A stretch of DNA of 62,817 nucleotides, taken from Teichococcus deserti. Lineage in GTDB: Bacteria > Pseudomonadota > Alphaproteobacteria > Acetobacterales > Acetobacteraceae. Each line of letters opens with the position of its first letter. Position 1 is the first letter of the stretch. Location: assembly GCF_001982615.1 (NCBI RefSeq), contig NZ_MLCO01000141.1, forward strand, positions 1 to 62,817, given 5' to 3'. Under the pieces are notes generated by a model that saw nothing but the letters and a program-made list of their open reading frames with translations, was not told the origin of the DNA and did not search any database. Made by a program: the position numbers and the translations under genes. Shown piece by piece: positions 1 through 62,817 of the stretch.

Positions 1-757
1 CCAGGGCGGGGGGGACCGGGCGCGGGGCCGGCGGCGGCGGGGCGACCACGCCGCGCGGCGCATCGACCGGCGGCGCCGGCTCGGCGCAGCCGACCGCCGG
101 CAGGATCACCCGGTCCCCCGCCGCCGCATCGCCCGGCAGCCCGAGCAGCCGCCGCAGCGAGACCAGCGGCCGGAGCTTCCGCCCGCCCGCCGCCGCCAGC
201 GCCACGGTGCCCAGCATGGCGGCATCCGCCCCCGGCAGCGGCACCAGCCCCTCCGGCCGCCGCGCGACGCCGCGCACTGCCGCGAGCGGCAGGCAGAAAT
301 CCTGGCCGTTCAGCGCGAAGCGCAGCAGCCGCAGCACCGGCTCGGGCGGCGGCGCCGCGGCCTCGGGCAGCGCGGCGCCGGCGGTCTCCGCCGCCTCGCC
401 CCGGTGCATCGACCGGAAGTCGCGGGCCAGCAGCGCCTCGAGGTCGAGCGGCGGCGCGGCACCCGGCGGCGCCAGCCCCTCCACCGACCCGACCAGCAGG
501 GCGCAGGGCATCGCGCCCTCCAGCACCAGCAGCCGCGCCGCGGGCCCGGCCGGCGGCGCGGCCCCCGGCGCCAGCAGCGCCGGCAGCGAGAGGACCGGCA
601 GCACCGCGCCGCGGCGATGCGTCAGCCCGAGCAGGCTGGCCGGCGCGCGCGGCACCCGGGTCAAAGGTCCCGGCCGCGCCAGCTCGGCCACCTGCCCCGC
701 CGGCAGGCCGTGCCGCGCGCCGCCGGCGGCGAAGACCAGCAGGCCGCTGCCCGCCAT
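1..757 (-). CDS. CheW-like chemotaxis coupling protein with two CheW modules (partial)
   Basis: Conceptual translation of the minus strand from the ATG at 757 is open to the window edge (about 252 residues, C-terminus missing). It begins MAGSGLLVFAAGG and carries a CheW-type core near residue 45, GLTHRRGAVLPVLSLPALL. A second core follows near residue 145, LLRFALNGQDFCLPLAAV, so two CheW modules are joined by an Ala/Pro-rich linker. CheW proteins bridge chemoreceptors to the CheA kinase in the cytoplasm. The start lies 5 bases after the stop of the chemoreceptor gene, so the two are almost certainly co-transcribed and likely partners. Lineage-specific CheW pairs are known, but which CheA it serves cannot be seen here. 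Whether a further domain follows beyond the edge is unknown. Confidence 0.8.
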   Translation of the reverse strand, partial: MAGSGLLVFAAGGARHGLPAGQVAELARPGPLTRVPRAPASLLGLTHRRGAVLPVLSLPALLAPGAAPPAGPAARLLVLEGAMPCALLVGSVEGLAPPGAAPPLDLEALLARDFRSMHRGEAAETAGAALPEAAAPPPEPVLRLLRFALNGQDFCLPLAAVRGVARRPEGLVPLPGADAAMLGTVALAAAGGRKLRPLVSLRRLLGLPGDAAAGDRVILPAVGCAEPAPPVDAPRGVVAPPPPAPRPVPPAL

Positions 758-762
758 GACCC

Positions 763-2715
763 TCAGCCTTCCGCGATCTGCAATTCGTCGGCGAGGCTGG
801 CGATATCCTCGATCGCCGCCGCCAGATCCTCGGCGCCGCGCGCCTGCTCGCGCGCCGCGGCGGCCGACTGGGTGGCGGCGCTGCTGGCCTGCTCGGCCGC
901 GGCGGCGATCTGCCGCGTGCCCTCCAGCACCTCGCGCACCGCGTCCAGCGCCAGCTCGGCGCCGCCCAGGATCTCGGCGCTGGCGCCCGACAGCATGGCC
1001 AGGTCGCCTTCCACCGCGGCCAGCCGGGCGGCGATCTGCTGGTTGCGGCCGATCTCGGCATCGGCGGCGAGGCCCACCTGCTCCAGGTCGCGGCGCACCA
1101 GGCCGATCTGCTCGCGGATCAGCTCCACCGCGTCCTGCATCCGCCCGGCATTGCCGGCGGAATCGCGGGCCAGGGCGCGGATATCGGCCGAGACCGTGGC
1201 GAAGCCGCCGCCCGCCTCGCCGGCGCGCGCCGCCTCCACCGCGCCGCTGACCGCCAGCATGCCGGTCTGCGCCGCGACCAGCGCGATGCCGTCCACCACC
1301 TTGCCGATGCGCCGCGCCGATTGCTGCAGCCCGCCGATCAGCGCCGCCACCGTCTCCGCCTCGCCCGAGACCTGGGCCAGGCTGCCGGCCAGCCGCTGCA
1401 CCGCGCCGCGCCCCTCGGCCAGCTGCGGCACCATTCCCTCCAGCCGCTCGCCGCTGCGGGCGGCGCCAGCCCGCGTGGCAGTGGCGGCGCGCTCGATGCC
1501 GGCCATGGCAGCGGCCGACTGCCGGGTCGCCGCCGCCTGCGCCTCGGCGCCGCGGCTGATCTGCGCGACGGAGGCCATGATCTGCCCGGCCGCGGCGGAG
1601 AGCTCCTGCACGCTGGCCGAGAGCTGCTCGGCCGCCGCCGCCACCTGATCGGCCTTGCCCAGCTCCGACCGTCCCTGGCCACCGCCGGCCAGCAGCTCCT
1701 CGGCGATCGCCGCCAGGGCCTGGGCGGTGGCGTGGCTCTGTTCCAGCGCCAGGCTCTGCTGCTGCACCGCGCGCTGCGATTCCTCCGCCGCCGCGGCCTG
1801 TTCCTCGGCCGCCGAGGCGATCTGCGCGGCGCCGCGCTGCGCCTCGCGCATGCCGCCCTCCGCCTCCACCGCCGCGGCCAGGATCGCCTCGGCCTGGCCG
1901 ACCATGGCGGCCATGTCGCCGCGCACCGCCTCCAGCCGGGCGACCACCGCGCGGCCGTTCGAGGCCTCCGCCTCGGCCTGGCCGGCGGCGCCGCGGATGC
2001 GCTCGGCCACCGCCCGCACCTCGGCGCCGATGCTCTGCGCCAGGCCGGCCACCTCGGCGGCGGCGGCCTCGCTGGCCTCGGCGAAGGCGCGCACCTCCTC
2101 GGCGACCACCGCGAAGCTGCGCCCCGCCTCGCCGGCGCGGCTGGCCTCGATCGCCGCGTTCAGCGCCAGCAGATTGGTCTGGTCGGCGATGTCGGCGATC
2201 AGCAGGGTGATCTCGCCGATGCTGGCGGCATGGCCCTCCAGCCCCTCGACGACGCGCACCGAGCGCCGCTGCCGCGCCGCATTCTCGGCGACGGCGGCGG
2301 CGGCGGCGTCGATCTGCCCGCCCACCTCCAGCAGCAGCCCCTGCAGCGCATCGGCGCGGCGGCGCAGCAGCTCGGCGCGGTCGCGCGCCTGCAGGAAGAC
2401 GGCGCTGACATTGTCGACCGAGCCCTGGCTTTCCTGCGCTGCTCCCGCCGCCTCGCTGGCGGCGCCGGCAATCTGCTGCAGCGCGCGGCGCAGCTCCTCT
2501 GCGGCGGCGGCGGCCTCGGCGACGCCGGCGGCCAGCTGCTCGGTGGCGGCGCCGACCCGCTCGGCCGCCTTCTGCCGGCGCAGCCGGGCGCGGTCCTGGG
2601 CGCGGCGGCTGGCGACGGGGGCGGCGAGCGGGGCGCGCGGCGGCCCGGCCGGATCGGGCTCGACGAGGCCATGGCCGGGCTTGCGCGGCAGGTCGGAGGT
2701 CTTCACCAGGGCCAT
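763..2715 (-). CDS. Soluble methyl-accepting chemotaxis protein with two tandem signalling hairpins
   Basis: The 650-residue protein is almost wholly Ala/Glu/Gln-rich coiled coil with no membrane segment and no recognisable ligand domain, so it should be cytoplasmic. The first hairpin tip (about residues 173-205) is canonical, with [21 protein letters not shown] second tip (about 475-510) reads [20 protein letters not shown]: the Asn, Leu and Asn-Ala positions of the CheA/CheW contact have changed, while Glu and Arg are kept. I chose the ATG at 2715 ([10 protein letters not shown]). The open frame runs further upstream, but there it is antisense to the divergent kinase gene and has no receptor character. 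The gene precedes the CheW gene in the same operon. Chemoreceptors control CheA autophosphorylation; the signal sensed is not evident. Confidence 0.85.
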
Positions 2716-2887
2716 GCAAAGCTCCGCGCGGCAGGCATGTGAAAGGCGAGCAATCCTGCGAATGAAGGCGCTTCCGCCGCCGGATGCAAGGGTGACGCCC
2801 CCGCTGCGGCGCAGCAGAGGCGGGGCTGTTGCGGGCTGCAGCGCGGCAGGCTTGCCAGGGTTGCACCCTCCGGCTGAAAAAAGCCCG

Positions 2888-4213
2888 ATGGATGCCGATG
2901 CCGATGCCGCCGCCGCCCTCCTCTCCCCCGCCGACCGGCTGGCCGCGCTGCGCGCCGGGCGGCTGCCCGGGCTGCGCGTGCTGCGCCTGCCCGGGCTGGG
3001 GCTGACGAGCCTGCCCCCGGAGATCCTGGCCCTGGCGCCCAGCCTCGAGCTCCTCGACCTCAGCGGCAATCGTCTGCCGGACCTGCCGCCCGACCTCACG
3101 CGGCTGGAGCGGCTGAGCGCCGTCTTCGTCTCGGGCAATCCGATGCGGCGGCTGCCGGCGGCGCTGGGCGGCTGCGCGGCCCTCGGCCAGATCGGCGCGC
3201 GCGGCTGCGGCCTGGAGGAGCTTCCCGCCGAGGCCCTGCCCCCCCGCCTCCGCTGGCTCACCCTCACCGACAATGTTCTTTCGGTTCTGCCTGCCTCGCT
3301 GGGCAGGCAGGGGAGGCTGACCAAGCTGCTGCTGGCGGGGAACCGGCTGAAGGCCCTGCCGGCCGGCCTGGAAGGCGCCGCCTCCCTCGAGCTGCTGCGC
3401 CTCGCCGCCAACGACCTCGACGACTTGCCGGGCTGGATCGAAAGACTGCCGTCGCTGGCCTGGCTCGGCTGGTCGGCCAACCCTTTCGAAGGTTTTTTTC
3501 CGGTGCCTGCAGCGCAGGGCATCCGCTGGGCGGAGCTGGAAGCGGGCGCGCTGCTCGGCGAAGGCGCCTCCGGCCGGGTGCTGGCCGGCCGCTGGCGGCA
3601 GCCCGGCGCCGGCGACCGCCCCGTCGCCCTGAAGCTGTTCAAGGGCGCGATGACCAGCGACGGCCTGCCCGAGCGCGAGATGGCCGCCTGCCTGGCCGCC
3701 GGCGCGCATCCGCAGCTGACCGGCGCGCTGGGCCGCATCGAGGGGCATCCCGACAGCCTCGCCGGGCTGGTGATGCCGCTGCTGCCGGCGGGCTGGCAGG
3801 CGCTGGCCGGGCCGCCGTCGCTCGCCAGCTGCTCGCGCGACGTCTGGCCCGAGGCGCAGCGCATCACGCCGCAGGCCGGGCTGCGCCTGGCCCGCGCCGC
3901 CGCCACGGCCGGTGCCCATCTGCACCGGCGCGGGCTGCTGCATGGCGATCTCTATGCGCACAACCTGCTCTGGGACGGGGGGCGGGGCGAGGCGGTGCTG
4001 TCCGACTTCGGCGCCGCCAGCGTCCTGCCGCCCGGCCGGCGAGGCCTGGCGCGGCTGGAAAGCCGGGCGCTGGGCATTCTGCTCGAAGAGCTGATCGCCG
4101 CCTGCCCGGCGCTGCAACAGCCGCTCGGCGCGCTGGCCGCGGCCTGCCGCCAGCCGGAGGTCGCGCGCCGCCCGTCGCTGGCGGAAGCCCTGGCGCAGAT
4201 GCCGGAGCCGTGA
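2888..4213 (+). CDS. Leucine-rich repeat protein fused to a eukaryotic-type protein kinase
   Basis: The protein has 441 residues. Residues about 30-210 form short bacterial leucine-rich repeats ([36 protein letters not shown]). Residues about 220-440 form a compact kinase-like domain: glycine loop [12 protein letters not shown], Lys249 in VALKLF, catalytic loop HGDLYAHN with Asp354, and DFG with Asp373. The HGD form replaces the usual HRD, as in small-molecule kinases and some bacterial kinases. No signal peptide or membrane segment is seen, so it is presumably cytoplasmic. I chose the ATG at 2888 because the upstream part of the frame is antisense to the chemoreceptor gene and repetitive. 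It is divergent from the chemotaxis pair. LRR-kinase fusions occur in other proteobacteria, but the substrate is unknown. Confidence 0.8.
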
Positions 4214-4225
4214 AGCCGGCGGCGC

Positions 4226-4239
4226 TTGATCCAGATCAA
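4226..4239. promoter_or_regulatory. FNR/FixK-type binding site
   Basis: TTGATCCAGATCAA is a perfect TTGAT-N4-ATCAA palindrome, the consensus of FNR/Anr/FixK regulators. Its centre (4232.5) lies 41.5 bases before position 4274. The hexamer TAATCT at 4262-4267 sits where the -10 box of a start at 4274 would be. This is the geometry of a class II activated promoter driving the CBS-domain gene. The regulator gene is not in the window. Confidence 0.75.
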
Positions 4240-4334
4240 GCCGAATTAACTTTCCTTCATGTAATCTCCGGTCAGCCCGGGCGAGGGATGCCATGTCCGT
4301 CCGCCTGGCAGGCCGCCACGAGGAGGAAAAGAGG

Positions 4335-5021
4335 ATGCTGGTCCGGGATGTGATGACGCGGGAGGCCATGACCGTGGCGCCGGAGACCTCCGCCGCGGCG
4401 CTGGCCGCGCTGTTCGCCGAGCGTGGCATCTCCGGCGTGCCGGTGGTGGATGCGGCAGGCAAGCTGCTCGGCATGGTGACCGAGGGCGACCTGACCCGCC
4501 GCCTGGCCGCCGAGGGCGAGGCGCCGCGCGGCTGGTTCCGCCGCCTGCTCGAGTCGGCCACGCAGCAGGCCGAGCACTATGCCCGCAGCCATGGCCGCAC
4601 CGCCCGCGACCTGATGTCGACCGCCATCGTCAGCACCACGGAGGACGCCAGGATCTCCGAGGCTGCTGCCCTGCTCGAATCGCGAAACGTGCGGCGGCTG
4701 CCGGTGCTGCGCGGCGGGCAGCTGGTCGGCATCCTGTCGCGCGCCGACCTGATGCGCGCGGTGCTGGCGCCGCCCGAGGCCGCCGCCACCGCCGCGACCG
4801 ATCGGGAGATCCACCAGCGCCTCCGCGACGCCATGGCGCAGCAGCCCTGGGCGGATTCCTACCTGATCTTCGTCGATGTCAGCGGGGCCGTGGTCACCTT
4901 CCACGGCTTCACCCGCGGCGAGGAGATCGGGCGGGGCCTGCGCGTGCTGGCCGAAGGCATTCCAGGGGTCAAGGCGGTGAAGCTGGACCTGGCTCCGCGG
5001 CCTGCTTTCGTTCTCGACTGA
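4335..5021 (+). CDS. CBS-domain pair protein with C-terminal BON-like domain
   Basis: The product has 228 residues with two CBS modules: residues about 1-60 (VRDVMTREAMTVAPETSAAA, GVPVVDAAGKLLGMVTEGDL) and about 93-150 (ARDLMSTAIVSTTEDARISE, LPVLRGGQLVGILSRADL). A BON-like fold follows (about 165-225). CBS pairs bind adenine nucleotides or act as regulatory modules; BON domains are often linked to envelope or phospholipid contact. I prefer the ATG at 4335, which has AGGAGG at 4321-4326; an in-frame ATG at 4293 lacks such a site. The FNR-type box upstream suggests induction at low oxygen, in line with CBS proteins of hypoxic responses elsewhere. The target protein is unknown. Confidence 0.85.
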   Translation: MLVRDVMTREAMTVAPETSAAALAALFAERGISGVPVVDAAGKLLGMVTEGDLTRRLAAEGEAPRGWFRRLLESATQQAEHYARSHGRTARDLMSTAIVSTTEDARISEAAALLESRNVRRLPVLRGGQLVGILSRADLMRAVLAPPEAAATAATDREIHQRLRDAMAQQPWADSYLIFVDVSGAVVTFHGFTRGEEIGRGLRVLAEGIPGVKAVKLDLAPRPAFVLD

Positions 5022-5066
5022 GGCAGCGGTAGCGGGGGCCGTCGCAATAGTTGACCGGGATTAAAA

Positions 5067-5104
5067 TTTACACCGGATTTACATACGGCGCGGCCCCTTA
5101 TACA
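5067..5104 (+). promoter_or_regulatory. Possible mucR promoter/operator with 11-base direct repeat
   Basis: Two TTTACA hexamers start at 5067 and 5078, one helical turn apart, inside an AT-rich stretch that is unusual for this genome. TATACA at 5099-5104 could be a -10 box. MucR/Ros proteins bind AT-rich DNA and commonly repress their own gene, so this could be both promoter and operator. The spacing to the -10 box is short, so the promoter call is weak. Confidence 0.35.
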
Positions 5105-5138
5105 CCGGGCTTCCCCCCACCAACGATGGTGTCCAAGA

Positions 5139-5573
5139 ATGCCCGACGACGCGACGAAGACGGACCTGCTGACCCTCACCGCCCAGATCGTTGCCGCCCA
5201 TGTCGGGCATAACGCCGTGCAGGCGGGCGAGGTCCCGGTGCTGATCGAGCAGGTCTATCGCAGCCTGGCGGGCCTTGGCGCCGCGCCGGTGCAGGCCGCC
5301 CCGGAGGTCGCCGAGCGGCCGCAGCCGGCGGTGCCGATCAAGAAGTCGGTGATGCCCGAATACCTGGTCTGCCTGGAGGACGGGAAGAAGCTGAAGATGC
5401 TGAAGCGGCATCTGCAGACCGCCTATGGCATGACGCCTGCGCAGTATCGCGAGCGCTGGAACCTGCCGGCCGACTATCCCATGGTGGCGCCGGACTATGC
5501 CGCCAAGCGCTCCTCGCTGGCCAAGCAGATCGGCCTCGGCAAGGGCACCGGCGGCCGCGGCCGTTCTTCGTAG
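5139..5573 (+). CDS. mucR: MucR/Ros family transcriptional regulator
   Basis: The protein has 144 residues. The C-terminal half carries the Ros/MucR DNA-binding signature VCLEDGKKLKMLKRHLQTAY followed by GMTPAQYRERWNLPADYPMVAP, which is diagnostic of the family. The classical zinc finger of Ros (C-x2-C with two histidines) is altered: the second Cys is Asp and the last His is Tyr. This resembles the zinc-less Ros homologues described in rhizobia. MucR proteins are pleiotropic, H-NS-like regulators of surface polysaccharide, motility and cell cycle in alphaproteobacteria. It is a single-gene unit with an AT-rich upstream region and a strong hairpin after its stop. The assignment is firm; targets cannot be read from the window. 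Confidence 0.92.
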   Translation: MPDDATKTDLLTLTAQIVAAHVGHNAVQAGEVPVLIEQVYRSLAGLGAAPVQAAPEVAERPQPAVPIKKSVMPEYLVCLEDGKKLKMLKRHLQTAYGMTPAQYRERWNLPADYPMVAPDYAAKRSSLAKQIGLGKGTGGRGRSS

Positions 5574-5585
5574 TTCTTTCGGTTT

Positions 5586-5608
5586 GCCGGGCGCCGGTGG
5601 CGCCCGGC
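5586..5608. terminator. Strong hairpin between convergent mucR and TonB-receptor genes
   Basis: GCCGGGCGCC and GGCGCCCGGC form a perfect 10-base-pair stem around the loop GGT. It lies 12 bases after the mucR stop and 7 bases from the end of the receptor gene. There is no T-tract on either side, so it may act as a bidirectional RNA-end stabiliser rather than a classical intrinsic terminator. Confidence 0.6.
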
Positions 5609-5615
5609 GCGTTGC

Positions 5616-7985
5616 TCAGAAGCTGAACGTCGCCGAGACCACGTAGGTCCGCGCCTCGTTCTGGTTCAACAGAGAGAAACCCGGGTAGAGCGTCCAGTAG
5701 CGCGTGTCGAAGACGTTGCGCACCGCCGCCCGCAGCACGACCGGCCTGGCCTCGGCCCGCTCGATCACGTAGCGCGCCCCCAGATCCACCGTCGTCGAGG
5801 CCCCCAGGCTCTGCTTGTTGGCGGCATCGGCGTAGTTGTTGCCGGTGTAGATCGCCCGCGCGCTCAGCGTCAGGTTCGGCACGAAGGCCGGGTCCCATTC
5901 GCCGGTCAGGTTCAGGTTGGTGCGGGCCACGCCCATCACCCGGCGGCCGTCATAAAGGCCCCCTTGCGTCTTGCTCTGCTCGGCGTCCAGGAACATGGCG
6001 CCGGCGACCAGGCGGAAGCCGGGCAGCGGCTCGCCGGCGATGGTCAGCTCGGTGCCGCGGAAGCGCTGCTCGCCCTCGGCGCGGAAGGTGTTGGTGGCGG
6101 CGTCGGCGATGCCGGATTCCTGGGTGATCTGGAAGGCGCTGATGGTGGCCAGCGCCACGCCCAGGTCGAACTTGGCGCCGGCCTCGTATTGGCGGGAGAC
6201 ATAGGGCGCCAGCGTCTCGCCGCCGTTGCGGTAGGTCTGCGCGACGATGGTGCCCTGCTGCAGCGCCTCGATATAGGAGGCATAGAGAGACACCTGGCGC
6301 CAGGGCTTCACCACCAGCCCGACGACGGGCGTGACCACGTCCTGCTCGTAGCCGGAGGTTTTGGCGCCGGTCGCCGTCGCGTAGTTGCTGACGGAAATAT
6401 CCTGGCGGCGGGCGCCGAGGGTCAGCTGGATGCGCTCGTCCAGCACCGACATCGTGTCGGCGATGGCGATGCTCTGGAAGACGGTGTCGCTCTGCTTGGT
6501 CGGCGTCCGCCGCGGCAGGAAGGGCGCCGGGTTGAAGACCGGGTTGTACAGGTTGGAGGGGATCGAGCTCAGCGCCAGCCCGCCGGCGCTGTCGCGGATC
6601 GCCCAATAGGCGCTGTAGCCCAGGCTGACGCTGTGCTGCACCGGCCCGGTGCGGAAGCGGCCGCGCAGCCCAAACTCGCCGGTGCGGCGGTCGATGGTGA
6701 TCTGGTTGTAGTTGGCGGTGCTGAGGAAGTCGCCGTTCGGCATCACCGCCGTGCCCTGGTCCAACACCTGGTTCCAGTCGGTGTGGCTGGTGCCGGCGGC
6801 GGCGAAGGCGGTCAGCTCGGGCAGGATGTCGTATTCGGCGCGGACGGCGCCGTAGCTGTCCTGGAAATGCGTGAAGTTCCAGGGCGAGACGAAGCTGCGG
6901 CGCGGATTGGGGGGTGCTGCCACCCCCTGCCCCGCCGCGGGCGTGATGGTGATGTTGGCGCGCTCGGTCTGCAGGCTCTGATAGCCGAGATCGGCCGAGA
7001 GCCGCAGCCGCTCGCCGCGATAGTCGAGGCCGAGGGTGACGGCGCCGATCTCCTGGTTCTGCCCGCCGACCGAGGTGCGGCCGTCGCGATACTGCCCGTT
7101 CAGCCGCACGCCCCATTCCTGCTGCGCGCCGAAGCGGCGGCCGTAATCGATGCGGGTGCCGAGGCGGGAGTCGGACAGGTAGTCGAGGGTGAGCTCGGCC
7201 AGCGGCTCGGCCTCGGCGCGCTTCGGCACCAGGTTGATGACGCCGCCGACGCCGGAGGGCGACATGCCGGCCAGGAAGGCGGCCGGGCCGCGCAGCACCT
7301 CGACCCGCTCGATGCCGATCAGCGTGGTCTGCGAATTCGGCGCCAGACCGTACATGCCGTCGAAGCCGATCGAGCCATTCCCCAGAAAGATGCCGCGCAT
7401 GCTGAAGGAATTGGCGTTGCCGTTGTTGGTCGGGTCGCCCAGCCGCACCGCCGGGTCGCTGGAGACCACGTCGGCCACCGACTGCGCCTGCTGGTCGGCG
7501 ATGAAGCGCTGGGTGAAGGCCTGGCTGCTGAAGGGCGTGTCCATGGCGTCCCGCCGCCCGAGCAGCCCCATCTGCTGCCCCGAGGCCACCTGCCCGCCCG
7601 GCAGCACAGGCGGCGGCGATCCCATGGTCGAGGTGACGCGCGCGCCCTGCACCGAGACCTCGGGCAGCTCGAGCGCGCCTTCGCGCGCCGGCGGCGGGGT
7701 CAGCGTCACCACGCCGGGGGCGGTGAAGCGGAAGCCCAGGCCCGTGCCGACCAGCAGGCGGCGCAGCGCCTCCTCGGGCGTGGCGCGGCCGGCGAGGCCC
7801 GGCGACTGCCGTCCCTCGGCGATGGCGGCGTCATAGAGCAGCTGCACGCCGGATTGCCGGTAGAAGGCGACCAGGGCGGTGGGCAGCGGCTGGGCCGGGA
7901 TGGCGAAGTCGATCGCCGGCTGCGCGACCACGCTGGCCGGCAGCAGCAGCGCCGCCAGCAGCGGGGCGCGGAGGAAGAGAGGCAT
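5616..7985 (-). CDS. TonB-dependent siderophore receptor with N-terminal STN signalling domain
   Basis: The 789-residue outer-membrane protein starts with a signal peptide (about residues 1-21, ending VVAQ). An STN (secretin/TonB N-terminal) domain follows (about 25-95, with FYRQSGVQLLYDAA and ALRRLLVGTG). The plug (about 125-255) contains the typical IERVEVLRGPAAFLAGMSPS, and a 22-strand-type barrel ends in Phe (SATFSF). The pattern matches ferric-siderophore receptors such as FpvA/FecA, which import iron chelates using TonB energy. The STN domain normally talks to a FecR-type anti-sigma factor, but no fecI/fecR genes are in the window, so signalling would need distant partners. No convincing Fur box was seen upstream. 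The ligand is not predictable from sequence. Confidence 0.9.
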   Translation of the reverse strand: MPLFLRAPLLAALLLPASVVAQPAIDFAIPAQPLPTALVAFYRQSGVQLLYDAAIAEGRQSPGLAGRATPEEALRRLLVGTGLGFRFTAPGVVTLTPPPAREGALELPEVSVQGARVTSTMGSPPPVLPGGQVASGQQMGLLGRRDAMDTPFSSQAFTQRFIADQQAQSVADVVSSDPAVRLGDPTNNGNANSFSMRGIFLGNGSIGFDGMYGLAPNSQTTLIGIERVEVLRGPAAFLAGMSPSGVGGVINLVPKRAEAEPLAELTLDYLSDSRLGTRIDYGRRFGAQQEWGVRLNGQYRDGRTSVGGQNQEIGAVTLGLDYRGERLRLSADLGYQSLQTERANITITPAAGQGVAAPPNPRRSFVSPWNFTHFQDSYGAVRAEYDILPELTAFAAAGTSHTDWNQVLDQGTAVMPNGDFLSTANYNQITIDRRTGEFGLRGRFRTGPVQHSVSLGYSAYWAIRDSAGGLALSSIPSNLYNPVFNPAPFLPRRTPTKQSDTVFQSIAIADTMSVLDERIQLTLGARRQDISVSNYATATGAKTSGYEQDVVTPVVGLVVKPWRQVSLYASYIEALQQGTIVAQTYRNGGETLAPYVSRQYEAGAKFDLGVALATISAFQITQESGIADAATNTFRAEGEQRFRGTELTIAGEPLPGFRLVAGAMFLDAEQSKTQGGLYDGRRVMGVARTNLNLTGEWDPAFVPNLTLSARAIYTGNNYADAANKQSLGASTTVDLGARYVIERAEARPVVLRAAVRNVFDTRYWTLYPGFSLLNQNEARTYVVSATFSF

Positions 7986-8079
7986 CAGGGTTCGGTCCGA
8001 TTCGCGAGCGACTCTCAGTCGCGGTTCGGACAGGTGACCCGCGCGGCGGCGCCCCCCATTACAGGGGCGCGGCCATTTT

Positions 8080-8940
8080 TTACGAAGCGGTCATTGGCGG
8101 CCGGGTCAGGCTGCTGCGATGGCCGGTGGTGGCGGCCAGGCGCTCGGCCAGCACCCGGCGGGCCTCGGCGCCGCCCTGGCGCAGCGCGGTCAGCTCGGCC
8201 GCCTTCAGCAGCACCACGGGGACCATCCGCACCGGCGACAGCGGCATGTCCTCGATCAGGCGGGGGAAGTCGGGATCGGGGCCGCCCAGCAGCAGGCCCA
8301 GCGCATCGTCCTCGGTGACGAAGCCGGGCGGCAGCTGGTCGGGCAGGCTATGCGCCTGGCTAAAGCCCGGCAATTCCATCGACAGCACCCCATGCCGCTC
8401 CAGCTGGTGGACGATGCCGCCGGCGCCGGCGACGGTGCCGGCGACATGGCTGAGCAGCTCGAAGGCCCAGGACCGGCTGAGCCCAGCGACATCGCCCGGC
8501 AGGCCGGCGAATTCGGCGGCAATGTCGGCGGTTTCGACGAAAAGCTCCATGCCGTAGCCGTTGCCGCCGCCCTGGACATTGTCGAAGGGGTCGGACAGCC
8601 CGTCGGTCGCCAGCACCAGGCTGTGGCCGCGCCGCACCACGCGATAGGCCTGCCGCGTCGAGGGCCAGGCCGGGCCGCCGGTGAAGGAGGGGCTGATCAG
8701 ATGCGTCAGCACATCGTCCTCGACCTGGCCCACCGCCGCCCAATAGGCGTAGCGGCGGTCGAAGCCGGCCTGGAAGGCGGCGCTGTCGTCCTGCGGCGGC
8801 GGCGGCGCGGCGGGCGCTTCCGGCCCGGGATCGAGGGGTGCTGCCGCGGCGGGCGGCGGCGGCGGCGGCGGCTCGGGCGGCGGGCCCGCGGGCTTGTCCT
8901 GGAGACCGAGCAGTCCACGCAGCCATGTCAGCAGAGCCAC
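8080..8940 (-). CDS. Suppressor-of-fused (SUFU) domain-like protein with proline-rich N-terminus
   Basis: The protein has 286 residues. The N-terminal 50 residues are a Pro/Ala-rich low-complexity region after an amphipathic start (MALLTWLRGLLGL). From about residue 75 the sequence resembles bacterial SUFU-domain proteins: SLVLATDGLSDPFD, GYGMELFVET, WAFELLSHVA, and a C-terminal MPLSPVRMVPVVLL. SUFU domains are known in bacteria as single proteins and in contact-dependent toxin-immunity loci, with mostly unknown roles. No toxin gene is adjacent. It is transcribed towards the TonB receptor 94 bases downstream, with a GC-rich hairpin between them, so it may be a separate unit. The family call is by pattern memory and needs a profile search. 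Confidence 0.55.
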   Translation of the reverse strand: MALLTWLRGLLGLQDKPAGPPPEPPPPPPPAAAAPLDPGPEAPAAPPPPQDDSAAFQAGFDRRYAYWAAVGQVEDDVLTHLISPSFTGGPAWPSTRQAYRVVRRGHSLVLATDGLSDPFDNVQGGGNGYGMELFVETADIAAEFAGLPGDVAGLSRSWAFELLSHVAGTVAGAGGIVHQLERHGVLSMELPGFSQAHSLPDQLPPGFVTEDDALGLLLGGPDPDFPRLIEDMPLSPVRMVPVVLLKAAELTALRQGGAEARRVLAERLAATTGHRSSLTRPPMTAS

Positions 8941-9100
8941 CGGCAGCTTCCTCTGTTACCGCTGGCCTCCGTGATGCCCGATCCTGCGGCGGCCGCCCAG
9001 TCAAAGCCTCTTGTAAGGGGATGACGGTTTCGCGGCCCGCTTGTCCGCCTGGCCTGCCAACGATATAGCCACTCAGGAACAACGAGCGGAGCCTGCCCCG

Positions 9101-9895
9101 ATGCGCCGTCGCGCCCTTCTCGCCGCCGCCGCGGCCTTCGCTTCCCTTCTCGCCGTCGCCCAGCCCGTCCGGGCCCAGGGTTCGGCCGAGGGCCCCGTGT
9201 TCTTCGCCGCCGCCAGCCTGACCGACGCCATGCGCGCATTGGGAGAAATGTGGCGCGCCAAGGGGAATGCCGTGCCGCGCTTCTCCTTCGCCGCCTCCTC
9301 GGCGCTGGCCCGGCAGATGGAGCAGGGCGCCCCCGCCGATATTTTTGCTTCTGCTGACGAGCCCTGGATGGATTACGTCCAGCAGCGCCAGCTGATCGTC
9401 GAAGCCACCCGCAGCAGCCCGCTGGCCAATGCGCTGGTGCTGATCGCCCCCGCCGACCGTCCGGCGCCGGCGATCACCCTCGACCGCAACACCGATTTCT
9501 CGGCCGTGCTCGGCGCCGATGGCCGCATCGCGACCGGCGACCCGTCCAACGTTCCCGTCGGCAAGTATGCCCAGGCGGCGCTGACCTGGATGGGCCAGTG
9601 GGAGAAGGTGTCGCCGCGGCTGGCGCGGGCCGACAATGTCCGCTCCGCTTTGCTGCTGGTCGAGCGCGGCGAGGCGCCGCTCGGCATCGTCTATGCGACC
9701 GACGCCGCGGCGTCGAAGGGCGTGCGCGTGGTCGCCACCTTCCCGGCCGAAAGCCACCCGCCGGTGACCTATCCCTTCGCCCTGGCCCGCCGCGCCGCCG
9801 ACAACGCCGCCGCCAAGGGCTTTCTGGCCTTCATCACCGGGCCGGAAGCGGCCGAGACCTATCGCCGCTTCGGCTTCGGCCTGCGCACGCCCTGA
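9101..9895 (+). CDS. modA: Molybdate ABC transporter substrate-binding protein
   Basis: The 264-residue periplasmic protein has a Tat-like or Sec leader (MRRRALLAAAAAFASLLAVA, cleavage near VRAQ). Typical ModA motifs follow: VFFAAASLTDAMRALGEMW, SSALARQMEQGAPADIFASAD, and GDPSNVPVGKYAQAAL. ModA binds molybdate or tungstate for the ModBC importer. I chose the ATG at 9101 rather than an in-frame ATG at 9041 because the leader begins there. modB follows after 6 bases and modC overlaps modB, so this is a three-gene operon. A half-site-like CGATATAG lies about 40 bases upstream, too weak to call a ModE box. Confidence 0.93.
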   Translation: MRRRALLAAAAAFASLLAVAQPVRAQGSAEGPVFFAAASLTDAMRALGEMWRAKGNAVPRFSFAASSALARQMEQGAPADIFASADEPWMDYVQQRQLIVEATRSSPLANALVLIAPADRPAPAITLDRNTDFSAVLGADGRIATGDPSNVPVGKYAQAALTWMGQWEKVSPRLARADNVRSALLLVERGEAPLGIVYATDAAASKGVRVVATFPAESHPPVTYPFALARRAADNAAAKGFLAFITGPEAAETYRRFGFGLRTP

Positions 9896-9901
9896 CCGCC
9901 G

Positions 9902-10618
9902 GTGCTCGAGGCGGCGACCGGCTGGCTGACGGCCGAGGAATGGGAGGCGGTCCGGCTCAGCCTGAGCGTCGCCCTGCGTTCCGTGGTCTTCGGCCTGCCG
10001 CCGGCGGTGCTGGCGGCCTGGCTGCTGGCGCGCGGCCGTTTCCCCGGGCGCTCGCTGCTGGATGCGGCGGTGCATCTGCCGCTGGTCATGCCGCCCGTCG
10101 TGGTCGGCTGGCTGCTGCTGGTGACCTTCGGGGTGCGCGGCCCGGTCGGTAGCCTGCTGAACGACTGGTTCGGGCTGAGGCTGGTCTTCACCACCGGCGG
10201 CGCCGCCCTGGCCACCGCAGTGATGTCCTTCCCGCTGATCGTCCGCGCCGTGCGCCTCAGCCTGGAGGCGGTGGACCAGGGGCTGGAGGATGCCGCCCGC
10301 ACCCTGGGCGCCGGGCCCTTCGACCGCTTCTTCACCATCACCCTGCCGCTGATCTCGCCGGGCATCCTGTCCGGCGCCATCACCGCCTTCGCCGCCGGGC
10401 TGGGCGAGTTCGGCGCGGTGATCACCTTCGCCTCCAACATTCCCGGCCAGACCCAGACCCTGCCGCTCGCGATCTATGCCGCGACCCAGACCCCGGGCGG
10501 CGAGGCCACCGCGGCCAAGCTCGCCGGCGTCTCCTTCGCCCTGGCGGTCAGCGGGCTGCTGCTGGCCGAGATGGTGTCGCGCCGCATGCAGCGCCTGCTC
10601 GGGCGGGAGCGCGGCTGA
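9902..10618 (+). CDS. modB: Molybdate ABC transporter permease
   Basis: The 238-residue inner-membrane protein has about five transmembrane segments and the binding-protein-dependent transport signature EDAARTLGAGPFDRFFTITL. The strongly ModB-like stretch GLGEFGAVITFASNIPGQTQ follows. The start is GTG at 9902, 6 bases after the modA stop; no ATG lies near. The stop TGA (10616-10618) shares its last base with the modC ATG, implying translational coupling. It forms the membrane channel of the ModABC importer that supplies molybdenum-cofactor enzymes. Confidence 0.93.
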   Translation: MLEAATGWLTAEEWEAVRLSLSVALRSVVFGLPPAVLAAWLLARGRFPGRSLLDAAVHLPLVMPPVVVGWLLLVTFGVRGPVGSLLNDWFGLRLVFTTGGAALATAVMSFPLIVRAVRLSLEAVDQGLEDAARTLGAGPFDRFFTITLPLISPGILSGAITAFAAGLGEFGAVITFASNIPGQTQTLPLAIYAATQTPGGEATAAKLAGVSFALAVSGLLLAEMVSRRMQRLLGRERG

Positions 10619-11712
10619 TGCTGGAGATTTCCCTGCGGCATCGCTTCCCCGGCTTCGCGCTGGACGCGGCATTCACCGCGCCGACGCCCGGCGTCACGGT
10701 GATCTTCGGCCCCTCGGGCTGCGGCAAGTCCACCGTGCTGGCCGCCGTCGCCGGGCTGCTGCGCCCGGCCGAGGGCCGTATTTCTGTCGGTGGCGTCACG
10801 CTGTTCGACGGTGGCGCGAAGAAATTCGTCGCCCCCGAGAAGCGGCGCTGCGGCGTGGTCTTCCAGGATTCGCGGCTGTTCCCGCATCTCTCGGTCGAGA
10901 GCAACCTGCGCTACGGCCTGAAGCGCGCGCCGAAGGACGCCGAAGGCCCTGGCTTCGACGAGGTCGTCTCTCTCCTCGGCATCGAGGCGCTGCTCGGCCG
11001 CCGCCCGGCGGCGTTGTCCGGCGGCGAGAAGCAGCGTGTCGCCCTCGGCCGCGCCTTGCTGTCGCGCCCGGCGCTGCTGCTGATGGACGAGCCGCTGGCC
11101 GCGCTGGATGCCGCGCGCAAGGCCGAGGTGCTGCCTTATCTGGCCCGGCTGCGGCACCGGCTGCGCATCCCGCTGCTCTATGTCACCCATGCCCTGGACG
11201 AGGTCGACCGCCTGGCCGACACGCTGGTGCTGATGCAGGCGGGCCGCGTGCTGGCCGCGGGTCCCCTGGAAGCGCTCGCCGCCCGCACCGACCTGCCGAT
11301 GCTGGCCGGGCGGCAGGATGCCGGCGTGGTGCTGTCCTGCCGCGTCGCCGCCCAGGACGAGGCGCGCGGCCTGACCCGGCTGGACTTCCCCGGCGGCAGC
11401 CTGGTGGTGCCGCAGGCGGCGCTGGCGCTGGGCCATGCGGTGCGGCTGCGCATCCAGGCGCGCGACGTCGCCATCGCGACCAGCCGGCCGGAGGGGCTGT
11501 CGGTGCAGAACCTGCTGCCCGCCACGCTCGCCGCGATCGAGCCCGGCGGCGCGCATGATGTTCTTCTCAGGCTTGCGGTCGGCGACAGCATCCTGCTGAG
11601 CCGTGTGACGAAGGATGCCGTGGGCCGGCTGGGCCTGACGCCCGGCCTGCCGGTCTGGGCGCTGATCAAGGCCGTCGCTTTCTTCGCCGAGGGTCGCGAC
11701 GGCGCCGGTTGA
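10618..11712 (+). CDS. modC: Molybdate ABC transporter ATP-binding protein
   Basis: The 364-residue ATPase carries Walker A GPSGCGKST, the Q-loop VVFQDSRLFPHLSV, signature LSGGEKQRVALGRALL, Walker B LLLMDEP and the H-loop VTHALDEV. A C-terminal Mop/TOBE molybdate-binding domain follows (about residues 285-355, SVQNLLPATLAAIEP). That accessory domain identifies it as ModC rather than another importer ATPase. It is the last gene of modABC; a SOS-like site and dinB follow 12 bases beyond, pointing to a new transcription unit. Confidence 0.94.
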   Translation: MLEISLRHRFPGFALDAAFTAPTPGVTVIFGPSGCGKSTVLAAVAGLLRPAEGRISVGGVTLFDGGAKKFVAPEKRRCGVVFQDSRLFPHLSVESNLRYGLKRAPKDAEGPGFDEVVSLLGIEALLGRRPAALSGGEKQRVALGRALLSRPALLLMDEPLAALDAARKAEVLPYLARLRHRLRIPLLYVTHALDEVDRLADTLVLMQAGRVLAAGPLEALAARTDLPMLAGRQDAGVVLSCRVAAQDEARGLTRLDFPGGSLVVPQAALALGHAVRLRIQARDVAIATSRPEGLSVQNLLPATLAAIEPGGAHDVLLRLAVGDSILLSRVTKDAVGRLGLTPGLPVWALIKAVAFFAEGRDGAG

Positions 11713-11724
11713 CGGCGAGGCCAT

Positions 11725-11739
11725 GTTCTGGTTTTGATC
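11725..11739 (+). promoter_or_regulatory. LexA (SOS) box candidate upstream of dinB
   Basis: GTTC-TGGTTTT-GATC matches GTTC-N7-GATC, a LexA site form described for Rhodobacter recA and one change from the alphaproteobacterial GTTC-N7-GTTC. It ends 28 bases before the dinB start, in the short gap after modC, where a repressor site would be expected for damage-inducible polymerase IV. Confidence 0.6.
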
Positions 11740-11767
11740 CCGCTCAGCCGCGAACGGGACAGCCACG

Positions 11768-12862
11768 GTGGAAGCCGAGCCGGCGATCCGCAAGATCATC
11801 CATATCGACATGGATGCCTTCTACGCCTCGGTCGAGCAGCGCGACGACCCGTCGCTGCGCGGCCGGCCGCTGGCGGTGGGCGGGTCGAAGGCGCGCGGCG
11901 TGGTGGCGGCGGCCAGCTACGAGGCGCGGCGCTTCGGCGTGCGCTCGGCCATGCCCTCGGTCACGGCGCAGCGGCTGTGCCCGGAGCTGCTCTTCGTCCC
12001 GCCGCGCTTCGAGGTCTATCGCGCCGTCTCGCGCCAGATCCGCGACATCTACGAGGAATACACGCCGCTCGTCGAACCGCTGTCGCTGGACGAGGCCTAT
12101 CTCGACGTCACGACGAATCTGAAGGAGATCCCCTGGGCGACGCGCATCGCGACGGCGATCCGCGCCACCATCCTGGAACGCACGGGCCTCACCGCCTCGG
12201 CCGGGATTTCCTACAACAAGTTCCTGGCGAAGATGGCCTCCGACCATCGCAAGCCGAACGGGCAATTCGTCATCACCCCTGAGCAGGGCGCCGATTTCGT
12301 GGCGCAGCTGGAGATCGCCCGCTTCCACGGCATCGGCCCGGCGACGGCGAAGAAGTTCCATGGCCTGGGCATCCGCACCGGGGCCGAGCTGCGCGAATGC
12401 CCCCTGCCCTTCCTGCAGCAGCACTTCGGAAAGGCCGGGGCGGCCTTCCACGCGATCGCCCGCGGCATCGACCATCGCCAGGTGCGCCCCGACCGGCCGC
12501 GCAAGTCCTCCGGCAGCGAGACCACCTATGGCACCGACCTGGCCGAGCCCGCCGCCGTCGAGGAAGGCGTCGCGAAGCTGGCGGCCCAGGTCTGGGACTG
12601 GTGCGCGCGCCACGACTGGTTCGGCCGCACGGTGACGGTGAAGCTGCGCTACGCCGATTTCCACACCGTCACCCGCAGCCGGACCCTCGCCCGCCCTATT
12701 GCCGCCGAAGCCCTGCTGGCGGCCACCGCCCGCGAGCTGGTGCAGGGGTTGTTCCCGCTCGAGAAGGCCGTGCGGCTGCTGGGGGTGACGGTCTCCGGCG
12801 CCGAGGGCGAGAGCGACGAGGAGGAGCCGGCCCAGCCCAGCCTGGATTTCGGCGGGGGATGA
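11768..12862 (+). CDS. dinB: DNA polymerase IV (translesion, Y family)
   Basis: The 364-residue protein has the Y-family catalytic motifs HIDMDAFYASVEQRDDP (first metal-binding Asp pair, about residues 12-20) and PLSLDEAYLDVT (second acidic pair, about 108-118). The steric-gate region is AFYASVE, the thumb contains FHGIGPATAKKFHGLGI, and a little-finger domain ends with QPSLDF, close to the clamp-binding pentapeptide QLxLF. Pol IV copies damaged DNA with low fidelity in the SOS response. The start is GTG at 11768 after ACGG; the next Met in frame lies inside the first catalytic motif. The LexA-type site upstream supports SOS control. Confidence 0.95.
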   Translation: MEAEPAIRKIIHIDMDAFYASVEQRDDPSLRGRPLAVGGSKARGVVAAASYEARRFGVRSAMPSVTAQRLCPELLFVPPRFEVYRAVSRQIRDIYEEYTPLVEPLSLDEAYLDVTTNLKEIPWATRIATAIRATILERTGLTASAGISYNKFLAKMASDHRKPNGQFVITPEQGADFVAQLEIARFHGIGPATAKKFHGLGIRTGAELRECPLPFLQQHFGKAGAAFHAIARGIDHRQVRPDRPRKSSGSETTYGTDLAEPAAVEEGVAKLAAQVWDWCARHDWFGRTVTVKLRYADFHTVTRSRTLARPIAAEALLAATARELVQGLFPLEKAVRLLGVTVSGAEGESDEEEPAQPSLDFGGG

Positions 12863-12879
12863 ACGACTCTCGAATCACC

Positions 12880-12899
12880 GCATAAAGATATCTTTATGC
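12880..12899. promoter_or_regulatory. 20-base perfect palindrome at the metE promoter
   Basis: GCATAAAGATATCTTTATGC is perfectly self-complementary and lies directly before a TTGACA -35 box. Its AT-rich core is exceptional for this genome. From memory it resembles operators of ArsR-family regulators of methionine metabolism (SahR type), but that identity is an inference. It would add a second control layer on top of the cobalamin riboswitch. Confidence 0.65.
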
Positions 12900-12902
12900 C
12901 AA

Positions 12903-12931
12903 TTGACAAAGCCGCCCGCCTTGGCTGAGAT
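12903..12931 (+). promoter_or_regulatory. Promoter of the metE-metF operon
   Basis: TTGACA (12903-12908) is a consensus -35 box; 17 bases later TGAGAT (12926-12931) could serve as a weak -10. Transcription would start near 12938, just where the cobalamin aptamer begins. Confidence 0.5.
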
Positions 12932-12937
12932 GGCGCG

Positions 12938-13137
12938 GTCGAGGTTCCCCGGCGCGCGCCCGTCGCGCGCCGCGGGCTAAGAGGGAATCCGGTGCAGCCG
13001 CGGCGACGCGGCGAAACCGGAGCTGCCCCCGCAACTGTGAGCGGCGAGCCGCCATCCGGGATGCCACTGGCGCGACCTCGCGCCGGGAAGGCGGATGGCG
13101 GCCGTGACCCGCGAGCCAGGAGACCTGCCTCGACCGC
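12938..13137 (+). promoter_or_regulatory. Cobalamin riboswitch (AdoCbl type) controlling metE
   Basis: All hallmarks of the B12 aptamer are present in order: GGGAATCCGGTG, the conserved GCTGCCCCCGCAACTGT near 13022-13038, GCCACTGG near 13062, CGGGAAGGCGG, and the B12 box AGCCAGGAGACCTGCC at 13114-13129. A downstream element TCCGGCGGGGTGTCCGG (13147-13163) recurs after the second riboswitch of this window and may be part of the expression platform. The rest of the 385-base gap up to metE is GC-rich leader. When cobalamin is plentiful the switch should lower expression of the B12-independent methionine synthase. Confidence 0.93.
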
Positions 13138-13247
13138 ATAACGTCCTCCGGCGGGGTGTCCGGTCAGGTCGCGTCGATCCTGCACGCGGAAGCCCGCGGG
13201 CGGGCGCGCGCCCGGCTGGCTCCGCGCCCCAAATGACAGGTGAGGTC

Positions 13248-15560
13248 ATGACTGTCTCGGTCGCCACGCTCGGCTTTCCTCGCATCGGCCCGCGCCGCGA
13301 GCTCAAGACGGCGCTGGAGCGCCACTGGTCCGGCAAGGCGTCCGGCGCCGAGCTGCTGGACGTGGCCGCCACGCTGCGCGGAAAGGCCTGGGCGATGCAG
13401 AAGGCGCTGGGCGCCGATATCGTCCCCAGCAACGATTTTTCCTTCTACGACCATGTGCTGGACACCAGCGCCATGGTCGGCGCCATCCCCGCCGCCTATG
13501 GCTGGCAGGGCGGCACGGTCGACCTGGACACCTATTTCGCCATGGCCCGCGGCGCCCAAGGGGAGGCGCATCACGACTGCGGCGCCGGCTGCACGCACAA
13601 GGCGATCGACGTGCCGGCGGCCGAGATGACCAAGTGGTTTGACACCAACTACCACTATCTGGTGCCGGAGTTTTCTGGCGGTCAGCGCTTCGCCCTGTCC
13701 TCCACCAAGGTGATCGACGAATATCTGGAGGCCAAGGCGCAAGGGGTGGTGACGCGCCCGGTGCTGCTGGGGCCGGTGACCTTCCTGAAGCTCGGCAAGG
13801 TCGATGCGGCGCAACGCGCGGCGCTGCTGCCGGGGCTGCTGGCCGTCTATCTCGAGGTGCTGTCCCGCCTGGCCGCTGCCGGCGCTGGCTGGGTGCAGAT
13901 CGACGAGCCCTGCCTCGTGCTGGATCTCGACGATGCCGACCGCGCGCTGCTGACCGAGGCCTATGCGGTCCTCGCCGCCCAGGCGCCGGCGGCGAAGCTG
14001 ATGCTGACCACCTATTTCGGCGGGCTTGGCGACAATCTGGCGACGGCGCTGTCGCTGCCGGTGGCGGGGCTGCATCTCGACCTGGTGCGGGCGCCGGGGC
14101 AGCTCGACCTGGTGCTGTCACGCGCGCCAGCCTCGCTGCTGCTGTCGCTCGGCATCATCGACGGGCGCAATGTCTGGCGTGCCGACCTGGAAAATCTGGC
14201 GCGTCGCCTGGCCCCGGTGGCGGCGCAGCGCGACATCGTCGTCGCGCCGTCCTGCTCGCTGCTGCATTGCCCGGTGGACCTGGCGCAGGAAACGGCGATC
14301 GACCCCGAGATCGCCCGCTGGCTGGCCTTCGCCGTGCAGAAGATCGAGGAGCTTTCCGTTCTTGCCCGTGCGCTGAACGAAGGCCGCGACGCCGTCGCCG
14401 ACCAGCTCGCCGCCTCGACCGAAGCCGCCGAGGCGCGCCGCACCTCGCCGCGCATCCACGACCCTGCCGTCGCCGCCCGCCTGGCCGCGGCGACGCCGGC
14501 CATGGCGCGCCGCCGCTCCGACTTCGCCGCGCGCCGCGGGCTGCAGGCCGAGGCGCTGGGGCTGCCGGCCTTCCCGACCACCACCATCGGCTCCTTCCCG
14601 CAGACGGAAGCCGTGCGCAAGGCGCGCGCCGCCCATGGCAAGGGCGCGCTGTCCGACGCCGATTACGACGACTTCCTGCGTGCCGAGACGGCGCGGACGG
14701 TATCCTGGCAGGAGCAGATCGGCCTCGACGTGCTGGTGCATGGCGAGTTCGAGCGCAACGACATGGTGCAGTATTTCGGCGAGCAGCTGTCCGGCTTCGT
14801 CTTCACGAAGCATGGCTGGGTGCAGTCCTATGGCTCGCGCTGCGTGCGGCCGCCGATCCTGTTCGGCGACGTCTCCCGCCCGCAGGCCATGACGGTCGGC
14901 TGGTGGCGCTATGCCCAGGGCCTGACGCAGCGGCCGATGAAGGGGATGCTGACCGGGCCGGTGACCATCCTGAACTGGTCCTTCGTCCGCGACGACATTT
15001 CTCGCGAACTGGCCTGCCGCCAGCTGGCGCTGGCCATCCGCGACGAGGTGGCCGACCTGGAGCAAGCCGGCGCCCGCATCATCCAGATCGACGAGGCCGC
15101 CCTGCGCGAAGGTCTTCCCCTCCGCCGCGGCGACTGGCAGGGCTATCTCGATTGGGCCGTCGAAAGCTTCCGGCTGACGGCGTCGGGCGTCGCCGATGCC
15201 ACCCAGATCCACACCCATATGTGCTATTCCGAGTTCAACGACATCATCGCCGCCATCGGCGCCATGGATGCCGACGTCATCTCGATCGAGACGGCGCGCT
15301 CGAAGATGGAGCTGCTCGGCGCCTTCGCCGACTACCGCTACCCGGCCGAGATCGGGCCTGGCGTCTACGACATCCACTCGCCGCGCGTGCCGCCGGTGGA
15401 GGAGATGCTGGCACTGCTCGACGCCGCCCGCGCCCGGCTGTCGCCGGACCAGCTCTGGGTCAATCCGGATTGCGGGCTGAAGACCCGCAAATGGCCGGAG
15501 ACCGAGGCCGCCCTGATCAACATGGTCGCCGCGGCGCAGGCCGCCCGCGCGCAGGCCTGA
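13248..15560 (+). CDS. metE: Cobalamin-independent methionine synthase
   Basis: The 770-residue enzyme transfers the methyl group of 5-methyltetrahydropteroyl-polyglutamate to homocysteine. The N-terminal half starts [19 protein letters not shown]; the C-terminal barrel has [12 protein letters not shown] and the zinc ligands His657 and Cys659 ([13 protein letters not shown]) and Cys742 ([13 protein letters not shown]). I chose the ATG at 13248, preceded by AGGTGAGG; an in-frame ATG at 13233 would only add five residues. The long riboswitch leader upstream is the expected control for the B12-sparing isoenzyme. metF follows after 13 bases, so methyl donor production and use are co-expressed. 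Confidence 0.96.
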
Positions 15561-15573
15561 AACGGAAAGACGA

Positions 15574-16524
15574 ATGAGCAACATGACCCGGGTGACGCCG
15601 GTGCTGGAACGCTGGCTGGGGGGCGAGCGCTTCGCCCCCCTCCCCGCCCGCGACGTGGCGCAGCCGCTGCCGCTTCTGTCCTTCGAATTCTTCCCGCCGC
15701 GCACCGAGGCGCTGGACCAGCAGCTCTGGTCCTGCATCGAGCGTCTGGCGCCGCTGCGGCCACGCTTCGTCTCGGTGACCTATGGCGCCGGCGGCACGAC
15801 GCAGGAACGCACCCATGCGACGGTCGCCCGCCTGGCGCGCGAGACCGACCTCGTCCCCGCCGCCCACCTGACCTGCGTCGGCGCCACGCGCGAGGCCATC
15901 GACGATGTCGCGCGCGGCTATTGGGAAGCCGGCGTGCGGCATATCGTCGCGCTGCGCGGCGACGCGGCTCCGGGCACCGACTATGCCCCGCATCCCGGCG
16001 GCTATGCCTATGCCAGCGACCTGGTCGCCGGGCTGAAGCGGATCGGCGATTTCGAGATTTCGGTGGCCGCCTATCCGGAGGTGCATCCCGGCGCGTCGAG
16101 CCCGGAGGCCGATCTCGACAACCTGAAGCGCAAGCTGGATGCCGGCGCCACGCGGGCCATCACCCAGTATTTCTTCGACACCGGCACCTATCTGCGCTTC
16201 CTCGACCGGTGCCTGGCCGCCGGCATCACCGCGCCGATCGTGCCGGGCATCATGCCGGTCTCCAACTTCGCGAATGCAAAAAAGTTCTCGGCGATGTGCG
16301 GGACCAGCGTGCCGGCCTGGCTGGCCGAGCTGTTCGAGGGCACCGACGATGCGCCGGAAATCCGCCGCATCGTCGCCAGCATCGTCGCCGCCGAGCAGGT
16401 GCGCACCCTGCAGGCCAACGGCATCGACGAGTTCCATTTCTACACGCTGAACCGGCCGGAGCTGACCCTGGCCATCGCGCATGTGCTGGGCGTCAGGGCG
16501 CCGGCTTCGCCTCCGCCCGGGTGA
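15574..16524 (+). CDS. metF: 5,10-methylenetetrahydrofolate reductase
   Basis: The 316-residue flavoprotein reduces methylenetetrahydrofolate to 5-methyltetrahydrofolate, the methyl donor for MetE. Motifs of the family are [15 protein letters not shown] near residue 35, [36 protein letters not shown], and [12 protein letters not shown] at the C-terminus. It lies 13 bases after metE and shares its riboswitch-controlled transcript. Its last 32 bases overlap the 3' end of the convergent pseudoazurin gene, so the two mRNAs are complementary there. Confidence 0.96.
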
Positions 16525-16933
16525 TGATATCTGCAAACCGCTGACGCACGCGCGGCGGCAGGCTCTGCGGGACGGCAGCGGCCGAAGGCTTCTCCGTCCC
16601 CACCTGCACCAGCATCACCATGCCCATGGCGTAATGCGGAATGCATTGGATGCCGTAGAAGCCGGGCGTGGTGAAGGTGACCTCGATCTCCTCGTTGATG
16701 CGGCCGCGCACCGTCGCCGCCCCCTCCGGCCAGAAGGAGGGGATGGTCGCGGCGTTGTGCGAGACATGCGTCGCGATGAACTTCACCGTGTCGCCCGGCG
16801 CGATCTGCAGATAGTCGGGCTCATAGACCATGCCGCCGGTGTCGTTGCGGTTCAGCATGCGGACCTCGTGCATCTCGGCCATCGCGGGGCGGGCCAGCAG
16901 CATCGCCACGCCAAGCGCCATCATCAGTCGCAT
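16493..16933 (-). CDS. Pseudoazurin-type blue copper protein (cupredoxin)
   Basis: The 146-residue periplasmic protein has a signal peptide (residues 1-19, MRLMMALGVAMLLARPAMA). The type 1 copper ligands are visible: His in VSHNAATI, then Cys, His and Met in GIQCIPHYAMGM, exactly the pseudoazurin C-x2-H-x4-M arrangement. Pseudoazurins shuttle electrons to nitrite or nitrous-oxide reductases, but none is in the window. The gene starts 12 bases after btuD in the same orientation, and no separate promoter is obvious. It therefore appears to be the last gene of a B12-riboswitch operon, an unusual placement. Its 3' end overlaps metF on the other strand. Confidence 0.85.
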   Translation of the reverse strand: MRLMMALGVAMLLARPAMAEMHEVRMLNRNDTGGMVYEPDYLQIAPGDTVKFIATHVSHNAATIPSFWPEGAATVRGRINEEIEVTFTTPGFYGIQCIPHYAMGMVMLVQVGTEKPSAAAVPQSLPPRVRQRFADIITRAEAKPAP

Positions 16934-16945
16934 CGGATCAAGCCT

Positions 16946-17706
<761 letters not shown>

Positions 17707-17710
<4 letters not shown>

Positions 17711-18765
17711 CGCGCAGGCCTCCGCCGCACCAGGATCAGCGCGAAGACGGGCGCGCCGACCAGCGCGGTGACCACGCCGATCGGCAGCACCTGGCCGGGC
17801 ACCGCGATGCGCGAGACCACGTCGGCGCCGATCAGGAACAGCGCGCCGATCAGCGCCGAGGCCGGCACCAGCCGCACATGCCGCACGCCCACCAGGAAGC
17901 GCGCCGCATGCGGCACCACCAGCCCCACGAAGCCGACGGAACCCACGATGCTGACCATCACCGCGGTCGCCAGCGCGGCCGCCAGGATCAGCAGCGCCTG
18001 GATGCGCTTCACCGGCACGCCGAGCGACAGGGCTGAATCGGCGCCGAAGGTGAAGGCGTCCAGCGCGCGCGCCTGCCACAGGCAGACCAGCGTCACGGCC
18101 AGCGCCACCGGCACCGCCGCGCCGACATTGTCCCAGCGCGCGCCGCTGAGATTGCCGAGCAGCCAGAACATGATGCCGCGGGCCTGCTCGGCGCTGGCCG
18201 AGCGGGTGATGATGAAGGCGGTCAGCGCGTTGAACAGCTGCGAGCCGGCGATGCCCGCCAGCACGATCTGCCCCGCCGCGCGCGGCCCGGCGCCGCCGCC
18301 GGAAGCCCGCGCCAGCAGCGCCACCAGCAGGAAGGCCGACAGCGCCCCGCCCAGCGCGCCGGCGGAGAGCGAGATCGCCCCGGCGCCGAGGCCGGCCACG
18401 GTGACCAGCACGGCGCCGGTGGAAGCGCCGGCGGAAATCCCCAGCAGATAGGGTTCCGCCAGGGCGTTGCGCAGCAGCGACTGCAGGATGACGCCGGAGA
18501 CCGCCAGCGACGCGCCGCAGCAGGCGGCGATGATCGCCCGCGTCAGCCGGTAGTTCCAGATGATGCCCTGGTCGATGCGGTCGATCGCATAGCTCGCGCC
18601 AAAGATCTTGTTGGCCAGGGTCTGCCAGACGCTGGCCACCGGGATGGCGGTCTCGCCGATGCAGACCCCGGCCAGGATGGCGCCGGCCAGCACCAGCGCG
18701 ATCCAGCCGGCATGCCAGGCGAAGCGGGCCGCCAGCCTCGCCAGCGGCCCGGCGACGTGGCTCAC
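17707..18765 (-). CDS. btuC: Cobalamin ABC importer, permease
   Basis: The 352-residue FecCD/BtuC-family permease has about ten transmembrane segments. Family marks are RLTRAIIAACCGASLAVSGV, RNALAEPYLLGISAGASTGA, GIMFWLLGNLSG and the coupling region GSVGFVGLVVPHAARFLVG. The start is GTG at 18765, overlapping the btuF stop (GTGA), with no nearby ATG. It forms the inner-membrane channel between the binding protein BtuF and the ATPase BtuD. Confidence 0.88.
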
Positions 18766-19796
18766 TGCCGCAGCTTGGCCATGGCCTCGGTCAGCGCCTC
18801 CAGCCCGCCGACCAGGCGGATGGTGGCCTGCATGGCATGGGCGTCGAGGATGACGATGCGGCCTTCGCGCACCGCGGTCATCTCGCGCGTCACCGGGTCG
18901 GCGCGCAGGAAGGCCAGCTTCTTCTCGACGTCGTCGGCGGGGAAGCGGCGGCGGTCCATGCGGGCGATGACCAGCACCGAGGGATTGGCGCGGGCGATGC
19001 TTTCCCAGCCGACCGTTGGCCATTCCTCGTCCGACTGCACGACGTTGCGCAGGCCGAGCGTCCGCATCATGTAGCCCGGGATGCCCTTCTGGCCCGCCAT
19101 ATAGGGGTCGAGGTCCAGATCGGCGCTGGAGAACCAGAAGGCGGCAGAAGCGTCGGTCAGCTTCAGCGCCTGGGCGCGGGCGACGGCGGCGGCCTCGCGG
19201 GCGCGGAGATCGGCGACCAGCTTCGCGCCGGCCGACTGGCGGTCGAAGATGGCGGCCAGCTGCTCGATGCCCTTGTAGATGGTGGCGGTGGTGAAGGGCG
19301 CGGTGCGGGTGCCGTCGGCGCCGACCAGGTTGTTCTTGCCCTCGCAGTCGGAGGGCATGATGTAGGTCGGAACGCCCAGCTCATGGAATTGCGGCCGGGT
19401 GCCGACGACGCCCTGGGCGCCGATCATCCATTCGAACTGGGTGGCGACCAGGCCCGGGCGCTTGTTGATGACGGATTCGAAGCTGGGCGCGTTGTTGTCC
19501 AGCCGCGGCACGCGGTCGTTCTGCGCGGCGAACTCGGGCAGCACCGCGTTGAACCAAAGGGACGTGCCGGCCATGTTCTCGCCGACACCCAGCGCATAGA
19601 GCGTCTCGGTCGCCGCCTGGCCGATGGTCACCACGTTGCGCGGCGCCGCCGGGAAGCTGAGCGTCTGGCCGCAATTCTCGACCGTCAGCGGATAGGCCGT
19701 GGATTGCGCGGCGGTGGGCAGCGCGGCCAGCAGCCCGGCGCCCAGGAACGCGGAAAGGAAAGCGCCGCGACGAGCGCGGCCCTGCGAATGGGTCAT
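18762..19796 (-). CDS. btuF: Cobalamin ABC importer, periplasmic binding protein
   Basis: The 344-residue class III binding protein starts at the ATG 19796, which has GGGGAGGA just upstream. A longer frame reaches back into the riboswitch and is rejected. Residues 1-30 form a secretion signal; the lobes contain RNVVTIGQAATETLYALGVG and KRPGLVATQFEWM, typical of the BtuF/FepB fold joined by a long helix. It captures corrinoid for BtuCD. Position directly behind a cobalamin riboswitch is the strongest evidence for substrate. No btuB outer-membrane receptor is adjacent; the TonB receptor at 5.6-8.0 kb is not linked. Confidence 0.85.
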   Translation of the reverse strand: MTHSQGRARRGAFLSAFLGAGLLAALPTAAQSTAYPLTVENCGQTLSFPAAPRNVVTIGQAATETLYALGVGENMAGTSLWFNAVLPEFAAQNDRVPRLDNNAPSFESVINKRPGLVATQFEWMIGAQGVVGTRPQFHELGVPTYIMPSDCEGKNNLVGADGTRTAPFTTATIYKGIEQLAAIFDRQSAGAKLVADLRAREAAAVARAQALKLTDASAAFWFSSADLDLDPYMAGQKGIPGYMMRTLGLRNVVQSDEEWPTVGWESIARANPSVLVIARMDRRRFPADDVEKKLAFLRADPVTREMTAVREGRIVILDAHAMQATIRLVGGLEALTEAMAKLRQ

Positions 19797-19839
19797 CAAA
19801 GAATCCTCCCCGGACACCCCGCCGGATGGGTCGTTGCAC

Positions 19840-20018
19840 GATGCCGGCAGGTCTCCTGACTGGCGGGTCATCGCCCGTCCCCGACCTTCCCGGGATCGCT
19901 CCCAGTGGCGTCTTCGGAGAGGGGCTCGCCGCCTACAGTTGCGGGGGCAGTTCCGGTTCGGGGCCCTGGCGGACCCCGGCGGATTCCCTTTTGATTCCTT
20001 TCGGAAACCGGTGCTGGT
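19840..20018 (-). promoter_or_regulatory. Cobalamin riboswitch controlling btuFCD
   Basis: Read on the minus strand the element contains GGGAATCCGCCGG, the core AACTGCCCCCGCAACTGTAG, GCCACTGGGAGC, CCCGGGAAGGTC and the B12 box AGTCAGGAGACCTGCC (19846-19861). Nineteen bases further, TCCGGCGGGGTGTCCGG (19810-19826) repeats exactly a segment found after the metE riboswitch, and here it abuts the btuF ribosome site. That fits control by hiding the ribosome site. The aptamer begins only about 4 bases after the nikE stop. Confidence 0.92.
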
Positions 20019-20021
20019 TGT

Positions 20022-20813
20022 CTAGCCGACCGCGCGGCCGGCCGGCAAGCGCGGGCGCGGCATCTCGGGCAGGATGGCGTCGCGGAGCGCCTGCAGCACC
20101 GGCGGCAGCGGGCCGGGGCCGAAGGGGTCGGCCACCTCGACCGGGCGGCGGTCCTGCATGACGTAGGACCGGTCGGCGAAGCCGCGCAGCAGCCGCAGGT
20201 CGTGGGTAACGAACAGAAAAGCCATGCCATGCTGGGCGCGCAGGCGGCGCAGGAGAGCCATGACGCGAGCCTGGGTCTCCAGGTCCAGGCTGTTCACCGC
20301 CTCGTCCAGCACCACCAGCCGCGGCCGGGTGGCGAGCGCGCGCGCGATGCAAAGGCGCTGCAGCTGCCCGCCGCTCATCCGATGCGCCGGGCGGTCGAGC
20401 AGTTCCGGCGGCAGGTCGACCTCGGCCAAAAGCTCGGCGACGCGGTCGCGGCTGGCCTCGCCCTGGACGGTCAGCGGCTCGGCCACGACCTCATAGCCGG
20501 TGAAGCGCGGGCTGGTGGCGGCCTGGGGGTCCTGGAACACCGCCTGGATGGCGCGGCGGGTCGCCGGCGCCATGCGGCCGCGGAAGTCGGTCAGGGGCGC
20601 GCCGTCGAACAGGATGCGGCCGGCATCGGGCCGCTCCAGCCCCAGCACCAGCCGGCCCAGCGTGCTCTTGCCCGAGCCGGTGCGGCCGAGCAGCGCCACG
20701 CATTCGCCAGTGCCGATGGTCAGCCTCGCCCCCTGCAGCACCGGATGCCGGCGACTTCGGGAAAAGATCCCGCCCTGGCGATAGCCGTGGTGGATGTCCT
20801 GCAGCTGCATCAT
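20022..20813 (-). CDS. nikE: Nickel ABC importer, ATP-binding protein NikE-like
   Basis: The 263-residue ATPase of the Dpp/Nik class has Walker A GRTGSGKST, Q-loop AVFQDPQAATSPRFTG, signature MSGGQLQRLCIARALATRP and Walker B LVVLDEAVNSLD. In Walker B, Glu-Ala-Val replaces the usual Glu-Pro-Thr. The ATG at 20813 overlaps the nikD stop by four bases. It is the last gene of a five-gene importer whose divergent neighbour is nikR, which identifies the cargo as nickel. The stop is followed almost at once by the btu riboswitch. Confidence 0.87.
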   Translation of the reverse strand: MMQLQDIHHGYRQGGIFSRSRRHPVLQGARLTIGTGECVALLGRTGSGKSTLGRLVLGLERPDAGRILFDGAPLTDFRGRMAPATRRAIQAVFQDPQAATSPRFTGYEVVAEPLTVQGEASRDRVAELLAEVDLPPELLDRPAHRMSGGQLQRLCIARALATRPRLVVLDEAVNSLDLETQARVMALLRRLRAQHGMAFLFVTHDLRLLRGFADRSYVMQDRRPVEVADPFGPGPLPPVLQALRDAILPEMPRPRLPAGRAVG

Positions 20814-21571
20814 GCGTAGAGCGCCCGATGCGCCGCGACCAAAGCCTGGGCGCGGGGATGCGCCGGATCCTCGAACAGGTTGTGGGCCGATTGCAGCTCG
20901 ACGATGCGGCCCTGGTCCATCACCGCCACCGTGTCGGCCAGGCGAGCGATGACGGAGAGGTCGTGGGTGACCAGCAACAACCCGATGCCGCGGCGCTGCA
21001 CCAGCGCCTCCAGCAGGTCGAGCAGCCGCGCCTGCACCACCAGGTCCAGGTCGGTGGTCGGCTCGTCAGCCAGCAGGAAGAGCGGGTCGCGCGCCAGGGC
21101 CAGCGCCAGCATCACCCGCTGCAGCATGCCGCCGCTGAGCTGTGACGGATAAAGCGACGCAATCTCCGCGGGCCGCTCGAAGCCGACCTCGGCGAGCAGG
21201 CCCTGCATCTTTTCCCACGCCGGCGCGCCGCGCAGCCCGTCGCAGGCGAGCGTCTCGAGGAAGTGGCGGCCGATGCTGACCAGCGGGTTGAAGCCGCCGC
21301 GCGGCGCCTGCTGCACCAGTCCGACGATGCGGCCGCGCAGCGTCGCGGGCTCGACCGGCTGGCTGTCCAGCGCCACCAGCCCCGCGACCCGCTTCACCCC
21401 CGGCGGCAGCAGGTCGAGGATGGCCAGCGTCGTCAGGCTCTTGCCGCCGCCGCTGGTGCCGACCAGGCCGAGCACCTTTCCTCGCCGGATGGTCAGGCTG
21501 ACGTCGCGCACCAGGGCATGCTCGCCGTCATGCAGGTGCAGGGCGAGGAGGGACAGCGCGCGCGGGCTCAA
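20810..21571 (-). CDS. nikD: Nickel ABC importer, ATP-binding protein NikD-like
   Basis: The 253-residue ATPase has Walker A GTSGGGKSLTTLAILDLL, Q-loop VQQAPRGGFNPLVS, signature LSGGMLQRVMLALALARDP and Walker B LLADEPTTDLD. I place the start at TTG 21571, which overlaps the nikC stop (TTGA) and yields LSPRALSLLALHL. The first Met in frame lies far inside the ATPase core, and the longer open frame is antisense-like nikC shadow. Tight overlaps on both sides imply translational coupling. Confidence 0.85.
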   Translation of the reverse strand: MSPRALSLLALHLHDGEHALVRDVSLTIRRGKVLGLVGTSGGGKSLTTLAILDLLPPGVKRVAGLVALDSQPVEPATLRGRIVGLVQQAPRGGFNPLVSIGRHFLETLACDGLRGAPAWEKMQGLLAEVGFERPAEIASLYPSQLSGGMLQRVMLALALARDPLFLLADEPTTDLDLVVQARLLDLLEALVQRRGIGLLLVTHDLSVIARLADTVAVMDQGRIVELQSAHNLFEDPAHPRAQALVAAHRALYA

Positions 21572-22383
21572 TGCAGGTGGTCCGGCATTCCGGGGTCCAG
21601 CCGGTCGCGCAGCGCGTCGCCCAGCAGGTTGCAGCCCAGCACGGTCAGCAGGATGGCCGCTCCCGGCAGCAGCACCAGCAGGGGCGCCGAGCGGAAGAAG
21701 GGCCGGGCATCGTTGATCATGATGCCCCATTCGGCCGCCGGCGGCGCCAGGCCGAGGCCCAGGAAGGACAGCCCTGCGACATGCAGCATCCAATGCCCGA
21801 GATCGAGGCTGGCCAGCACCGCCAGCGGCCCTGCCAGCGCCGGCAGCAGGTGGCGCCGCGCGATGGCCAGGCGCGACAGCCCGGCGATGCGGGCGGCGGC
21901 GACATGGTCGCGCGACCGCAGCGACAGGGTTACGCCGCGCACCAGCCGGGCGTACCAGGCCCAGTGCGACAGGGCGATGGCGACGACGACATTGGCGATG
22001 CCGGTGCCCAGGGCGCCGATCATGAACAGCGCCAGCACCAGGGTCGGCACGGTCATGAAGGCGTCGCAGATGCGCATCAGCACCGCATCCACCACGCCCC
22101 CCGCCAGCCCCGCCACCATGCCGACGGCGCAGCCGAAGACCAGCACCAGGACCAGGATCATGCCCACGGCGCCAAACGACGCCCGCGCGCCCCAGAGAAG
22201 CCGGGACAGCATGTCGCGGCCCAGGTGGTCGGTGCCCAGCCAATGCTCGGCCGAGGGCGGCTGCAGCCGGCTGGCCAGGTCGGTCAGGGTCGGGTCATAG
22301 GGCGCGATCCAGGGGGCGAGCGCCGCCGCCAGCAGCAGAAGGGCCACCAGCCCCGCGGCGGCCGGGATGACGAAGCGCTTCAT
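21568..22383 (-). CDS. nikC: Nickel ABC importer, permease NikC-like
   Basis: The 271-residue inner-membrane protein of the DppC/NikC family has HWLGTDHLGRDMLSRLLWGA near residue 46, and the coupling motif AARIAGLSRLAIARRHLLP. WMLHVAGLSFLGLGLAPPAAEWG is also typical of the family. The ATG at 22383 overlaps the nikB stop. It forms half of the transmembrane channel together with NikB. Confidence 0.88.
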   Translation of the reverse strand: MKRFVIPAAAGLVALLLLAAALAPWIAPYDPTLTDLASRLQPPSAEHWLGTDHLGRDMLSRLLWGARASFGAVGMILVLVLVFGCAVGMVAGLAGGVVDAVLMRICDAFMTVPTLVLALFMIGALGTGIANVVVAIALSHWAWYARLVRGVTLSLRSRDHVAAARIAGLSRLAIARRHLLPALAGPLAVLASLDLGHWMLHVAGLSFLGLGLAPPAAEWGIMINDARPFFRSAPLLVLLPGAAILLTVLGCNLLGDALRDRLDPGMPDHLH

Positions 22384-23318
22384 GCCGCGCCCTCCAGCCG
22401 GATGCGCGGGTCGAGCCAGGCATAGGCGATGTCGATGACCAGGTTGCACAGCACGAAGACCGTGGTCATCACCAGGACAAAGCCCTGCAGCACCGGATAG
22501 TCGCGGTTGGCAATGGCGGTGAGCGCATAGCGGCCGAGGCCGGGCCAACCGAAGACGCTTTCCACCACCATGGCGCCGCCCATCAGCTCGCCCAGATGCA
22601 GGCCGATGGCGGTCAGCGGCGGCAGCAGCGCGTTCAGCATGACATGCCGTCCGATCAGCGTCCGGCGCGGCAGGCCGCGGGCGCGGGCGAAGCGCAGATG
22701 CGGCTCGCCCAGCACGCCGAGGACGGAAGCCCGCACCAGCCGCAGCATGACGCAGGCCGACATGGTGGCGGTGGCCAGGGCCGGCAGGATGATGCTGGAC
22801 GGCCCGTCCCGCCCGATCGCCGGCAGCCAGCCCAGCGTCACCGCGAAGACCAGCACGAAGAGAAACCCCAGCCAGAAATTCGGCAGCGAGACGCCCAGGA
22901 AGGAAATCGCCCGGGTCAGGTGGTCCGGCCAGCGGTCGCGGTTCAGCGCCGCCCAGAGGCCGAGCGGCACGCCCACCGCAATGGTCACCAGCATCGCCGT
23001 CCCCGCCAGCTGCAGGGTCGCCGGCAGGTAATGCGCGATTTCTTCCAGCACCGGGCGGCGGGTGAACCAGGATTCTCCCAGGTTGCCGCGCAACGCCTCG
23101 GCCAGCCAGGCGAGGTATTGCGCCAGGATCGAGCGATCGAGGCCGAGCTCGGCGCGGGCCAGGGCGAGGGCCGCGTCCGTCGGCGGGATCTGCGCCAGGC
23201 GCAGATAGTCCAGCGCCGGGTCGCCGCGCCCCAGCCGCAGCATGGCGAAGAAGCCGAAGGAGACGAGCAGCAGCAGCGGCAGCAGGCTGGCCAGCCGCCG
23301 CAGGGCGAAACGCAGCAT
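22380..23318 (-). CDS. nikB: Nickel ABC importer, permease NikB-like
   Basis: The 312-residue inner-membrane protein is of the DppB/NikB family. Marks include the first helix LLPLLLLVSFGFFAMLRL, LGLDRSILAQYLAWL, GNLGESWFTRRPV, FARARGLPRRTLIGRHVMLN and FGWPGLGRYALTAIANRDYP. It starts 5 bases after nikA and overlaps nikC by four bases. Confidence 0.9.
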   Translation of the reverse strand: MLRFALRRLASLLPLLLLVSFGFFAMLRLGRGDPALDYLRLAQIPPTDAALALARAELGLDRSILAQYLAWLAEALRGNLGESWFTRRPVLEEIAHYLPATLQLAGTAMLVTIAVGVPLGLWAALNRDRWPDHLTRAISFLGVSLPNFWLGFLFVLVFAVTLGWLPAIGRDGPSSIILPALATATMSACVMLRLVRASVLGVLGEPHLRFARARGLPRRTLIGRHVMLNALLPPLTAIGLHLGELMGGAMVVESVFGWPGLGRYALTAIANRDYPVLQGFVLVMTTVFVLCNLVIDIAYAWLDPRIRLEGAA

Positions 23319-23323
23319 CGCGG

Positions 23324-24886
23324 TCAGCCCTGGCCGATCCGCTCGAAGGGGATGTCTGTCTGTGTCGCGCCGAAGGGCACCGTTCCGAGCTCCCGCCGGT
23401 GGACGATCTTGTTGGTCAGGAAGGAGACCGGGAAATACACCGCCTGCTCATGCAGCGTGGTCAGCAGCCAGCGGTATTCTTCCGCCCGCGTGGCCTCGTC
23501 GCTGCCGGCCAGCACGCCGGTGATGCGGCGGTCGATCTCTGCCTTCATCGCCAGGCCGCGCTGCGCCTGGTAGTCGGCATGGGCCGGCGCCCGCATCGAG
23601 CCCATGAAGGCATGCGGGTCATAGGGTGCGCCCCAGGTATCGCCGAAGATCATGCCGAATTCGCCGGACCGCTGGCGGCCCTGATAGGTGCCGGCATCCT
23701 CGCCGATCAGCCTTCCTTCGATGCCGATGCGGGCGAGGTCGCCCTGGATGGCCTCGGCGATCGCCTTCTGCAGCGCATCGCTGCCGGTGAAGCAGAGATC
23801 GAGCGCCAGCGGCTTGCCGTCGCGCTGCCGGATGCGGGCGCCAGGGGGAAGCCGCCAGCCCGCCGCCTCCAGCCGAGCGATGGCGGCGGCGCGGTCGAAG
23901 CGGGGCGCGCGCAGGCCGAGGCCGGTATAGGGAAAATTCTCGGCGAAAAGGGTCTCGGCCGCCGGCTCGGTGTCGAGCAGCACATGCTTGACCAGCGCCG
24001 CCCGATCGATGCCCTGGGCGATGGCCTGGCGCACCGCCAGCTCCTCGGTCGGGAACCGGGCGGAATTCACCGCCAGCAGCCGCGTCGCCAGCGGCGGCGA
24101 GATGGCGGTGGTGAAGCGCCGATCCGCGGCAAAGCGCCGGAAGGTGTCGCCATCCAGCTGGTCGGTGCCATAGGACAAATCAATCTCGCCGGCTTCCAGC
24201 GCCAGGGCGCGCGCATTGCTGTCGCCCACCACCCGCACCAGGATTTCTTCCAGCGCCGGCCTGGCGCCCCAGTAATCCGGGTTGCGGCGGAACAGGTCGT
24301 GCCGGCCGCGGATGGTCTCGGCCAGCGTCCAGGGGCCCGTGCCGACCGGCACGGCCAGGCTGCCATCCGGGCGCAGCGCCGCCGGCGAGGCGAAGCGAAG
24401 CGGCCGCGGCAGGGCGAGCTCCAGCAGGGTTGGGTAGTAGCCGCCCTTCAGCCGCAGCCGGACGGTCATCGGGTCGATCGCCTCGGCGCCCTCGATCCGC
24501 TCGACCAGGGCGAGCCAGGCATGGCGCGGGCGGTTGGCCAGCACCGCCTCGACATTGGCCACCACCGCCGCGGCGTCGAAGGGCGTGCCGTCGGAGAAAC
24601 GCACCCCCGGCCGCAGGGCGAAGCGCCAGCTGCGGCCATCCGGCTCCAATTCCCAAGTGGTCGCCAAAGCGGGCGCCAGGCCGCCGCCCTCGACATAGCG
24701 GACCAGCGGCTCGTAGAGCATCGACTGCGCATACATCTGGTCCGGCGAATAGAGATGCGGATGCAGCGGCCCGGCATGGCTCGGCCAGGAAAACACCAGC
24801 CGCTTCCTGGCCTGTTGCGCGCGCGCCGGCCCGGCGATGGGCGCTGCCAGGACGGGCAGGCTTTGCAGCAGGCGGCGACGCAGCAT
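23324..24886 (-). CDS. nikA: Nickel ABC importer, periplasmic binding protein NikA-like
   Basis: The 520-residue family 5 binding protein begins at the ATG 24886 behind GAGGAA; the in-frame ATG at 24907 is less well placed. The leader MLRRRLLQSLPVLAAPIAGPARAQ is Arg-rich and Tat-like. Family features are LYEPLVRYVEGGG, WRFALRPGVRFSDGTPFDA, GTGPWTL and FRRNPDYW. NikA binds nickel, usually as a chelate, for the NikBCDE channel. The NikR-type operator lies 25 bases upstream of this start, so nickel should repress the whole operon. Confidence 0.88.
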   Translation of the reverse strand: MLRRRLLQSLPVLAAPIAGPARAQQARKRLVFSWPSHAGPLHPHLYSPDQMYAQSMLYEPLVRYVEGGGLAPALATTWELEPDGRSWRFALRPGVRFSDGTPFDAAAVVANVEAVLANRPRHAWLALVERIEGAEAIDPMTVRLRLKGGYYPTLLELALPRPLRFASPAALRPDGSLAVPVGTGPWTLAETIRGRHDLFRRNPDYWGARPALEEILVRVVGDSNARALALEAGEIDLSYGTDQLDGDTFRRFAADRRFTTAISPPLATRLLAVNSARFPTEELAVRQAIAQGIDRAALVKHVLLDTEPAAETLFAENFPYTGLGLRAPRFDRAAAIARLEAAGWRLPPGARIRQRDGKPLALDLCFTGSDALQKAIAEAIQGDLARIGIEGRLIGEDAGTYQGRQRSGEFGMIFGDTWGAPYDPHAFMGSMRAPAHADYQAQRGLAMKAEIDRRITGVLAGSDEATRAEEYRWLLTTLHEQAVYFPVSFLTNKIVHRRELGTVPFGATQTDIPFERIGQG

Positions 24887-24910
24887 CCGGCGGGTTCCTC
24901 GATCCAACCG

Positions 24911-24938
24911 GTATGCTAATTATGAAGAAACGTCATAT
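24911..24938. promoter_or_regulatory. NikR operator between nikA and nikR
   Basis: GTATGC-N16-TCATAT fits the Escherichia coli NikR site GTATGA-N16-TCATAC with only the last base of each half changed and the exact 16-base spacing. It lies between the divergent nikA and nikR genes and can serve both. Confidence 0.8.
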
Positions 24939-24959
24939 CAACCGGTGGAATTGGGCCGC

Positions 24960-25385
24960 ATGCAGCGCATCACCATCACCCTGGACGACGACCTGCTGCA
25001 GGCGGTCGATGCGCATGGCCCGCCCGGCGGCAACCGCTCCGAGACCATCCGCGATCTGATCCGCGCCGGGCTGCGCCAGGCCGAGGCCCAGCGCCCACCC
25101 GAGGGCCCCTGCGCCGCCGCCATCGCCTATGTCTACGACCATCACCGGCGCGACCTGCCGGAGCGGCTGACCAAGGCCTTCCACGACCATCACGACCTGT
25201 CGGTGGCGACGCTGCATGTCCATCTGGACCACCACAACTGCCTGGAGGTCGCCGTGCTGAAAGGCCAGGGCGCCGAGATCCGCCGCTTCGCCGAGGCGGT
25301 CACCGGCGAGCGCGGCGTCCGCCATGGCAGCCTGCTGGTGGTGGCGCCGGAAGGCGGCCACAATCACCATGGGGAGGAGGGATAG
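24960..25385 (+). CDS. nikR: Nickel-responsive repressor
   Basis: The 141-residue protein opens with the ribbon-helix-helix MQRITITLDDDLLQAVDAHG. The metal-binding ACT-like domain contains VATLHVHLDHHNCLEVAVLK, which holds the high-affinity nickel His and Cys ligands, and ERGVRHGSLLVV. Length and motifs agree closely with E. coli NikR. With nickel bound, the tetramer represses nikABCDE; the operator lies in the 73-base divergent gap. I chose ATG 24960 because the motif begins there. A His-rich C-terminal tail (NHHGEEG) is an extra. Confidence 0.94.
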   Translation: MQRITITLDDDLLQAVDAHGPPGGNRSETIRDLIRAGLRQAEAQRPPEGPCAAAIAYVYDHHRRDLPERLTKAFHDHHDLSVATLHVHLDHHNCLEVAVLKGQGAEIRRFAEAVTGERGVRHGSLLVVAPEGGHNHHGEEG

Positions 25386-25391
25386 CGGCGG

Positions 25392-26159
25392 CTATCCGGC
25401 CGGCTGCCGCGCCGCCAGGGCGGCGGGGCGCTGCGCGGTCTCCAGCCGGATGGCGGTGATGCCGCGGTCCTGCACCAGGTGCAGCAGCAGCGCGCGCAGC
25501 AGCAGGGCGATGCCGAGCAGCTCGCCCAGCTCCTCCAGGGTGACCAGCGCGGTCATCAGCGGCGTGCGGTTGATCGCCGCCAGGTCGACGTCGCGCAGCG
25601 CGACGCCCGGGCCGGCAGCGGCATGGATCACGGCGGATTCCACCATCTCCAGCCCCAGCGCCGCCCCGGCGAAGACGGCGCCGGCCAGCAGGATGCGCGC
25701 CAGGGTGCGGCGCGGCAGCTGCCAGGCCAGCGGCAGGCAGAGCACGGCGCAAAGCCCGGCCAGCAGCAGATAGGGCAGCACCCAGCCCAGGTAGAAGACG
25801 CCGCCCAGGGCAAAGCGGCCCTGCAGCAGGAAGGTCAGCCGGTCATGGAGGGCGGCGCCCTCGTCCAGCGCCATGAAGGCCAGGCAGGCGGCGACGAAGA
25901 ACCAGCTGCGCGCCAGCCGCTCGCCCGAGGCCCGGGCGGAGAGCGCGATCAGCAGCGCCGCCAGCGCCGCCGCCAGCAGCCCGGCGGTGGAGACGACGGT
26001 GGGGATCGAGGTTTCCTCCAGCATGTTCAGCACGTTGCTCAGGCTGCTTTCGCGCCCGGCGCGGGCATAGAGCAGCCGCGACAGCAGATGCCCGGCCAGC
26101 ACCGCCAGGATCAGGCCGCAATGCAGGCGGAACAGACGGTCGACAGCAAGGCGCGGCAT
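25392..26159 (-). CDS. Multi-pass membrane protein of unknown function
   Basis: The 255-residue protein has about six hydrophobic segments (near residues 12-31, 57-76, 84-98, 118-143, 150-170 and 205-228). Charged motifs sit in membrane-proximal positions, ALDEGAALHDRL near residue 97 and LEELGELLGIALLL near 205. Such buried Asp/Glu/His could be functional, but I do not recognise the family. The gene converges on nikR with a 6-base gap and is preceded by an AT-rich region that likely carries its promoter. No enzyme or transport partner is adjacent, so no role is proposed. Confidence 0.6.
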   Translation of the reverse strand: MPRLAVDRLFRLHCGLILAVLAGHLLSRLLYARAGRESSLSNVLNMLEETSIPTVVSTAGLLAAALAALLIALSARASGERLARSWFFVAACLAFMALDEGAALHDRLTFLLQGRFALGGVFYLGWVLPYLLLAGLCAVLCLPLAWQLPRRTLARILLAGAVFAGAALGLEMVESAVIHAAAGPGVALRDVDLAAINRTPLMTALVTLEELGELLGIALLLRALLLHLVQDRGITAIRLETAQRPAALAARQPAG

Positions 26160-26277
26160 GGATGGATCCCCCCGGATGCGGCGCCCCCCGGCGGCCGCCA
26201 GGGTCTTTCCTGACCGAACAGCAATAAAACGGCAATTTATTATTCATCATCTGGACAGACTTCGACGAGGGTCCGAG

Positions 26278-26321
26278 TTATTTTGAAATAAAGATCAATA
26301 AATTCTCCGATAATTTGATCT
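26278..26321 (-). terminator. Intrinsic terminator after the diguanylate cyclase gene
   Basis: On the minus strand AGATCAA pairs with TTGATCT around an imperfectly paired inner stem, and is followed by TTATTTT. It begins about 10 bases after the cyclase stop. The AT-rich palindrome TTATTTTGAAATAA at 26278-26291 forms its tail. The gap 26160-26330 holds this and probably the promoter of the membrane-protein gene. Confidence 0.6.
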
Positions 26322-26330
26322 GAGGGAAAA

Positions 26331-28958
26331 TCAAACCGGTGCCACCTTCCGCCGGTTCTCCATATGGTCGACCACCAGCGCGGCGAAGGCGGCCAGCAGC
26401 CGTTCCTGCGCCGGGGTCAGCGGCGGCCGCGGCTTGCTGTCGATGACGCAGAGCGCGCCCATCCGCTGCCCCCCCTGCGGGCTGATCAGCGGCGCGGCGG
26501 CGTAGAAGCGCAGACCCGTCGCCCCGGTGACCAGCGGATTGCCGGCGAAGCGCCAGTCGGCCGCGGCATTGGTCACGGTGAAGGTGCCGCCGTCGCCGGC
26601 GATGGTATGGGCGCAGAAGCTGTCGGCGCGCGGCGTGCCGTCGCATTCCAGCCCGACGCGGGAGACGAATTCCTGCCGGTCGCGCCCGACCAGCGACACC
26701 ACGGCGGTCGGCGTGCCGAAGCAGCGCGCGGCCAAGGCGGTGATCTGGTCCAGGTCGGCATCGTCCGGCCCGACCCCGGCCTCCTCGTAGCCGCGCAGCA
26801 CAGCCAGGCGCTGCGCCTCGTCCGGCAGCTCTGGCGGCGGCGGCGGCGCGGGGGGCACGGTCTCGGTGGTCTCGACCCGGTTGCGGCCCTGGCGCTTGGC
26901 GACATAGAGCGCGCCGTCGGCCGCCGCCACCAGCGCCTCCGGCCCCGTCGCCGCGGCGCCCTCGACCTCCGGCTGCGGCCAGGCGGTGGCGACGCCGATC
27001 GAGACGGTGACGACGCCGGCCGGCGGGCTCTTGTCATGCTCGATCGCCAAAGCCTGGATGGCGGCACGGGCGCGCTCGGCCAGCAGCAGCGCCTCGGCGG
27101 GCTCGCTGCCGGCCAGCAGCAGCGCCATCTCCTCGCCGCCATAGCGCGCCGGCAGGTCGCCCGGGCGGCGCGCCTGCATGGCCAGCGCCTGGGCCACGGC
27201 GCGCAGCGTCGCATCGCCCTGCTGATGGCCGTAATGGTCGTTGTAGAGCTTGAAGCGGTCGACATCGAGCAGCAGCAGCGAGACCGGCAGGGCCTCGCGC
27301 GCGCAGCGGCGCCATTCGCGCGCCAGCGCCTCGTCGAAGCTGCGGCGGTTGGCGATGCCGGTCAGCCCGTCGGTGCGGGCCAGCGCTTCCAGCTGCCGCT
27401 CCTCCGCCTTGCGGGCGGTGACGTCGCGCATGACGACGATGGCGCCGCCCATGGCGCCGGTCACCGCGTCGCGAGTCGCGCGCAGCGCCACCTCGATCCA
27501 GACCTGGCCGTCGCCATGGCGCAGCCGGTGGCTGATCCGCGCCTCCTCGGCCAGGCCCAGCCGCAGCGGTTCGACCGCGGCGCCGACCATGGCGCGGTCC
27601 TCGGGCAGCACCTGCTCGATCACCGGGCGGCCGAGCAGGTCCTCGGGCGCGGCGCCGAACATCCGGCGCGAGGCCGGCGAGACATAGCGGAAGCAGCCAT
27701 CGGCGCCGACGCGGGCGACGAGGTCGGAGGAATTCTCCGCCAGCAGGCGGAAATCGGCCTCGCGCTCGGCCAGGCGCCGCTCGGCCTCCTGGCGCTGCCC
27801 GGCCTGGCCGACCAGCCGCAGCCCGAGCAGCGCCAGCAGGGTCGAGAGCAGGCCGGCGACGCCCAGCCGCCAGATCGCCTCGCGCTTCCAGGCCTCCAGC
27901 GCCGCCTCGCGCCCGACTGAGACGGTCATCACCAGCGGCAGCCGGTCGCCGCGCTGGAAGGCGGTGACGCGGGCGACATGGTCGACCGGCGAGAACTGCT
28001 CGAAGGCGCCATGGTCAGCCTGCGGCAGGCGGTGGCGGAACAGCTCGGCATGGGCGAAGCTCTGACCGATCAGCCGCGGCACGAAAGGATGGCGCGCCAG
28101 CATGGTGCCGTCGGTGCGCAGCAGGCCGATGGCGCTGCCGGCGCCGAGCTCGAAGCGGGCAAAATTCTCCGCCAGCGCCTCGGCGTCGATCGAGGCCAGG
28201 ATGACACCGGCGAAGCTGCCGTCGGGGGCCTGCAGCCGCCGCGTCAGCGTCACCACCCAGCGCTGCCGCCAATGGCTGAAGACCGGCGGGCCGATGAAGC
28301 GCTCGCGGCTGGGATCCGTCTGGTGGTGGCGGAAATACGCGCGCTCGGCGACGCTGTGGTCGCGCGACAGGTCGGGCAGCGAGCTGGCCAGCCAATGCCC
28401 GTCGGTGTCGTAGACATAGAAGTGGGCGCCCGAGGCGAGGCCCAGCGCGTGGCTGGCCAGCAGCTGGTGCAGCCGCTCGCGCGCCGCGGCGCCGGTGCCG
28501 TCATTGGCCAGCCGCTCGGCCAGGTCGAGCAGCACGATGTCGGTCAGCTCGAAGCTGTCCTGGGTGTGCTGCATCAGCGAGCGGGCCAGGTTGGTGGCAC
28601 TGATCTCGACGGCGCGCAGCTTGACGCGGCGGTCGGACCAGATGTGCCAGCCTTCCAGCCCGATCAGCGCGGCGCAGCCGAACAGCGCCAGCAGCGCGGC
28701 GCCGGAGGTCAGGCCCCCCGAGGTCAGGCCCTTGCCCGGCCGCGCCTCCCGCCGCCGCAAGGCATGCCGGCGGCGCCAGAAGCGGAGGCGCGCGCGCAGG
28801 CGCAGGGCCGGGCGGCACGTCAGGCCCACCGCCCCGCCCCTGGTCGCGTCCCGCCAGCCCAGCCGCTCCGGCACCCGCGTCGCATCGGTCCTCGTCCAAG
28901 CACCAGGACCGAGTAGAGCGCAGATGGGTGTAGAGAGGCTTAGCGGGGGGCGGCTCAC
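26331..28958 (-). CDS. Diguanylate cyclase with Cache, PAS and C-terminal GAF domains
   Basis: In order: a membrane segment (about residues 85-107), a periplasmic Cache-like sensor (about 110-335, FYVYDTDGHWLASSLPDLSR), a second membrane segment (about 350-372), a PAS domain (about 393-505), a GGDEF domain (about 515-680) and a GAF domain (about 715-865). The active site is RYGGEEM near residue 607, a GGEEx form usually active, with an inhibitory RxxD site (RPGD) five residues before. It should make cyclic di-GMP in response to an external signal. The start is uncertain: GTG at 28958 overlaps the upstream VOC gene, but the basic N-terminus before the membrane segment is long and a later GTG is possible. 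Confidence 0.85.
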   Translation of the reverse strand: MSRPPLSLSTPICALLGPGAWTRTDATRVPERLGWRDATRGGAVGLTCRPALRLRARLRFWRRRHALRRREARPGKGLTSGGLTSGAALLALFGCAALIGLEGWHIWSDRRVKLRAVEISATNLARSLMQHTQDSFELTDIVLLDLAERLANDGTGAAARERLHQLLASHALGLASGAHFYVYDTDGHWLASSLPDLSRDHSVAERAYFRHHQTDPSRERFIGPPVFSHWRQRWVVTLTRRLQAPDGSFAGVILASIDAEALAENFARFELGAGSAIGLLRTDGTMLARHPFVPRLIGQSFAHAELFRHRLPQADHGAFEQFSPVDHVARVTAFQRGDRLPLVMTVSVGREAALEAWKREAIWRLGVAGLLSTLLALLGLRLVGQAGQRQEAERRLAEREADFRLLAENSSDLVARVGADGCFRYVSPASRRMFGAAPEDLLGRPVIEQVLPEDRAMVGAAVEPLRLGLAEEARISHRLRHGDGQVWIEVALRATRDAVTGAMGGAIVVMRDVTARKAEERQLEALARTDGLTGIANRRSFDEALAREWRRCAREALPVSLLLLDVDRFKLYNDHYGHQQGDATLRAVAQALAMQARRPGDLPARYGGEEMALLLAGSEPAEALLLAERARAAIQALAIEHDKSPPAGVVTVSIGVATAWPQPEVEGAAATGPEALVAAADGALYVAKRQGRNRVETTETVPPAPPPPPELPDEAQRLAVLRGYEEAGVGPDDADLDQITALAARCFGTPTAVVSLVGRDRQEFVSRVGLECDGTPRADSFCAHTIAGDGGTFTVTNAAADWRFAGNPLVTGATGLRFYAAAPLISPQGGQRMGALCVIDSKPRPPLTPAQERLLAAFAALVVDHMENRRKVAPV

Positions 28959-29452
28959 CCGCGGAAGGCCGCCTCCAGCACCGCGATCTCCAGCTTCACC
29001 ATGGGCATCAGGGCTGCGATCACCCGCTCGCGCTGGGCCGGGCTGCCCTCGGTCAGCCAGCCGGGCAGCGCCGCCGGCATCACCTGCCAGGACAGGCCGA
29101 AGCGGTCGACCAGCCAGCCGCAGCGGGTCGGGCTGCCGCCCTCGCCCAGCAGCGCCCAGGCCTGGTCCAGCGCCGCCTGGTCGGCCGCGTAGAAGATCAG
29201 CGAGGCCGCCGGCGACAAGGTGTAGAAGGGCCCGCCATTCAGCCCCAGGAAGGACTGCCCCTCCAGGGTGAAGCCGGCGGTCAGCACGCTGCCCTCCTCG
29301 CCGGCCGGCAGGTTGGGGCCGCAGAGGACGATCGGCCCCAGCGCCGCCGGCCGGCCGAGGCGGTGGAAGGCCTCGACATAGAAGCGGGCCGCCGCCTCCG
29401 CCCGGCCGTCGAACCAGAGGCAGGTGACCAGCCCCTGCGGCGCCTCAGCCAT
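28955..29452 (-). CDS. PhnB-like VOC family protein
   Basis: The 165-residue protein matches the 3-demethylubiquinone-methyltransferase-like VOC group: TCLWFDGRAEAAARFYVEAF, FTLEGQSFLGLNGGPFYTLS, and CGWLVDRFGLSWQVMP. Despite that historical name the family has no proven methyltransferase activity and its substrates are mostly unknown. I chose the ATG at 29452, which overlaps the stop of the upstream VOC gene by 8 bases; the longer frame is its shadow. The cyclase gene downstream overlaps it by four bases if its GTG start is used. Confidence 0.85.
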   Translation of the reverse strand: MAEAPQGLVTCLWFDGRAEAAARFYVEAFHRLGRPAALGPIVLCGPNLPAGEEGSVLTAGFTLEGQSFLGLNGGPFYTLSPAASLIFYAADQAALDQAWALLGEGGSPTRCGWLVDRFGLSWQVMPAALPGWLTEGSPAQRERVIAALMPMVKLEIAVLEAAFRG

Positions 29453-29873
29453 TGCCTTGCGCCATGGCGGCCTTGGCGGCCTCCAGGTCCATCCACATGA
29501 TTTCCCAAATGTGGCCGTCCGGGTCTTCGTAGCTGCGGCCGAACATGAAGCCGTAATCCTGCACCGGGGTCGGGTCGGGGCTCCCCCCGGCGGCGACCGC
29601 CTTCTCGACCTGGGCATCGACCTCGGCGCGGCTGTCGGCGGAGAGGCAGAGCAGCACCTCGGCCGAGGATTTGGCGTCGACGATCGGCTTCGTGGTGAAC
29701 TGGCGGAACTTGTCGTGGGTCAGCAGCATGGCGTGGATGGTCTCGGAAAAGACCATGCAGGCGGCGGTGTCGTCGCTGAATTGCGGGTTCTTCACCGCGC
29801 CGACCGCCTCATAGAAAGAAATGGACTTCGCCAGATCGGTCACCGGCAGGTTCACGAAAATCAGCCTGGCCAT
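29445..29873 (-). CDS. VOC family (glyoxalase/bleomycin-resistance-like) protein
   Basis: The 142-residue protein has the two-beta-alpha-beta-beta-beta pattern of the VOC fold: ARLIFVNLPVTDLAKSISFY at the start and YGFMFGRSYEDPDGHIWEIM near the end, with a Glu in the final metal-ligand position. It is the first gene of a VOC pair and is divergent from an HxlR-type regulator across a 60-base gap that carries a short palindrome. Substrate is unknown. Confidence 0.85.
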   Translation of the reverse strand: MARLIFVNLPVTDLAKSISFYEAVGAVKNPQFSDDTAACMVFSETIHAMLLTHDKFRQFTTKPIVDAKSSAEVLLCLSADSRAEVDAQVEKAVAAGGSPDPTPVQDYGFMFGRSYEDPDGHIWEIMWMDLEAAKAAMAQGNG

Positions 29874-29919
29874 GGCGCGCTCCCTTCGCTGTGCCTGGAC
29901 GCAGGCTGCCTGCCTCGGT

Positions 29920-29934
29920 TAGTCTTTGCAACTA
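29920..29934. promoter_or_regulatory. Possible HxlR-type operator in the divergent gap
   Basis: TAGT-CTTTGCA-ACTA is a 15-base inverted repeat ending at the start codon of the HxlR-type gene and 47 bases from the divergent VOC start. HxlR regulators commonly bind short ACT/AGT-containing repeats next to their own gene, so autoregulation is likely. The arms are only four bases. Confidence 0.4.
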
Positions 29935-30629
29935 TGAAGTCAGAAAAACTTACTGACGCTTCCGCGAGGCCGCGCAGCCGCTGGTACGGCGATGCCTGCG
30001 CCACCGCCCATGCCATGGAGCTGCTGGGCGAGCGCTGGTCGCTGCTGGTGATGCGCGAGCTGTTCTTCGGCCCGAAGCGCTTTTCCGAGCTCCGCGCCGG
30101 GCTGCCCGGGCTGAGCGCCACCGTGCTGACCCAGCGGCTGGAGGGGCTGGAGGCCGCCGGCATCCTGCATCGGCTGCGCATGCCGCCCCCCGTTTCGGCG
30201 CAGCTCTATGCGCTGACCGAATGGGGCCTGCAGAGCGAGCCGATCTTCCAGGCGCTGGGCCGCTGGGCGGCGCGCTCGCCGTCGCACGACCCGACGCTGG
30301 CCTTCAGCGCCGCCTCGCTGATGCTGTCGCTGGGCGCGATGTTCGATCCGGCGCGGGCCGAGGGGCTGCAGGCCCGGATCGGCTTCCGCCTGGCGCATGA
30401 GGACTTCCTGGTCACCATCGCCGACGGGGCGATCGCCACCCGCCGCGCCGCCATCGACGGCGCCGACCTGGTCCTGGAAGGCCCCCCCCGCCTGCTGGCC
30501 GCGGCGATCTATGGCGGCCAGCCCTGGGCGGCGCTTGAGGCCACCGGCGAGGTGCGCCTCGCCGGCGACCGGGCGCTGGCGGAAAAGCTCGCCACCCTTT
30601 TCCCGCTGCCGGACAAGGCCCCGGGCTGA
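29934..30629 (+). CDS. HxlR-type winged-helix regulator with SCP2-like C-terminal domain
   Basis: The 231-residue protein has an HxlR DNA-binding domain (about residues 15-105): MELLGERWSLLVMRELFFGP, RFSELRAGLPGLSATVLTQR and LYALTEWG. Residues about 130-230 resemble a small SCP2 sterol-carrier fold, which could hold a lipophilic effector. I chose the ATG at 29934 because MKSEKLTDASARPRSRWYGD leads directly into the domain. It is divergent from the VOC pair and co-directional with a third VOC gene, so it probably regulates these detoxification-type genes. HxlR regulators often sense electrophiles such as aldehydes. Confidence 0.85.
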   Translation: MKSEKLTDASARPRSRWYGDACATAHAMELLGERWSLLVMRELFFGPKRFSELRAGLPGLSATVLTQRLEGLEAAGILHRLRMPPPVSAQLYALTEWGLQSEPIFQALGRWAARSPSHDPTLAFSAASLMLSLGAMFDPARAEGLQARIGFRLAHEDFLVTIADGAIATRRAAIDGADLVLEGPPRLLAAAIYGGQPWAALEATGEVRLAGDRALAEKLATLFPLPDKAPG

Positions 30630-30711
30630 GCCCGAACTTTCCTTCGGCGCGCCGAGCGGCTAGTCAGCCGCCCGTCCGAACTGCCTCGGCCCGCCTTAGG
30701 AATTCTGCTCA

Positions 30712-31152
30712 ATGCGTCCCTTCCACCTGGCCTTCCCCGTCTCCGACCTGGAGGCCACCCGCCACTTCTATGCCGAGGTCATGGGCTGCGCGATCGGCCG
30801 CGAGAGCCCGGGCAAGTGGATCGACTTCGACCTCTATGGCCACCAGATGTCGGCGCATCTGCTGCCCGACGCGCCGCGCGCGCCCGCCCGCGGCGGCGTC
30901 GACGGCGATGCCGTGCCGATCCCGCATTTCGGCGTGGTGCTGGACATGCCGGCCTGGCGCGAACTGGCCGCCCGCCTCGAGGCCGAGCCCTCGACCGTCT
31001 GGTGCCTGAAGCCCAAGGTCCGCTTCGAGGGCCAGCCGGGCGAGCAGGCGACGCTCTTCGTCTTCGACCCCTCCGGCAATGCGCTGGAGTTCAAGGGCTT
31101 CAACGACGACAGCGCCATCTTCGCCGCGCAGCCGGCGCTGGCCGCCGTCTGA
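30712..31152 (+). CDS. VOC family dioxygenase-like protein
   Basis: The 146-residue protein has a complete VOC fold: RPFHLAFPVSDLEATRHFYA at the start, a His in PIPHFGVVLDM, and the terminal LFVFDPSGNALEFKGF with Glu as third metal ligand. That His-His-Glu set suggests an active metal site, as in extradiol-dioxygenase-type or lyase members. The start at 30712 has AGGA 13 bases upstream. It follows the HxlR regulator by 82 bases and converges on eutC with a 5-base gap. Confidence 0.8.
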   Translation: MRPFHLAFPVSDLEATRHFYAEVMGCAIGRESPGKWIDFDLYGHQMSAHLLPDAPRAPARGGVDGDAVPIPHFGVVLDMPAWRELAARLEAEPSTVWCLKPKVRFEGQPGEQATLFVFDPSGNALEFKGFNDDSAIFAAQPALAAV

Positions 31153-31157
31153 CCTGA

Positions 31158-31913
31158 TCAGGGTCGCGGCAGCGCCGCCGGCTGCTCGTCCTTCAGGGCG
31201 ACGCCGGTCAGGCGGCGGTGCCGCGCCTCGGTCATCAGCCAGGCCAATTTGGCAGAAGCCGCCGCATAGGACAGCCCGCCCGACAGGTGGATGTTCGAGA
31301 TGCAGTTGCGCGCCGAATCCTTGAGCCCCGGCTTCGGCGCCCAGGTCAGGTAGACGCCTAAGGAGTCGGCCACCGACAGCCCCGGCCGCTCGCCGATCAG
31401 CATCACCGCGAGCCCGGCCCCCAGCGCCGCGCCGATCTCGTCGCTGAGCGCGACCCGCGCCCCCGTCGCCACCACCACCGGCGCCAGCTTCCAGCCCGTC
31501 AGCTTCGCGACCGTCGCCTCCCACAGCGGCACGGCATGGCGCTGCACGGCGGTGGCCGACAGCCCGTCGGCGATGATGAAGACCGCATCCCATTGCCCCG
31601 CCGGCAGCGCGGCGCGGCTGTCCTCGGCCAGCACCCGGCCGAGATCGGGGCGGCGCAGATAGAGGCCGCGCTCGACCGCCCGGCTGTGGACGATGTGGTG
31701 CGGCGTGTCGCCGAGGCCCGCCAGGATGCCCGGGATGTCGAGCGGCGTGTGCACCGCATCCCGCGCCCTGGCATGGGCCAGCTGGAAGTCGAGCACCGCC
31801 TGCAGCGGCGGCGCGTCGCCGGCGCGGCCCAAGCCGATGCGGGCCGGCGTCGCCTGGCGCAGCCGCGACCAGGGATCGGGGCGCGGGTCGCCTGGAAGTT
31901 CCGTCGGTGCCAT
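31158..31913 (-). CDS. eutC: Ethanolamine ammonia-lyase small subunit
   Basis: The 251-residue protein carries EutC hallmarks: DPWSRLRQATPARIGLGRAG, VLDFQLAHARARDAVHTPLD, HSRAVERGLYLRRPDLGR and LIGERPGLSVADSLGVYLTW. With EutB it forms the adenosylcobalamin-dependent enzyme that turns ethanolamine into acetaldehyde and ammonia. EutB normally is the gene directly upstream, but here the upstream side is a divergent hydrolase gene and no eutB lies in the window. I chose ATG 31913; an extended frame upstream lacks EutC character. Either eutB is elsewhere or the locus has been broken up. Confidence 0.9.
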   Translation of the reverse strand: MAPTELPGDPRPDPWSRLRQATPARIGLGRAGDAPPLQAVLDFQLAHARARDAVHTPLDIPGILAGLGDTPHHIVHSRAVERGLYLRRPDLGRVLAEDSRAALPAGQWDAVFIIADGLSATAVQRHAVPLWEATVAKLTGWKLAPVVVATGARVALSDEIGAALGAGLAVMLIGERPGLSVADSLGVYLTWAPKPGLKDSARNCISNIHLSGGLSYAAASAKLAWLMTEARHRRLTGVALKDEQPAALPRP

Positions 31914-32016
31914 CGCGCGCTCCCTCAGCCCAGCCAGGCCGCCAGCTTGCCGCAGCCGCCTTGCCGAGGCCAGGGGTACAGGCCAGGATCGCGCCTCGAT
32001 CAGCGAGAGGCCTGCC

Positions 32017-32880
32017 ATGTTCGCCAGCATCCGCGGCACGAAGATCTATTTCGACATCGAGGGCGCCGGGCTGGTGCCGGACGGCCCGACCATGCGCCAG
32101 CGGCCGGTGGCCTTCATTCTGCACGGGGGTCCGGGCGGCGACCATAGCGGCTTCAAGCCCTCCTTCTCGGCGCTCGCGGAGCGGATGCAGCTGGTCTATG
32201 TCGACCATCGCGGCCAGGGGCGCTCGCAGAAGGGCGATCCGGAAGGCTACACGCTGGACGAGAATGTCGAGGACCTGGAGGCGCTGCGGGACTATCTCGG
32301 CGTGGAAAAATTCGTCTCCATCGGCACCAGCTATGGCGGCATGGTCTCCATGGCGCATGCGGCGCGCTATCCCGCCAGCGTCTCGCACCTGGTCGCCATC
32401 GTCACCGCGGCGCATGGCGGCTTCCAGCAGGCGGCCCAGAAGATCATCGCCGAGCGCGGCACGCCCGAGCAGCAGCGGGTCTGCGGCATGCTGTGGGACG
32501 GCACGCTGGATACGGTCGAGAAGCTGAAGCACTACTATGCCGTGATGGGCCCGCTCTATTCGGTGAAGGGGCAGGACCCGGCCGCCGGCGCCGATGCCCG
32601 TGCCCGCACCCTGCACGAGCCCGCCGCGCTCAACCGCGCCTTCCGCCCCGACGGCTTTCTGCGCGACTACGACATCCGCGAGGAGCTGAAGAACATCACG
32701 GCGAAGACTCTGGTGCTGGCGGGGCGGCATGACTGGATCTGCCCGCCGGAATTCTCGGAAGAGATCCACCGGCTGATCCCGGGTTCCGACCTGCGCATCT
32801 TCGAGCGCAGCAGCCACTCGATCCGCGCCGACGAGCCCGAGGCGCTGTTCGACGCGATCAAAGGCTTTCTCGTCTACTAG
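32017..32880 (+). CDS. Alpha/beta hydrolase, proline iminopeptidase-like
   Basis: The 287-residue protein has the fold's oxyanion stretch ILHGGPGGDHSGFKP and VDHRGQGRS. The nucleophile elbow GTSYGG carries Ser near residue 106; the acid is Asp in AGRHDW near residue 238 and the His is in SSHSIRADEP near 268. HGGPGG is typical of proline iminopeptidase-like members (S33), but many such proteins cleave esters or amides of other acids. No signal peptide is present. The start at 32017 follows GAGAGG. It is divergent from eutC by 103 bases; a functional link is unproven. Confidence 0.85.
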   Translation: MFASIRGTKIYFDIEGAGLVPDGPTMRQRPVAFILHGGPGGDHSGFKPSFSALAERMQLVYVDHRGQGRSQKGDPEGYTLDENVEDLEALRDYLGVEKFVSIGTSYGGMVSMAHAARYPASVSHLVAIVTAAHGGFQQAAQKIIAERGTPEQQRVCGMLWDGTLDTVEKLKHYYAVMGPLYSVKGQDPAAGADARARTLHEPAALNRAFRPDGFLRDYDIREELKNITAKTLVLAGRHDWICPPEFSEEIHRLIPGSDLRIFERSSHSIRADEPEALFDAIKGFLVY

Positions 32881-32936
32881 AGCGTGATGGCTTGAGGTGG
32901 AATCACCGAAAAGCCTGAATCACGCGATCAAACAAA
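32881..32936. repeat. Nested palindromic intergenic element
   Basis: Three inverted-repeat pairs are nested around one centre: GCGTGAT/ATCACGC (32882-32888 and 32919-32925), GGCTT/AAGCC, and GGTG/CACC. The run ends ATCAAACAAA. Architecture and ending recall the dispersed palindromic intergenic repeats of alphaproteobacteria. Only one copy is in this window, so the repeat status is inferred. Confidence 0.45.
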
Positions 32937-32940
32937 CGGC

Positions 32941-32982
32941 TAGGGTGACTTGGCTTCGTTCTTCCGAAGCAAAGTCACCCTA
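32941..32982. terminator. Long hairpin between convergent hydrolase and amidohydrolase genes
   Basis: TAGGGTGACTT (32941-32951) pairs with AAGTCACCCTA (32972-32982). After one mismatch GCTTCG pairs with CGAAGC around a TTCTTC loop. The outer arm contains the stop codon of the minus-strand amidohydrolase. It likely terminates transcription from both sides. Confidence 0.7.
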
Positions 32983-34449
32983 GGCCCGCGGATAGCTGCT
33001 GGAAAAGATCTCGGCCACCGGCGGGTGGCCGAGGGTGCGCTGCGGATAACGGGCCACCAGCCGGTCGAACTGGGCCTGGGCGCGGGCGGCGTCGGCGATC
33101 TCGTCGACGCCGGGGATGACCCGGTCGCGCATCACCCAGGCGCCGTCGATCATCACGTCGCGCACGTCGCGGCCTTGGCCTGCCACCATCAGCGTCTGGA
33201 TCGGGTCGATCACCTGGCCATGCTGCGGCCGGCCGAGCTCGACCACGATCAGATCGGCCTTGGCCCCCGGCTGCAGCCGGCCGAGATCGCCCCGCCCCAG
33301 CGCCGTGGCGCCGCCGAGCGTGGCGGCGTCCAGCATGTCCTCCGACCGGCAGGCGGTCGGCGAGCCCTCGGCGATGCGCGCCAGCATCAGCCCGAGCTGC
33401 ATGTTGAGAAAGAAGTCGGGCGGCGCGGTGTCGGTGCCGAGCCCGATATTGATGCCCATCCCCCGCAGCTTCGGAAACGACCGCAGCATGGTGCCGCCGC
33501 GCGCCATCACCAGCGGGCAATGCACGATGCTGGCGCCCGAGGCGGCGATGATCTCCAGGTCGCGGCCGGGCCGCGCGATGGCCGGGCTTTCATTGGTCCA
33601 GACGCCATGCGGCAGCAGCACGCCGGGGCGCAGGAAGCCGAGGCTGTCGAGCCATTCCGGCGGCGTCATGCCGCGCAGCCGCAGCACGGTCTGGTATTCC
33701 AGCAGGCTCTGGCAGCAATGCAATCGCACCGGCACGCCGAGCTCCCGGCCCGCATCGGCGGTGCGGCGCAGCAGCGCCGGCGTGCAGGTCTCGATCCGGT
33801 CGGGGGCCAGCATGGCCGAGACCAGCTCGCCGCCGCGCCCCGCATGGTCGCGGCAGAAACGGATGGCGTTTTCCAGCTCGGCCAGGCCGCGCGCCTCGTC
33901 GAAGAACTCGCTGATGGCGCCGGCATCGTCGACCAGCAGGTGGCCGGCGCGATAGGCGGGACCCAGCCAGACGCGCAACCCCAGCGACATCGCCGCATCG
34001 GCCGCCGCCTCGAATTCTTCGACGGTCTCGCCCCATTCCCGATAGAACAACGACGAGATCGGCAGGGCGGAGGTGACGCCGTTGCGGATCAATTGCGCGA
34101 AGGCGTGCTTCTTCTGGAAGGCCAGCTCGGCAGCCGAATACATCTCGACCGGGCCGGCATCCTGGTAGCTCTGCGGCCAGACCCTTCCCTTGCGCCAGCC
34201 CGGCTGGTTGTCCAGCGCCAGGATGGTGGTGTCCAGGTCGGCCAGCGCATCCAGGTCGATGAAGCCCGGCGCGATCAGCGCCTCCCCGGCATCGAAGCGC
34301 GACTGCACCTCGCCCGGGAAATGGCGGCCGGCGAAGATGACGCGGTCGCCTTCCACCACCAGCTCGCCGTCGCGCAGCAGCTGGTGGCGGCCGGCGTCGT
34401 GGCCCAGCACCCAGCGGGCGGTCAGCAGGGTGCGCGGGCCGGCGCTCAT
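32980..34449 (-). CDS. Chlorohydrolase-like amidohydrolase with altered N-terminal metal motif
   Basis: The 489-residue protein is of the ATZ/TRZ (atrazine chlorohydrolase, SsnA-like) branch of amidohydrolases. It has a metal-independent beta-sandwich at both ends and the barrel motifs VPVRLHCCQ, LLPHGVWTN, SIVHCPLVMARGG and GLGTDTAPPDF. The usual HxH after strand 1 is absent: where GFINAHTH would be expected it reads GFIDLDALADLD. Metal binding must therefore differ from canonical members or be lost. The ATG at 34449 overlaps the stop of the upstream cytosine-deaminase-like gene by four bases. The two hydrolases probably act on related nitrogen heterocycles or amides, but the substrate is unknown. 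Confidence 0.8.
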   Translation of the reverse strand: MSAGPRTLLTARWVLGHDAGRHQLLRDGELVVEGDRVIFAGRHFPGEVQSRFDAGEALIAPGFIDLDALADLDTTILALDNQPGWRKGRVWPQSYQDAGPVEMYSAAELAFQKKHAFAQLIRNGVTSALPISSLFYREWGETVEEFEAAADAAMSLGLRVWLGPAYRAGHLLVDDAGAISEFFDEARGLAELENAIRFCRDHAGRGGELVSAMLAPDRIETCTPALLRRTADAGRELGVPVRLHCCQSLLEYQTVLRLRGMTPPEWLDSLGFLRPGVLLPHGVWTNESPAIARPGRDLEIIAASGASIVHCPLVMARGGTMLRSFPKLRGMGINIGLGTDTAPPDFFLNMQLGLMLARIAEGSPTACRSEDMLDAATLGGATALGRGDLGRLQPGAKADLIVVELGRPQHGQVIDPIQTLMVAGQGRDVRDVMIDGAWVMRDRVIPGVDEIADAARAQAQFDRLVARYPQRTLGHPPVAEIFSSSYPRA

Positions 34450-35657
34450 GGGGCGTCGACCAGGGCCCGGCCGGCGCGGGCGACGATGCGGCCGCGCTTG
34501 ACCACCAGGCGGCGCTCGGGGCGGTTGACCACGGCTTCCGCCAGGGTCTCGCCATCGACCAGCAGCAGATCGGCCTGGCAGCCTTCGGCGACGCCGTAAT
34601 CCTTCAGGCGCAGGGTGTCGGCGCCGCCCGTGGTGCAGACGGCCAGCGCCAGCTCCACCTCCGGGTCGGTCCGGAAGTTGTTGCGCAGGCCGAGCAGCAT
34701 GGCGCGCTCCAGCATGTCGCCATTGCCATAGGGGCCCCAGCTGTCGCGGATGCCGTCATTGCCGGCGCAGATGCGGATGCCGCGCGCCGTCAGCTTGGCC
34801 ACCGGCGGCACCGGCCGGCTGGCCGAGCCGGTCGACATGATGGCGATGTCCAGCGCCGCGATTTCTTCCAAGAGCCCGTCGACCATGGCGGTGTCGGGGT
34901 CGCCCAGGCAGAAGGCGTGGCTGATGGTCACCTGGCCCTGCATGCCCAGCGCGCGGGTGCGCTCGAAGATCAGCTCCATGCTGAAGGCGCCCAGCAGCGC
35001 CGCCTCGTGCAGATGGATGTCGACCGGCTTGCCGAAGCGCTGGGCGAGCTCGAAGACGGCGTCCAGATGCCCCTTCGGATCGCGGTCGATGCCGCAGGGG
35101 TCGAGGCCGCCGACCACGTCGCTGCCCAGCTTCATCGCCTCCGCCATCAGCTCCAGCGTGCCGGGACGCACCAGCAGGCCGGATTGCGGGAAGGCGACGA
35201 TCTCGACATCCATGGCGTCGCGGTAGCACTCGCGGGTGGCCAGCAGCCCCTCGATGCCGGCCAGGCCCACGACGGTGTCGACATCGACATGGGTGCGGAT
35301 ATGGGTCGAGCCCTTGGCCAGCGACTGCACCAGCTGGCGGGCCGATTGCCGCGCCGGGTCGATGCCCAGCGCCTGGCGGTTCTGCCGCTCGTTGTCGATC
35401 TTGTCGATCAGCCGGGGCCCGGCGCTGTTCGGCACCCAGCGCATGCCCCAGAGCGTCTTGTCCAGATGGGTATGCGCCTCGACCAGCCCCGGCAGCAGCA
35501 GCGCGTCCCAGCCATCCTCGACATGGACGCCCTCGGGCGCCGTCTGGTCGGGGGCGATGCGCGCAATGCGGCCGCCCCGGATCAGCACGTCGGTGCTGGC
35601 CACGCCCATCGGGCGGACGGTCTTCAGCAGCAGGTCCTGGGAGGATGCAGGGGACAT
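34446..35657 (-). CDS. Cytosine deaminase-like metal-dependent amidohydrolase
   Basis: The 403-residue protein matches the CodA-type branch of the superfamily. Visible ligands are HTHLDK (HxH, near residue 62), DIHLHEAALLG, ISHAFCLGDPD and AGNDGIRDSWGPYGNGDMLE, in which the Asp is the catalytic base. Cytosine deaminase and N-substituted s-triazine hydrolases share this pattern. I chose ATG 35657; upstream of it the frame runs into the divergent regulator's promoter. It heads a two-gene operon and is divergent from a GntR regulator, likely its controller. Confidence 0.85.
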   Translation of the reverse strand: MSPASSQDLLLKTVRPMGVASTDVLIRGGRIARIAPDQTAPEGVHVEDGWDALLLPGLVEAHTHLDKTLWGMRWVPNSAGPRLIDKIDNERQNRQALGIDPARQSARQLVQSLAKGSTHIRTHVDVDTVVGLAGIEGLLATRECYRDAMDVEIVAFPQSGLLVRPGTLELMAEAMKLGSDVVGGLDPCGIDRDPKGHLDAVFELAQRFGKPVDIHLHEAALLGAFSMELIFERTRALGMQGQVTISHAFCLGDPDTAMVDGLLEEIAALDIAIMSTGSASRPVPPVAKLTARGIRICAGNDGIRDSWGPYGNGDMLERAMLLGLRNNFRTDPEVELALAVCTTGGADTLRLKDYGVAEGCQADLLLVDGETLAEAVVNRPERRLVVKRGRIVARAGRALVDAP

Positions 35658-35701
35658 GGCCGGGCTCCGTCGCGAAAAATGTTCAACAATCAGCCGCGAT
35701 C

Positions 35702-35711
35702 TTGTATGCAA
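35702..35711. promoter_or_regulatory. Possible GntR/FCD operator
   Basis: TTGTATGCAA is a near-perfect palindrome (TTG/CAA arms with TAT/GCA core) lying in an AT-richer patch between the divergent amidohydrolase operon and the GntR gene. It resembles the TTGTATACAA-type sites of FadR-subfamily regulators. Position fits control of both directions. Confidence 0.45.
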
Positions 35712-35797
35712 TCCGCGGTGGCGGCAATGGGCGATCTTGCCTGGGCGCTGCCCTGCCGCCATGGTCCGCGCCCTCTCGCCCCCCAGCCTGCCCCCGG

Positions 35798-36526
35798 ATG
35801 ACCGAAGACACACCCAAAAACTCCCGCGCCGGCACGATCCACCAGGCGCTGCGCCAGGCGATCCTGGAGCAGGCGCTGGCCCCCGGCGCCAAGCTGCCGG
35901 AGGACCTGATCGCCAGCCAGTTCGGCGTCAGCCGCACCTTGGTGCGGGAGGCGCTGGGGCGGCTGGCCGGCGAAGGCCTGGTCGAGCTGCGGCACAACCG
36001 CGGCGCCAGCGTCGCCTCGCCCAGCCTGGCCGAGGCGCGCGACGTCTTCGCCATCCGCCGCGCCATGGAGCTGCTGGCGGTCGACGCGCTCTGCGGCCGG
36101 CTGGACGCAGCGCAGGAGGCCCGGCTGCAGGCGCATGTCGACGCCGAGGCCGCCGCCCAGCCGATGGGCGACGCCACCTCGATCCGGCTGGCCGGCGAGT
36201 TCCATCTGCTGCTGGCCGAGCTGACCGGGAATGCCCTGCTGCAGCGCTATGTCGCCGAGCTCGCCTCGCGCTGCTCGCTGATTCTCTCGCTGTATGGCCG
36301 GCCGCATTCGGCCGATTGCGCGGTGGAAGAGCATCGGGCGCTGATCGCGGCGCTGCGCGACGGCGACGCGAGCGCCTGCCGCGCCCTGATGGAGCACCAC
36401 CTGGATGCGGTGATGGGCCGCGCGCTGCTGCCCCAACGGCCCGGCGACATGCGCGAGGTCCTGGCCCGCTATGCCGGCACCACCTCCCCTTCCCCGCCGC
36501 GCCGCGCAAAGGCCCGATCCGCATGA
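35798..36526 (+). CDS. GntR family (FadR/FCD subfamily) regulator
   Basis: The 242-residue protein has an N-terminal winged helix (residues about 12-75: IHQALRQAILEQALAPGAKL, SRTLVREALGRLAGEGLVEL). A C-terminal FCD effector domain (about 85-215) has the metal-binding His positions in EFHLLLAELTGN, EEHRALIAALRDGD and MEHHLDAVM. Such regulators sense organic acids or related metabolites. I chose ATG 35798, where the domain begins. It overlaps the flavin-reductase-like gene by four bases and is divergent from the amidohydrolase operon. Confidence 0.87.
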   Translation: MTEDTPKNSRAGTIHQALRQAILEQALAPGAKLPEDLIASQFGVSRTLVREALGRLAGEGLVELRHNRGASVASPSLAEARDVFAIRRAMELLAVDALCGRLDAAQEARLQAHVDAEAAAQPMGDATSIRLAGEFHLLLAELTGNALLQRYVAELASRCSLILSLYGRPHSADCAVEEHRALIAALRDGDASACRALMEHHLDAVMGRALLPQRPGDMREVLARYAGTTSPSPPRRAKARSA

Positions 36527-37176
36527 CCGACGTTGCCAGCTTCGACTTCGCCCAGCTCACCCCGCGCGAGCGCTACAAGATCCTGATCGGCACGGTGGTG
36601 CCGCGGCCGATCGCGCTGGTCACCACGGCGAGCCCGGAGGGCCGCGCCAATGCCGCGCCCTTCAGCTTCTTTAACTGCCTCTCGGCCGATCCGGCGATCG
36701 TGGCGCTGGGCGTCGAGGTCAAGGCCGACGGCGCGCCGAAGGACACCGGCCGCAACATCCGCGCCACCGGCTGCTTTACCGTCAACATCGTTTCCGACGC
36801 GCTGGTGGAGGCGATGAACATCTGCGCCGTGCCCTTCGGCCCCGAGGTGGACGAGCTGGAGCGCGCGGGCCTGGCCATCATCGCCGGCACCGCGATCAGC
36901 GCCCCGCGCATCGCCCTCGCCCCGGCGGCGCTGGAATGCCGGCTGCATTCCTTCCTCGACATCGGCAGCTCGCGCGAGATCATTTTGGGCGAGGTGGTGC
37001 ATGCGCATATCCGCGCCGATGCGGTGAACGCCCAGCTGCATATCGACCCGAAGCTGATCGACGCGGTGGGGCGCATGGGCGGGCATGGCTATGCCTCGAC
37101 CCGCGACTATTTCGACCTGCCGACCATGAGCCTCGGCGCCTTCGAGAACGACGAGCCGCAGGGCCGCATCCGCTAG
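36523..37176 (+). CDS. Flavin reductase-like (FMN-binding split barrel) protein
   Basis: The 217-residue protein has the split-barrel FMN-binding pattern of the DIM6/NTAB family: GTVVPRPIALVTTASPEGRA, APFSFFNCLSADPAIVALGV and DTGRNIRATGCFTVNIVSDA. Members include flavin reductase components of two-component monooxygenases and reductases of other substrates. No monooxygenase gene adjoins it. Coupling to the GntR regulator (ATGA overlap) suggests it belongs to the pathway of the divergent amidohydrolases. Confidence 0.83.
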   Translation: MTDVASFDFAQLTPRERYKILIGTVVPRPIALVTTASPEGRANAAPFSFFNCLSADPAIVALGVEVKADGAPKDTGRNIRATGCFTVNIVSDALVEAMNICAVPFGPEVDELERAGLAIIAGTAISAPRIALAPAALECRLHSFLDIGSSREIILGEVVHAHIRADAVNAQLHIDPKLIDAVGRMGGHGYASTRDYFDLPTMSLGAFENDEPQGRIR

Positions 37177-37177
37177 G

Positions 37178-38089
37178 TCAAAAGAAGCTTCCCGCCGAGA
37201 CCTCGGTCTCGGCGATGCGGCGGCGCAGGAAGGCGGCGAAGGTGGCGACCGCCTCGGCCGCGGCGCTGCTGACCGGCACCAGCAGCGCATGCTGGGCGCC
37301 GGCCACCTGCACCGCCGGCAGGCAGGGCACCAGCCGGCCGGCGGCACGGTCGGCCTCGGCCAGGATGGTCGGCGCCACGATGACGCCCTGCCCGGCGATC
37401 GCCGCCTCGTAAGCCGTGTAGAAATGCGAAAAGCGCTGCCGCGGCAGCGCCACCTGGGCGACGCCGGCCTGGGCCAGCCAGCGGTCCAGCTCGCCGGCGC
37501 GGGTGCGCGCCTCGACCAGCGGCAGGGTGGCCAAGTCCGCCCCCTCTGTCACCAGCCCGGGGGCTGCGAAGGCGCCCAGCCTTTCCTGGAACAGCACCTC
37601 CCGCGACCAGCCCTCGGGGGCGAAGCCGTCGCGGCGGATGGCGGCGTCATGCGGCAGCGGCGCCCAGTCCTCGCCGGTATGGGTGGCATGGACGCGGATG
37701 CGCAGCCAGGGCGCCTCCTGCTCCAGCCGCGGCAGACATGGCATCAGCCAGTTCACCGACAGGCTGGCCGGCGCCAGGATGCGCAGCTCGACCGGCGCCG
37801 CATCGGCCAGGGTCAGCTCGCCGACGCCGCTCTTGATGGTGTCGAAGCCGGCGGTCACCGCCATGGCCAGGCGCCGCCCCTCCAGCGTCATGGTGCTGCC
37901 GTTGCGCAGGTCGCCGGTGAACAGCTCCACCCCCAGCCACTGCTCCAGCGCGCGCAATTGCTTGGTCACCGCGCCCAGCGTGACGTTCAGCTCGGCCGCC
38001 GCCTCGGCGCGGGAGCCGAGCCGCGCCACGGCCTCGAAGGCGCCGATCATGCGCAGCGGCGGCATGCGATGGCGGCCCGTCCCGCTCAT
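37178..38089 (-). CDS. LysR family regulator (GcvA-like), divergent from phnA
   Basis: The 303-residue protein has an N-terminal winged helix (MPPLRMIGAFEAVARLGSRA, TLGAVTKQLRALEQWLGVEL) and a periplasmic-binding-type effector domain. The start is taken at ATG 38089 (MSGTGRHR); a start eight residues later is also possible. It faces the phosphonoacetate hydrolase gene across 138 bases. In Pseudomonas fluorescens 23F the hydrolase phnA is activated by a LysR-type protein, PhnR, so a similar role is likely here. Its 3' end is one base from the convergent flavin-reductase-like gene. Confidence 0.85.
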   Translation of the reverse strand: MSGTGRHRMPPLRMIGAFEAVARLGSRAEAAAELNVTLGAVTKQLRALEQWLGVELFTGDLRNGSTMTLEGRRLAMAVTAGFDTIKSGVGELTLADAAPVELRILAPASLSVNWLMPCLPRLEQEAPWLRIRVHATHTGEDWAPLPHDAAIRRDGFAPEGWSREVLFQERLGAFAAPGLVTEGADLATLPLVEARTRAGELDRWLAQAGVAQVALPRQRFSHFYTAYEAAIAGQGVIVAPTILAEADRAAGRLVPCLPAVQVAGAQHALLVPVSSAAAEAVATFAAFLRRRIAETEVSAGSFF

Positions 38090-38227
38090 CTTGAAAGCGC
38101 CGTGACGGTAGCATTGCAGATTGGGGACACCGGTAAATTCCCTCGCCCTGAGCCTGCCGTTTAGTCGTTCGCCGCCCTTCGGAATAGCCCGTAAAGCCTG
38201 CGCCAGGACAGCGAGGAAGACGGCGGC

Positions 38228-39493
38228 ATGGACAGCATCGACACGATCCGCGGCGTCACGGTCAATGGCCGGAATTACCGCCTGCCGCAGCGCCCGGTGG
38301 CGGTGGCCTGCCTTGACGGCTGCGACCCGGAATACCTGGCCGTGGGCCTGGCCGCCGGCGAGCTGCCCTTCTTCGCCCATTGCCTGGCGCAGGGCTTCAG
38401 CGGCCAGGCGCTGGCGGCGATGCCGACCTTCACCAACCCGAACAACGCCTCGCTGGTCACCGGCGTGCCGCCGGCGGTGCATGGCGTCTCCGGCAATTTC
38501 TACCTGGACCGCGCCACCGGCGAGACGGTGATGGTCACCGGCGATGCCGAGATGCGGGCGCCGACCATCCTGGCCGCCATGGCCGGGGCCGGCATCGCCA
38601 CCGGCATGGTCACCGCCAAGGACAAGCTGCGCGCGGCGCTCGCCAAGGGCATGCCGATCGGCGCCCATGGCATCGCGCTGTCGGCGCAGCAGGCCGCCTC
38701 GGCGCGCGAGGCGACGCATGGCATCGGCGACATGGCGGCGCTGCTCGGCCAGCCGGAGCCGGACCAGTATTCCGCCGAGCTCTCCCTGTTCGTGCTCGAC
38801 GCCGGGTTGGAACTGGCGCGGCTGGGCAAGGCGCGGCTGCTCTACCTGTCGCTGTCGGACTACGTGCAGCACCGCCACGCCCCGGACAGCCCCGAGGCCC
38901 GCGCCTTCCTGCGCGCGGTCGATGCCCGGCTGGGCGCGCTGCACGAAGCCGGCTGGCTGGTCGCCGCCACCGCCGACCACGGCATGACCGACATGGCCCG
39001 CGCCGACGGCTCGCCCGAGGTGGTCTTCGTCGGCGACCTGCTCGACGCCCGCTTCGGCGAGGGCGTCACCCGGGTGATCTGCCCGATCACCGACCCCTTC
39101 GTGAAGCATCACGGCGCGCTGGGCGGGCTGGTCCGCGTCCATGTTTCCGCCGGTGGCCCTTCGGTGGAGGACATCATCGCCACGCTGCGCGAAGACGCGC
39201 GATTGGAAGAAATCCTGCCCGGCGCCGAGGCCTGCCGGAAGCACGGCATGGCGCCGCATATGGAAGGCGACGTCACCGTCATCGCCCGCCGCGGCGTGGC
39301 GCTGGGCAGCCGGGCGGCCGATCACGACCTGGCGCAGCTGGCCGGCGAGCGGCTGCGCTCACATGGCGGGTTGGCCGAGCAGACGGTGCCCTTCCTGCTC
39401 TCGGCGCCGCTCGATCCGGCATGGCTGGCGGCGCGCGGCGCCTTGCGCAACTACGATATCTTCGACGCCGCGCTGAACGGGGTGGCGGCGTGA
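38228..39493 (+). CDS. phnA: Phosphonoacetate hydrolase
   Basis: The 421-residue zinc enzyme of the alkaline phosphatase superfamily cleaves phosphonoacetate to acetate and phosphate. Motifs include VAVACLDGCDPEYL (first metal Asp), PTFTNPNNASLVTGVPPAVH (nucleophile Thr), LSLSDYVQHRHAPDS (Asp and His ligands), TADHGMTDMA and a late His in KHHGALGGLVRVHV. These agree with the Pseudomonas PhnA family. No signal peptide is seen, so it acts in the cytoplasm. It leads an operon with a second superfamily enzyme and a Dpp-type importer, and is divergent from a LysR regulator. phnW/phnY of the aminoethylphosphonate route are absent from the window. Confidence 0.88.
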   Translation: MDSIDTIRGVTVNGRNYRLPQRPVAVACLDGCDPEYLAVGLAAGELPFFAHCLAQGFSGQALAAMPTFTNPNNASLVTGVPPAVHGVSGNFYLDRATGETVMVTGDAEMRAPTILAAMAGAGIATGMVTAKDKLRAALAKGMPIGAHGIALSAQQAASAREATHGIGDMAALLGQPEPDQYSAELSLFVLDAGLELARLGKARLLYLSLSDYVQHRHAPDSPEARAFLRAVDARLGALHEAGWLVAATADHGMTDMARADGSPEVVFVGDLLDARFGEGVTRVICPITDPFVKHHGALGGLVRVHVSAGGPSVEDIIATLREDARLEEILPGAEACRKHGMAPHMEGDVTVIARRGVALGSRAADHDLAQLAGERLRSHGGLAEQTVPFLLSAPLDPAWLAARGALRNYDIFDAALNGVAA

Positions 39494-40745
39494 CCCGCGC
39501 CGTCGTCGTCGTCCTGGACGGGCTGCGCCGCGACCTGATCTCGACCGCGGCCACCCCGGCGCTGACCAGCTTTGCCAACGCGGCGCGGCGTTTCTCGGCG
39601 CATCGCTCGGTCTTCCCCTCGGCGACGCGCTGCGTCTCCGCCAGCTTCGCCACCGGCTGCTACCCGGCGCGGCACGGGCTGCAGGGCAATTCGGTGGCGC
39701 TGATGGAGCAGGGCCGGCTGGTGGTGCATGACGTCGGCAAGCCCGGCTTCATGGACCATTGGCGGCTGCAGCGCGGCCGGACGCTCGCCGTGCCAACCTT
39801 GGCCGAGCGGCTGGCCCGCATCGGCCGCCAGGCGATGATCTTCAGCAATGTTTCGCCCGGCGCCGCCCGCGCGCATGACCCGGACGGCCATGGCTGGGTG
39901 TTCCATCGCGCCTGGTCGCATGCCCCCGGCCTGCGGCAGCTGCAGGGTGCGGAGGCGGTGGCCGACATCACCCTGGATTCCGCCGGCGACGCCCGGCTGA
40001 CCACCCGCTTCCTCGACCAGGCGGTGAGCGGCGACGCGGCGCTGTCGCTGCTCTGGCTCGGCGAGCCCGACCATGCGCAGCACGAGGCGCCGCTCGGCTC
40101 CCCGGCTGCCTCGCCGCCTTCGCCGGGGCCGATGCCTGCTTCGCTCGGGTGCGAGACGCGGTCGCCACCCGCCGCGCCGCCGGCGAGGACATTCTTCTGA
40201 TCGCCTGCTCCGACCACGGCCACCAGACGGTGACCGAAGTGGTCGATATCGACGCGGCGCTGGCCGCCCAGGGCTGGGGCGCCGACACCGCCGTCGCCGC
40301 CAACGGCACCGCCGCGCTGATCTACCTGCATCCCGACCAGGCGCATCGCGGCGAGGCTATCCTAGCCTTCCTGCGCGCGCAGCCCTGGGCCGGCGAGGTC
40401 ATCGCCGGCGACGACCTGGCCCGCATCGGCCAGGCCCCGGTGGATGCGCTGCTCTGCGCCGTCTCGATGCGCGGCGACGACGGCGCCAATGAATTCGGCA
40501 TCCCCGGCCGCGCCGCCGCGGTGCGCCCTGCTGCCGGCAAGCCCGACCGCCTCGGCTGCGGCCAGCATGGCGGGCTGAACGAGTACGAACAGAAACCTTT
40601 CCTGATGATCGAGGGCGCGGGCTTCGCGCCGGGGGGCGAAAGCCTCGACCCCAGCTCGGCCATCGACCTCGCCCCCACCATCCTGCGCCATCTCGGCCTG
40701 GCATCCGCCGGCTGCGACGGGCGGCCCCTGCAGACCCAGGAGTAG
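39490..40745 (+). pseudogene. Alkaline-phosphatase-superfamily hydrolase, frameshifted
   Basis: Starting at GTG 39490 (overlapping the phnA stop) the frame encodes RAVVVVLDGLRRDLI, the nucleophile region FPSATRCVSASFATGCYPAR and GEPDHAQHEAPLGSP. It then goes out of register near 40106 and stops at 40200. The following frame, open to 40745, continues the family: AGADACFARVRDAVATRRAA, ACSDHGHQT, CGQHGGLNEYEQKPFLM. Metal ligands are split between both halves, so neither alone should work. Adding one base after 40106 restores a single reading frame of about 418 codons. This may be a true mutation or a read error in a CCCCGG context. The intact enzyme would be a phosphodiesterase or phosphonate hydrolase of the nucleotide-pyrophosphatase type. 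Confidence 0.8.
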
Positions 40746-40752
40746 TCCAGCG

Positions 40753-42285
40753 ATGCTTCTTCCCGTTTCCCGCCGCCTGGCGCTGAGCGGCCTGGCCGGC
40801 CTGCCCTTGCTCGCACTGCGTCCGAGCTTCGCCCAGGAAACCCCGCGCCGCGGCGGGGTGCTGAAATACGCGACGCTCGGCCTCGACACCGCCGACCCGC
40901 ATCGCCACACCGGCGCGCTGGGCGTGCAGCAGGCCTTCGTCGAAGGGCTGACCAGCATCGCCACCAATGGCAGCGTCGAGCCCTTCCTGGCCGAGAGCTT
41001 CGAGGTCTCGCCGGACGGGAAGCTCTACACCTTCCGCATCCGCCAGGGCGTCCGCTTCCACAACGGCGACCTGCTGACGGCCGCCGACGTGGTGGCCAAC
41101 ATGGAGCGGGTGAAGACCAAGGTGCGCGGCGGCTGGCTGACCAGCGCCATGCGCGGCGCCGAGAGCATGGTCGCGACCGACGCGAGCACCGTGCAGCTGC
41201 GCCTGAAGCAGCCTTTCGCGCCGCTGCTGAACCTGGTCTCCGAGCTCTGGATCCTGTCGCCCAAGTCGCCGGGCTGGGATGCGACCATCACCCAGCCGAT
41301 CGGCACCGGCCCCTTCACCTTCGGCGAATGGCAGCCCAAGACCGTCTTCCGCGCCCCCGCCTTCGAAGGCTATTGGCAGCAGGGCCGCCCCTATCTCTCC
41401 GCCGTCGAGTTCGACCTGCGCGAGGTGGCCGATCCCGGCCTCGCGCTGCGCGCCGGCGACCTGCATGTCGCCTCGGTGACGCGCGACAAGCTGCGCCCGC
41501 TGCTGCGCGACGCCACGATGAAGCCGCAGCCGATCCAGGACACCACCTGGTACTTCGCCGCCTTCAACAACCGCAAGCCGTCCGCACCGATGGACGATGC
41601 GCGGGTGCGCCAGGCGATCGGCCACGCCATCGACAAGCGCGCGGTGATGAACTTCGTCGCCGGCCGCGACGCCATCGTGACCAACCAGATGGTCATCCCG
41701 GGCAATGTCTATTTCGACCAGGCGACGCATGACGCGGACATCTATGCCAAGCCCGACCTGGACCGCGCCCGCGCCTTACTGCGCGAAGCCGGCGTCGATC
41801 CGACCAAGCGCAAGCTGGAGGTGATCTCCTGGCAGAGCGCCTATCCGCAGACCATCGTGCAGATGATCAAGCGGCTGGGCTTCGAGGTGAACCATGTGGC
41901 CCTCGACGATGTTGGCGCGCAGCGGCGCCTCGGCCAATATGACTGGGACATCGCGCTGTTCGAGAGCGGCCCGCGCGCCGATATCTTCCTGCGCTATGTC
42001 CGCCTGACCAGCGACGGGCCGAACCCCGTGCTCTGGGGCGGCATCCAGGACGAGGCGCTGGACACGCTGATCGACAAGGCCGTGGCCGAGCCGGACCAGC
42101 CGAAGCGCGTCGCCAACTACCTGGCCGCCTGGAAGCACGTCATGGCCCGCGACTATTTCTACGTGCTCGGCCATGAGCAGTCGGTCATCGTCAACCGCGC
42201 CGAGGTGCAGGGCTGGCAGCCGGGCTTCACCTGGTCGCCGCATTGGGCCAGCGGCGGGCTGGCGCAGGCCTGGCTGAAGGCCTGA
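40753..42285 (+). CDS. Dpp/Opp-type ABC importer, periplasmic binding protein
   Basis: The 510-residue family 5 binding protein has a Tat-like leader (SRRLALSGLAG, cleavage near SFAQ). Typical features are GVLKYATLGLDTADPHRHTG, LAESFEVSPDGKLYTFRIRQ, GVRFHNGDLLTAADVVANME and GTGPFTFGEW. It begins 7 bases after the frameshifted hydrolase and is followed by two permeases and a double ATPase. Family 5 proteins bind peptides, nickel chelates, opines or glycosides. The phnA context suggests a phosphonate-containing or organophosphate ligand, which is an inference. Confidence 0.87.
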   Translation: MLLPVSRRLALSGLAGLPLLALRPSFAQETPRRGGVLKYATLGLDTADPHRHTGALGVQQAFVEGLTSIATNGSVEPFLAESFEVSPDGKLYTFRIRQGVRFHNGDLLTAADVVANMERVKTKVRGGWLTSAMRGAESMVATDASTVQLRLKQPFAPLLNLVSELWILSPKSPGWDATITQPIGTGPFTFGEWQPKTVFRAPAFEGYWQQGRPYLSAVEFDLREVADPGLALRAGDLHVASVTRDKLRPLLRDATMKPQPIQDTTWYFAAFNNRKPSAPMDDARVRQAIGHAIDKRAVMNFVAGRDAIVTNQMVIPGNVYFDQATHDADIYAKPDLDRARALLREAGVDPTKRKLEVISWQSAYPQTIVQMIKRLGFEVNHVALDDVGAQRRLGQYDWDIALFESGPRADIFLRYVRLTSDGPNPVLWGGIQDEALDTLIDKAVAEPDQPKRVANYLAAWKHVMARDYFYVLGHEQSVIVNRAEVQGWQPGFTWSPHWASGGLAQAWLKA

Positions 42286-42289
42286 GGCC

Positions 42290-43141
42290 ATGTCGGGCGC
42301 CATCCTGTCCCGCCCCGGCCGCGTCGCGCTGTCGCCGCGGCTGCTGGCCGGAATCCTGCTGGTGCTGCTGGCGCTGGTCCCGGCGGCGCTGCGGCTGCTG
42401 CTGGGCGGCGTCGACCCGCTGGAGCAGGACCTGATGGCGCTCAACCTGCCGCCCGGCGACGGGCATCCGCTCGGCACCGACCATCTGGGGCGCGACGTGC
42501 TGGCGCGGCTCTCGGCCGGCACGGCGCTGACGCTGGGCACCGGGGCCGGCGGCGCGCTGCTGGCCGCGGGGCTGGGCGGCGCGCTGGGGCTGCTGGCGCT
42601 GTCGCTGGGCGGCGTCGTCCGCGGCGTGGCCTTCGCCGCTTTCGACCTGCTGCGCGTGCTGCCCGGCGTGCTGCTGGCGCTGCTGACGGCGGTGGCGCTG
42701 GGCCAGGGCGGCGGGCCGGTGATGCTGGCGCTCGGCCTGTCCTTCGCGCCGCTTTTCGCCGAGGTGGCGCGGGCCACGCATGAGCGCGAGATGGCCGCCG
42801 ATTACGTCGCCGCCGCCCGCGTCTTCGGCCTGGGCCGGCTGGCGGTGCTGGCGCGCCATGTGCTGCCCAACCTGGCCGGGCCGATGGTCACGCTCTTCGC
42901 CATCGTGCTGCCGCGCTGCATCGTCACCGAGAGCGTCCTGTCCTTCCTCGGCCTCGGCGTCTCCCCCGACCAGCCGAGCTGGGGCCGCATGATCGCCGAT
43001 GCCAGCGGCTATGCCGAGGATGCGCCGCATGCCGTGCTGGCGCCGATGCTGGCGCTGTCGGCCCTGACGCTCGGCCTGTCGCTGCTGGGCGAGCATGCCC
43101 GCCGCCGCTTCGACCCCCTCGCCCGGGAGCGCCGCCCGTGA
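42290..43141 (+). CDS. Dpp/Opp-type ABC importer, permease (DppC-like)
   Basis: The 283-residue membrane protein has GHPLGTDHLGRDVLARLSAG near residue 62, which is diagnostic of DppC-type subunits. The coupling loop is AARVFGLGRLAVLARHVLPN, followed by TESVLSFLGLGVSPDQPSWG. It starts 4 bases after the binding-protein gene and ends overlapping the next gene (GTGA). The DppC-like subunit precedes the DppB-like one, the reverse of the usual order. Confidence 0.88.
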   Translation: MSGAILSRPGRVALSPRLLAGILLVLLALVPAALRLLLGGVDPLEQDLMALNLPPGDGHPLGTDHLGRDVLARLSAGTALTLGTGAGGALLAAGLGGALGLLALSLGGVVRGVAFAAFDLLRVLPGVLLALLTAVALGQGGGPVMLALGLSFAPLFAEVARATHEREMAADYVAAARVFGLGRLAVLARHVLPNLAGPMVTLFAIVLPRCIVTESVLSFLGLGVSPDQPSWGRMIADASGYAEDAPHAVLAPMLALSALTLGLSLLGEHARRRFDPLARERRP

Positions 43142-44049
43142 AGCTTCTTCTCCCGTTCGCCACCAGCCTGCTGCGCGCTGTCGCCATGGTGGCGGCGATC
43201 AGCTTCGTCACCTTCCTGCTGATCCGCGCCGTCCCCGGCGACGCCGTCGATGTCATGGCTAGCCAAGGCGACCTGACCACGGCGCAGCAGGCGGCGATGC
43301 GCGCCGAGCTCGGCCTGGACGGCAGCGTGGTCAGCCAGTTCAGCCGCTGGGTCGGCCAGGCGGCGCAGGGCGATCTCGGCCGCTCGGCCCGCTTCGGCAA
43401 GCCGGTCGTCGGCATGGTGGCGCAATCCATCCCGGCGACGCTGGGATTCGCCGGCGCCGCCTTCGCGCTGGGGCTGGTCCTCGCCTTGCTGCTGGCGATC
43501 GGCGCGCTGCTGGCGCCGCGCTCGCCGCTGCCGGCGCTGGTCGAGGCGATCAACCTCTGGTCCATCGCCGTGCCCAGCTTCGTCGCCGGCATGGCCGCCA
43601 TTCTTGTCTTTTCGTTGTGGCTGGGCTGGCTGCCCGTCATCGGCAACATGGTCGCGCCTATCGTCATCCTCGGCCTCGACATCGCCGGGCAATTGGCAAA
43701 ACCGTTGCTGGAAGAACTGCGCGAGGCACGGCTGGCGCCGCATGTCCGCGCCGCCCGCGCCCGCGGCATCGCGCCGCTGGCGGTCGCGCTGCGGCATGTG
43801 CTGCCCAAGGCGGTGCCGGTGCTGCTGGCGCTGTCCTCGATCTGCCTGGCCTCGCTGATCGGCGGCACCATGACCATGGAGGCGCTGTTCGGCCTGCCCG
43901 GCCTCGGAAGCCTGGTGCTGAACGCGGTGCATGGCCGCGACTATCCGGTGCTGCAGGCGGTGATCATCGTGCTGGCGCTGGGCGTGGTGCTGATCAACCT
44001 GGCCGCCGAGCTGGCCCGCCGCCTGGCCGATCCGAGGATGCGCGCATGA
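43138..44049 (+). CDS. Dpp/Opp-type ABC importer, permease (DppB-like)
   Basis: The 303-residue membrane protein starts at GTG 43138 inside the stop of the preceding permease. DppB marks: SFVTFLLIRAVPGDAVDVMA, ELGLDGSVVSQFSRWV, GDLGRSARFGKPV, ARARGIAPLAVALRHVLPKA and FGLPGLGSLVLNAVHGRDYP. It overlaps the ATPase gene by four bases. Confidence 0.88.
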   Translation: MKLLLPFATSLLRAVAMVAAISFVTFLLIRAVPGDAVDVMASQGDLTTAQQAAMRAELGLDGSVVSQFSRWVGQAAQGDLGRSARFGKPVVGMVAQSIPATLGFAGAAFALGLVLALLLAIGALLAPRSPLPALVEAINLWSIAVPSFVAGMAAILVFSLWLGWLPVIGNMVAPIVILGLDIAGQLAKPLLEELREARLAPHVRAARARGIAPLAVALRHVLPKAVPVLLALSSICLASLIGGTMTMEALFGLPGLGSLVLNAVHGRDYPVLQAVIIVLALGVVLINLAAELARRLADPRMRA

Positions 44050-45656
44050 GCCCGCCGCTGCTGCATGTCTCTGCCCTGTCGATCGGCTTCCCGGGCGCCG
44101 CGCCGCTGGTGCAGCCTTTGGGCTTCTCCCTGGCCCGCGGCGAGGTTCTCGGACTGGTCGGCGAATCCGGCAGCGGCAAGTCGCTGACCGCCAGCGCCCT
44201 GATCGGATTGCTGCCGGAGGGCATGGCGGCGACCGGCCTCGCCGTCTTCGAGGGGCGCGACCTGATCTCGCTGCCCGCCCGCGACTGGCGCCGGCTGCGC
44301 GGCCGCCGCATCGCCATGGTCTTCCAGGACCCGATGGCGGCGCTGAACCCCTTCATGACCATCGACGCCCAGCTGCACGAGGCGCTGCGCACCCACCGCC
44401 CGCTGCGTGGCGCGGCGCTGGCCACAGCGGGGGCCTCGCTGCTGCGCGAGGTCGGGCTGGACCCGGCGCTGGGCGCCCGCCACCCGCATACCCTGTCCGG
44501 CGGGCAGCAGCAGCGCGCGGTGATCGCCCTCGCGCTGTCCGGCGATCCCTGCCTGCTGCTGGCCGACGAGCCCACCACCGCGCTCGACACCCTGGTCCAG
44601 GCGCAGATTCTTTCCTTGCTGCGGCAGCTGACGCAGCAGCGCGGGCTGGCGATGCTGTTCATCTCGCATGACCTGGCGGTGGTCGCGCGCGTCGCCGATC
44701 AGGTCGGCATCCTGCGCCGCGGCGAATTGCTCGAGATCGGGCCCACCGCGGACATGCTGTCGGCGCCGAAGCATGCCTATAGCCAGGCGCTGGTCGCCGC
44801 CTGCCGCGACCTGACGGCCTGGGAGGCCCACAAACCCGTCGCCGCGCCACCGGCGCTGCGGGTGCGGGGCCTCAGCGTCACCTATCGCGCCGGGCTGTTG
44901 CGCCAGCCGCGCGCCGCGGTGCATGACGTGGCGCTGGAGATCCCGCGCGGCGGCGTGCTCAGCCTGGTCGGCGCCTCGGGCGGCGGCAAGAGCAGCATCG
45001 CCCGCGCGCTCGTCGGGCTGGCGGAGGCGCAGGCGTCTGTCGCGGAAGTCGATGGTGCCGCACTACCCCTCGGCATCGCCGGCCGTCGCCAGCAGGTCGC
45101 ACAGAAAATACAAATCGTCTTCCAGAACCCCAACGCCTCGCTGAACCCGCGCGCCAGCGTGGCGCAGGTGCTGGCCGAGGCGCTGGCCCGCCATGGCTTG
45201 CCGCGCCCCGAGCGCGACCGCCGCGCCGCCGCCGCCCTGGAAGAAGTGGGCCTGGGCGCCGAGCATCTGCCGCGCCGCCCGCATGAGCTCTCCGGCGGCC
45301 AGAAGCAGCGCGTCGCCATCGCTCGCGCCTTGCTGGCCGGGCCGAGCCTGCTGATCTGCGACGAGATCCTGTCGGCGCTGGATGCCACGGTGCAGAGGCA
45401 GATCTTGGCGCTGCTGCGCCGGCTGCGGCAGGAGCGCGGGCTGGCGCTGCTGTTCATCGGCCATGACCTGAAGGTGGTGCGCAGCCTGGGCGGCGATGTC
45501 GCCGTCATCGAGGCCGGCCGCATCGTCGAGCAGGGCCCGGCCGAGACGGTGCTCGCCGCGCCGCGCCACGCCTTCACCCAACGGCTGGTGGCGGCGGCCC
45601 TGCCGGTCGCGGCGGCACCGGCCGTCGCATCGCCACCGACCCTGGCGCACGCCTGA
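44046..45656 (+). CDS. Fused double ATPase of a Dpp/Opp-type ABC importer
   Basis: The 536-residue protein joins a DppD-like ATPase (residues about 1-255: GESGSGKSLTASALIGLLPE, LSGGQQQRAVIALALSGDP, LLADEPTTALD) to a DppF-like ATPase (about 270-515). The second half has GASGGGKSSIARALVGLA, VFQNPNASLNPRAS, LSGGQKQRVAIARALLAGP and LLICDEILSALD. Both halves have all nucleotide-binding motifs, so one polypeptide supplies both sites of the transporter. I chose ATG 44046; the longer frame upstream is a permease shadow. It ends the operon; a strong hairpin follows 4 bases after the stop. Confidence 0.9.
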   Translation: MSPPLLHVSALSIGFPGAAPLVQPLGFSLARGEVLGLVGESGSGKSLTASALIGLLPEGMAATGLAVFEGRDLISLPARDWRRLRGRRIAMVFQDPMAALNPFMTIDAQLHEALRTHRPLRGAALATAGASLLREVGLDPALGARHPHTLSGGQQQRAVIALALSGDPCLLLADEPTTALDTLVQAQILSLLRQLTQQRGLAMLFISHDLAVVARVADQVGILRRGELLEIGPTADMLSAPKHAYSQALVAACRDLTAWEAHKPVAAPPALRVRGLSVTYRAGLLRQPRAAVHDVALEIPRGGVLSLVGASGGGKSSIARALVGLAEAQASVAEVDGAALPLGIAGRRQQVAQKIQIVFQNPNASLNPRASVAQVLAEALARHGLPRPERDRRAAAALEEVGLGAEHLPRRPHELSGGQKQRVAIARALLAGPSLLICDEILSALDATVQRQILALLRRLRQERGLALLFIGHDLKVVRSLGGDVAVIEAGRIVEQGPAETVLAAPRHAFTQRLVAAALPVAAAPAVASPPTLAHA

Positions 45657-45660
45657 TCCG

Positions 45661-45692
45661 CCGCGCGGCGCCCCCGGGGGAGCGCCGCGCGG
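45661..45692. terminator. Hairpin between convergent importer operon and phosphodiesterase gene
   Basis: CCGCGCGGCGC and GCGCCGCGCGG form a perfect 11-base-pair stem, with a self-complementary CCCCGGGG in the loop. It starts 4 bases after the ATPase stop and ends 9 bases from the stop of the opposite gene. No T-tract is present; it is likely a bidirectional terminator or mRNA end. Confidence 0.65.
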
Positions 45693-45701
45693 GCATTCGC
45701 G

Positions 45702-48700
45702 TCACAGCACCAGGTCGGCCTGGCTGACGAAGCCGAACTGGCTGGCGGCGAAGCTCACCGGCGCGCCATTGGCATGGCTGGCGGTGAAGCCGAAGACAGT
45801 GCTGCCGCCCGCCGCCACCGAGGCGTTGTAGTCCAGCGCGGCGAAGACCAAGTCGCCCTCGGCATCGCGCGACACGCTGGCGCCCCAGACGCTGGTGATG
45901 GTCAGCTCGGTGCCCTCGGCCAGGTCCAGCCGCACCATCCAGTCGTCGATGCCCTGCGCGCCGGCATTGACCAGCGACACCTGCTGGCTGAGGCCCGAAC
46001 CCCAGTCGGAGGTCGCGCCGGCCTCAATGCCCATGCCTTGCGCATTGCCGGCATCCGGCACCACGTCGAGATCGGCGAAGACCAGATGCGTGCCGGACTG
46101 GGCGAAATCGGCGCCCTTGCCCTGCAGGGTGAAGCTCAGCGTGTCGCCGGCCGCCAGGGTCTTGGCGTAGTTCATGCCGTCGGTGGTCAGCACCGCGCGG
46201 CCGGCGCTGTCGCGGGTGAAGGCGACGGGGGCGGCGAAGCCGTTCATCCAGGCGGTGGTGATGCTGGCGCCGTCATGCTCCAGCGCGATCGACCAGGAGC
46301 GCGCGCTGCCGCCGGTCAAATCCTGCTCGGTCAGGGTGTAGCTGAAGCTGGCGTTGAAGCCGGCATCGACCGTGCCCGAATTCCAGCTCTGCGCCGAGAC
46401 CAGGTCGAAGCGCTGCTCATAGGGATCGGCGGTCTTGACCATGGCGACATTGTCCAGCGCCAGGCCCGCGCCGTTCAGCGATCCGCCGGTCTGGGCGAAG
46501 ACCAGCCGGTCCGACCCGTCGCCGGCGCCGCCGGTGACGCTGACCGCGAAGCTCTCCCAGGCGGCGCCCTTCGGCGCGCCCTGCCAGACCACCTGGCCGC
46601 CATAGGTGACGGTCAGGCTCTCGGCATCCTTCAGGTCGGTATCAGCCAGCTGGAAGCTCAGGCGATAGGTGGCGCCGGCCACCACGCCGGCGACGTCCTG
46701 GGCCAGCTGGACGTTGTTCTGCCAGCCATCCAGGTCGGTCCAGTATTGCCCGTCGGCGGCGCTGACGCCGGCGACCGTGTCGCGATGCTGCTCGACCCGG
46801 CCGGTGCCAAGGTTCTCCCAGCCGCGGATGACGCCGTCGGGGGCGTAGCGGCCCCAGTCGCGATACTCGGTGGCGTTGATGTTCTCGAAGCTGCCGTTGA
46901 AGATCAGGTTGCCGTCATCGGCGCCGGCGGGCGCCTCGGCGGTCTTGACCATGGCGACCTTGTCCAGCGCCAGGCCGGCGCCGTTCAGCTTGCCGCCGCT
47001 CTGCGCGAAGACCAGCGTGTCGGAACCGTCGCCGGCGCCGCCGGTGACAGCGAAGGAAAAGCTTTCCCAGGCGGCGCCCTTCGGCGCGCCCTGCCAGACC
47101 ACCAGCCCACCATAGGTGACGGTCAGCACCTCGGCATCCTTCAGGTCGGTGTCCGCGACGGCGAAGCTCAGGCGATAGGTGGCGCCGCGCTCGACGCCCT
47201 CGACCGTCTGGGCCAGCTGCACATGGTTCAGGTTGCCGTCGAGATCGGCCCAATAGGCGCCGTCGACCGCGCTGACGCCGGCGACGGTGTCCTGGTGCTG
47301 CTCGACGCGGCCGCTGGCCAGGTTGACCCAGCCGGGCATGATGCCGTCGGGGTCGTAGCGGCCCCAGTCGCGCACCAGCGTGCCGTCGATATTCTCGAAG
47401 CTGCCATTGACGATCAGGTCGGGGGCCAGCGGCAGGTCGCGCGCCGGCTCCGCCGCGTCGCGCAGGGCGCGGAGCTGTTGCACGGTCGCCGCCAGCGCCG
47501 CATCGGCCTCGCCGGAGGCCAGGGCAGACAGCTGCGCCGCGGTCAGCGTCACGCCATCGGCGAAATGCAGGCTGCCGGCGATCTTGCCCGCCCCGAAGAC
47601 CAGCGCGCCGCCATCGGCGAAGCCGACCACCAGCGCGCCGCCCAGATGCCTCACGGTGATGCTGCCTGCCGCGATGCCGTCGAGCTCCACGCGGGTGCCG
47701 GCCATGGCGCTGACCAGGTCGACGCCGTCGCCGGCGGCGTAGCGGAGGATGGCCTTGTCGCCCGCGACCACGACGTCGTCGCCGCGGCCGCCGACCAGCG
47801 TGTCGGCGCCGCTGCCGCCCAGCAGCACGTCGCGCCCGGCGCCGCCGCGCAGCAGGTTGTCGCCGCTGCCGCCGACCAGGATGTCGTCGCCGCCATCGCC
47901 GTTCAGCACATCGTTGCCGGCGCCGCCCAGCAGGATATCGTTGCCCTGCAGCCCGTAGATGACATCGGCCGCGGCGGTGCCGCTGGTGGTGCCGCCGGCG
48001 GTGTCGCCATAGAGGGTGTTCAGCCCGTCGATGCGGTCGACATAGTCGCGCGCGACGCGGGTGTTGTCGGTGTAGACGCCGTCGACGCCCATGTCGATCA
48101 GCCGCTGCAGCTCCTCGCCGGTGCCGGCATGGGTCCAGACATAGACCTTCATCCCCGCCGCCTGCGCCGCCGCCACGATCGGCGCGGTGACATAGGCGGA
48201 GTTGATCGACAGGCTGTCGGCCCATTCGGCGAGCGCCGGCATGCCGGCGGTGGTGAAGCCATAGCCGAGATAGTCGATGGCGGCGGTGACGCCGGCCGCC
48301 GGCAGCAGGTCGGAGTGCAGCCGCTGCAGCACCGCGCGGTCGAAGGAGGACAGCGAGACATCCTCGCCGGTGAAATCCTTCGCGACCAGCAGGTCGACCA
48401 GGGCATCGGCCATGTCGAGGCCGCGCGCCGCATGCGCCACCGGGTTCTTCAGCTCGATGCTGACCTTGATCTCGCGGCCGAGCTCGGCCGACTTGGCGCG
48501 CACCAGGTCGATGGCGGCGTCCAGCGTCATCACCGCCGGATTGGCGGCGACCAGCGCGGCATAGCTGGTGGTCGGGATGCTGCCGGTGTCATGCGCCACC
48601 ACCAGCACGCCGTCGGCGGTCATCTGGATGTCGAACTCGGCCCAGTCCGCGCCCCAGTCCAGCGCATGCGCATGGGCGTCGGCCGAATGGTCGGGATAGG

Positions 48701-48740
48701 GGTTGGTGCCACGATGGCCGATGATCTCGAGGGCGGTCAT
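45702..48740 (-). CDS. Secreted-type glycerophosphodiester phosphodiesterase with RTX repeats, a duplicated module and CBM2-like C-terminus
   Basis: The 1012-residue protein has five parts. Residues 1-240 are a GDPD barrel ([17 protein letters not shown] with the catalytic His, [19 protein letters not shown]). Residues about 260-330 are calcium-binding RTX nonapeptides ([20 protein letters not shown]). Residues about 441-600 and 612-770 are two near-identical copies of a NGSFENI...DWGRY...GRVEQH module resembling jelly-roll DUF642-type domains. Residues about 773-1008 hold two beta-rich segments, the last like a cellulose-binding CBM2 ([17 protein letters not shown], ending FGF). There is no N-terminal signal peptide; RTX repeats indicate type I secretion. 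It probably releases glycerol-3-phosphate from phospholipid head groups at an external surface. A GlpR-like gene lies 34 bases upstream. Confidence 0.85.
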
Positions 48741-48774
48741 GCGTTGCTTCTCTCAGGACGGAAGGGAAAGGGGG

Positions 48775-49575
48775 TCAGCCCGTCGCCAGCGGCGGACAGG
48801 GCATGATCCGGGTGCCGGAGGCGGCCAGCCGGGCGCGCAGCGCCTCGGGCAGCGGCGCCTCGCAGAAGACGGCCGACACTTCCTCGATGCGGCCGCCGCG
48901 GACATGCGCGGCGCGGCCGAACTTCGAGGCGTCGAGCACGAGGAAGCTGCGCCGCGCATGCCGCATCATCACGCCGCGGATGCGCACCTCATCCTCCGAG
49001 TAGTCGAGCAGCGCGCCATCCTCGTCGACGCCGGCGACGCCGAAGATGGCGATGTCGACGCGATAGGCGGCGAACAGCTCCTCGCCGGCGCGGCCGCAGA
49101 CATCGAGGTCGCCGGGGCGGACGCGTCCCCCCGCGATGGCCACCTCGAATTCCGGGTTCTGCGCGGCGGCCAGCGCCAGCGGCAGATTGTTGGTGACGAT
49201 CTTCAGCCCGCGATGCCCGGCCAGCTGCTCGGCGACGATCTGCGGCGTGGTGCCGATGCCGAAGGACAGCGCGGCGCCGTCCGGCACCTCGCGCGCCACC
49301 GCGGCGCCGATGCGCTGCTTGGCCGCGCGATGCAGCACCTCGCGCTCACGGAAGGAGATATTGGCGCCGGGCGGCAGGGGCGCGATGCCGCCATGCCGGC
49401 GCCGCGCCGCCCCCTGCTCGCAAAGGTCGTTGACGTCGCGGCGGATGGTCTGGGTGGTGACGGCGAAGCGCCGGGCCAGCGCGTCGACGCGCAGGAAGTC
49501 ATGGTCGCGCAGCAGGGCGGCGATCGCCGCCTGCCGCCTGGCCGAGGCAACACCCTGGCTTAAGCCGATGTTCAT
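48775..49575 (-). CDS. DeoR family regulator, GlpR-like
   Basis: The 266-residue protein has a DeoR winged helix (RRQAAIAALLRDHDFLRVDA, TTQTIRRDVNDLCEQGAARR, RHGGI). The sugar-phosphate sensor domain contains SFGIGTTPQIVAEQLAGH and KIVTNNLPLALAAAQ, typical of glycerol-3-phosphate repressors GlpR. It is followed after 34 bases by the phosphodiesterase gene that would produce glycerol-3-phosphate, which supports that effector. Two starts are possible, ATG 49575 (MNIGLSQ, used here) and ATG 49596 (MSGPDLH); both lie inside TTCATATGA palindromes that may be its operators. Confidence 0.85.
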   Translation of the reverse strand: MNIGLSQGVASARRQAAIAALLRDHDFLRVDALARRFAVTTQTIRRDVNDLCEQGAARRRHGGIAPLPPGANISFREREVLHRAAKQRIGAAVAREVPDGAALSFGIGTTPQIVAEQLAGHRGLKIVTNNLPLALAAAQNPEFEVAIAGGRVRPGDLDVCGRAGEELFAAYRVDIAIFGVAGVDEDGALLDYSEDEVRIRGVMMRHARRSFLVLDASKFGRAAHVRGGRIEEVSAVFCEAPLPEALRARLAASGTRIMPCPPLATG

Positions 49576-49602
49576 ATGAAGATCCGGTCCGCTCATATGA
49601 AC
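49571..49602. promoter_or_regulatory. Pair of TTCATATGA palindromes, probable DeoR/GlpR-type operator
   Basis: TTCATATGAA (49571-49580) and TCATATGAAC (49593-49602) share the core TTCATATGA when read on opposite strands. Their centres are about 21 bases apart, two helical turns. They overlap the candidate start codons of the DeoR-type gene, as expected for autorepression covering the downstream phosphodiesterase. Confidence 0.5.
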
Positions 49603-49666
49603 CGGTGTAAGGCGTCGATGCTGCGCCGGCGTGACAGCGGAATGAAGACTGCAAGGCGCTCTCGCG

Positions 49667-50563
49667 TCAGCCGGCGGGCGACGAGACCTCCGTCCAGAAG
49701 GCTTCGGCGGCGGCCGATTGCCTGCGGCGCGGGCGGAACAGGCGGATCTCGACCGGGACGGCAAAGCCAGGGCCGGCCTCGACCAGGCGGCCGGCGGCCA
49801 GGTCATCGGCCACCATGCTGCGCGGCAGCCAGGCCAGGCCCTGGCCCTGCCGCGCCAGGGTCTGCAGCGCGGCGGCCAGCGGTGCGGTCACCGCCGTCTC
49901 CTGCACCAGGCCGCGGCCGGCCAGCGCCGCCTCCAGGATGCGGCCCAGCCCCGAGGCGGCGCTATAGGCCAGGGCCCGCACAGACACGCCCGGACGGCCT
50001 GGCAGCGACCAGCGCGGCGCGCCATCCGTCCCCGGCGCCGAGACCGGAACCAGCAGGTCCTGCCCCACCACGACGCTGGAGAACTCGCCGGGCGGCAGGC
50101 GGGCCGAGCCCTCGCCCTGCGCATGGGCGAGCAGGAAATCGGCGTCGCCGGCGGCGAAGAGGCGCTCGCAGGCCGCCATGCTGTCGGAGAGCAGGTTGAG
50201 CGGGCCGGGCGCCTCCATCGGGAACAGGCCGCGGATCCAGTTGGGGAAGAAGGTGAAGGACAGCGCATGGGTCGCCGCGATGGACAGGGCCGTGCCCTCC
50301 CGCCCCGCCGCCTTCAGCGCGCCGCGGCGGGCGGCGTGGATGTCGCGCACCAGGGCGGCCGCCCTGTCCTGCAGGTCCAAGCCGGCGGCGGCCAGCTGCA
50401 CCCCCTGGGGGCTGCGCAGCACCAGCGGCGTGCCGATCCAGGCCTCCAGCGCCTGGATGCGGCGGCTGAAGGCGGGCTGGGTGACGTGCCTGGCGGCGGC
50501 GGCGCGGGAGAAGTTCCGGTGCTCGGCCAGGGCCAGGAAGTCCTCGAGCCAGGTCAGTTCCAT
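49667..50563 (-). CDS. LysR family regulator, divergent from D-tartrate dehydratase
   Basis: The 298-residue protein begins MELTWLEDFLALAEHRNFSR and AFSRRIQALEAWIGTPLVLR, a clear LysR winged helix, followed by an effector-binding domain. It faces the tartrate dehydratase gene across 113 bases, the usual layout of a LysR activator and its target, so a tartrate or related dicarboxylate effector is plausible. A TTGG-N14-CCAA pair at 50607-50628 could be part of its site, but is weak. Confidence 0.85.
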   Translation of the reverse strand: MELTWLEDFLALAEHRNFSRAAAARHVTQPAFSRRIQALEAWIGTPLVLRSPQGVQLAAAGLDLQDRAAALVRDIHAARRGALKAAGREGTALSIAATHALSFTFFPNWIRGLFPMEAPGPLNLLSDSMAACERLFAAGDADFLLAHAQGEGSARLPPGEFSSVVVGQDLLVPVSAPGTDGAPRWSLPGRPGVSVRALAYSAASGLGRILEAALAGRGLVQETAVTAPLAAALQTLARQGQGLAWLPRSMVADDLAAGRLVEAGPGFAVPVEIRLFRPRRRQSAAAEAFWTEVSSPAG

Positions 50564-50676
50564 GGGGCGCGATGCCGGATCGGCATGGGATCCTCGGATA
50601 ACGGCATTGGATGCGAGGCGGAACCCAAGGCTAATCGGGCGGCTGACAGAAGACCAGATCCGAGAAGGAATGCCGG

Positions 50677-51840
50677 ATGCGCATCGTCGATGTCCGCGAG
50701 ATCACCCAGCCGATCGCCTCGCCGATCCGCAACGCCTATATCGACTTCTCCAAGATGACGACCAGCCTGGTCGCCGTGGTGACCGACGTCATCCGCGATG
50801 GAAAGCCGGTGGTGGGCTATGGCTTCAACTCGAATGGCCGCTATGGCCAGGGCGGGCTGATCCGCGAGCGATTCCGCGACCGCATCCTGGAAGCCGATCC
50901 GGCGAGCCTGCGCGACGAGGCGCGCGACAACATCGACCCGGCAAAAGTCTGGGCGGCGATGATGACCAACGAGAAGCCGGGCGGGCATGGCGAGCGCTCG
51001 GTCGCCGTCGGCACCGTCGACATGGCCGTCTGGGACGCCGTCGCCAAGATCGAAGGAAAACCGCTGTTCCGGCTGCTGGCGGAGCGGCATGGGCGCCAGG
51101 CCGATCCGCGCGTCTTCGTCTATGCCGCCGGCGGCTACTACTACCCCGGCAAGGACAATTCGGCGCTGCGCGGCGAGATGCGCAGCTATCTCGACCGCGG
51201 CTACACCGTGGTGAAGATGAAGATCGGCGGCGCCTCGCTGTCCGAGGACTGCGCCCGCATCGAGGCGGTGCTGGCCGAGCTGGACGGAAAAGCCCAGCTG
51301 GCCGTCGACGCCAATGGCCGCTTCGACCTGGAGGCCGCCATCGCCTATGCCAAGGCGCTGCGGCAGTTTCCGCTGTTCTGGTACGAGGAGGCCGGCGACC
51401 CGCTGGACTACGCCCTGCAGGCGGCGCTGGCCGAGTTCTACCCGGGCGCCATGGCCACCGGCGAAAACCTGTTCTCGCATCAGGATGCGCGCAACCTGCT
51501 GCGCTATGGCGGCATGCGCCCCGACCGCGACTGGCTGCAATTCGACTGCGCGCTGTCCTATGGCCTGGTCGAGTACCTGCGCACGCTCGAGGTGCTGCAG
51601 CAGCTCGGCTGGTCGCCGCGCCGCTGCATCCCGCATGGCGGGCACCAGATGTCGCTGATGATCGCCGCCGGCCTGGGCCTCGGCGGCAATGAAAGCTATC
51701 CGGACCTGTTCCAGCCCTATGGCGGCTTCCCCGACGGCGTCCGCGTCGAGGAAGGCCATGTCACCATGCCCGAACTGCCCGGCATCGGCTTCGAGGGCAA
51801 GTCGGACCTGATCCGGGTGATGCGGGAGCTCGCGGCTTAA
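50677..51840 (+). CDS. tarD: D(-)-tartrate dehydratase (enolase superfamily)
   Basis: The 387-residue protein closely follows the Bradyrhizobium D-tartrate dehydratase as I remember it: MRIVDVREITQPIASPIRNA, YGFNSNGRYGQGGLIRERF, NEKPGGHGERSVAVGT and YAAGGYYYPGK. Catalytic residues are in place: the KxK pair Lys180/Lys182 in VVKMKIGG, metal ligands in VDANGRF, WYEEAGDP and ATGENLF, and general acid His320 in CIPHGGHQM. It dehydrates D-tartrate to oxaloacetate in the cytoplasm. No tartrate transporter is adjacent. Its stop overlaps the stop of the convergent acylase gene (TTAA). Confidence 0.92.
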   Translation: MRIVDVREITQPIASPIRNAYIDFSKMTTSLVAVVTDVIRDGKPVVGYGFNSNGRYGQGGLIRERFRDRILEADPASLRDEARDNIDPAKVWAAMMTNEKPGGHGERSVAVGTVDMAVWDAVAKIEGKPLFRLLAERHGRQADPRVFVYAAGGYYYPGKDNSALRGEMRSYLDRGYTVVKMKIGGASLSEDCARIEAVLAELDGKAQLAVDANGRFDLEAAIAYAKALRQFPLFWYEEAGDPLDYALQAALAEFYPGAMATGENLFSHQDARNLLRYGGMRPDRDWLQFDCALSYGLVEYLRTLEVLQQLGWSPRRCIPHGGHQMSLMIAAGLGLGGNESYPDLFQPYGGFPDGVRVEEGHVTMPELPGIGFEGKSDLIRVMRELAA

Positions 51841-54179
51841 GGCGTCAGCTGCTGCCTGTGGCTGGCCTGCGCCTCGATCGCCGGCCAGTCATAGAGCATC
51901 GGCACCATCGCGCAGTCCGACCAGGCCTCGTTCTGGTTGGTGTAGTAGGCGCTGCCGGGCTGGCCGGAGGCGCCATGGAACACCGCCCAGCGGCAGTTCT
52001 CCCAGGCGCCGACATCGAAGACATAGCGGGCGAGCGCGCCATAGGTGGCGCGCGGCCCGGCGCTGCAGAGCAGGCCATTGGCCAGCACCGTGTCGCCATC
52101 GCCGCCGACCGGGCGCGACGGCGGATCCAGCAGCGCCGCCGCCGCCGGATATTGTTCGGACAGCGGATGCACGAAGCGCGGTTGGTGCACCTCGCCCCAG
52201 CGCTTCTCCGCCGCCACCTCCGGCGAGGCGGCCGCTTCGGCCAGCGCCTCCTGCAGCAACTGGTCCCAGCTGCCGCCACCCAGCAAGGAAGAATCATCGC
52301 GGCGGAGCAGGTCGGGCAGTGTCCACCACAGCTGGTTCTGCGGCACCACGCCCGGCGCCACCGCGGTCCAGGGATGCTGCCCGACCCCGGACAAGCCGCT
52401 GCGCTCGGCCAGCTTCCGCGTCGCCGCCCGGCGCAGCGCGATATAGGCGGCGGGCCGCGGGTCTTCAGCGCGCATCTGCCCGTCCCAGCCGAGCAGCGTC
52501 CGCCGCAGCGCCGCGGCAGCGGGATCGGCGGGCTCCGCCAGCCCGCGCAGCCGGTCGCGCAGCAGCAGCGCATTGGGCGACAGGGTGTCGGCATGCAGCG
52601 CCGCCGCATCCTCGGGCCCGAAGCCGGGCATGGCGCGCAGCCGCTCCAGGATGCGCGACGCGCGATAGGGCGGGTGGCAATCGGTGCAGAGATAGTCCGG
52701 ATGGTCGTCGGCCACGACCCGGTTGTTGGCGGTGACGATGAGCCCCTCGGGCGGGTCGATCACCTGGGGCATCTCTTCATGCGCGATCCAGCCCTGCCAG
52801 TCGTTCGCCGGGTCCCAGCCGGGCAGCGGCAGCCAGCCATGCGCGGCGCTGCGGCGCGGCACCCGGGCGCGCACCAGATGGCCGATCTGGCCGGCGGTGT
52901 CGGCGGCGACCAGATTGTGGTCGATCAGCCCCCAGCCGCGGGTGGCGTCATAGAGCTCCGCCACCGTCCTGGCCTGGGTCATCCGCGGCAGGCAGTCGAA
53001 GGACAGATCCGGTTCGGCGAACTGCACCGAGCGCAGGGCGAGCGCGGTCCCGCTGGCAGGGTCGCCGGCGATCACCGGGCCATGAATGGTCTCGACGATC
53101 TCGAAGTCGCAGGTGCCGGCGTCGCGCACCTTGATGCTGTCGCGCCGGCGCGTGACGGGGGCCAGGCCCTCGCCATGCTGCGTGGCCGCGCCGTCCTCGG
53201 AAAACCGCTCCAGGAACAGGTCATGGATGTCCATGAAGGCATGGGTGACGCAATAGGCGACGCTGCCGTTATGGGCGAAATGCGGGAAGCCCGGCACGCC
53301 CGGCACGGTCAGCCCGACCATGTCGAACGCGTCGCAGGCGACATGGTGCTGCGCATACATGTTGGGGATTTCGAAGACGCGGTGCGGGTCGCCGGCCAGC
53401 ACGGGCCGCCCGGTGCCGCTGCGCGCCGGCCCCACCGCCCAGTTGTTGCTGCCGCCGGCAGTCTCGTCGCCCGGGCCCTCGCGGCCGAGCGACTCGAGCA
53501 GCGCGCGGATCGCCGGCGCCAGCGCCTCCAGATCGGCCTGGTGCCGCGCGGCGTCGCTGCCGGGCGGGATGGCCAGCAGGTCGCGGCCGCCATCGTCGTA
53601 GCGCAGCTTGCCCACGTTCTCCGCGCCCACCACCGGCAGGGCGGCGGCGCGCCACAGCTTGAACCAGACCGAGCCCATCAGCAGCCCCAGCCGCCGCATC
53701 ACCGCAATGCTGTGCCAGGCCTCCCAGCGCTCCGGCGTCTCGCCGAGCAGGCGGTATTCGACCGGGACCGGCGCGCCGGATTCCAGGAAGCCGTTCACCC
53801 CCGCCGCATAGGACTCGAGCATCGCCCGCGCCTCGGCGCCGATCGCCGCGACATCCCGGCGGCAGGCGGCTTCCATCCCCAGACGGCGGGCCAGCATGTC
53901 GGAGGCCACCGCCCCTTCCCCCAGCCATTCGGCGGCGCGGCCCAGCGCCCGGCGCCGCGTCAGCTCCATCTGGAACAGCCGGTCCTGGGCATGGGCGAAG
54001 CCCAGCGCCCTCCAGGCGTCCTGGGCGGTCGCCGCCTTGAGATGCGGGATCCCCCAGGAGTCGCGCAGCAGGCTGGCCGGTTCCGTCAGCCCCGGCAGCG
54101 CCACCTGCCCGTCCAGCGGCGCCAGGCAGGCCGACAGCTGCTGCGGATTGAGGCTTTCGGCGGAAATCTTGGGCAGCAT
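51837..54179 (-). CDS. Penicillin-acylase-family (S45) Ntn-hydrolase
   Basis: The 780-residue protein has the architecture of self-cleaving acylases. An alpha part begins near LLRDSWGIPHLKAATAQDAW and AHAQDRLFQMELTRRRALGR. The nucleophile Ser244 lies in GGSNNWAVG, where processing would expose the Ser N-terminus. A long beta part contains LAGDPHRVFEIPNMY, PGVPGFPHFAHNGSVAY and VTANNRV. Such enzymes hydrolyse side-chain amides of beta-lactams, lactones or other N-acyl compounds. I chose ATG 54179, which has AGGAGGG upstream; no signal peptide is evident there, although classical members are periplasmic. It is divergent from the ABC importer across 107 bases containing a GATATATC operator candidate. 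Confidence 0.85.
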   Translation of the reverse strand: MLPKISAESLNPQQLSACLAPLDGQVALPGLTEPASLLRDSWGIPHLKAATAQDAWRALGFAHAQDRLFQMELTRRRALGRAAEWLGEGAVASDMLARRLGMEAACRRDVAAIGAEARAMLESYAAGVNGFLESGAPVPVEYRLLGETPERWEAWHSIAVMRRLGLLMGSVWFKLWRAAALPVVGAENVGKLRYDDGGRDLLAIPPGSDAARHQADLEALAPAIRALLESLGREGPGDETAGGSNNWAVGPARSGTGRPVLAGDPHRVFEIPNMYAQHHVACDAFDMVGLTVPGVPGFPHFAHNGSVAYCVTHAFMDIHDLFLERFSEDGAATQHGEGLAPVTRRRDSIKVRDAGTCDFEIVETIHGPVIAGDPASGTALALRSVQFAEPDLSFDCLPRMTQARTVAELYDATRGWGLIDHNLVAADTAGQIGHLVRARVPRRSAAHGWLPLPGWDPANDWQGWIAHEEMPQVIDPPEGLIVTANNRVVADDHPDYLCTDCHPPYRASRILERLRAMPGFGPEDAAALHADTLSPNALLLRDRLRGLAEPADPAAAALRRTLLGWDGQMRAEDPRPAAYIALRRAATRKLAERSGLSGVGQHPWTAVAPGVVPQNQLWWTLPDLLRRDDSSLLGGGSWDQLLQEALAEAAASPEVAAEKRWGEVHQPRFVHPLSEQYPAAAALLDPPSRPVGGDGDTVLANGLLCSAGPRATYGALARYVFDVGAWENCRWAVFHGASGQPGSAYYTNQNEAWSDCAMVPMLYDWPAIEAQASHRQQLTP

Positions 54180-54239
54180 CCCGGTCCCTCCTGGCTGCTT
54201 GGGCCGCTTTGGCGGGCTTCGACCCGCTTGCAGCCTCGA

Positions 54240-54261
54240 CGATATATCAAATACTCTATCG
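54240..54261. promoter_or_regulatory. GATATATC operator candidate, divergent acylase/importer promoter
   Basis: The 8-base palindrome GATATATC (54241-54248) is part of a wider inverted repeat, CGATA (54240-54244) and TATCG (54257-54261). Read on the other strand it shares TGATATATCGT with the site before the aminotransferase gene at 61493. The AT-rich character is exceptional here. The GntR protein encoded at 57076 is the likely ligand. Confidence 0.6.
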
Positions 54262-54286
54262 CGAAACGGGGTTGGGCAAGCGGGGC

Positions 54287-55384
54287 ATGGCAGAGGCGGC
54301 ACGCCACCAGGGCGGCATCCTGCTGGAAGGGCTGGTCAAGCGCTTCGGGCCGGTGGCGGCGATCGACGGCGTCTCGCTGGCGGTGCAGCCGGGCGAGTTC
54401 CTGGCGCTGCTCGGCCCCTCCGGCTCCGGCAAGACGTCTATTCTCATGACCATCGCCGGCTTCGAGTTCCCGGATGCGGGCCGGGTCGTCATCGGCGGCG
54501 AGGAGGTCACCTGGACGCCGCCCAACCGCCGCAACCTGGGCATGGTGTTCCAGCGCTACACCCTGTTCCCGCATATGACGGTGCTGGAGAACATCGCCTT
54601 CCCGCTGAAGATGCGCGGCGTGGCGCGCGCGGCGCGGGAGGAGCAGGCCCGCGCCGCGCTCCGCACCGTGCGGCTGGAGAGCTATGGCGACCGCCGCCCG
54701 GCGCAGCTCTCCGGCGGGCAGCAGCAGCGCGTCGCCATCGCGCGCGCCATCGTCTACCGCCCGCGCGTGCTGCTGATGGACGAGCCGCTCTCGGCGCTGG
54801 ACAAGAACCTGCGCGAGGAGATGCAGATCGAGATCAAGCAGCTGCAGCGCGAGATCGGCATCACCGTGGTCTTCGTCACCCATGACCAGACCGAGGCCCT
54901 GACCATGGCCGACCGCGTCGCCGTGCTGGACCATGGCCGGCTGCAGCAGCTCGGCGCGCCGCGCGCCCTCTACGAGGCGCCGGAAACCCCCTTCGTCGCC
55001 CGCTTCATCGGCGAGACCAACTTTTTTCAGGGCCGCGCCGGTGGCGCGGCGAGCGACGGCGCGCTGTTCCCGGTGCAGCTGGACAATGGCGCACAGATCC
55101 ATGCGCTGGCCGTCGGCGCGATCGCGGCGGGCGCCAGGCTGACCCTCGCCCTGCGGCCGGAGCGGCTGCGCCTGGCCCCCGCCGGCGCCCCGGGCCTGGC
55201 CGCCGAGGTGCGCGAGGCCATCTATGTCGGCAATGCCACCACCCTGCTGCTGCGCGGTGCCGATGGCGCGACCTTGCGCGCCCGCATCCCCGCCGGCGCC
55301 GGTTTTTCCGAGCCCGCGCCCGGCGAGCACGTCACCCTGCAATGGGAGGCCGGCGACGCCCGCGCCTTCGCGGCGGCGGCCTGA
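54287..55384 (+). CDS. PotA-type ABC importer ATP-binding protein
   Basis: The 365-residue ATPase has Walker A GPSGSGKTSILMTIAG, Q-loop VFQRYTLFPHMTVLEN, signature LSGGQQQRVAIARAIVYRP, Walker B VLLMDEPLSALD and a C-terminal TOBE domain (about residues 285-360). It is of the spermidine/putrescine (PotA) class, which also carries opines, 2-aminoethylphosphonate and other small cations. I chose ATG 54287; a longer frame from 54209 crosses the operator. It is first in an operon with two permeases, a regulator and a binding protein, joined by ATGA-type overlaps. Confidence 0.88.
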   Translation: MAEAARHQGGILLEGLVKRFGPVAAIDGVSLAVQPGEFLALLGPSGSGKTSILMTIAGFEFPDAGRVVIGGEEVTWTPPNRRNLGMVFQRYTLFPHMTVLENIAFPLKMRGVARAAREEQARAALRTVRLESYGDRRPAQLSGGQQQRVAIARAIVYRPRVLLMDEPLSALDKNLREEMQIEIKQLQREIGITVVFVTHDQTEALTMADRVAVLDHGRLQQLGAPRALYEAPETPFVARFIGETNFFQGRAGGAASDGALFPVQLDNGAQIHALAVGAIAAGARLTLALRPERLRLAPAGAPGLAAEVREAIYVGNATTLLLRGADGATLRARIPAGAGFSEPAPGEHVTLQWEAGDARAFAAAA

Positions 55385-56250
55385 TGCGGCGTCCATCCTC
55401 CTTCCTGCTGGCCGGCCGCCGCTACAGCCCGGCGGCCAGCCTGCTGCTGGCGGCGCCGTTCCTGCTGCTGATCGTCGTCGTCTTCCTGCTGCCGCTGGCG
55501 ACGCTGCTGCATGAATCGCTCTTCCTGCCCTCGCCCGGCCTGCAGCATTACGAACGCGCCCTGGCCGAGCCGGTCTATCTGCGCGTCATGCTGCGCACCC
55601 TGCGCATCGCGGCGCAGGTGACCGCGCTGGCCCTGGTCCTGGCCTGGCCGCTGGCCTGGGTGATGTCGCGGTCCAAGGGCCTCGGCCTGGCGCTGCTGGC
55701 CGCCGCCGTGCTGCTGCCGCTCTGGACGTCCGTTCTCGTGCGCACCTATGCCTGGATGGTCCTCCTGCAGCGCAACGGTGTGGTCAACCAGTGGCTGCAG
55801 AAGCTGGGGCTGACCGACGAGCCGCTGAAGCTGCTCTACACCGAGCCCGCCGTCGTGCTGGCCATGGCCCATGTCCTGCTGCCCTTCATGGTGCTGCCGA
55901 TCTATTCGGCGCTGAAAGGCATCCCCGAGGACTATACCCGCGCGGCGCAGATGCTCGGCGCCTCGGCCTGGGCCAGCTTCCGCGAGGTGATCTGGCCGCT
56001 GGCGCTGCCCGGCGTCACCTCCGGCTGCCTGATGGTCTTTCTTCTCGCGCTGGGCTTCTTCGTCACGCCGGCGCTGATCGGCGGGCCGCAGCAGATGATG
56101 ATCGCGACGCTGGTCTCGCAGCAGGTGCGCGAGATGCTGGACTGGTCCTTCGCCGGCGCGCTGGTCGGCATTCTCCTGGCCTTCGTCCTGCTGCTGACGG
56201 TGATCTTCCGCCGGGCCGTGCGGCTCGACCGCTTCGTGGGGCAGGGCTGA
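55384..56250 (+). CDS. PotB-type ABC importer permease
   Basis: The 288-residue membrane protein has about six transmembrane segments. Family marks are LLPLWTSVLVRTYAWMVLLQ, RNGVVNQWL, LPFMVLPIYSALKGIPEDYT and the coupling motif AAQMLGASAWASFREVIWPL. Its ATG shares a base with the stop of the ATPase gene, and it ends likewise on the next permease. Confidence 0.88.
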   Translation: MRRPSSFLLAGRRYSPAASLLLAAPFLLLIVVVFLLPLATLLHESLFLPSPGLQHYERALAEPVYLRVMLRTLRIAAQVTALALVLAWPLAWVMSRSKGLGLALLAAAVLLPLWTSVLVRTYAWMVLLQRNGVVNQWLQKLGLTDEPLKLLYTEPAVVLAMAHVLLPFMVLPIYSALKGIPEDYTRAAQMLGASAWASFREVIWPLALPGVTSGCLMVFLLALGFFVTPALIGGPQQMMIATLVSQQVREMLDWSFAGALVGILLAFVLLLTVIFRRAVRLDRFVGQG

Positions 56251-57083
56251 TGCGCGCGGCCCCCAACCCGGCCGGCCGCATGGCGCTGAACGCCGCGGCC
56301 TATGCCGTCACCGTCTTCCTGCTGTTGCCGACGCTGATCATCATCCCGATGTCCTTCGGGCCGGAACGCTTCCTGCAGTTCCCGCCGAACGGCTTCTCGA
56401 TGCGCTGGTACCTGGAGTATTTCCGCGACGAGGAATGGCTGCGCGCCACCTTCTTCAGCCTGGAGGCAGGGCTGATCTCGGCGGTCGGCGCCACCCTGGT
56501 CGGCACCCTGCTGGCCCTGGCCCTGGTGCGCGGACGGCTGCCGGGACGCGGGTTGATCGAATTGCTGGTGGTCGGCCCGGTCATCGTCCCGCATGTGGCG
56601 CTTGCCGTCGCCATGTTCCTGGTCTTCGAGCAGCTGCGCCTGACCGGCACGCTGCTCGGCTTCGCCATGGCGCATACCGTGCTGGCCCTGCCCTTCGTCG
56701 TCTTCACCGTGCTCGCCGCCCTCTACCGCTTCGATGCCGAGCTGGAACGCGCGGCGCTGTCCTGCGGCGCCGGGCCGGTGCGAGGCTTCTTCCACGTCAC
56801 CCTGCCGCTGATCGCCCCCGGCGTGGTCTCGGCCGCGCTCTTCGCCTTCGTCATCTCCTTCGACGAGGCGGTGGTCTCCTTCTTCATCTCGGGGCTGGAC
56901 CGCAAGACCCTGCCCCGGAAGATGTTCGAGGACATCGACTACAACATCTCCCCCACCCTGGCCGCCGTCGCCACCATGCTGACCCTGCTGACCATCGGCG
57001 CGCTGCTGCTCGGCTATGCGCTGAAGCGTGCTATGGAGCGGCGCGCCGCGGCCGCGGCGGGAGAAGGTGGTGACCATGGCTGA
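56250..57083 (+). CDS. PotC-type ABC importer permease
   Basis: The 277-residue membrane protein has LLPTLIIIPMSFGPERFLQF, GFSMRWYLEYF and the coupling region AALSCGAGPVRGFFHVTLPL. The highly PotC-like FVISFDEAVVSFFISGLDRK and TLPRKMFEDIDYNISPTLAA follow. It partners the PotB-like subunit. Its last 8 bases overlap the start of the GntR gene. Confidence 0.88.
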   Translation: MRAAPNPAGRMALNAAAYAVTVFLLLPTLIIIPMSFGPERFLQFPPNGFSMRWYLEYFRDEEWLRATFFSLEAGLISAVGATLVGTLLALALVRGRLPGRGLIELLVVGPVIVPHVALAVAMFLVFEQLRLTGTLLGFAMAHTVLALPFVVFTVLAALYRFDAELERAALSCGAGPVRGFFHVTLPLIAPGVVSAALFAFVISFDEAVVSFFISGLDRKTLPRKMFEDIDYNISPTLAAVATMLTLLTIGALLLGYALKRAMERRAAAAAGEGGDHG

Positions 57084-57789
57084 CAGCGCTGAGATCTTTC
57101 CCTTCGTCGCCCCGGTGGGGCGCGAGAACCTGGCGGCGAAGGTCTATGCCGAGCTGCAGGCGGCGCTGTTCGAAGGCCGCATGCGCCCCGGCCAGCGGCT
57201 GAAGATCCGTGACCTGGCCGCCGCCATGCAGGTCTCCGAGACCCCGGTGCGGGAGGCCGTGGTGCAGCTGGCCCGCGAGCGCGCGCTGCGCATGGAGGCG
57301 GCGCGCTCGATCACCGTCGCCGGCCTCAGCCTGGAGCAGTATCTGGAGCTGCGCACCATCCGGCTCGAGCTCGAGGCGCTGGCCGCCGAGGCGGCGGCGC
57401 TGCGCATCCAGCCCGGCGCCATCGACGCCCTGGCCGAGGCGCATGACCGGCTGATGGCGGCGGAAGAGGCCGGCGAGCCCATACCGGCCAACCGCGCCAA
57501 CTGGGATTTCCACCACGGCCTGTACCGCGCCGCCGCCATGCCCGAGCTGCTGGCCATCATCGAGAATATCTGGCTGCGCAACGGGCCGATGCACGCCCTG
57601 CTCTATCCGCATGCGCGGCCGAGCTATCCGGGGCGGCACCGGCATCTCGACATCATCGACGGGCTGCGCGCGCGCGACCCGTCGGCCACCCGCATCGCGC
57701 TCTGCGCCGACCTGACCGAGGGCGGCGCCAACCTGGTCGCCTATCTCGGCCGGCTGGAGCGCGAGGCCGCCTGGACGCCTCCCAAATAA
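57076..57789 (+). CDS. GntR family (FCD) regulator of the amide-utilisation operon
   Basis: The 237-residue protein has a winged helix (residues about 15-80: AAKVYAELQAALFEGRMRPG, MQVSETPVREAVVQLARERA). The FCD domain has metal-site positions in NWDFHHGLYRAAAMPELLAI and YPGRHRHLDIIDGLRARDPS. It sits inside the importer operon, overlapping the permease gene by 8 bases, with the binding-protein gene 25 bases downstream. It is the best candidate to bind the GATATATC palindromes at 54240 and 61493. The inducer is presumably the imported compound or its product. Confidence 0.88.
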   Translation: MADSAEIFPFVAPVGRENLAAKVYAELQAALFEGRMRPGQRLKIRDLAAAMQVSETPVREAVVQLARERALRMEAARSITVAGLSLEQYLELRTIRLELEALAAEAAALRIQPGAIDALAEAHDRLMAAEEAGEPIPANRANWDFHHGLYRAAAMPELLAIIENIWLRNGPMHALLYPHARPSYPGRHRHLDIIDGLRARDPSATRIALCADLTEGGANLVAYLGRLEREAAWTPPK

Positions 57790-57814
57790 CGTCCCTCCCC
57801 GAAGGAGCTGCATC

Positions 57815-58870
57815 ATGGCCTTGCTGCGGAGACACCTTCTTGCCCTGGGCGCCGCCGGCGTCACGCCCCTCGCCCGCCCCGCCCTCGCCCAGCGCGGCTC
57901 GGGCGAGGTCATCGTCGCCGCCACCGGCGGGCTGATGGAACGCAGCCTGCAGGAGCACTTTTATAAGCGCTTCGAATCCGAAGTCGGCATCCGCGTCCGC
58001 TCGGTGCCGATCGAATTGCCGGACCAATGGGCCCGGGCGCGGGCCGGCCAGCGCAGCGGCAACGTCCCTTTCGACGTGGTCACGGCGACGCCGCCCGACC
58101 TGATCCAGCACGCCGATATCCTGGCGCCGGTCGATTGCTCGATGCCCGGAATCGCGGCGCATGCCCTGCCCAATGGCTGCTTCCCCGAAGGCATCATCCG
58201 CACCGCCGGCGGCATGGCGCTGACCTGGAGCAAGAAGGCTTTTCCGAACGGCGGCCCGCAGAGCTGGGCCGATTTCTTCGACGTCCAGAAATTCCCCGGC
58301 TCCCGCTCGCTGCCCGACACCGGCGACCGCGAATGGTGGGTGCCGCTGGCAGCCCTGATGGCCGACGGCGTCGAGCGGGACAAATTGTTCCCGATGGATG
58401 TCGACCGTGCCTATCGCAAGCTGGACACCCTCAAGCGCCACGTCGCCGCCTGGTGGAAGAGCGGCGACAACTCGATGCAGATCATGCGCGGCGGCGACGC
58501 CGTGATGACCATGGTCTATTCCAGCCGCGCCGTGCCGCTGGCGAAATCGGGGGAATTTGACTTTACCTGGAACCAGGCGATCCGCGACGTCGGCAACTGG
58601 GCGGTGCTGAAGGGCGGGCCGAACACGGCCAATGCCATGCGCTTCCTCGACTTCTTCGTGCAGAACCCGCAGGAGCATCTGTCCTTCAGCGACAAGGTCA
58701 GCTTCGATTCCAACAACCGCGAGGCGCCCGCCCTGGTCCCCGAGGCCGAGCGCCGCTACCGCGCCTCCTGGCCGGCGAACTGGGAGAAGCTGATCATCGC
58801 GGACTATGCCTGGATCGCCGCCAACCGCAACGCGCTGCGCGAGCGCTGGGTCACCTGGCTGACGCAGTAA
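57815..58870 (+). CDS. PotD-type periplasmic binding protein
   Basis: The 351-residue binding protein has a Tat-like leader (LLRRHLLALGAAG, cleavage near ALAQ). Marks of the spermidine/putrescine-type family are VIVAATGGLMERSLQEHFYK, PFDVVTATPPDLIQHADILA, GMALTWSKKAFPNGGPQSWA, and MQIMRGGDAVMTMVYSSRAV. It delivers ligand to the PotABC-like complex encoded just upstream. The start has GAAGGAG 8 bases before. The ligand is probably a small cationic amine or amide, judged from the downstream enzymes. Confidence 0.87.
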   Translation: MALLRRHLLALGAAGVTPLARPALAQRGSGEVIVAATGGLMERSLQEHFYKRFESEVGIRVRSVPIELPDQWARARAGQRSGNVPFDVVTATPPDLIQHADILAPVDCSMPGIAAHALPNGCFPEGIIRTAGGMALTWSKKAFPNGGPQSWADFFDVQKFPGSRSLPDTGDREWWVPLAALMADGVERDKLFPMDVDRAYRKLDTLKRHVAAWWKSGDNSMQIMRGGDAVMTMVYSSRAVPLAKSGEFDFTWNQAIRDVGNWAVLKGGPNTANAMRFLDFFVQNPQEHLSFSDKVSFDSNNREAPALVPEAERRYRASWPANWEKLIIADYAWIAANRNALRERWVTWLTQ

Positions 58871-58884
58871 AAAGGTTCCGGCCG

Positions 58885-59229
58885 ATGCTGGTCAACGACC
58901 CCGAATCCGCGCATTGGCCGGTCGACCCCGCGCGGCTGGAACTCGTCGAAGAGTTCCGCCGCGCCCCGCGTGGGCCGCACAGCGAAGCGCTCCAAAAGCT
59001 GCTGCACCGCATGCGCTGGTCCGGCGTCGGCCGGCGCCACGTGCTGGTGGTGCTGGAGCCCAACCGCCGCTGGATGCTGGCGCGCATGCCCGGGCAGCGC
59101 GGCGCCCCCATCGAGACCTTCCCCAACCGCGTTTTCACCAGCCTGGCCGAGGCCGAATGGGCCGTCTTCGTCATCCGCTGGGAGGCGCTGACCGGCACCA
59201 CGCTGCAGGACAAGAACCCCTCCGCATGA
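58885..59229 (+). CDS. Small protein resembling the N,N-dimethylformamidase alpha subunit
   Basis: The 114-residue protein is of similar size to the small subunit of bacterial dimethylformamidase (about 130 residues). It shares the pattern of that subunit's C-terminal half: an aromatic-rich strand (RRHVLVVLEPNRRWMLAR) followed by ETFPNRVFTSLAEAEWAVFV, where F-x-[ST]-x2-EA-x2-AVF is common to both. Its stop overlaps the start of the large-subunit gene, the known alpha-beta gene order. Overall identity looks low, so the assignment leans on context. It would stabilise or complete the enzyme. Confidence 0.6.
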   Translation: MLVNDPESAHWPVDPARLELVEEFRRAPRGPHSEALQKLLHRMRWSGVGRRHVLVVLEPNRRWMLARMPGQRGAPIETFPNRVFTSLAEAEWAVFVIRWEALTGTTLQDKNPSA

Positions 59230-61475
59230 CCGACACCACCGCCGTGCTGGGCTATGCCTGGCCGCTCACCGTCTCGCCCGGCGAGGCGGTGCGCTTCCAC
59301 CTGTCCAGCGCGACGCTGCAGGAGGCGGAGGCGACGCTGCTGCGGGTGCGCTGCGCCGATCCCGATCCCGACGGGCCCGGCCTGCGCTTCGAGGTGCCGG
59401 GCACGCCGCTGGACGGACGCGTGCCGCTGCGCCACCAGCCGCTGCGCCCGGGCTCCTGCGGCATCGTGGGCGACGCGCCGGCGCTGCGCCGCGCCGGCTC
59501 CTTCTCGGTCGGCGCCTTCCTCTGGCCGACGGCGCCGCGGGCCGGGGCGCAGGGCATCGTCACGCGCTGGCGCGACGACACGGCGCAGGGCTGGCGGCTG
59601 GGGCTGGATGCGGAGGGCTGCCTGGAATTCGCCCTCGGCGACGGCGCTTCAACCTGGCGCGTCAGCGCGCCGCAGCCGCTGCTGGAGCGCGAATGGGTCT
59701 TCGTCACCGCGGCCTATGACGCGGAGAAGGGCGAGCTGCGGCTCTGCCAGGAAAGCCTCGATCCGCAGGCGGGGCGCAGCAGGACGGCCGGCGCCGTGGC
59801 GGCCGGGCCGCGGCACTTCGCGCCGCCGGCCGAGGTGGCGCTGGTCTTCGCCGCGCAGGCACTGGAGACCGGCGTCGCGCCGCTGACGGCCGCGCATTAC
59901 GATGGCAAGATCGACCGGCCACGGCTCTGCGCCGGCGCCCTGTCGCCCGGCCGGCTGCGCGCCCTGGCCGAGGCGCTGCACCCCGCCCCCGGCGATCCTG
60001 GCCTGCTGGGCGCCTGGGATTTCTCCCGCGGCATTTCCACCGACCTGATCCACGACCTCTCGGCCAACCGCCTCGATGGCTGGCTGCGGCAGACTCCCGC
60101 CCGCGCCATGACCGGCGCCAATTGGGACGGCAGCACCCAGCAATGGACCGAGCGGCCGCATCTCTACGGCGCCATCCAGTTCCACAGCGACGACATGCAT
60201 GACGCCGGCTGGGAGGCTGACCTGGAATTCCGCGTGCCGCGCGACTGGAAGAGCGGCTTCTACGCGCTGCGGCTGCGCGCCCGCGAAGGCAGCGACGACC
60301 CAGTCGAGAGCTTCGTGGCCTTCTTCATCCGCGCCCCGCTCGGCCAGGCGCGATCGAAGCTGGCCTTCGTCGCCAGCACCGCGACCTTCCTGGCCTATGC
60401 CAACAGCGCGCTGCGGCTCGACCAGGTGCATGCGGAATCCATGCTGGAAGGGCTGATCGCGCTGTCGCGAGACGATGTCTACCTGCAGGAGCATCGCGAG
60501 CTCGGCCTCTCGACCTACGACACCCACAGCGACGGCAGCGGCTGGTGCTATTCCACGGCCAAGCGCCCGGTGCTGAACATGCGGCCGCGCGGCGCCACCT
60601 TCAACTACGGCAACGACACCCATATCATCGACTGGCTGGAGCAGACTGGCCAGGACTACGACGTCATCACCGACGAAGACATCCACCACCAGGGCGCGCA
60701 GCTGCTGGCCGGCTACCGCTGCGTCGTCACCGGCTCGCATCCCGAATATTTCTCCCGCGCCATGCTGGACGCCTTCGACAGCTACCAGCGCGATGGCGGG
60801 CGGCATGTCTATCTCGGCGGCAACGGCTTCTACTGGCGCATCGCCTTCCACCCGACCCTGCCGCACGCCATGGAGATCCGCCGCGGCATGCTGGGCCTGC
60901 GCACCTGGGAGGGGGAGGCGGGCGAGAATTCCCTCTCCTACACGGGCGAGCCGTCCGGGTTGTGGCGCGCCAATGGCCGCCCGCCGCAGCGCCTGGTCGG
61001 CGTCGGCTTCGATGCCCAGGTCTTCACCCGCTCCTACCCCTATCGCTGGCTGGAAGGCGCGCGGGATCCGCGGCTGTCCTGGATGGTCGACGGCATCGAC
61101 CTCAATGCGCCGCTCGGCGATTTCGGGCTGCGCGGCGGCGGCGCGGCGGGGCTGGAGGTCGATCGCGTCGATCCGACCCTGGGCTCTGCGCCCGGCATGG
61201 TCTGGCTCGCGACGGCGGACCGCCTCGACTATGGCGGCGTGCCGACGCTCGAGGAGCTGCGCACCCTGCATCGCGGTGCCATGGGCGACCAGAACGCCCG
61301 TGTCCGCGCCGACATCGCCTTCACGCCCACGGCCCGCGGCGGCGCCGTCTTCTCCACCGGCTCGATCGCCTGGGCCTGCGCCCTGTCGCATGACGGCTAC
61401 GACAATGCCGTCGCCCGGCTGACCGGCAATGTGATCCGCCGCTTCCTCGATCCCTGTCCTTTCGAGGGCTTCTGA
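59226..61475 (+). CDS. N,N-dimethylformamidase beta subunit-like amidohydrolase
   Basis: The 749-residue protein has an N-terminal part with a concanavalin-like sandwich (FSVGAFLWPTAPRAGAQGIV, WVFVTAAYDAEKGELRL). The catalytic part resembles the large subunit of iron-dependent dimethylformamidase: FVASTATFLAYANSALRLDQ, TYDTHSDGSGWCYST, RPRGATFNYGNDTHIIDWLE and CVVTGSHPEYFS. The Fe ligands reported for the Paracoccus enzyme (Tyr440, His519, Glu521) correspond to Tyr431, His505 and Glu507 here. Such enzymes hydrolyse formamides or other simple amides to acid plus amine. The polyamine-type importer upstream suggests a larger or charged amide as true substrate. Confidence 0.8.
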   Translation: MTDTTAVLGYAWPLTVSPGEAVRFHLSSATLQEAEATLLRVRCADPDPDGPGLRFEVPGTPLDGRVPLRHQPLRPGSCGIVGDAPALRRAGSFSVGAFLWPTAPRAGAQGIVTRWRDDTAQGWRLGLDAEGCLEFALGDGASTWRVSAPQPLLEREWVFVTAAYDAEKGELRLCQESLDPQAGRSRTAGAVAAGPRHFAPPAEVALVFAAQALETGVAPLTAAHYDGKIDRPRLCAGALSPGRLRALAEALHPAPGDPGLLGAWDFSRGISTDLIHDLSANRLDGWLRQTPARAMTGANWDGSTQQWTERPHLYGAIQFHSDDMHDAGWEADLEFRVPRDWKSGFYALRLRAREGSDDPVESFVAFFIRAPLGQARSKLAFVASTATFLAYANSALRLDQVHAESMLEGLIALSRDDVYLQEHRELGLSTYDTHSDGSGWCYSTAKRPVLNMRPRGATFNYGNDTHIIDWLEQTGQDYDVITDEDIHHQGAQLLAGYRCVVTGSHPEYFSRAMLDAFDSYQRDGGRHVYLGGNGFYWRIAFHPTLPHAMEIRRGMLGLRTWEGEAGENSLSYTGEPSGLWRANGRPPQRLVGVGFDAQVFTRSYPYRWLEGARDPRLSWMVDGIDLNAPLGDFGLRGGGAAGLEVDRVDPTLGSAPGMVWLATADRLDYGGVPTLEELRTLHRGAMGDQNARVRADIAFTPTARGGAVFSTGSIAWACALSHDGYDNAVARLTGNVIRRFLDPCPFEGF

Positions 61476-61492
61476 TCCTGGCGGAGCACTTT

Positions 61493-61507
61493 GATATATG
61501 ATATATC
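61493..61507. promoter_or_regulatory. GATATATGATATATC operator candidate before the aminotransferase gene
   Basis: GATATATGATATATC is a perfect 15-base palindrome located 37 bases before the aminotransferase start and 17 bases after the amidase stop. It shares TGATATATCGT with the reverse strand of the site at 54240. This suggests one regulator, probably the GntR protein of this operon, acting at both points. Confidence 0.65.
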
Positions 61508-61544
61508 GTGCGGCGCCACGGCCCAGAAACGACAGGATAGCGCC

Positions 61545-62777
61545 ATGCCCGAGCTTCTTCCCGGCAGCGATGCCGCGCTCCGCGCCCGCGCCCGGCAGGT
61601 GATCCCCGGCGGGCTCTGGGGCCATCTGAACGCGGCGAAGCTGCCTGAAGGCTACCCGCAGTTCTTCGCCGAGGCCGAAGGCTGCCGGCTCCGCGACGTC
61701 GACGGGCGCGAGACCATCGACTTCATGTGCTCCTGGGGCCCGATCGTGCTCGGCCACAAGCATGCCGTGGTCGAGGCCGCCGCCCGCGCCCAGGCTGAGC
61801 GCGGCGACACCATGAACGGCCCCGCCCCCGTGCTGGTCGAGCTCGCCGAGCTCATGGTGCAGATGATCCCGCATGCCGACTGGATCCTGCTCGGCAAGAA
61901 CGGCACCGACGCCACCACCGCCTGCGTCACCATCGCCCGCGCCGCCACCGGCCGCCGCAAGATCCTGGTGGCACGCGGCAGCTACCACGGCGCCGTGCCC
62001 TGGTGCTCGCCCTCCGTCGCCGGCGTCACCGCCGAGGACCGTGCCCATCTGATCCAGTTCGACTACAACGACACCGACAGCCTCGACCGCGCGGTCGCCG
62101 AGGCCGGCGCCGACTTTGCCGGCATCATCGTCACCGCCTTCCGCCACGACTTCGCCCGTGACCAGGAGCTGGCCACCGCCGACTTCGCCCGCCACGCCCG
62201 GCAGGTCTGCGACACCACCGGCGCCGCGCTGATCCTCGACGACGTGCGCGCCGGCTTCCGCATCGATCTCGCCGGCTCCTGGGAGCCGCTCGGCGTGCGG
62301 CCCGACCTGTCTGCCTACAGCAAGGCCATCGCCAACGGCCACCCGCTGGCCGCCATGGCCGGCGGCGAGCGCTTCCGCGAGGCCGCGACCCAGGTCTACA
62401 CCACCGGCTCCTTCTGGTGCGGCGCCGTCCCCATGGCCGCGGCCCTGGCCACCCTGCAGGAGCTGAAGCGCATCGACGGCCCCGAGCGCATGCGCGCCAT
62501 GGGCCAGCGCCTGCGCGACGGCCTGGCGATCCTGGCGCGCCGCCACAACCTGGCCGTCAACCAGACCGGCCCGGCGCAGATGCCGCTGATGACCTTCGTC
62601 GGCGACGTGGACTGGAAGATGGGCGACGCCTTCTGCAGCGAAGCCCTCCGCCACGGCGCCTACTTCCACCCGCGCCACAACATGTTCCTGTCATGCGCGC
62701 ACGGCGAAGCCGACATCGACGCCGCGTTGGTTGCCGCTGAAGCAGGGTTTGCAGCGGTGAAGAGGAGCATCGGGTAG
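61545..62777 (+). CDS. Class III pyridoxal-phosphate aminotransferase
   Basis: The 410-residue enzyme resembles glutamate-1-semialdehyde aminomutase-type class III aminotransferases: ARARQVIPGGLWGHLNAAKL, MCSWGPIVLGHKHAVVEAAA, GKNGTDATTACVTIARAATG, ILDDVRAGFRIDLAGSWEPL and the PLP-binding Lys in SAYSKAIANGHPLAAMAGG. HemL proper is unlikely given the context and the VRAGFR segment in place of the usual EV-type motif. I chose ATG 61545; a longer frame begins inside the operator. It probably transaminates the amine freed by the upstream amidase. A clean terminator follows. Confidence 0.88.
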   Translation: MPELLPGSDAALRARARQVIPGGLWGHLNAAKLPEGYPQFFAEAEGCRLRDVDGRETIDFMCSWGPIVLGHKHAVVEAAARAQAERGDTMNGPAPVLVELAELMVQMIPHADWILLGKNGTDATTACVTIARAATGRRKILVARGSYHGAVPWCSPSVAGVTAEDRAHLIQFDYNDTDSLDRAVAEAGADFAGIIVTAFRHDFARDQELATADFARHARQVCDTTGAALILDDVRAGFRIDLAGSWEPLGVRPDLSAYSKAIANGHPLAAMAGGERFREAATQVYTTGSFWCGAVPMAAALATLQELKRIDGPERMRAMGQRLRDGLAILARRHNLAVNQTGPAQMPLMTFVGDVDWKMGDAFCSEALRHGAYFHPRHNMFLSCAHGEADIDAALVAAEAGFAAVKRSIG

Positions 62778-62778
62778 G

Positions 62779-62815
62779 CCAGGGGAATGAATTCCCCTGG
62801 ACCCCTTCTTTTTTC
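62779..62815 (+). terminator. Intrinsic terminator after the aminotransferase gene
   Basis: CCAGGGGAAT and ATTCCCCTGG form a perfect 10-base-pair stem around GA at 62779-62800. A T-rich run (CTTCTTTTTTC) follows. It lies directly after the stop codon and marks the end of the transcription unit. Confidence 0.9.
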
Positions 62816-62817
62816 TG

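Follow-up and report, generated by a model that had tools for sequence, protein, structure and literature searches.

Dimethylformamidase-type iron enzymes are best known from a solvent, and cephalosporin-type acylases from antibiotic processing. The N,N-dimethylformamidase (DMFase) DmfA1A2 (PDB 6lvb) is encoded by paired genes, and has a DMFA2_C domain with two tyrosines and one glutamate as iron ligands, together with a histidine. According to the available part of PMC7686228, the ligands are Y399, Y440, and E521, the catalytic residue is H519, and Phe693 narrows the active-site pocket. N-acetyl-(R)-β-phenylalanine acylase (8huy), judging by its name, has an N-acyl amine as substrate; our literature search found no paper on this enzyme, nor one linking dimethylformamidase with Roseomonas or with “phenylalanine acylase.” Cephalosporin/glutaryl-7-ACA acylases (4hsr) belong to the S45 group and take their name from a semi-synthetic substrate. 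In fumonisin degradation, FumI (6hbs) deaminates a 2-amino-3-hydroxy compound to a ketone (PMC2933618, portion available), and the two first-known fumonisin transaminases have since been joined by three more, 61-74% identical to them (PMC9858248, likewise in part).

Here we analyze a stretch of 62,817 nucleotides from Teichococcus deserti (the window), in which relatives of these enzymes lie together.

Results

The original prediction for this DNA described an acylase divergent from genes running from PotABC to an aminotransferase, closed by a terminator. Pfam and profile searches recovered every gene it named, in place, between 51837 and 62777, and coordinates and folding confirmed the divergent arrangement and the terminator at its end. 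The features are:

51837..54179, minus strand: S45 Ntn-hydrolase acylase, cephalosporin/glutaryl-7-ACA acylase type (PF01804, 564 bits)
54240..54249, no strand assigned: candidate GntR operator CGATATATCA, between acylase and potA
54287..55384, plus strand: PotA-like ABC ATPase (TIGR01187, 361.3 bits, cut-off 355.6)
55384..56250, plus strand: PotB-like permease (PF00528; NF007044 182.5 bits, below cut-off 348)
56250..57083, plus strand: PotC-like permease (PF00528; NF007047 158.4 bits, below cut-off 326)
57076..57789, plus strand: GntR/FCD transcription regulator, predicted to act on the operators (PF00392 and PF07729)
57815..58870, plus strand: extracellular solute-binding protein (SBP) of the importer, opine/polyamine/GABA group (PF13416)
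58885..59229, plus strand: DMFase-type small subunit (profile match to 6lvb_B, E 5.7e-7)
59226..61475, plus strand: DMFase-type iron amidohydrolase large subunit, DMFA2_C (PF20254, 315.9 bits, cut-off 27)
61499..61508, minus strand: second candidate operator, CGATATATCA within TGATATATGATATATCG
61545..62777, plus strand: class III aminotransferase, FumI-like (PF00202; 6hbs 416.7 bits)
62779..62815, plus strand: intrinsic terminator, 9-bp hairpin and T run

For the terminator hairpin (62779-62800), which a T run follows, folding together with the flanks gave -21.4 kcal/mol (z -2.92); the hairpin is absent from the list of a simple terminator scan of the window. The aminotransferase may be a separate transcription unit, because its own candidate operator lies in the 69-bp gap that precedes it.

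At the level of sequence, the locus encodes a two-subunit DMFase-type iron amidohydrolase. The large subunit matched 6lvb at 480 bits and 8huy, of the same family, at 436 bits; the iron ligands and catalytic histidine of DMFase correspond here to Y391, Y431, E507, and H505, and these, like the residue aligned with DMFase E657, are invariant in 26 of 26 sequences. Phe693 aligns with a threonine, although a nearby gap makes this alignment uncertain. The small subunit matched nothing in Pfam and nothing convincing in a single-sequence PDB search (best E 0.47, an unrelated protein); a profile of 26 small-subunit sequences had the DMFase small subunit 6lvb_B as its top PDB match, with the next at E 0.041, and the small subunit adjoins the large at 47 of 53 distinct places. 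Unlike DmfA1A2, the enzyme is set in a predicted import and transamination regulon, has apparently replaced Phe693, and, if our model holds, must act on a larger substrate.

The acylase matched 4hsr_B, the β chain, at 815.8 bits across 537 residues and carries the identical self-cleavage site, GGSNNW, at the β-chain start. No signal peptide is evident in the acylase, inspected by eye, or in the iron enzyme. FumI is the closest solved relative of the aminotransferase, with the next at 174.6 bits. Transamination of a freed amine is a plausible role for this protein, and its nearest solved structure, an aminopentol aminotransferase, is a weak guide to its chemistry; a thiamine enzyme in fumonisin breakdown, which would be a precedent for those described below, was not found in the available part of PMC4845651.

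The SBP matched the mannopine-binding protein 5l9s at 163.5 bits, and its nearest solved relatives bear the names of mannopine-, agropine-, polyamine-, and GABA-type binding proteins. These names do not fix the charge of the substrate, and its earlier description as cationic is not supported.

All 13 Roseomonas-type loci and all 4 Bosea/Bradyrhizobium loci carry the importer and both subunits. The acylase is more variable: it is missing at E 1e-60 from two genomes (G398 and G400), and a third (G397) has only a 32% relative. The expectation that the set would be conserved in relatives thus holds for importer, subunits, and aminotransferase, which were never found in unrelated contexts, but less so for the acylase. 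Relatives also hold a binding protein, a kinase, and an aldolase within the cluster: c11, kinase, and aldolase lie beside the aminotransferase in L046, L048, L051, L054, and L055; kinase, aldolase, and a split transketolase lie beside GntR in L057-L059; and transketolase accompanies the aminotransferase in L081, where kinase and aldolase are also present, and in L085. The T. deserti kinase shares just 54% identity with its clustered counterpart in L046, so their orthology is not certain, and the T. deserti genome gave no close relative of the E1-type or split transketolase.

The palindrome TGATATATCA precedes both acylase/potA and the aminotransferase. In the 6.25-Mb genome CGATATATCA has 2 sites, both at the window locus, and the reversed control 0; of the 5 places with TGATATATC, 4 are upstream of regulon genes: acylase/potA, the aminotransferase, an amidase paired with a peptide-type binding protein, and a second amidase, next to a DUF1537 kinase-aldolase pair. 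The 13 Roseomonas-type genomes have 55 distinct sites, of which 43 are no more than 300 bp upstream of regulon genes (all 32 in large-subunit loci and 11 of 23 elsewhere), none of the 43 depending solely on the two amidase queries; the other 12 of the 23, one of them unfetched, are away from known regulon genes. Just 2 of 5, 6, 7, and 6 sites in the Bosea/Bradyrhizobium genomes, and 2 of 4 in G182, are at known regulon genes. Outside the searched core, 18 of 19 potA sites read GATATATCAAATA. All 17 related genomes that carry the motif at potA have a GntR orthologue (E <= 1e-40), as does G340 (44%); at that threshold none was found in G280, whose large-subunit locus (67%) is without GATATATC.

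The rarity of the motif is weak evidence, because 12 comparison genomes hold 0 to 9 distinct sites each; it is position that counts. We rejected coding conservation (ATG ATA TAT CAR at the aminotransferase start) as the source of the motif, as, of the 13 aminotransferase sites whose frame could be read, 6 have the motif out of the aminotransferase frame and 7 in it; the in-frame group also includes L056 and L057, which, with L058 and L059, fell outside that count as unreadable. We conclude that the window holds the core of a larger predicted regulon, a reading well supported by sequence. From co-occurrence and position alone, the GntR/FCD protein is predicted to repress or activate its own regulon at TGATATATCA-type palindromes; a literature search found no paper joining GntR with TGATATATCA.

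The unlinked amidase-signature amidases of T. deserti matched PF01425 at 327.7 bits (L089, which carries the motif GGSSGGA) and 340.8 bits (L091, the second amidase, which despite this score had no match to simple active-site patterns). With them, the predicted regulon would comprise four amidases of three unrelated families and two binding-protein types. The original prediction of an amide-import and amide-cleavage regulon with two unrelated amidases is thus borne out in the conserved set, in the unrelatedness of the two enzymes, and in their predicted co-regulation, but was too small: the families number three, and the two further amidases, the peptide-type binding protein, and the kinase/aldolase pair have to be added.

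The kinase/aldolase module partly resembles the aldolase-DUF1537 pathway for four-carbon acid sugars (OtnK/OtnI/OtnC). All 4 kinases tested (L046, L091, L081, and L057) exceed the cut-off of the 3-oxo-tetronate kinase (OtnK) model (372.4-400.8 versus 350; 372 for that of T. deserti), whereas all 4 aldolases tested (L051, L091, L081, and L057) fall below that of OtnC (83.3-112.2 versus 250). The regulon aldolase of T. deserti fails both the OtnC (111.6 versus 250) and FucA (149 versus 400) cut-offs. Elsewhere the same genome has a canonical cluster of OtnK (617), OtnI (405), and OtnC (270); in this genome, the only one covered, no OtnI is at an operator site, and the above-cut-off OtnI matches are at C577 and C189. 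Given the separate, higher-scoring cluster and the low OtnC score of the regulon aldolase, we lowered our estimate of the exact 3-oxo-tetronate route, in which the amine would be 3-amino-2,4-dihydroxybutanoate.

Discussion

The gene set, the two-subunit iron enzyme, the common motif and its positions, and the conservation are established from sequence. We suggest, with a probability of roughly 0.55, that they belong to a catabolic regulon predicted to import an N-acyl amine, deacylate it, transaminate it to an α-hydroxyketone, and phosphorylate and cleave the product. The SBP with PotABC, and the peptide-type binding protein from another locus, would import an N-acylated amine; cleavage would occur inside the cell, since the acylase and the iron enzyme are without evident signal peptides. 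The S45 acylase, the iron enzyme, and the two amidase-signature amidases would hydrolyze different amide bonds of one compound or compound family. The FumI-like aminotransferase would turn the freed amine, of the form HOCH2-CH(NH2)-CH(OH)-R, into a ketone adjoining a hydroxyl group; the DUF1537 kinase would phosphorylate the ketone's CH2OH; and the class II aldolase would split the phosphorylated ketone into triose phosphate and an aldehyde. By this route, soil and water bacteria would apparently channel the freed amine into central metabolism. In relatives, a transketolase-type or E1-type thiamine enzyme would cleave the identical α-hydroxyketone. Only tentatively do we advance the more specific claim of an undescribed pathway for N-acylated 2-amino-1,3-diol or β-hydroxy-amine compounds, in which three amidase families and a FumI-type aminotransferase would lead to an α-hydroxyketone cleaved by kinase/aldolase or thiamine enzymes, all under one GntR. 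A literature search over titles and the beginnings of abstracts gave, among the matches listed, no paper on this pathway.

The kinase/aldolase pair and thiamine enzymes might instead act on the acyl half, a hydroxy acid that the amidases release, leaving the amine half to the aminotransferase. In T. deserti and in G385 (L091 and L107), one operator separates the kinase/aldolase pair from a divergent amidase-signature gene, and the substrates of the kinase family are four-carbon acid sugars (PMC10580937, in its available part). In L081, however, which also has transketolase and GntR, the aminotransferase is divergent from kinase and aldolase, and the queries used found no acylase, large subunit, or amidase in its 20 kb; this layout therefore ties kinase and aldolase to the aminotransferase, and we consider their action on the acyl half rather improbable.

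We also judge it unlikely that several amidases and importers serve several compounds under one inducer, with no single pathway. Four amidases of three families, two types of binding protein, and the 12 of 23 sites away from known regulon genes would fit such scavenging, as would the additional sites that L092 has at genes for a peptide-type binding protein and a class I/II aminotransferase, a layout shared by L093. Against it, potABC, SBP, and small and large subunits are conserved with the aminotransferase under one motif from Roseomonas to Bosea, which suggests one main flux.

Much less probable is the original view of a cationic polyamine-type amide that is imported and cut by two amidases, its amine then being transaminated. 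The PotA-like protein exceeds the cut-off for the polyamine ATPase subfamily, but the permeases score below those of PotB and PotC and the SBP is closest to a mannopine binder, and we dropped such an amide as the default substrate; moreover, we know of no place for kinase/aldolase or thiamine enzymes in polyamine breakdown. Dimethylformamide or a similar small solvent amide is a very improbable substrate despite DMFase-type subunits with an intact iron site, as it would call for neither this importer nor an aminotransferase, the pocket-narrowing Phe693 (PMC7686228, available part) aligns, with the uncertainty given above, with threonine, and the large subunit is nearly as close to N-acetyl-(R)-β-phenylalanine acylase.

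The undescribed pathway tentatively advanced above, if true, would provide natural roles for two groups of enzymes whose known substrates are mainly man-made or semi-synthetic. In contrast to the acylases named after such a substrate, the window acylase is part of a conserved predicted regulon, which may reveal the natural role of the cephalosporin type. The regulon also supplies a candidate operator for GntR and, as leads for biocatalysis, a set of amidases. The conserved regulon makes the evolved purpose of these iron enzymes and acylases directly testable: the inducer of one GntR protein should point to the natural substrate.

The amide gene cluster is real and conserved, and the predicted regulon to which it belongs is larger than first described. 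A literature search, with most subscription papers outside its reach, found no description of the regulon or pathway.

Gene cluster and conservation

The reading frames and coordinates of the predicted gene set are confirmed from 51837 to 62777:

51837-54179, minus strand, S45 Ntn-hydrolase acylase
up to 62777, plus strand, in this order: potA, potB, potC, gntR (GntR/FCD regulator), importer solute-binding protein, small and large subunits of a dimethylformamidase (DMFase)-type iron amidohydrolase, class III aminotransferase

Pfam backs every gene name but one, the small subunit giving no match. Overlaps of 1 (potA/potB), 1 (potB/potC), 8 (potC/gntR) and 4 bases (small/large subunit) are as would be expected of an operon. 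The proposed strong terminator also stands: the hairpin (62779-62800), folded together with its flanks, reaches -21.4 kcal/mol (z -2.92), a value equalled by none of 200 shuffles, even though a simple scan did not pick it up. Nearby, at 49667-51840, an apparent LysR-type gene and an enolase-superfamily (MR_MLE_C) gene are divergent, the latter running towards the acylase in convergent orientation; locus L099 has a 49% relative of this enolase near the aldolase, kinase and gene-cluster query c11. The first two 2-kb steps of the window (1-4000) are unusually rich in G+C, at 0.797 and 0.764 versus 0.69-0.74 elsewhere.

A scan of named genomes returned 21 loci: 13 Roseomonas-type (L043-L055), four from Bosea/Bradyrhizobium (L056-L059) and four from metagenome assemblies. 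PotABC, the binding protein and both subunits are present in all 17 Roseomonas-type and Bosea/Bradyrhizobium loci, bearing out conservation of this core. The regulator and the aminotransferase are each present in 15, both being absent from L044 and L052; the regulator is located elsewhere in both of these genomes, and the aminotransferase of L052's genome sits elsewhere with its own motif (L095). Inclusion of the acylase holds in part: a relative of at least 60% identity occurs in 15 of 18 genomes (T. deserti itself, G000, and G182, G385-G396 and G399) but not in G397, which has only a 32% relative, nor in G398 and G400, which have none at E 1e-60. It shares a contig with the locus in G385 (~7 kb off) and G399 (~5 kb off), and is also present at L050, a locus outside the 18-genome count. 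Across a 385-genome sample of the class, 64 have a large-subunit relative (E 1e-20) and 13 an aminotransferase relative (E 1e-90), counts that are not comparable at these different thresholds.

Candidate operator and predicted regulon

The palindrome CGATATATCA, a candidate GntR operator, has two copies in the window and none elsewhere in the 6.25-Mb genome (reversed control, 0). Five places in this genome carry the shorter TGATATATC:

site 1, before acylase/potA
site 2, before the aminotransferase
site 3 (L089), separating a peptide-type binding protein from an amidase-signature amidase
site 4 (L091), flanked by a second amidase on one side and by a DUF1537 kinase/class II aldolase pair on the other
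site 5 (L090), within an alpha/beta hydrolase gene; kept in L108 of G385

Site 5 is probably a chance occurrence; the amidases at sites 3 and 4 are PF01425 proteins. Coding conservation as a source of the motif before the aminotransferase is ruled out, because 6 of the 13 sites that could be read have the motif out of frame with the aminotransferase.

Across the 13 Roseomonas-type genomes (G000, G385-G396), 43 of 55 distinct sites, one unread site being counted as a miss, precede a regulon gene by at most 300 bp: 32/32 within large-subunit loci, which are mutually related and were the source of motif discovery, and 11/23 elsewhere. Two amidase queries were chosen from such sites and the remaining query genes from physical clusters; each of the 43 sites adjoins at least one regulon gene besides the two amidases. 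Regulon genes adjoin 2/4 sites in G182, one before a split transketolase, and 2/5, 2/6, 2/7 and 2/6 in the four Bosea/Bradyrhizobium genomes, with two unread G400 sites entered as misses. Of the related genomes that carry the motif at potA, 17/17 have a GntR orthologue (E 1e-40); among 12 comparison genomes one does, G340, whose aminotransferase-kinase cluster has two GATATATC sites; the comparison genomes hold 0 to 9 distinct TGATATATC sites. G280 has the importer and both subunits (67%), without a GntR orthologue in the genome or GATATATC in its locus. We put the probability that the cluster and the unlinked genes form one regulon at about 85%.

Further sites and neighbours were seen. In two Bosea genomes, paired sites 0.7-0.8 kb apart lie by a dihydrodipicolinate-synthase-family gene (L109 3984-4720, L111 3954-4759), in L109 with a second GntR/FCD regulator between them; G400 has a pair of similar spacing. 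Two Roseomonas-type genomes carry a perfect TGATATATCA between divergent genes (L092 3989, L093 4019), one of which in L092 encodes a peptide-type binding protein and the other a class I/II aminotransferase, with the same layout in L093; this is a possible extra branch of the regulon. At the G280 locus a convergent TauE-type sulfite exporter gene follows the large subunit (L033 13055-13846).

Hydrolases

Among solved structures, the large subunit best matches DMFase (6lvb, 480 bits), followed by N-acetyl-(R)-beta-phenylalanine acylase (8huy, 436 bits). Residues matching DMFase Y399, Y440, E521, H519 and E657, the last of which we take to be an active-site residue, are invariant in 26/26 aligned relatives, two of them paralogues from T. 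deserti. Roles for Y399, Y440, E521 and H519 are given in PMC7686228. A single-sequence search with the small subunit gave nothing convincing; a profile of 26 relatives placed the DMFase small subunit first among PDB matches (E 5.7e-7), followed by ribosomal protein S15 (E 0.041). A small-subunit relative (E 1e-8) accompanies the large subunit at 55 of 63 loci, or 48/53 without ten second copies of the same place; the genes lie 5.4 kb apart in L063, so the two are a neighbouring pair in 47/53 distinct places. The acylase most resembles 4hsr, a cephalosporin/glutaryl-7-ACA acylase. Because neither the T. deserti acylase nor the iron enzyme has an evident signal peptide in N-termini read by eye, both probably cleave inside the cell.

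T. deserti has two more DMFase-type large subunits (L041 8957-11146, contig C201; L042 9205-11379, contig C489), 37 and 39% identical, with no small-subunit relative within the fetched 20 kb. Both adjoin a peptide-type binding protein, and L041 also permease genes.

In a distant group (L035, L060, L062; large subunit 52-62%) the two-subunit enzyme is paired with a peptide-type ABC importer and with a protein resembling D-threonine aldolase; an SDR is also present, as are GntR proteins at 38-43%. GATATATCA sites stand in front of genes in L035 and L060. The aldolase-like protein of L035 carries a D-ser_dehydrat domain (PF14031, 67.2 bits, cut-off 22) and scores 66 bits against the 3-hydroxy-D-aspartate aldolase BhcC, far under the cut-off of 690. 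A D-threonine-aldolase-type enzyme would also have as its target a hydroxyl adjacent to an amine; this pairing therefore weakly suggests that the product of the enzyme family may have an HO-C-C-NH2 shape.

Aminotransferase and proposed ketone cleavage

The nearest solved relative of the aminotransferase is FumI (416.7 bits; next, 174.6). According to PMC2933618, FumI takes the amine from C2 of hydrolysed fumonisin, a 2-amino-3-hydroxy compound, and passes it to pyruvate; such a transamination would yield an alpha-hydroxyketone. Neighbouring thiamine enzymes fit this product. A fused E1-type enzyme, identified by Pfam and NCBIfam at one examined locus, separates the large subunit from the aminotransferase in 10/13 Roseomonas-type loci (L045-L051, L053-L055). 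A split transketolase adjoins the cluster in four loci (L044, L057-L059) and the aminotransferase in two more (L081, L085). We somewhat favour the order amide, amine, ketone; the exact alpha-hydroxyketone chemistry is tentative.

The regulon kinase exceeds the 3-oxo-tetronate kinase model cut-off in 4/4 tested, and the aldolase falls below that of the matching decarboxylase model in 4/4; identity between the T. deserti regulon kinase and the clustered kinase of L046 is 54%. The genome holds a separate canonical OtnK/OtnI/OtnC set (kinase, isomerase and decarboxylating aldolase of the 3-oxo-tetronate pathway; 617, 405 and 270 bits), whose OtnK shares only 36% identity with the regulon kinase, and the regulon pair therefore looks like a diverged paralogue with a putative ketone substrate. 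Since T. deserti has no close relative of the E1-type enzyme (best 38%) or the split transketolase (best 35%), kinase and aldolase would, in this model, be its only route.
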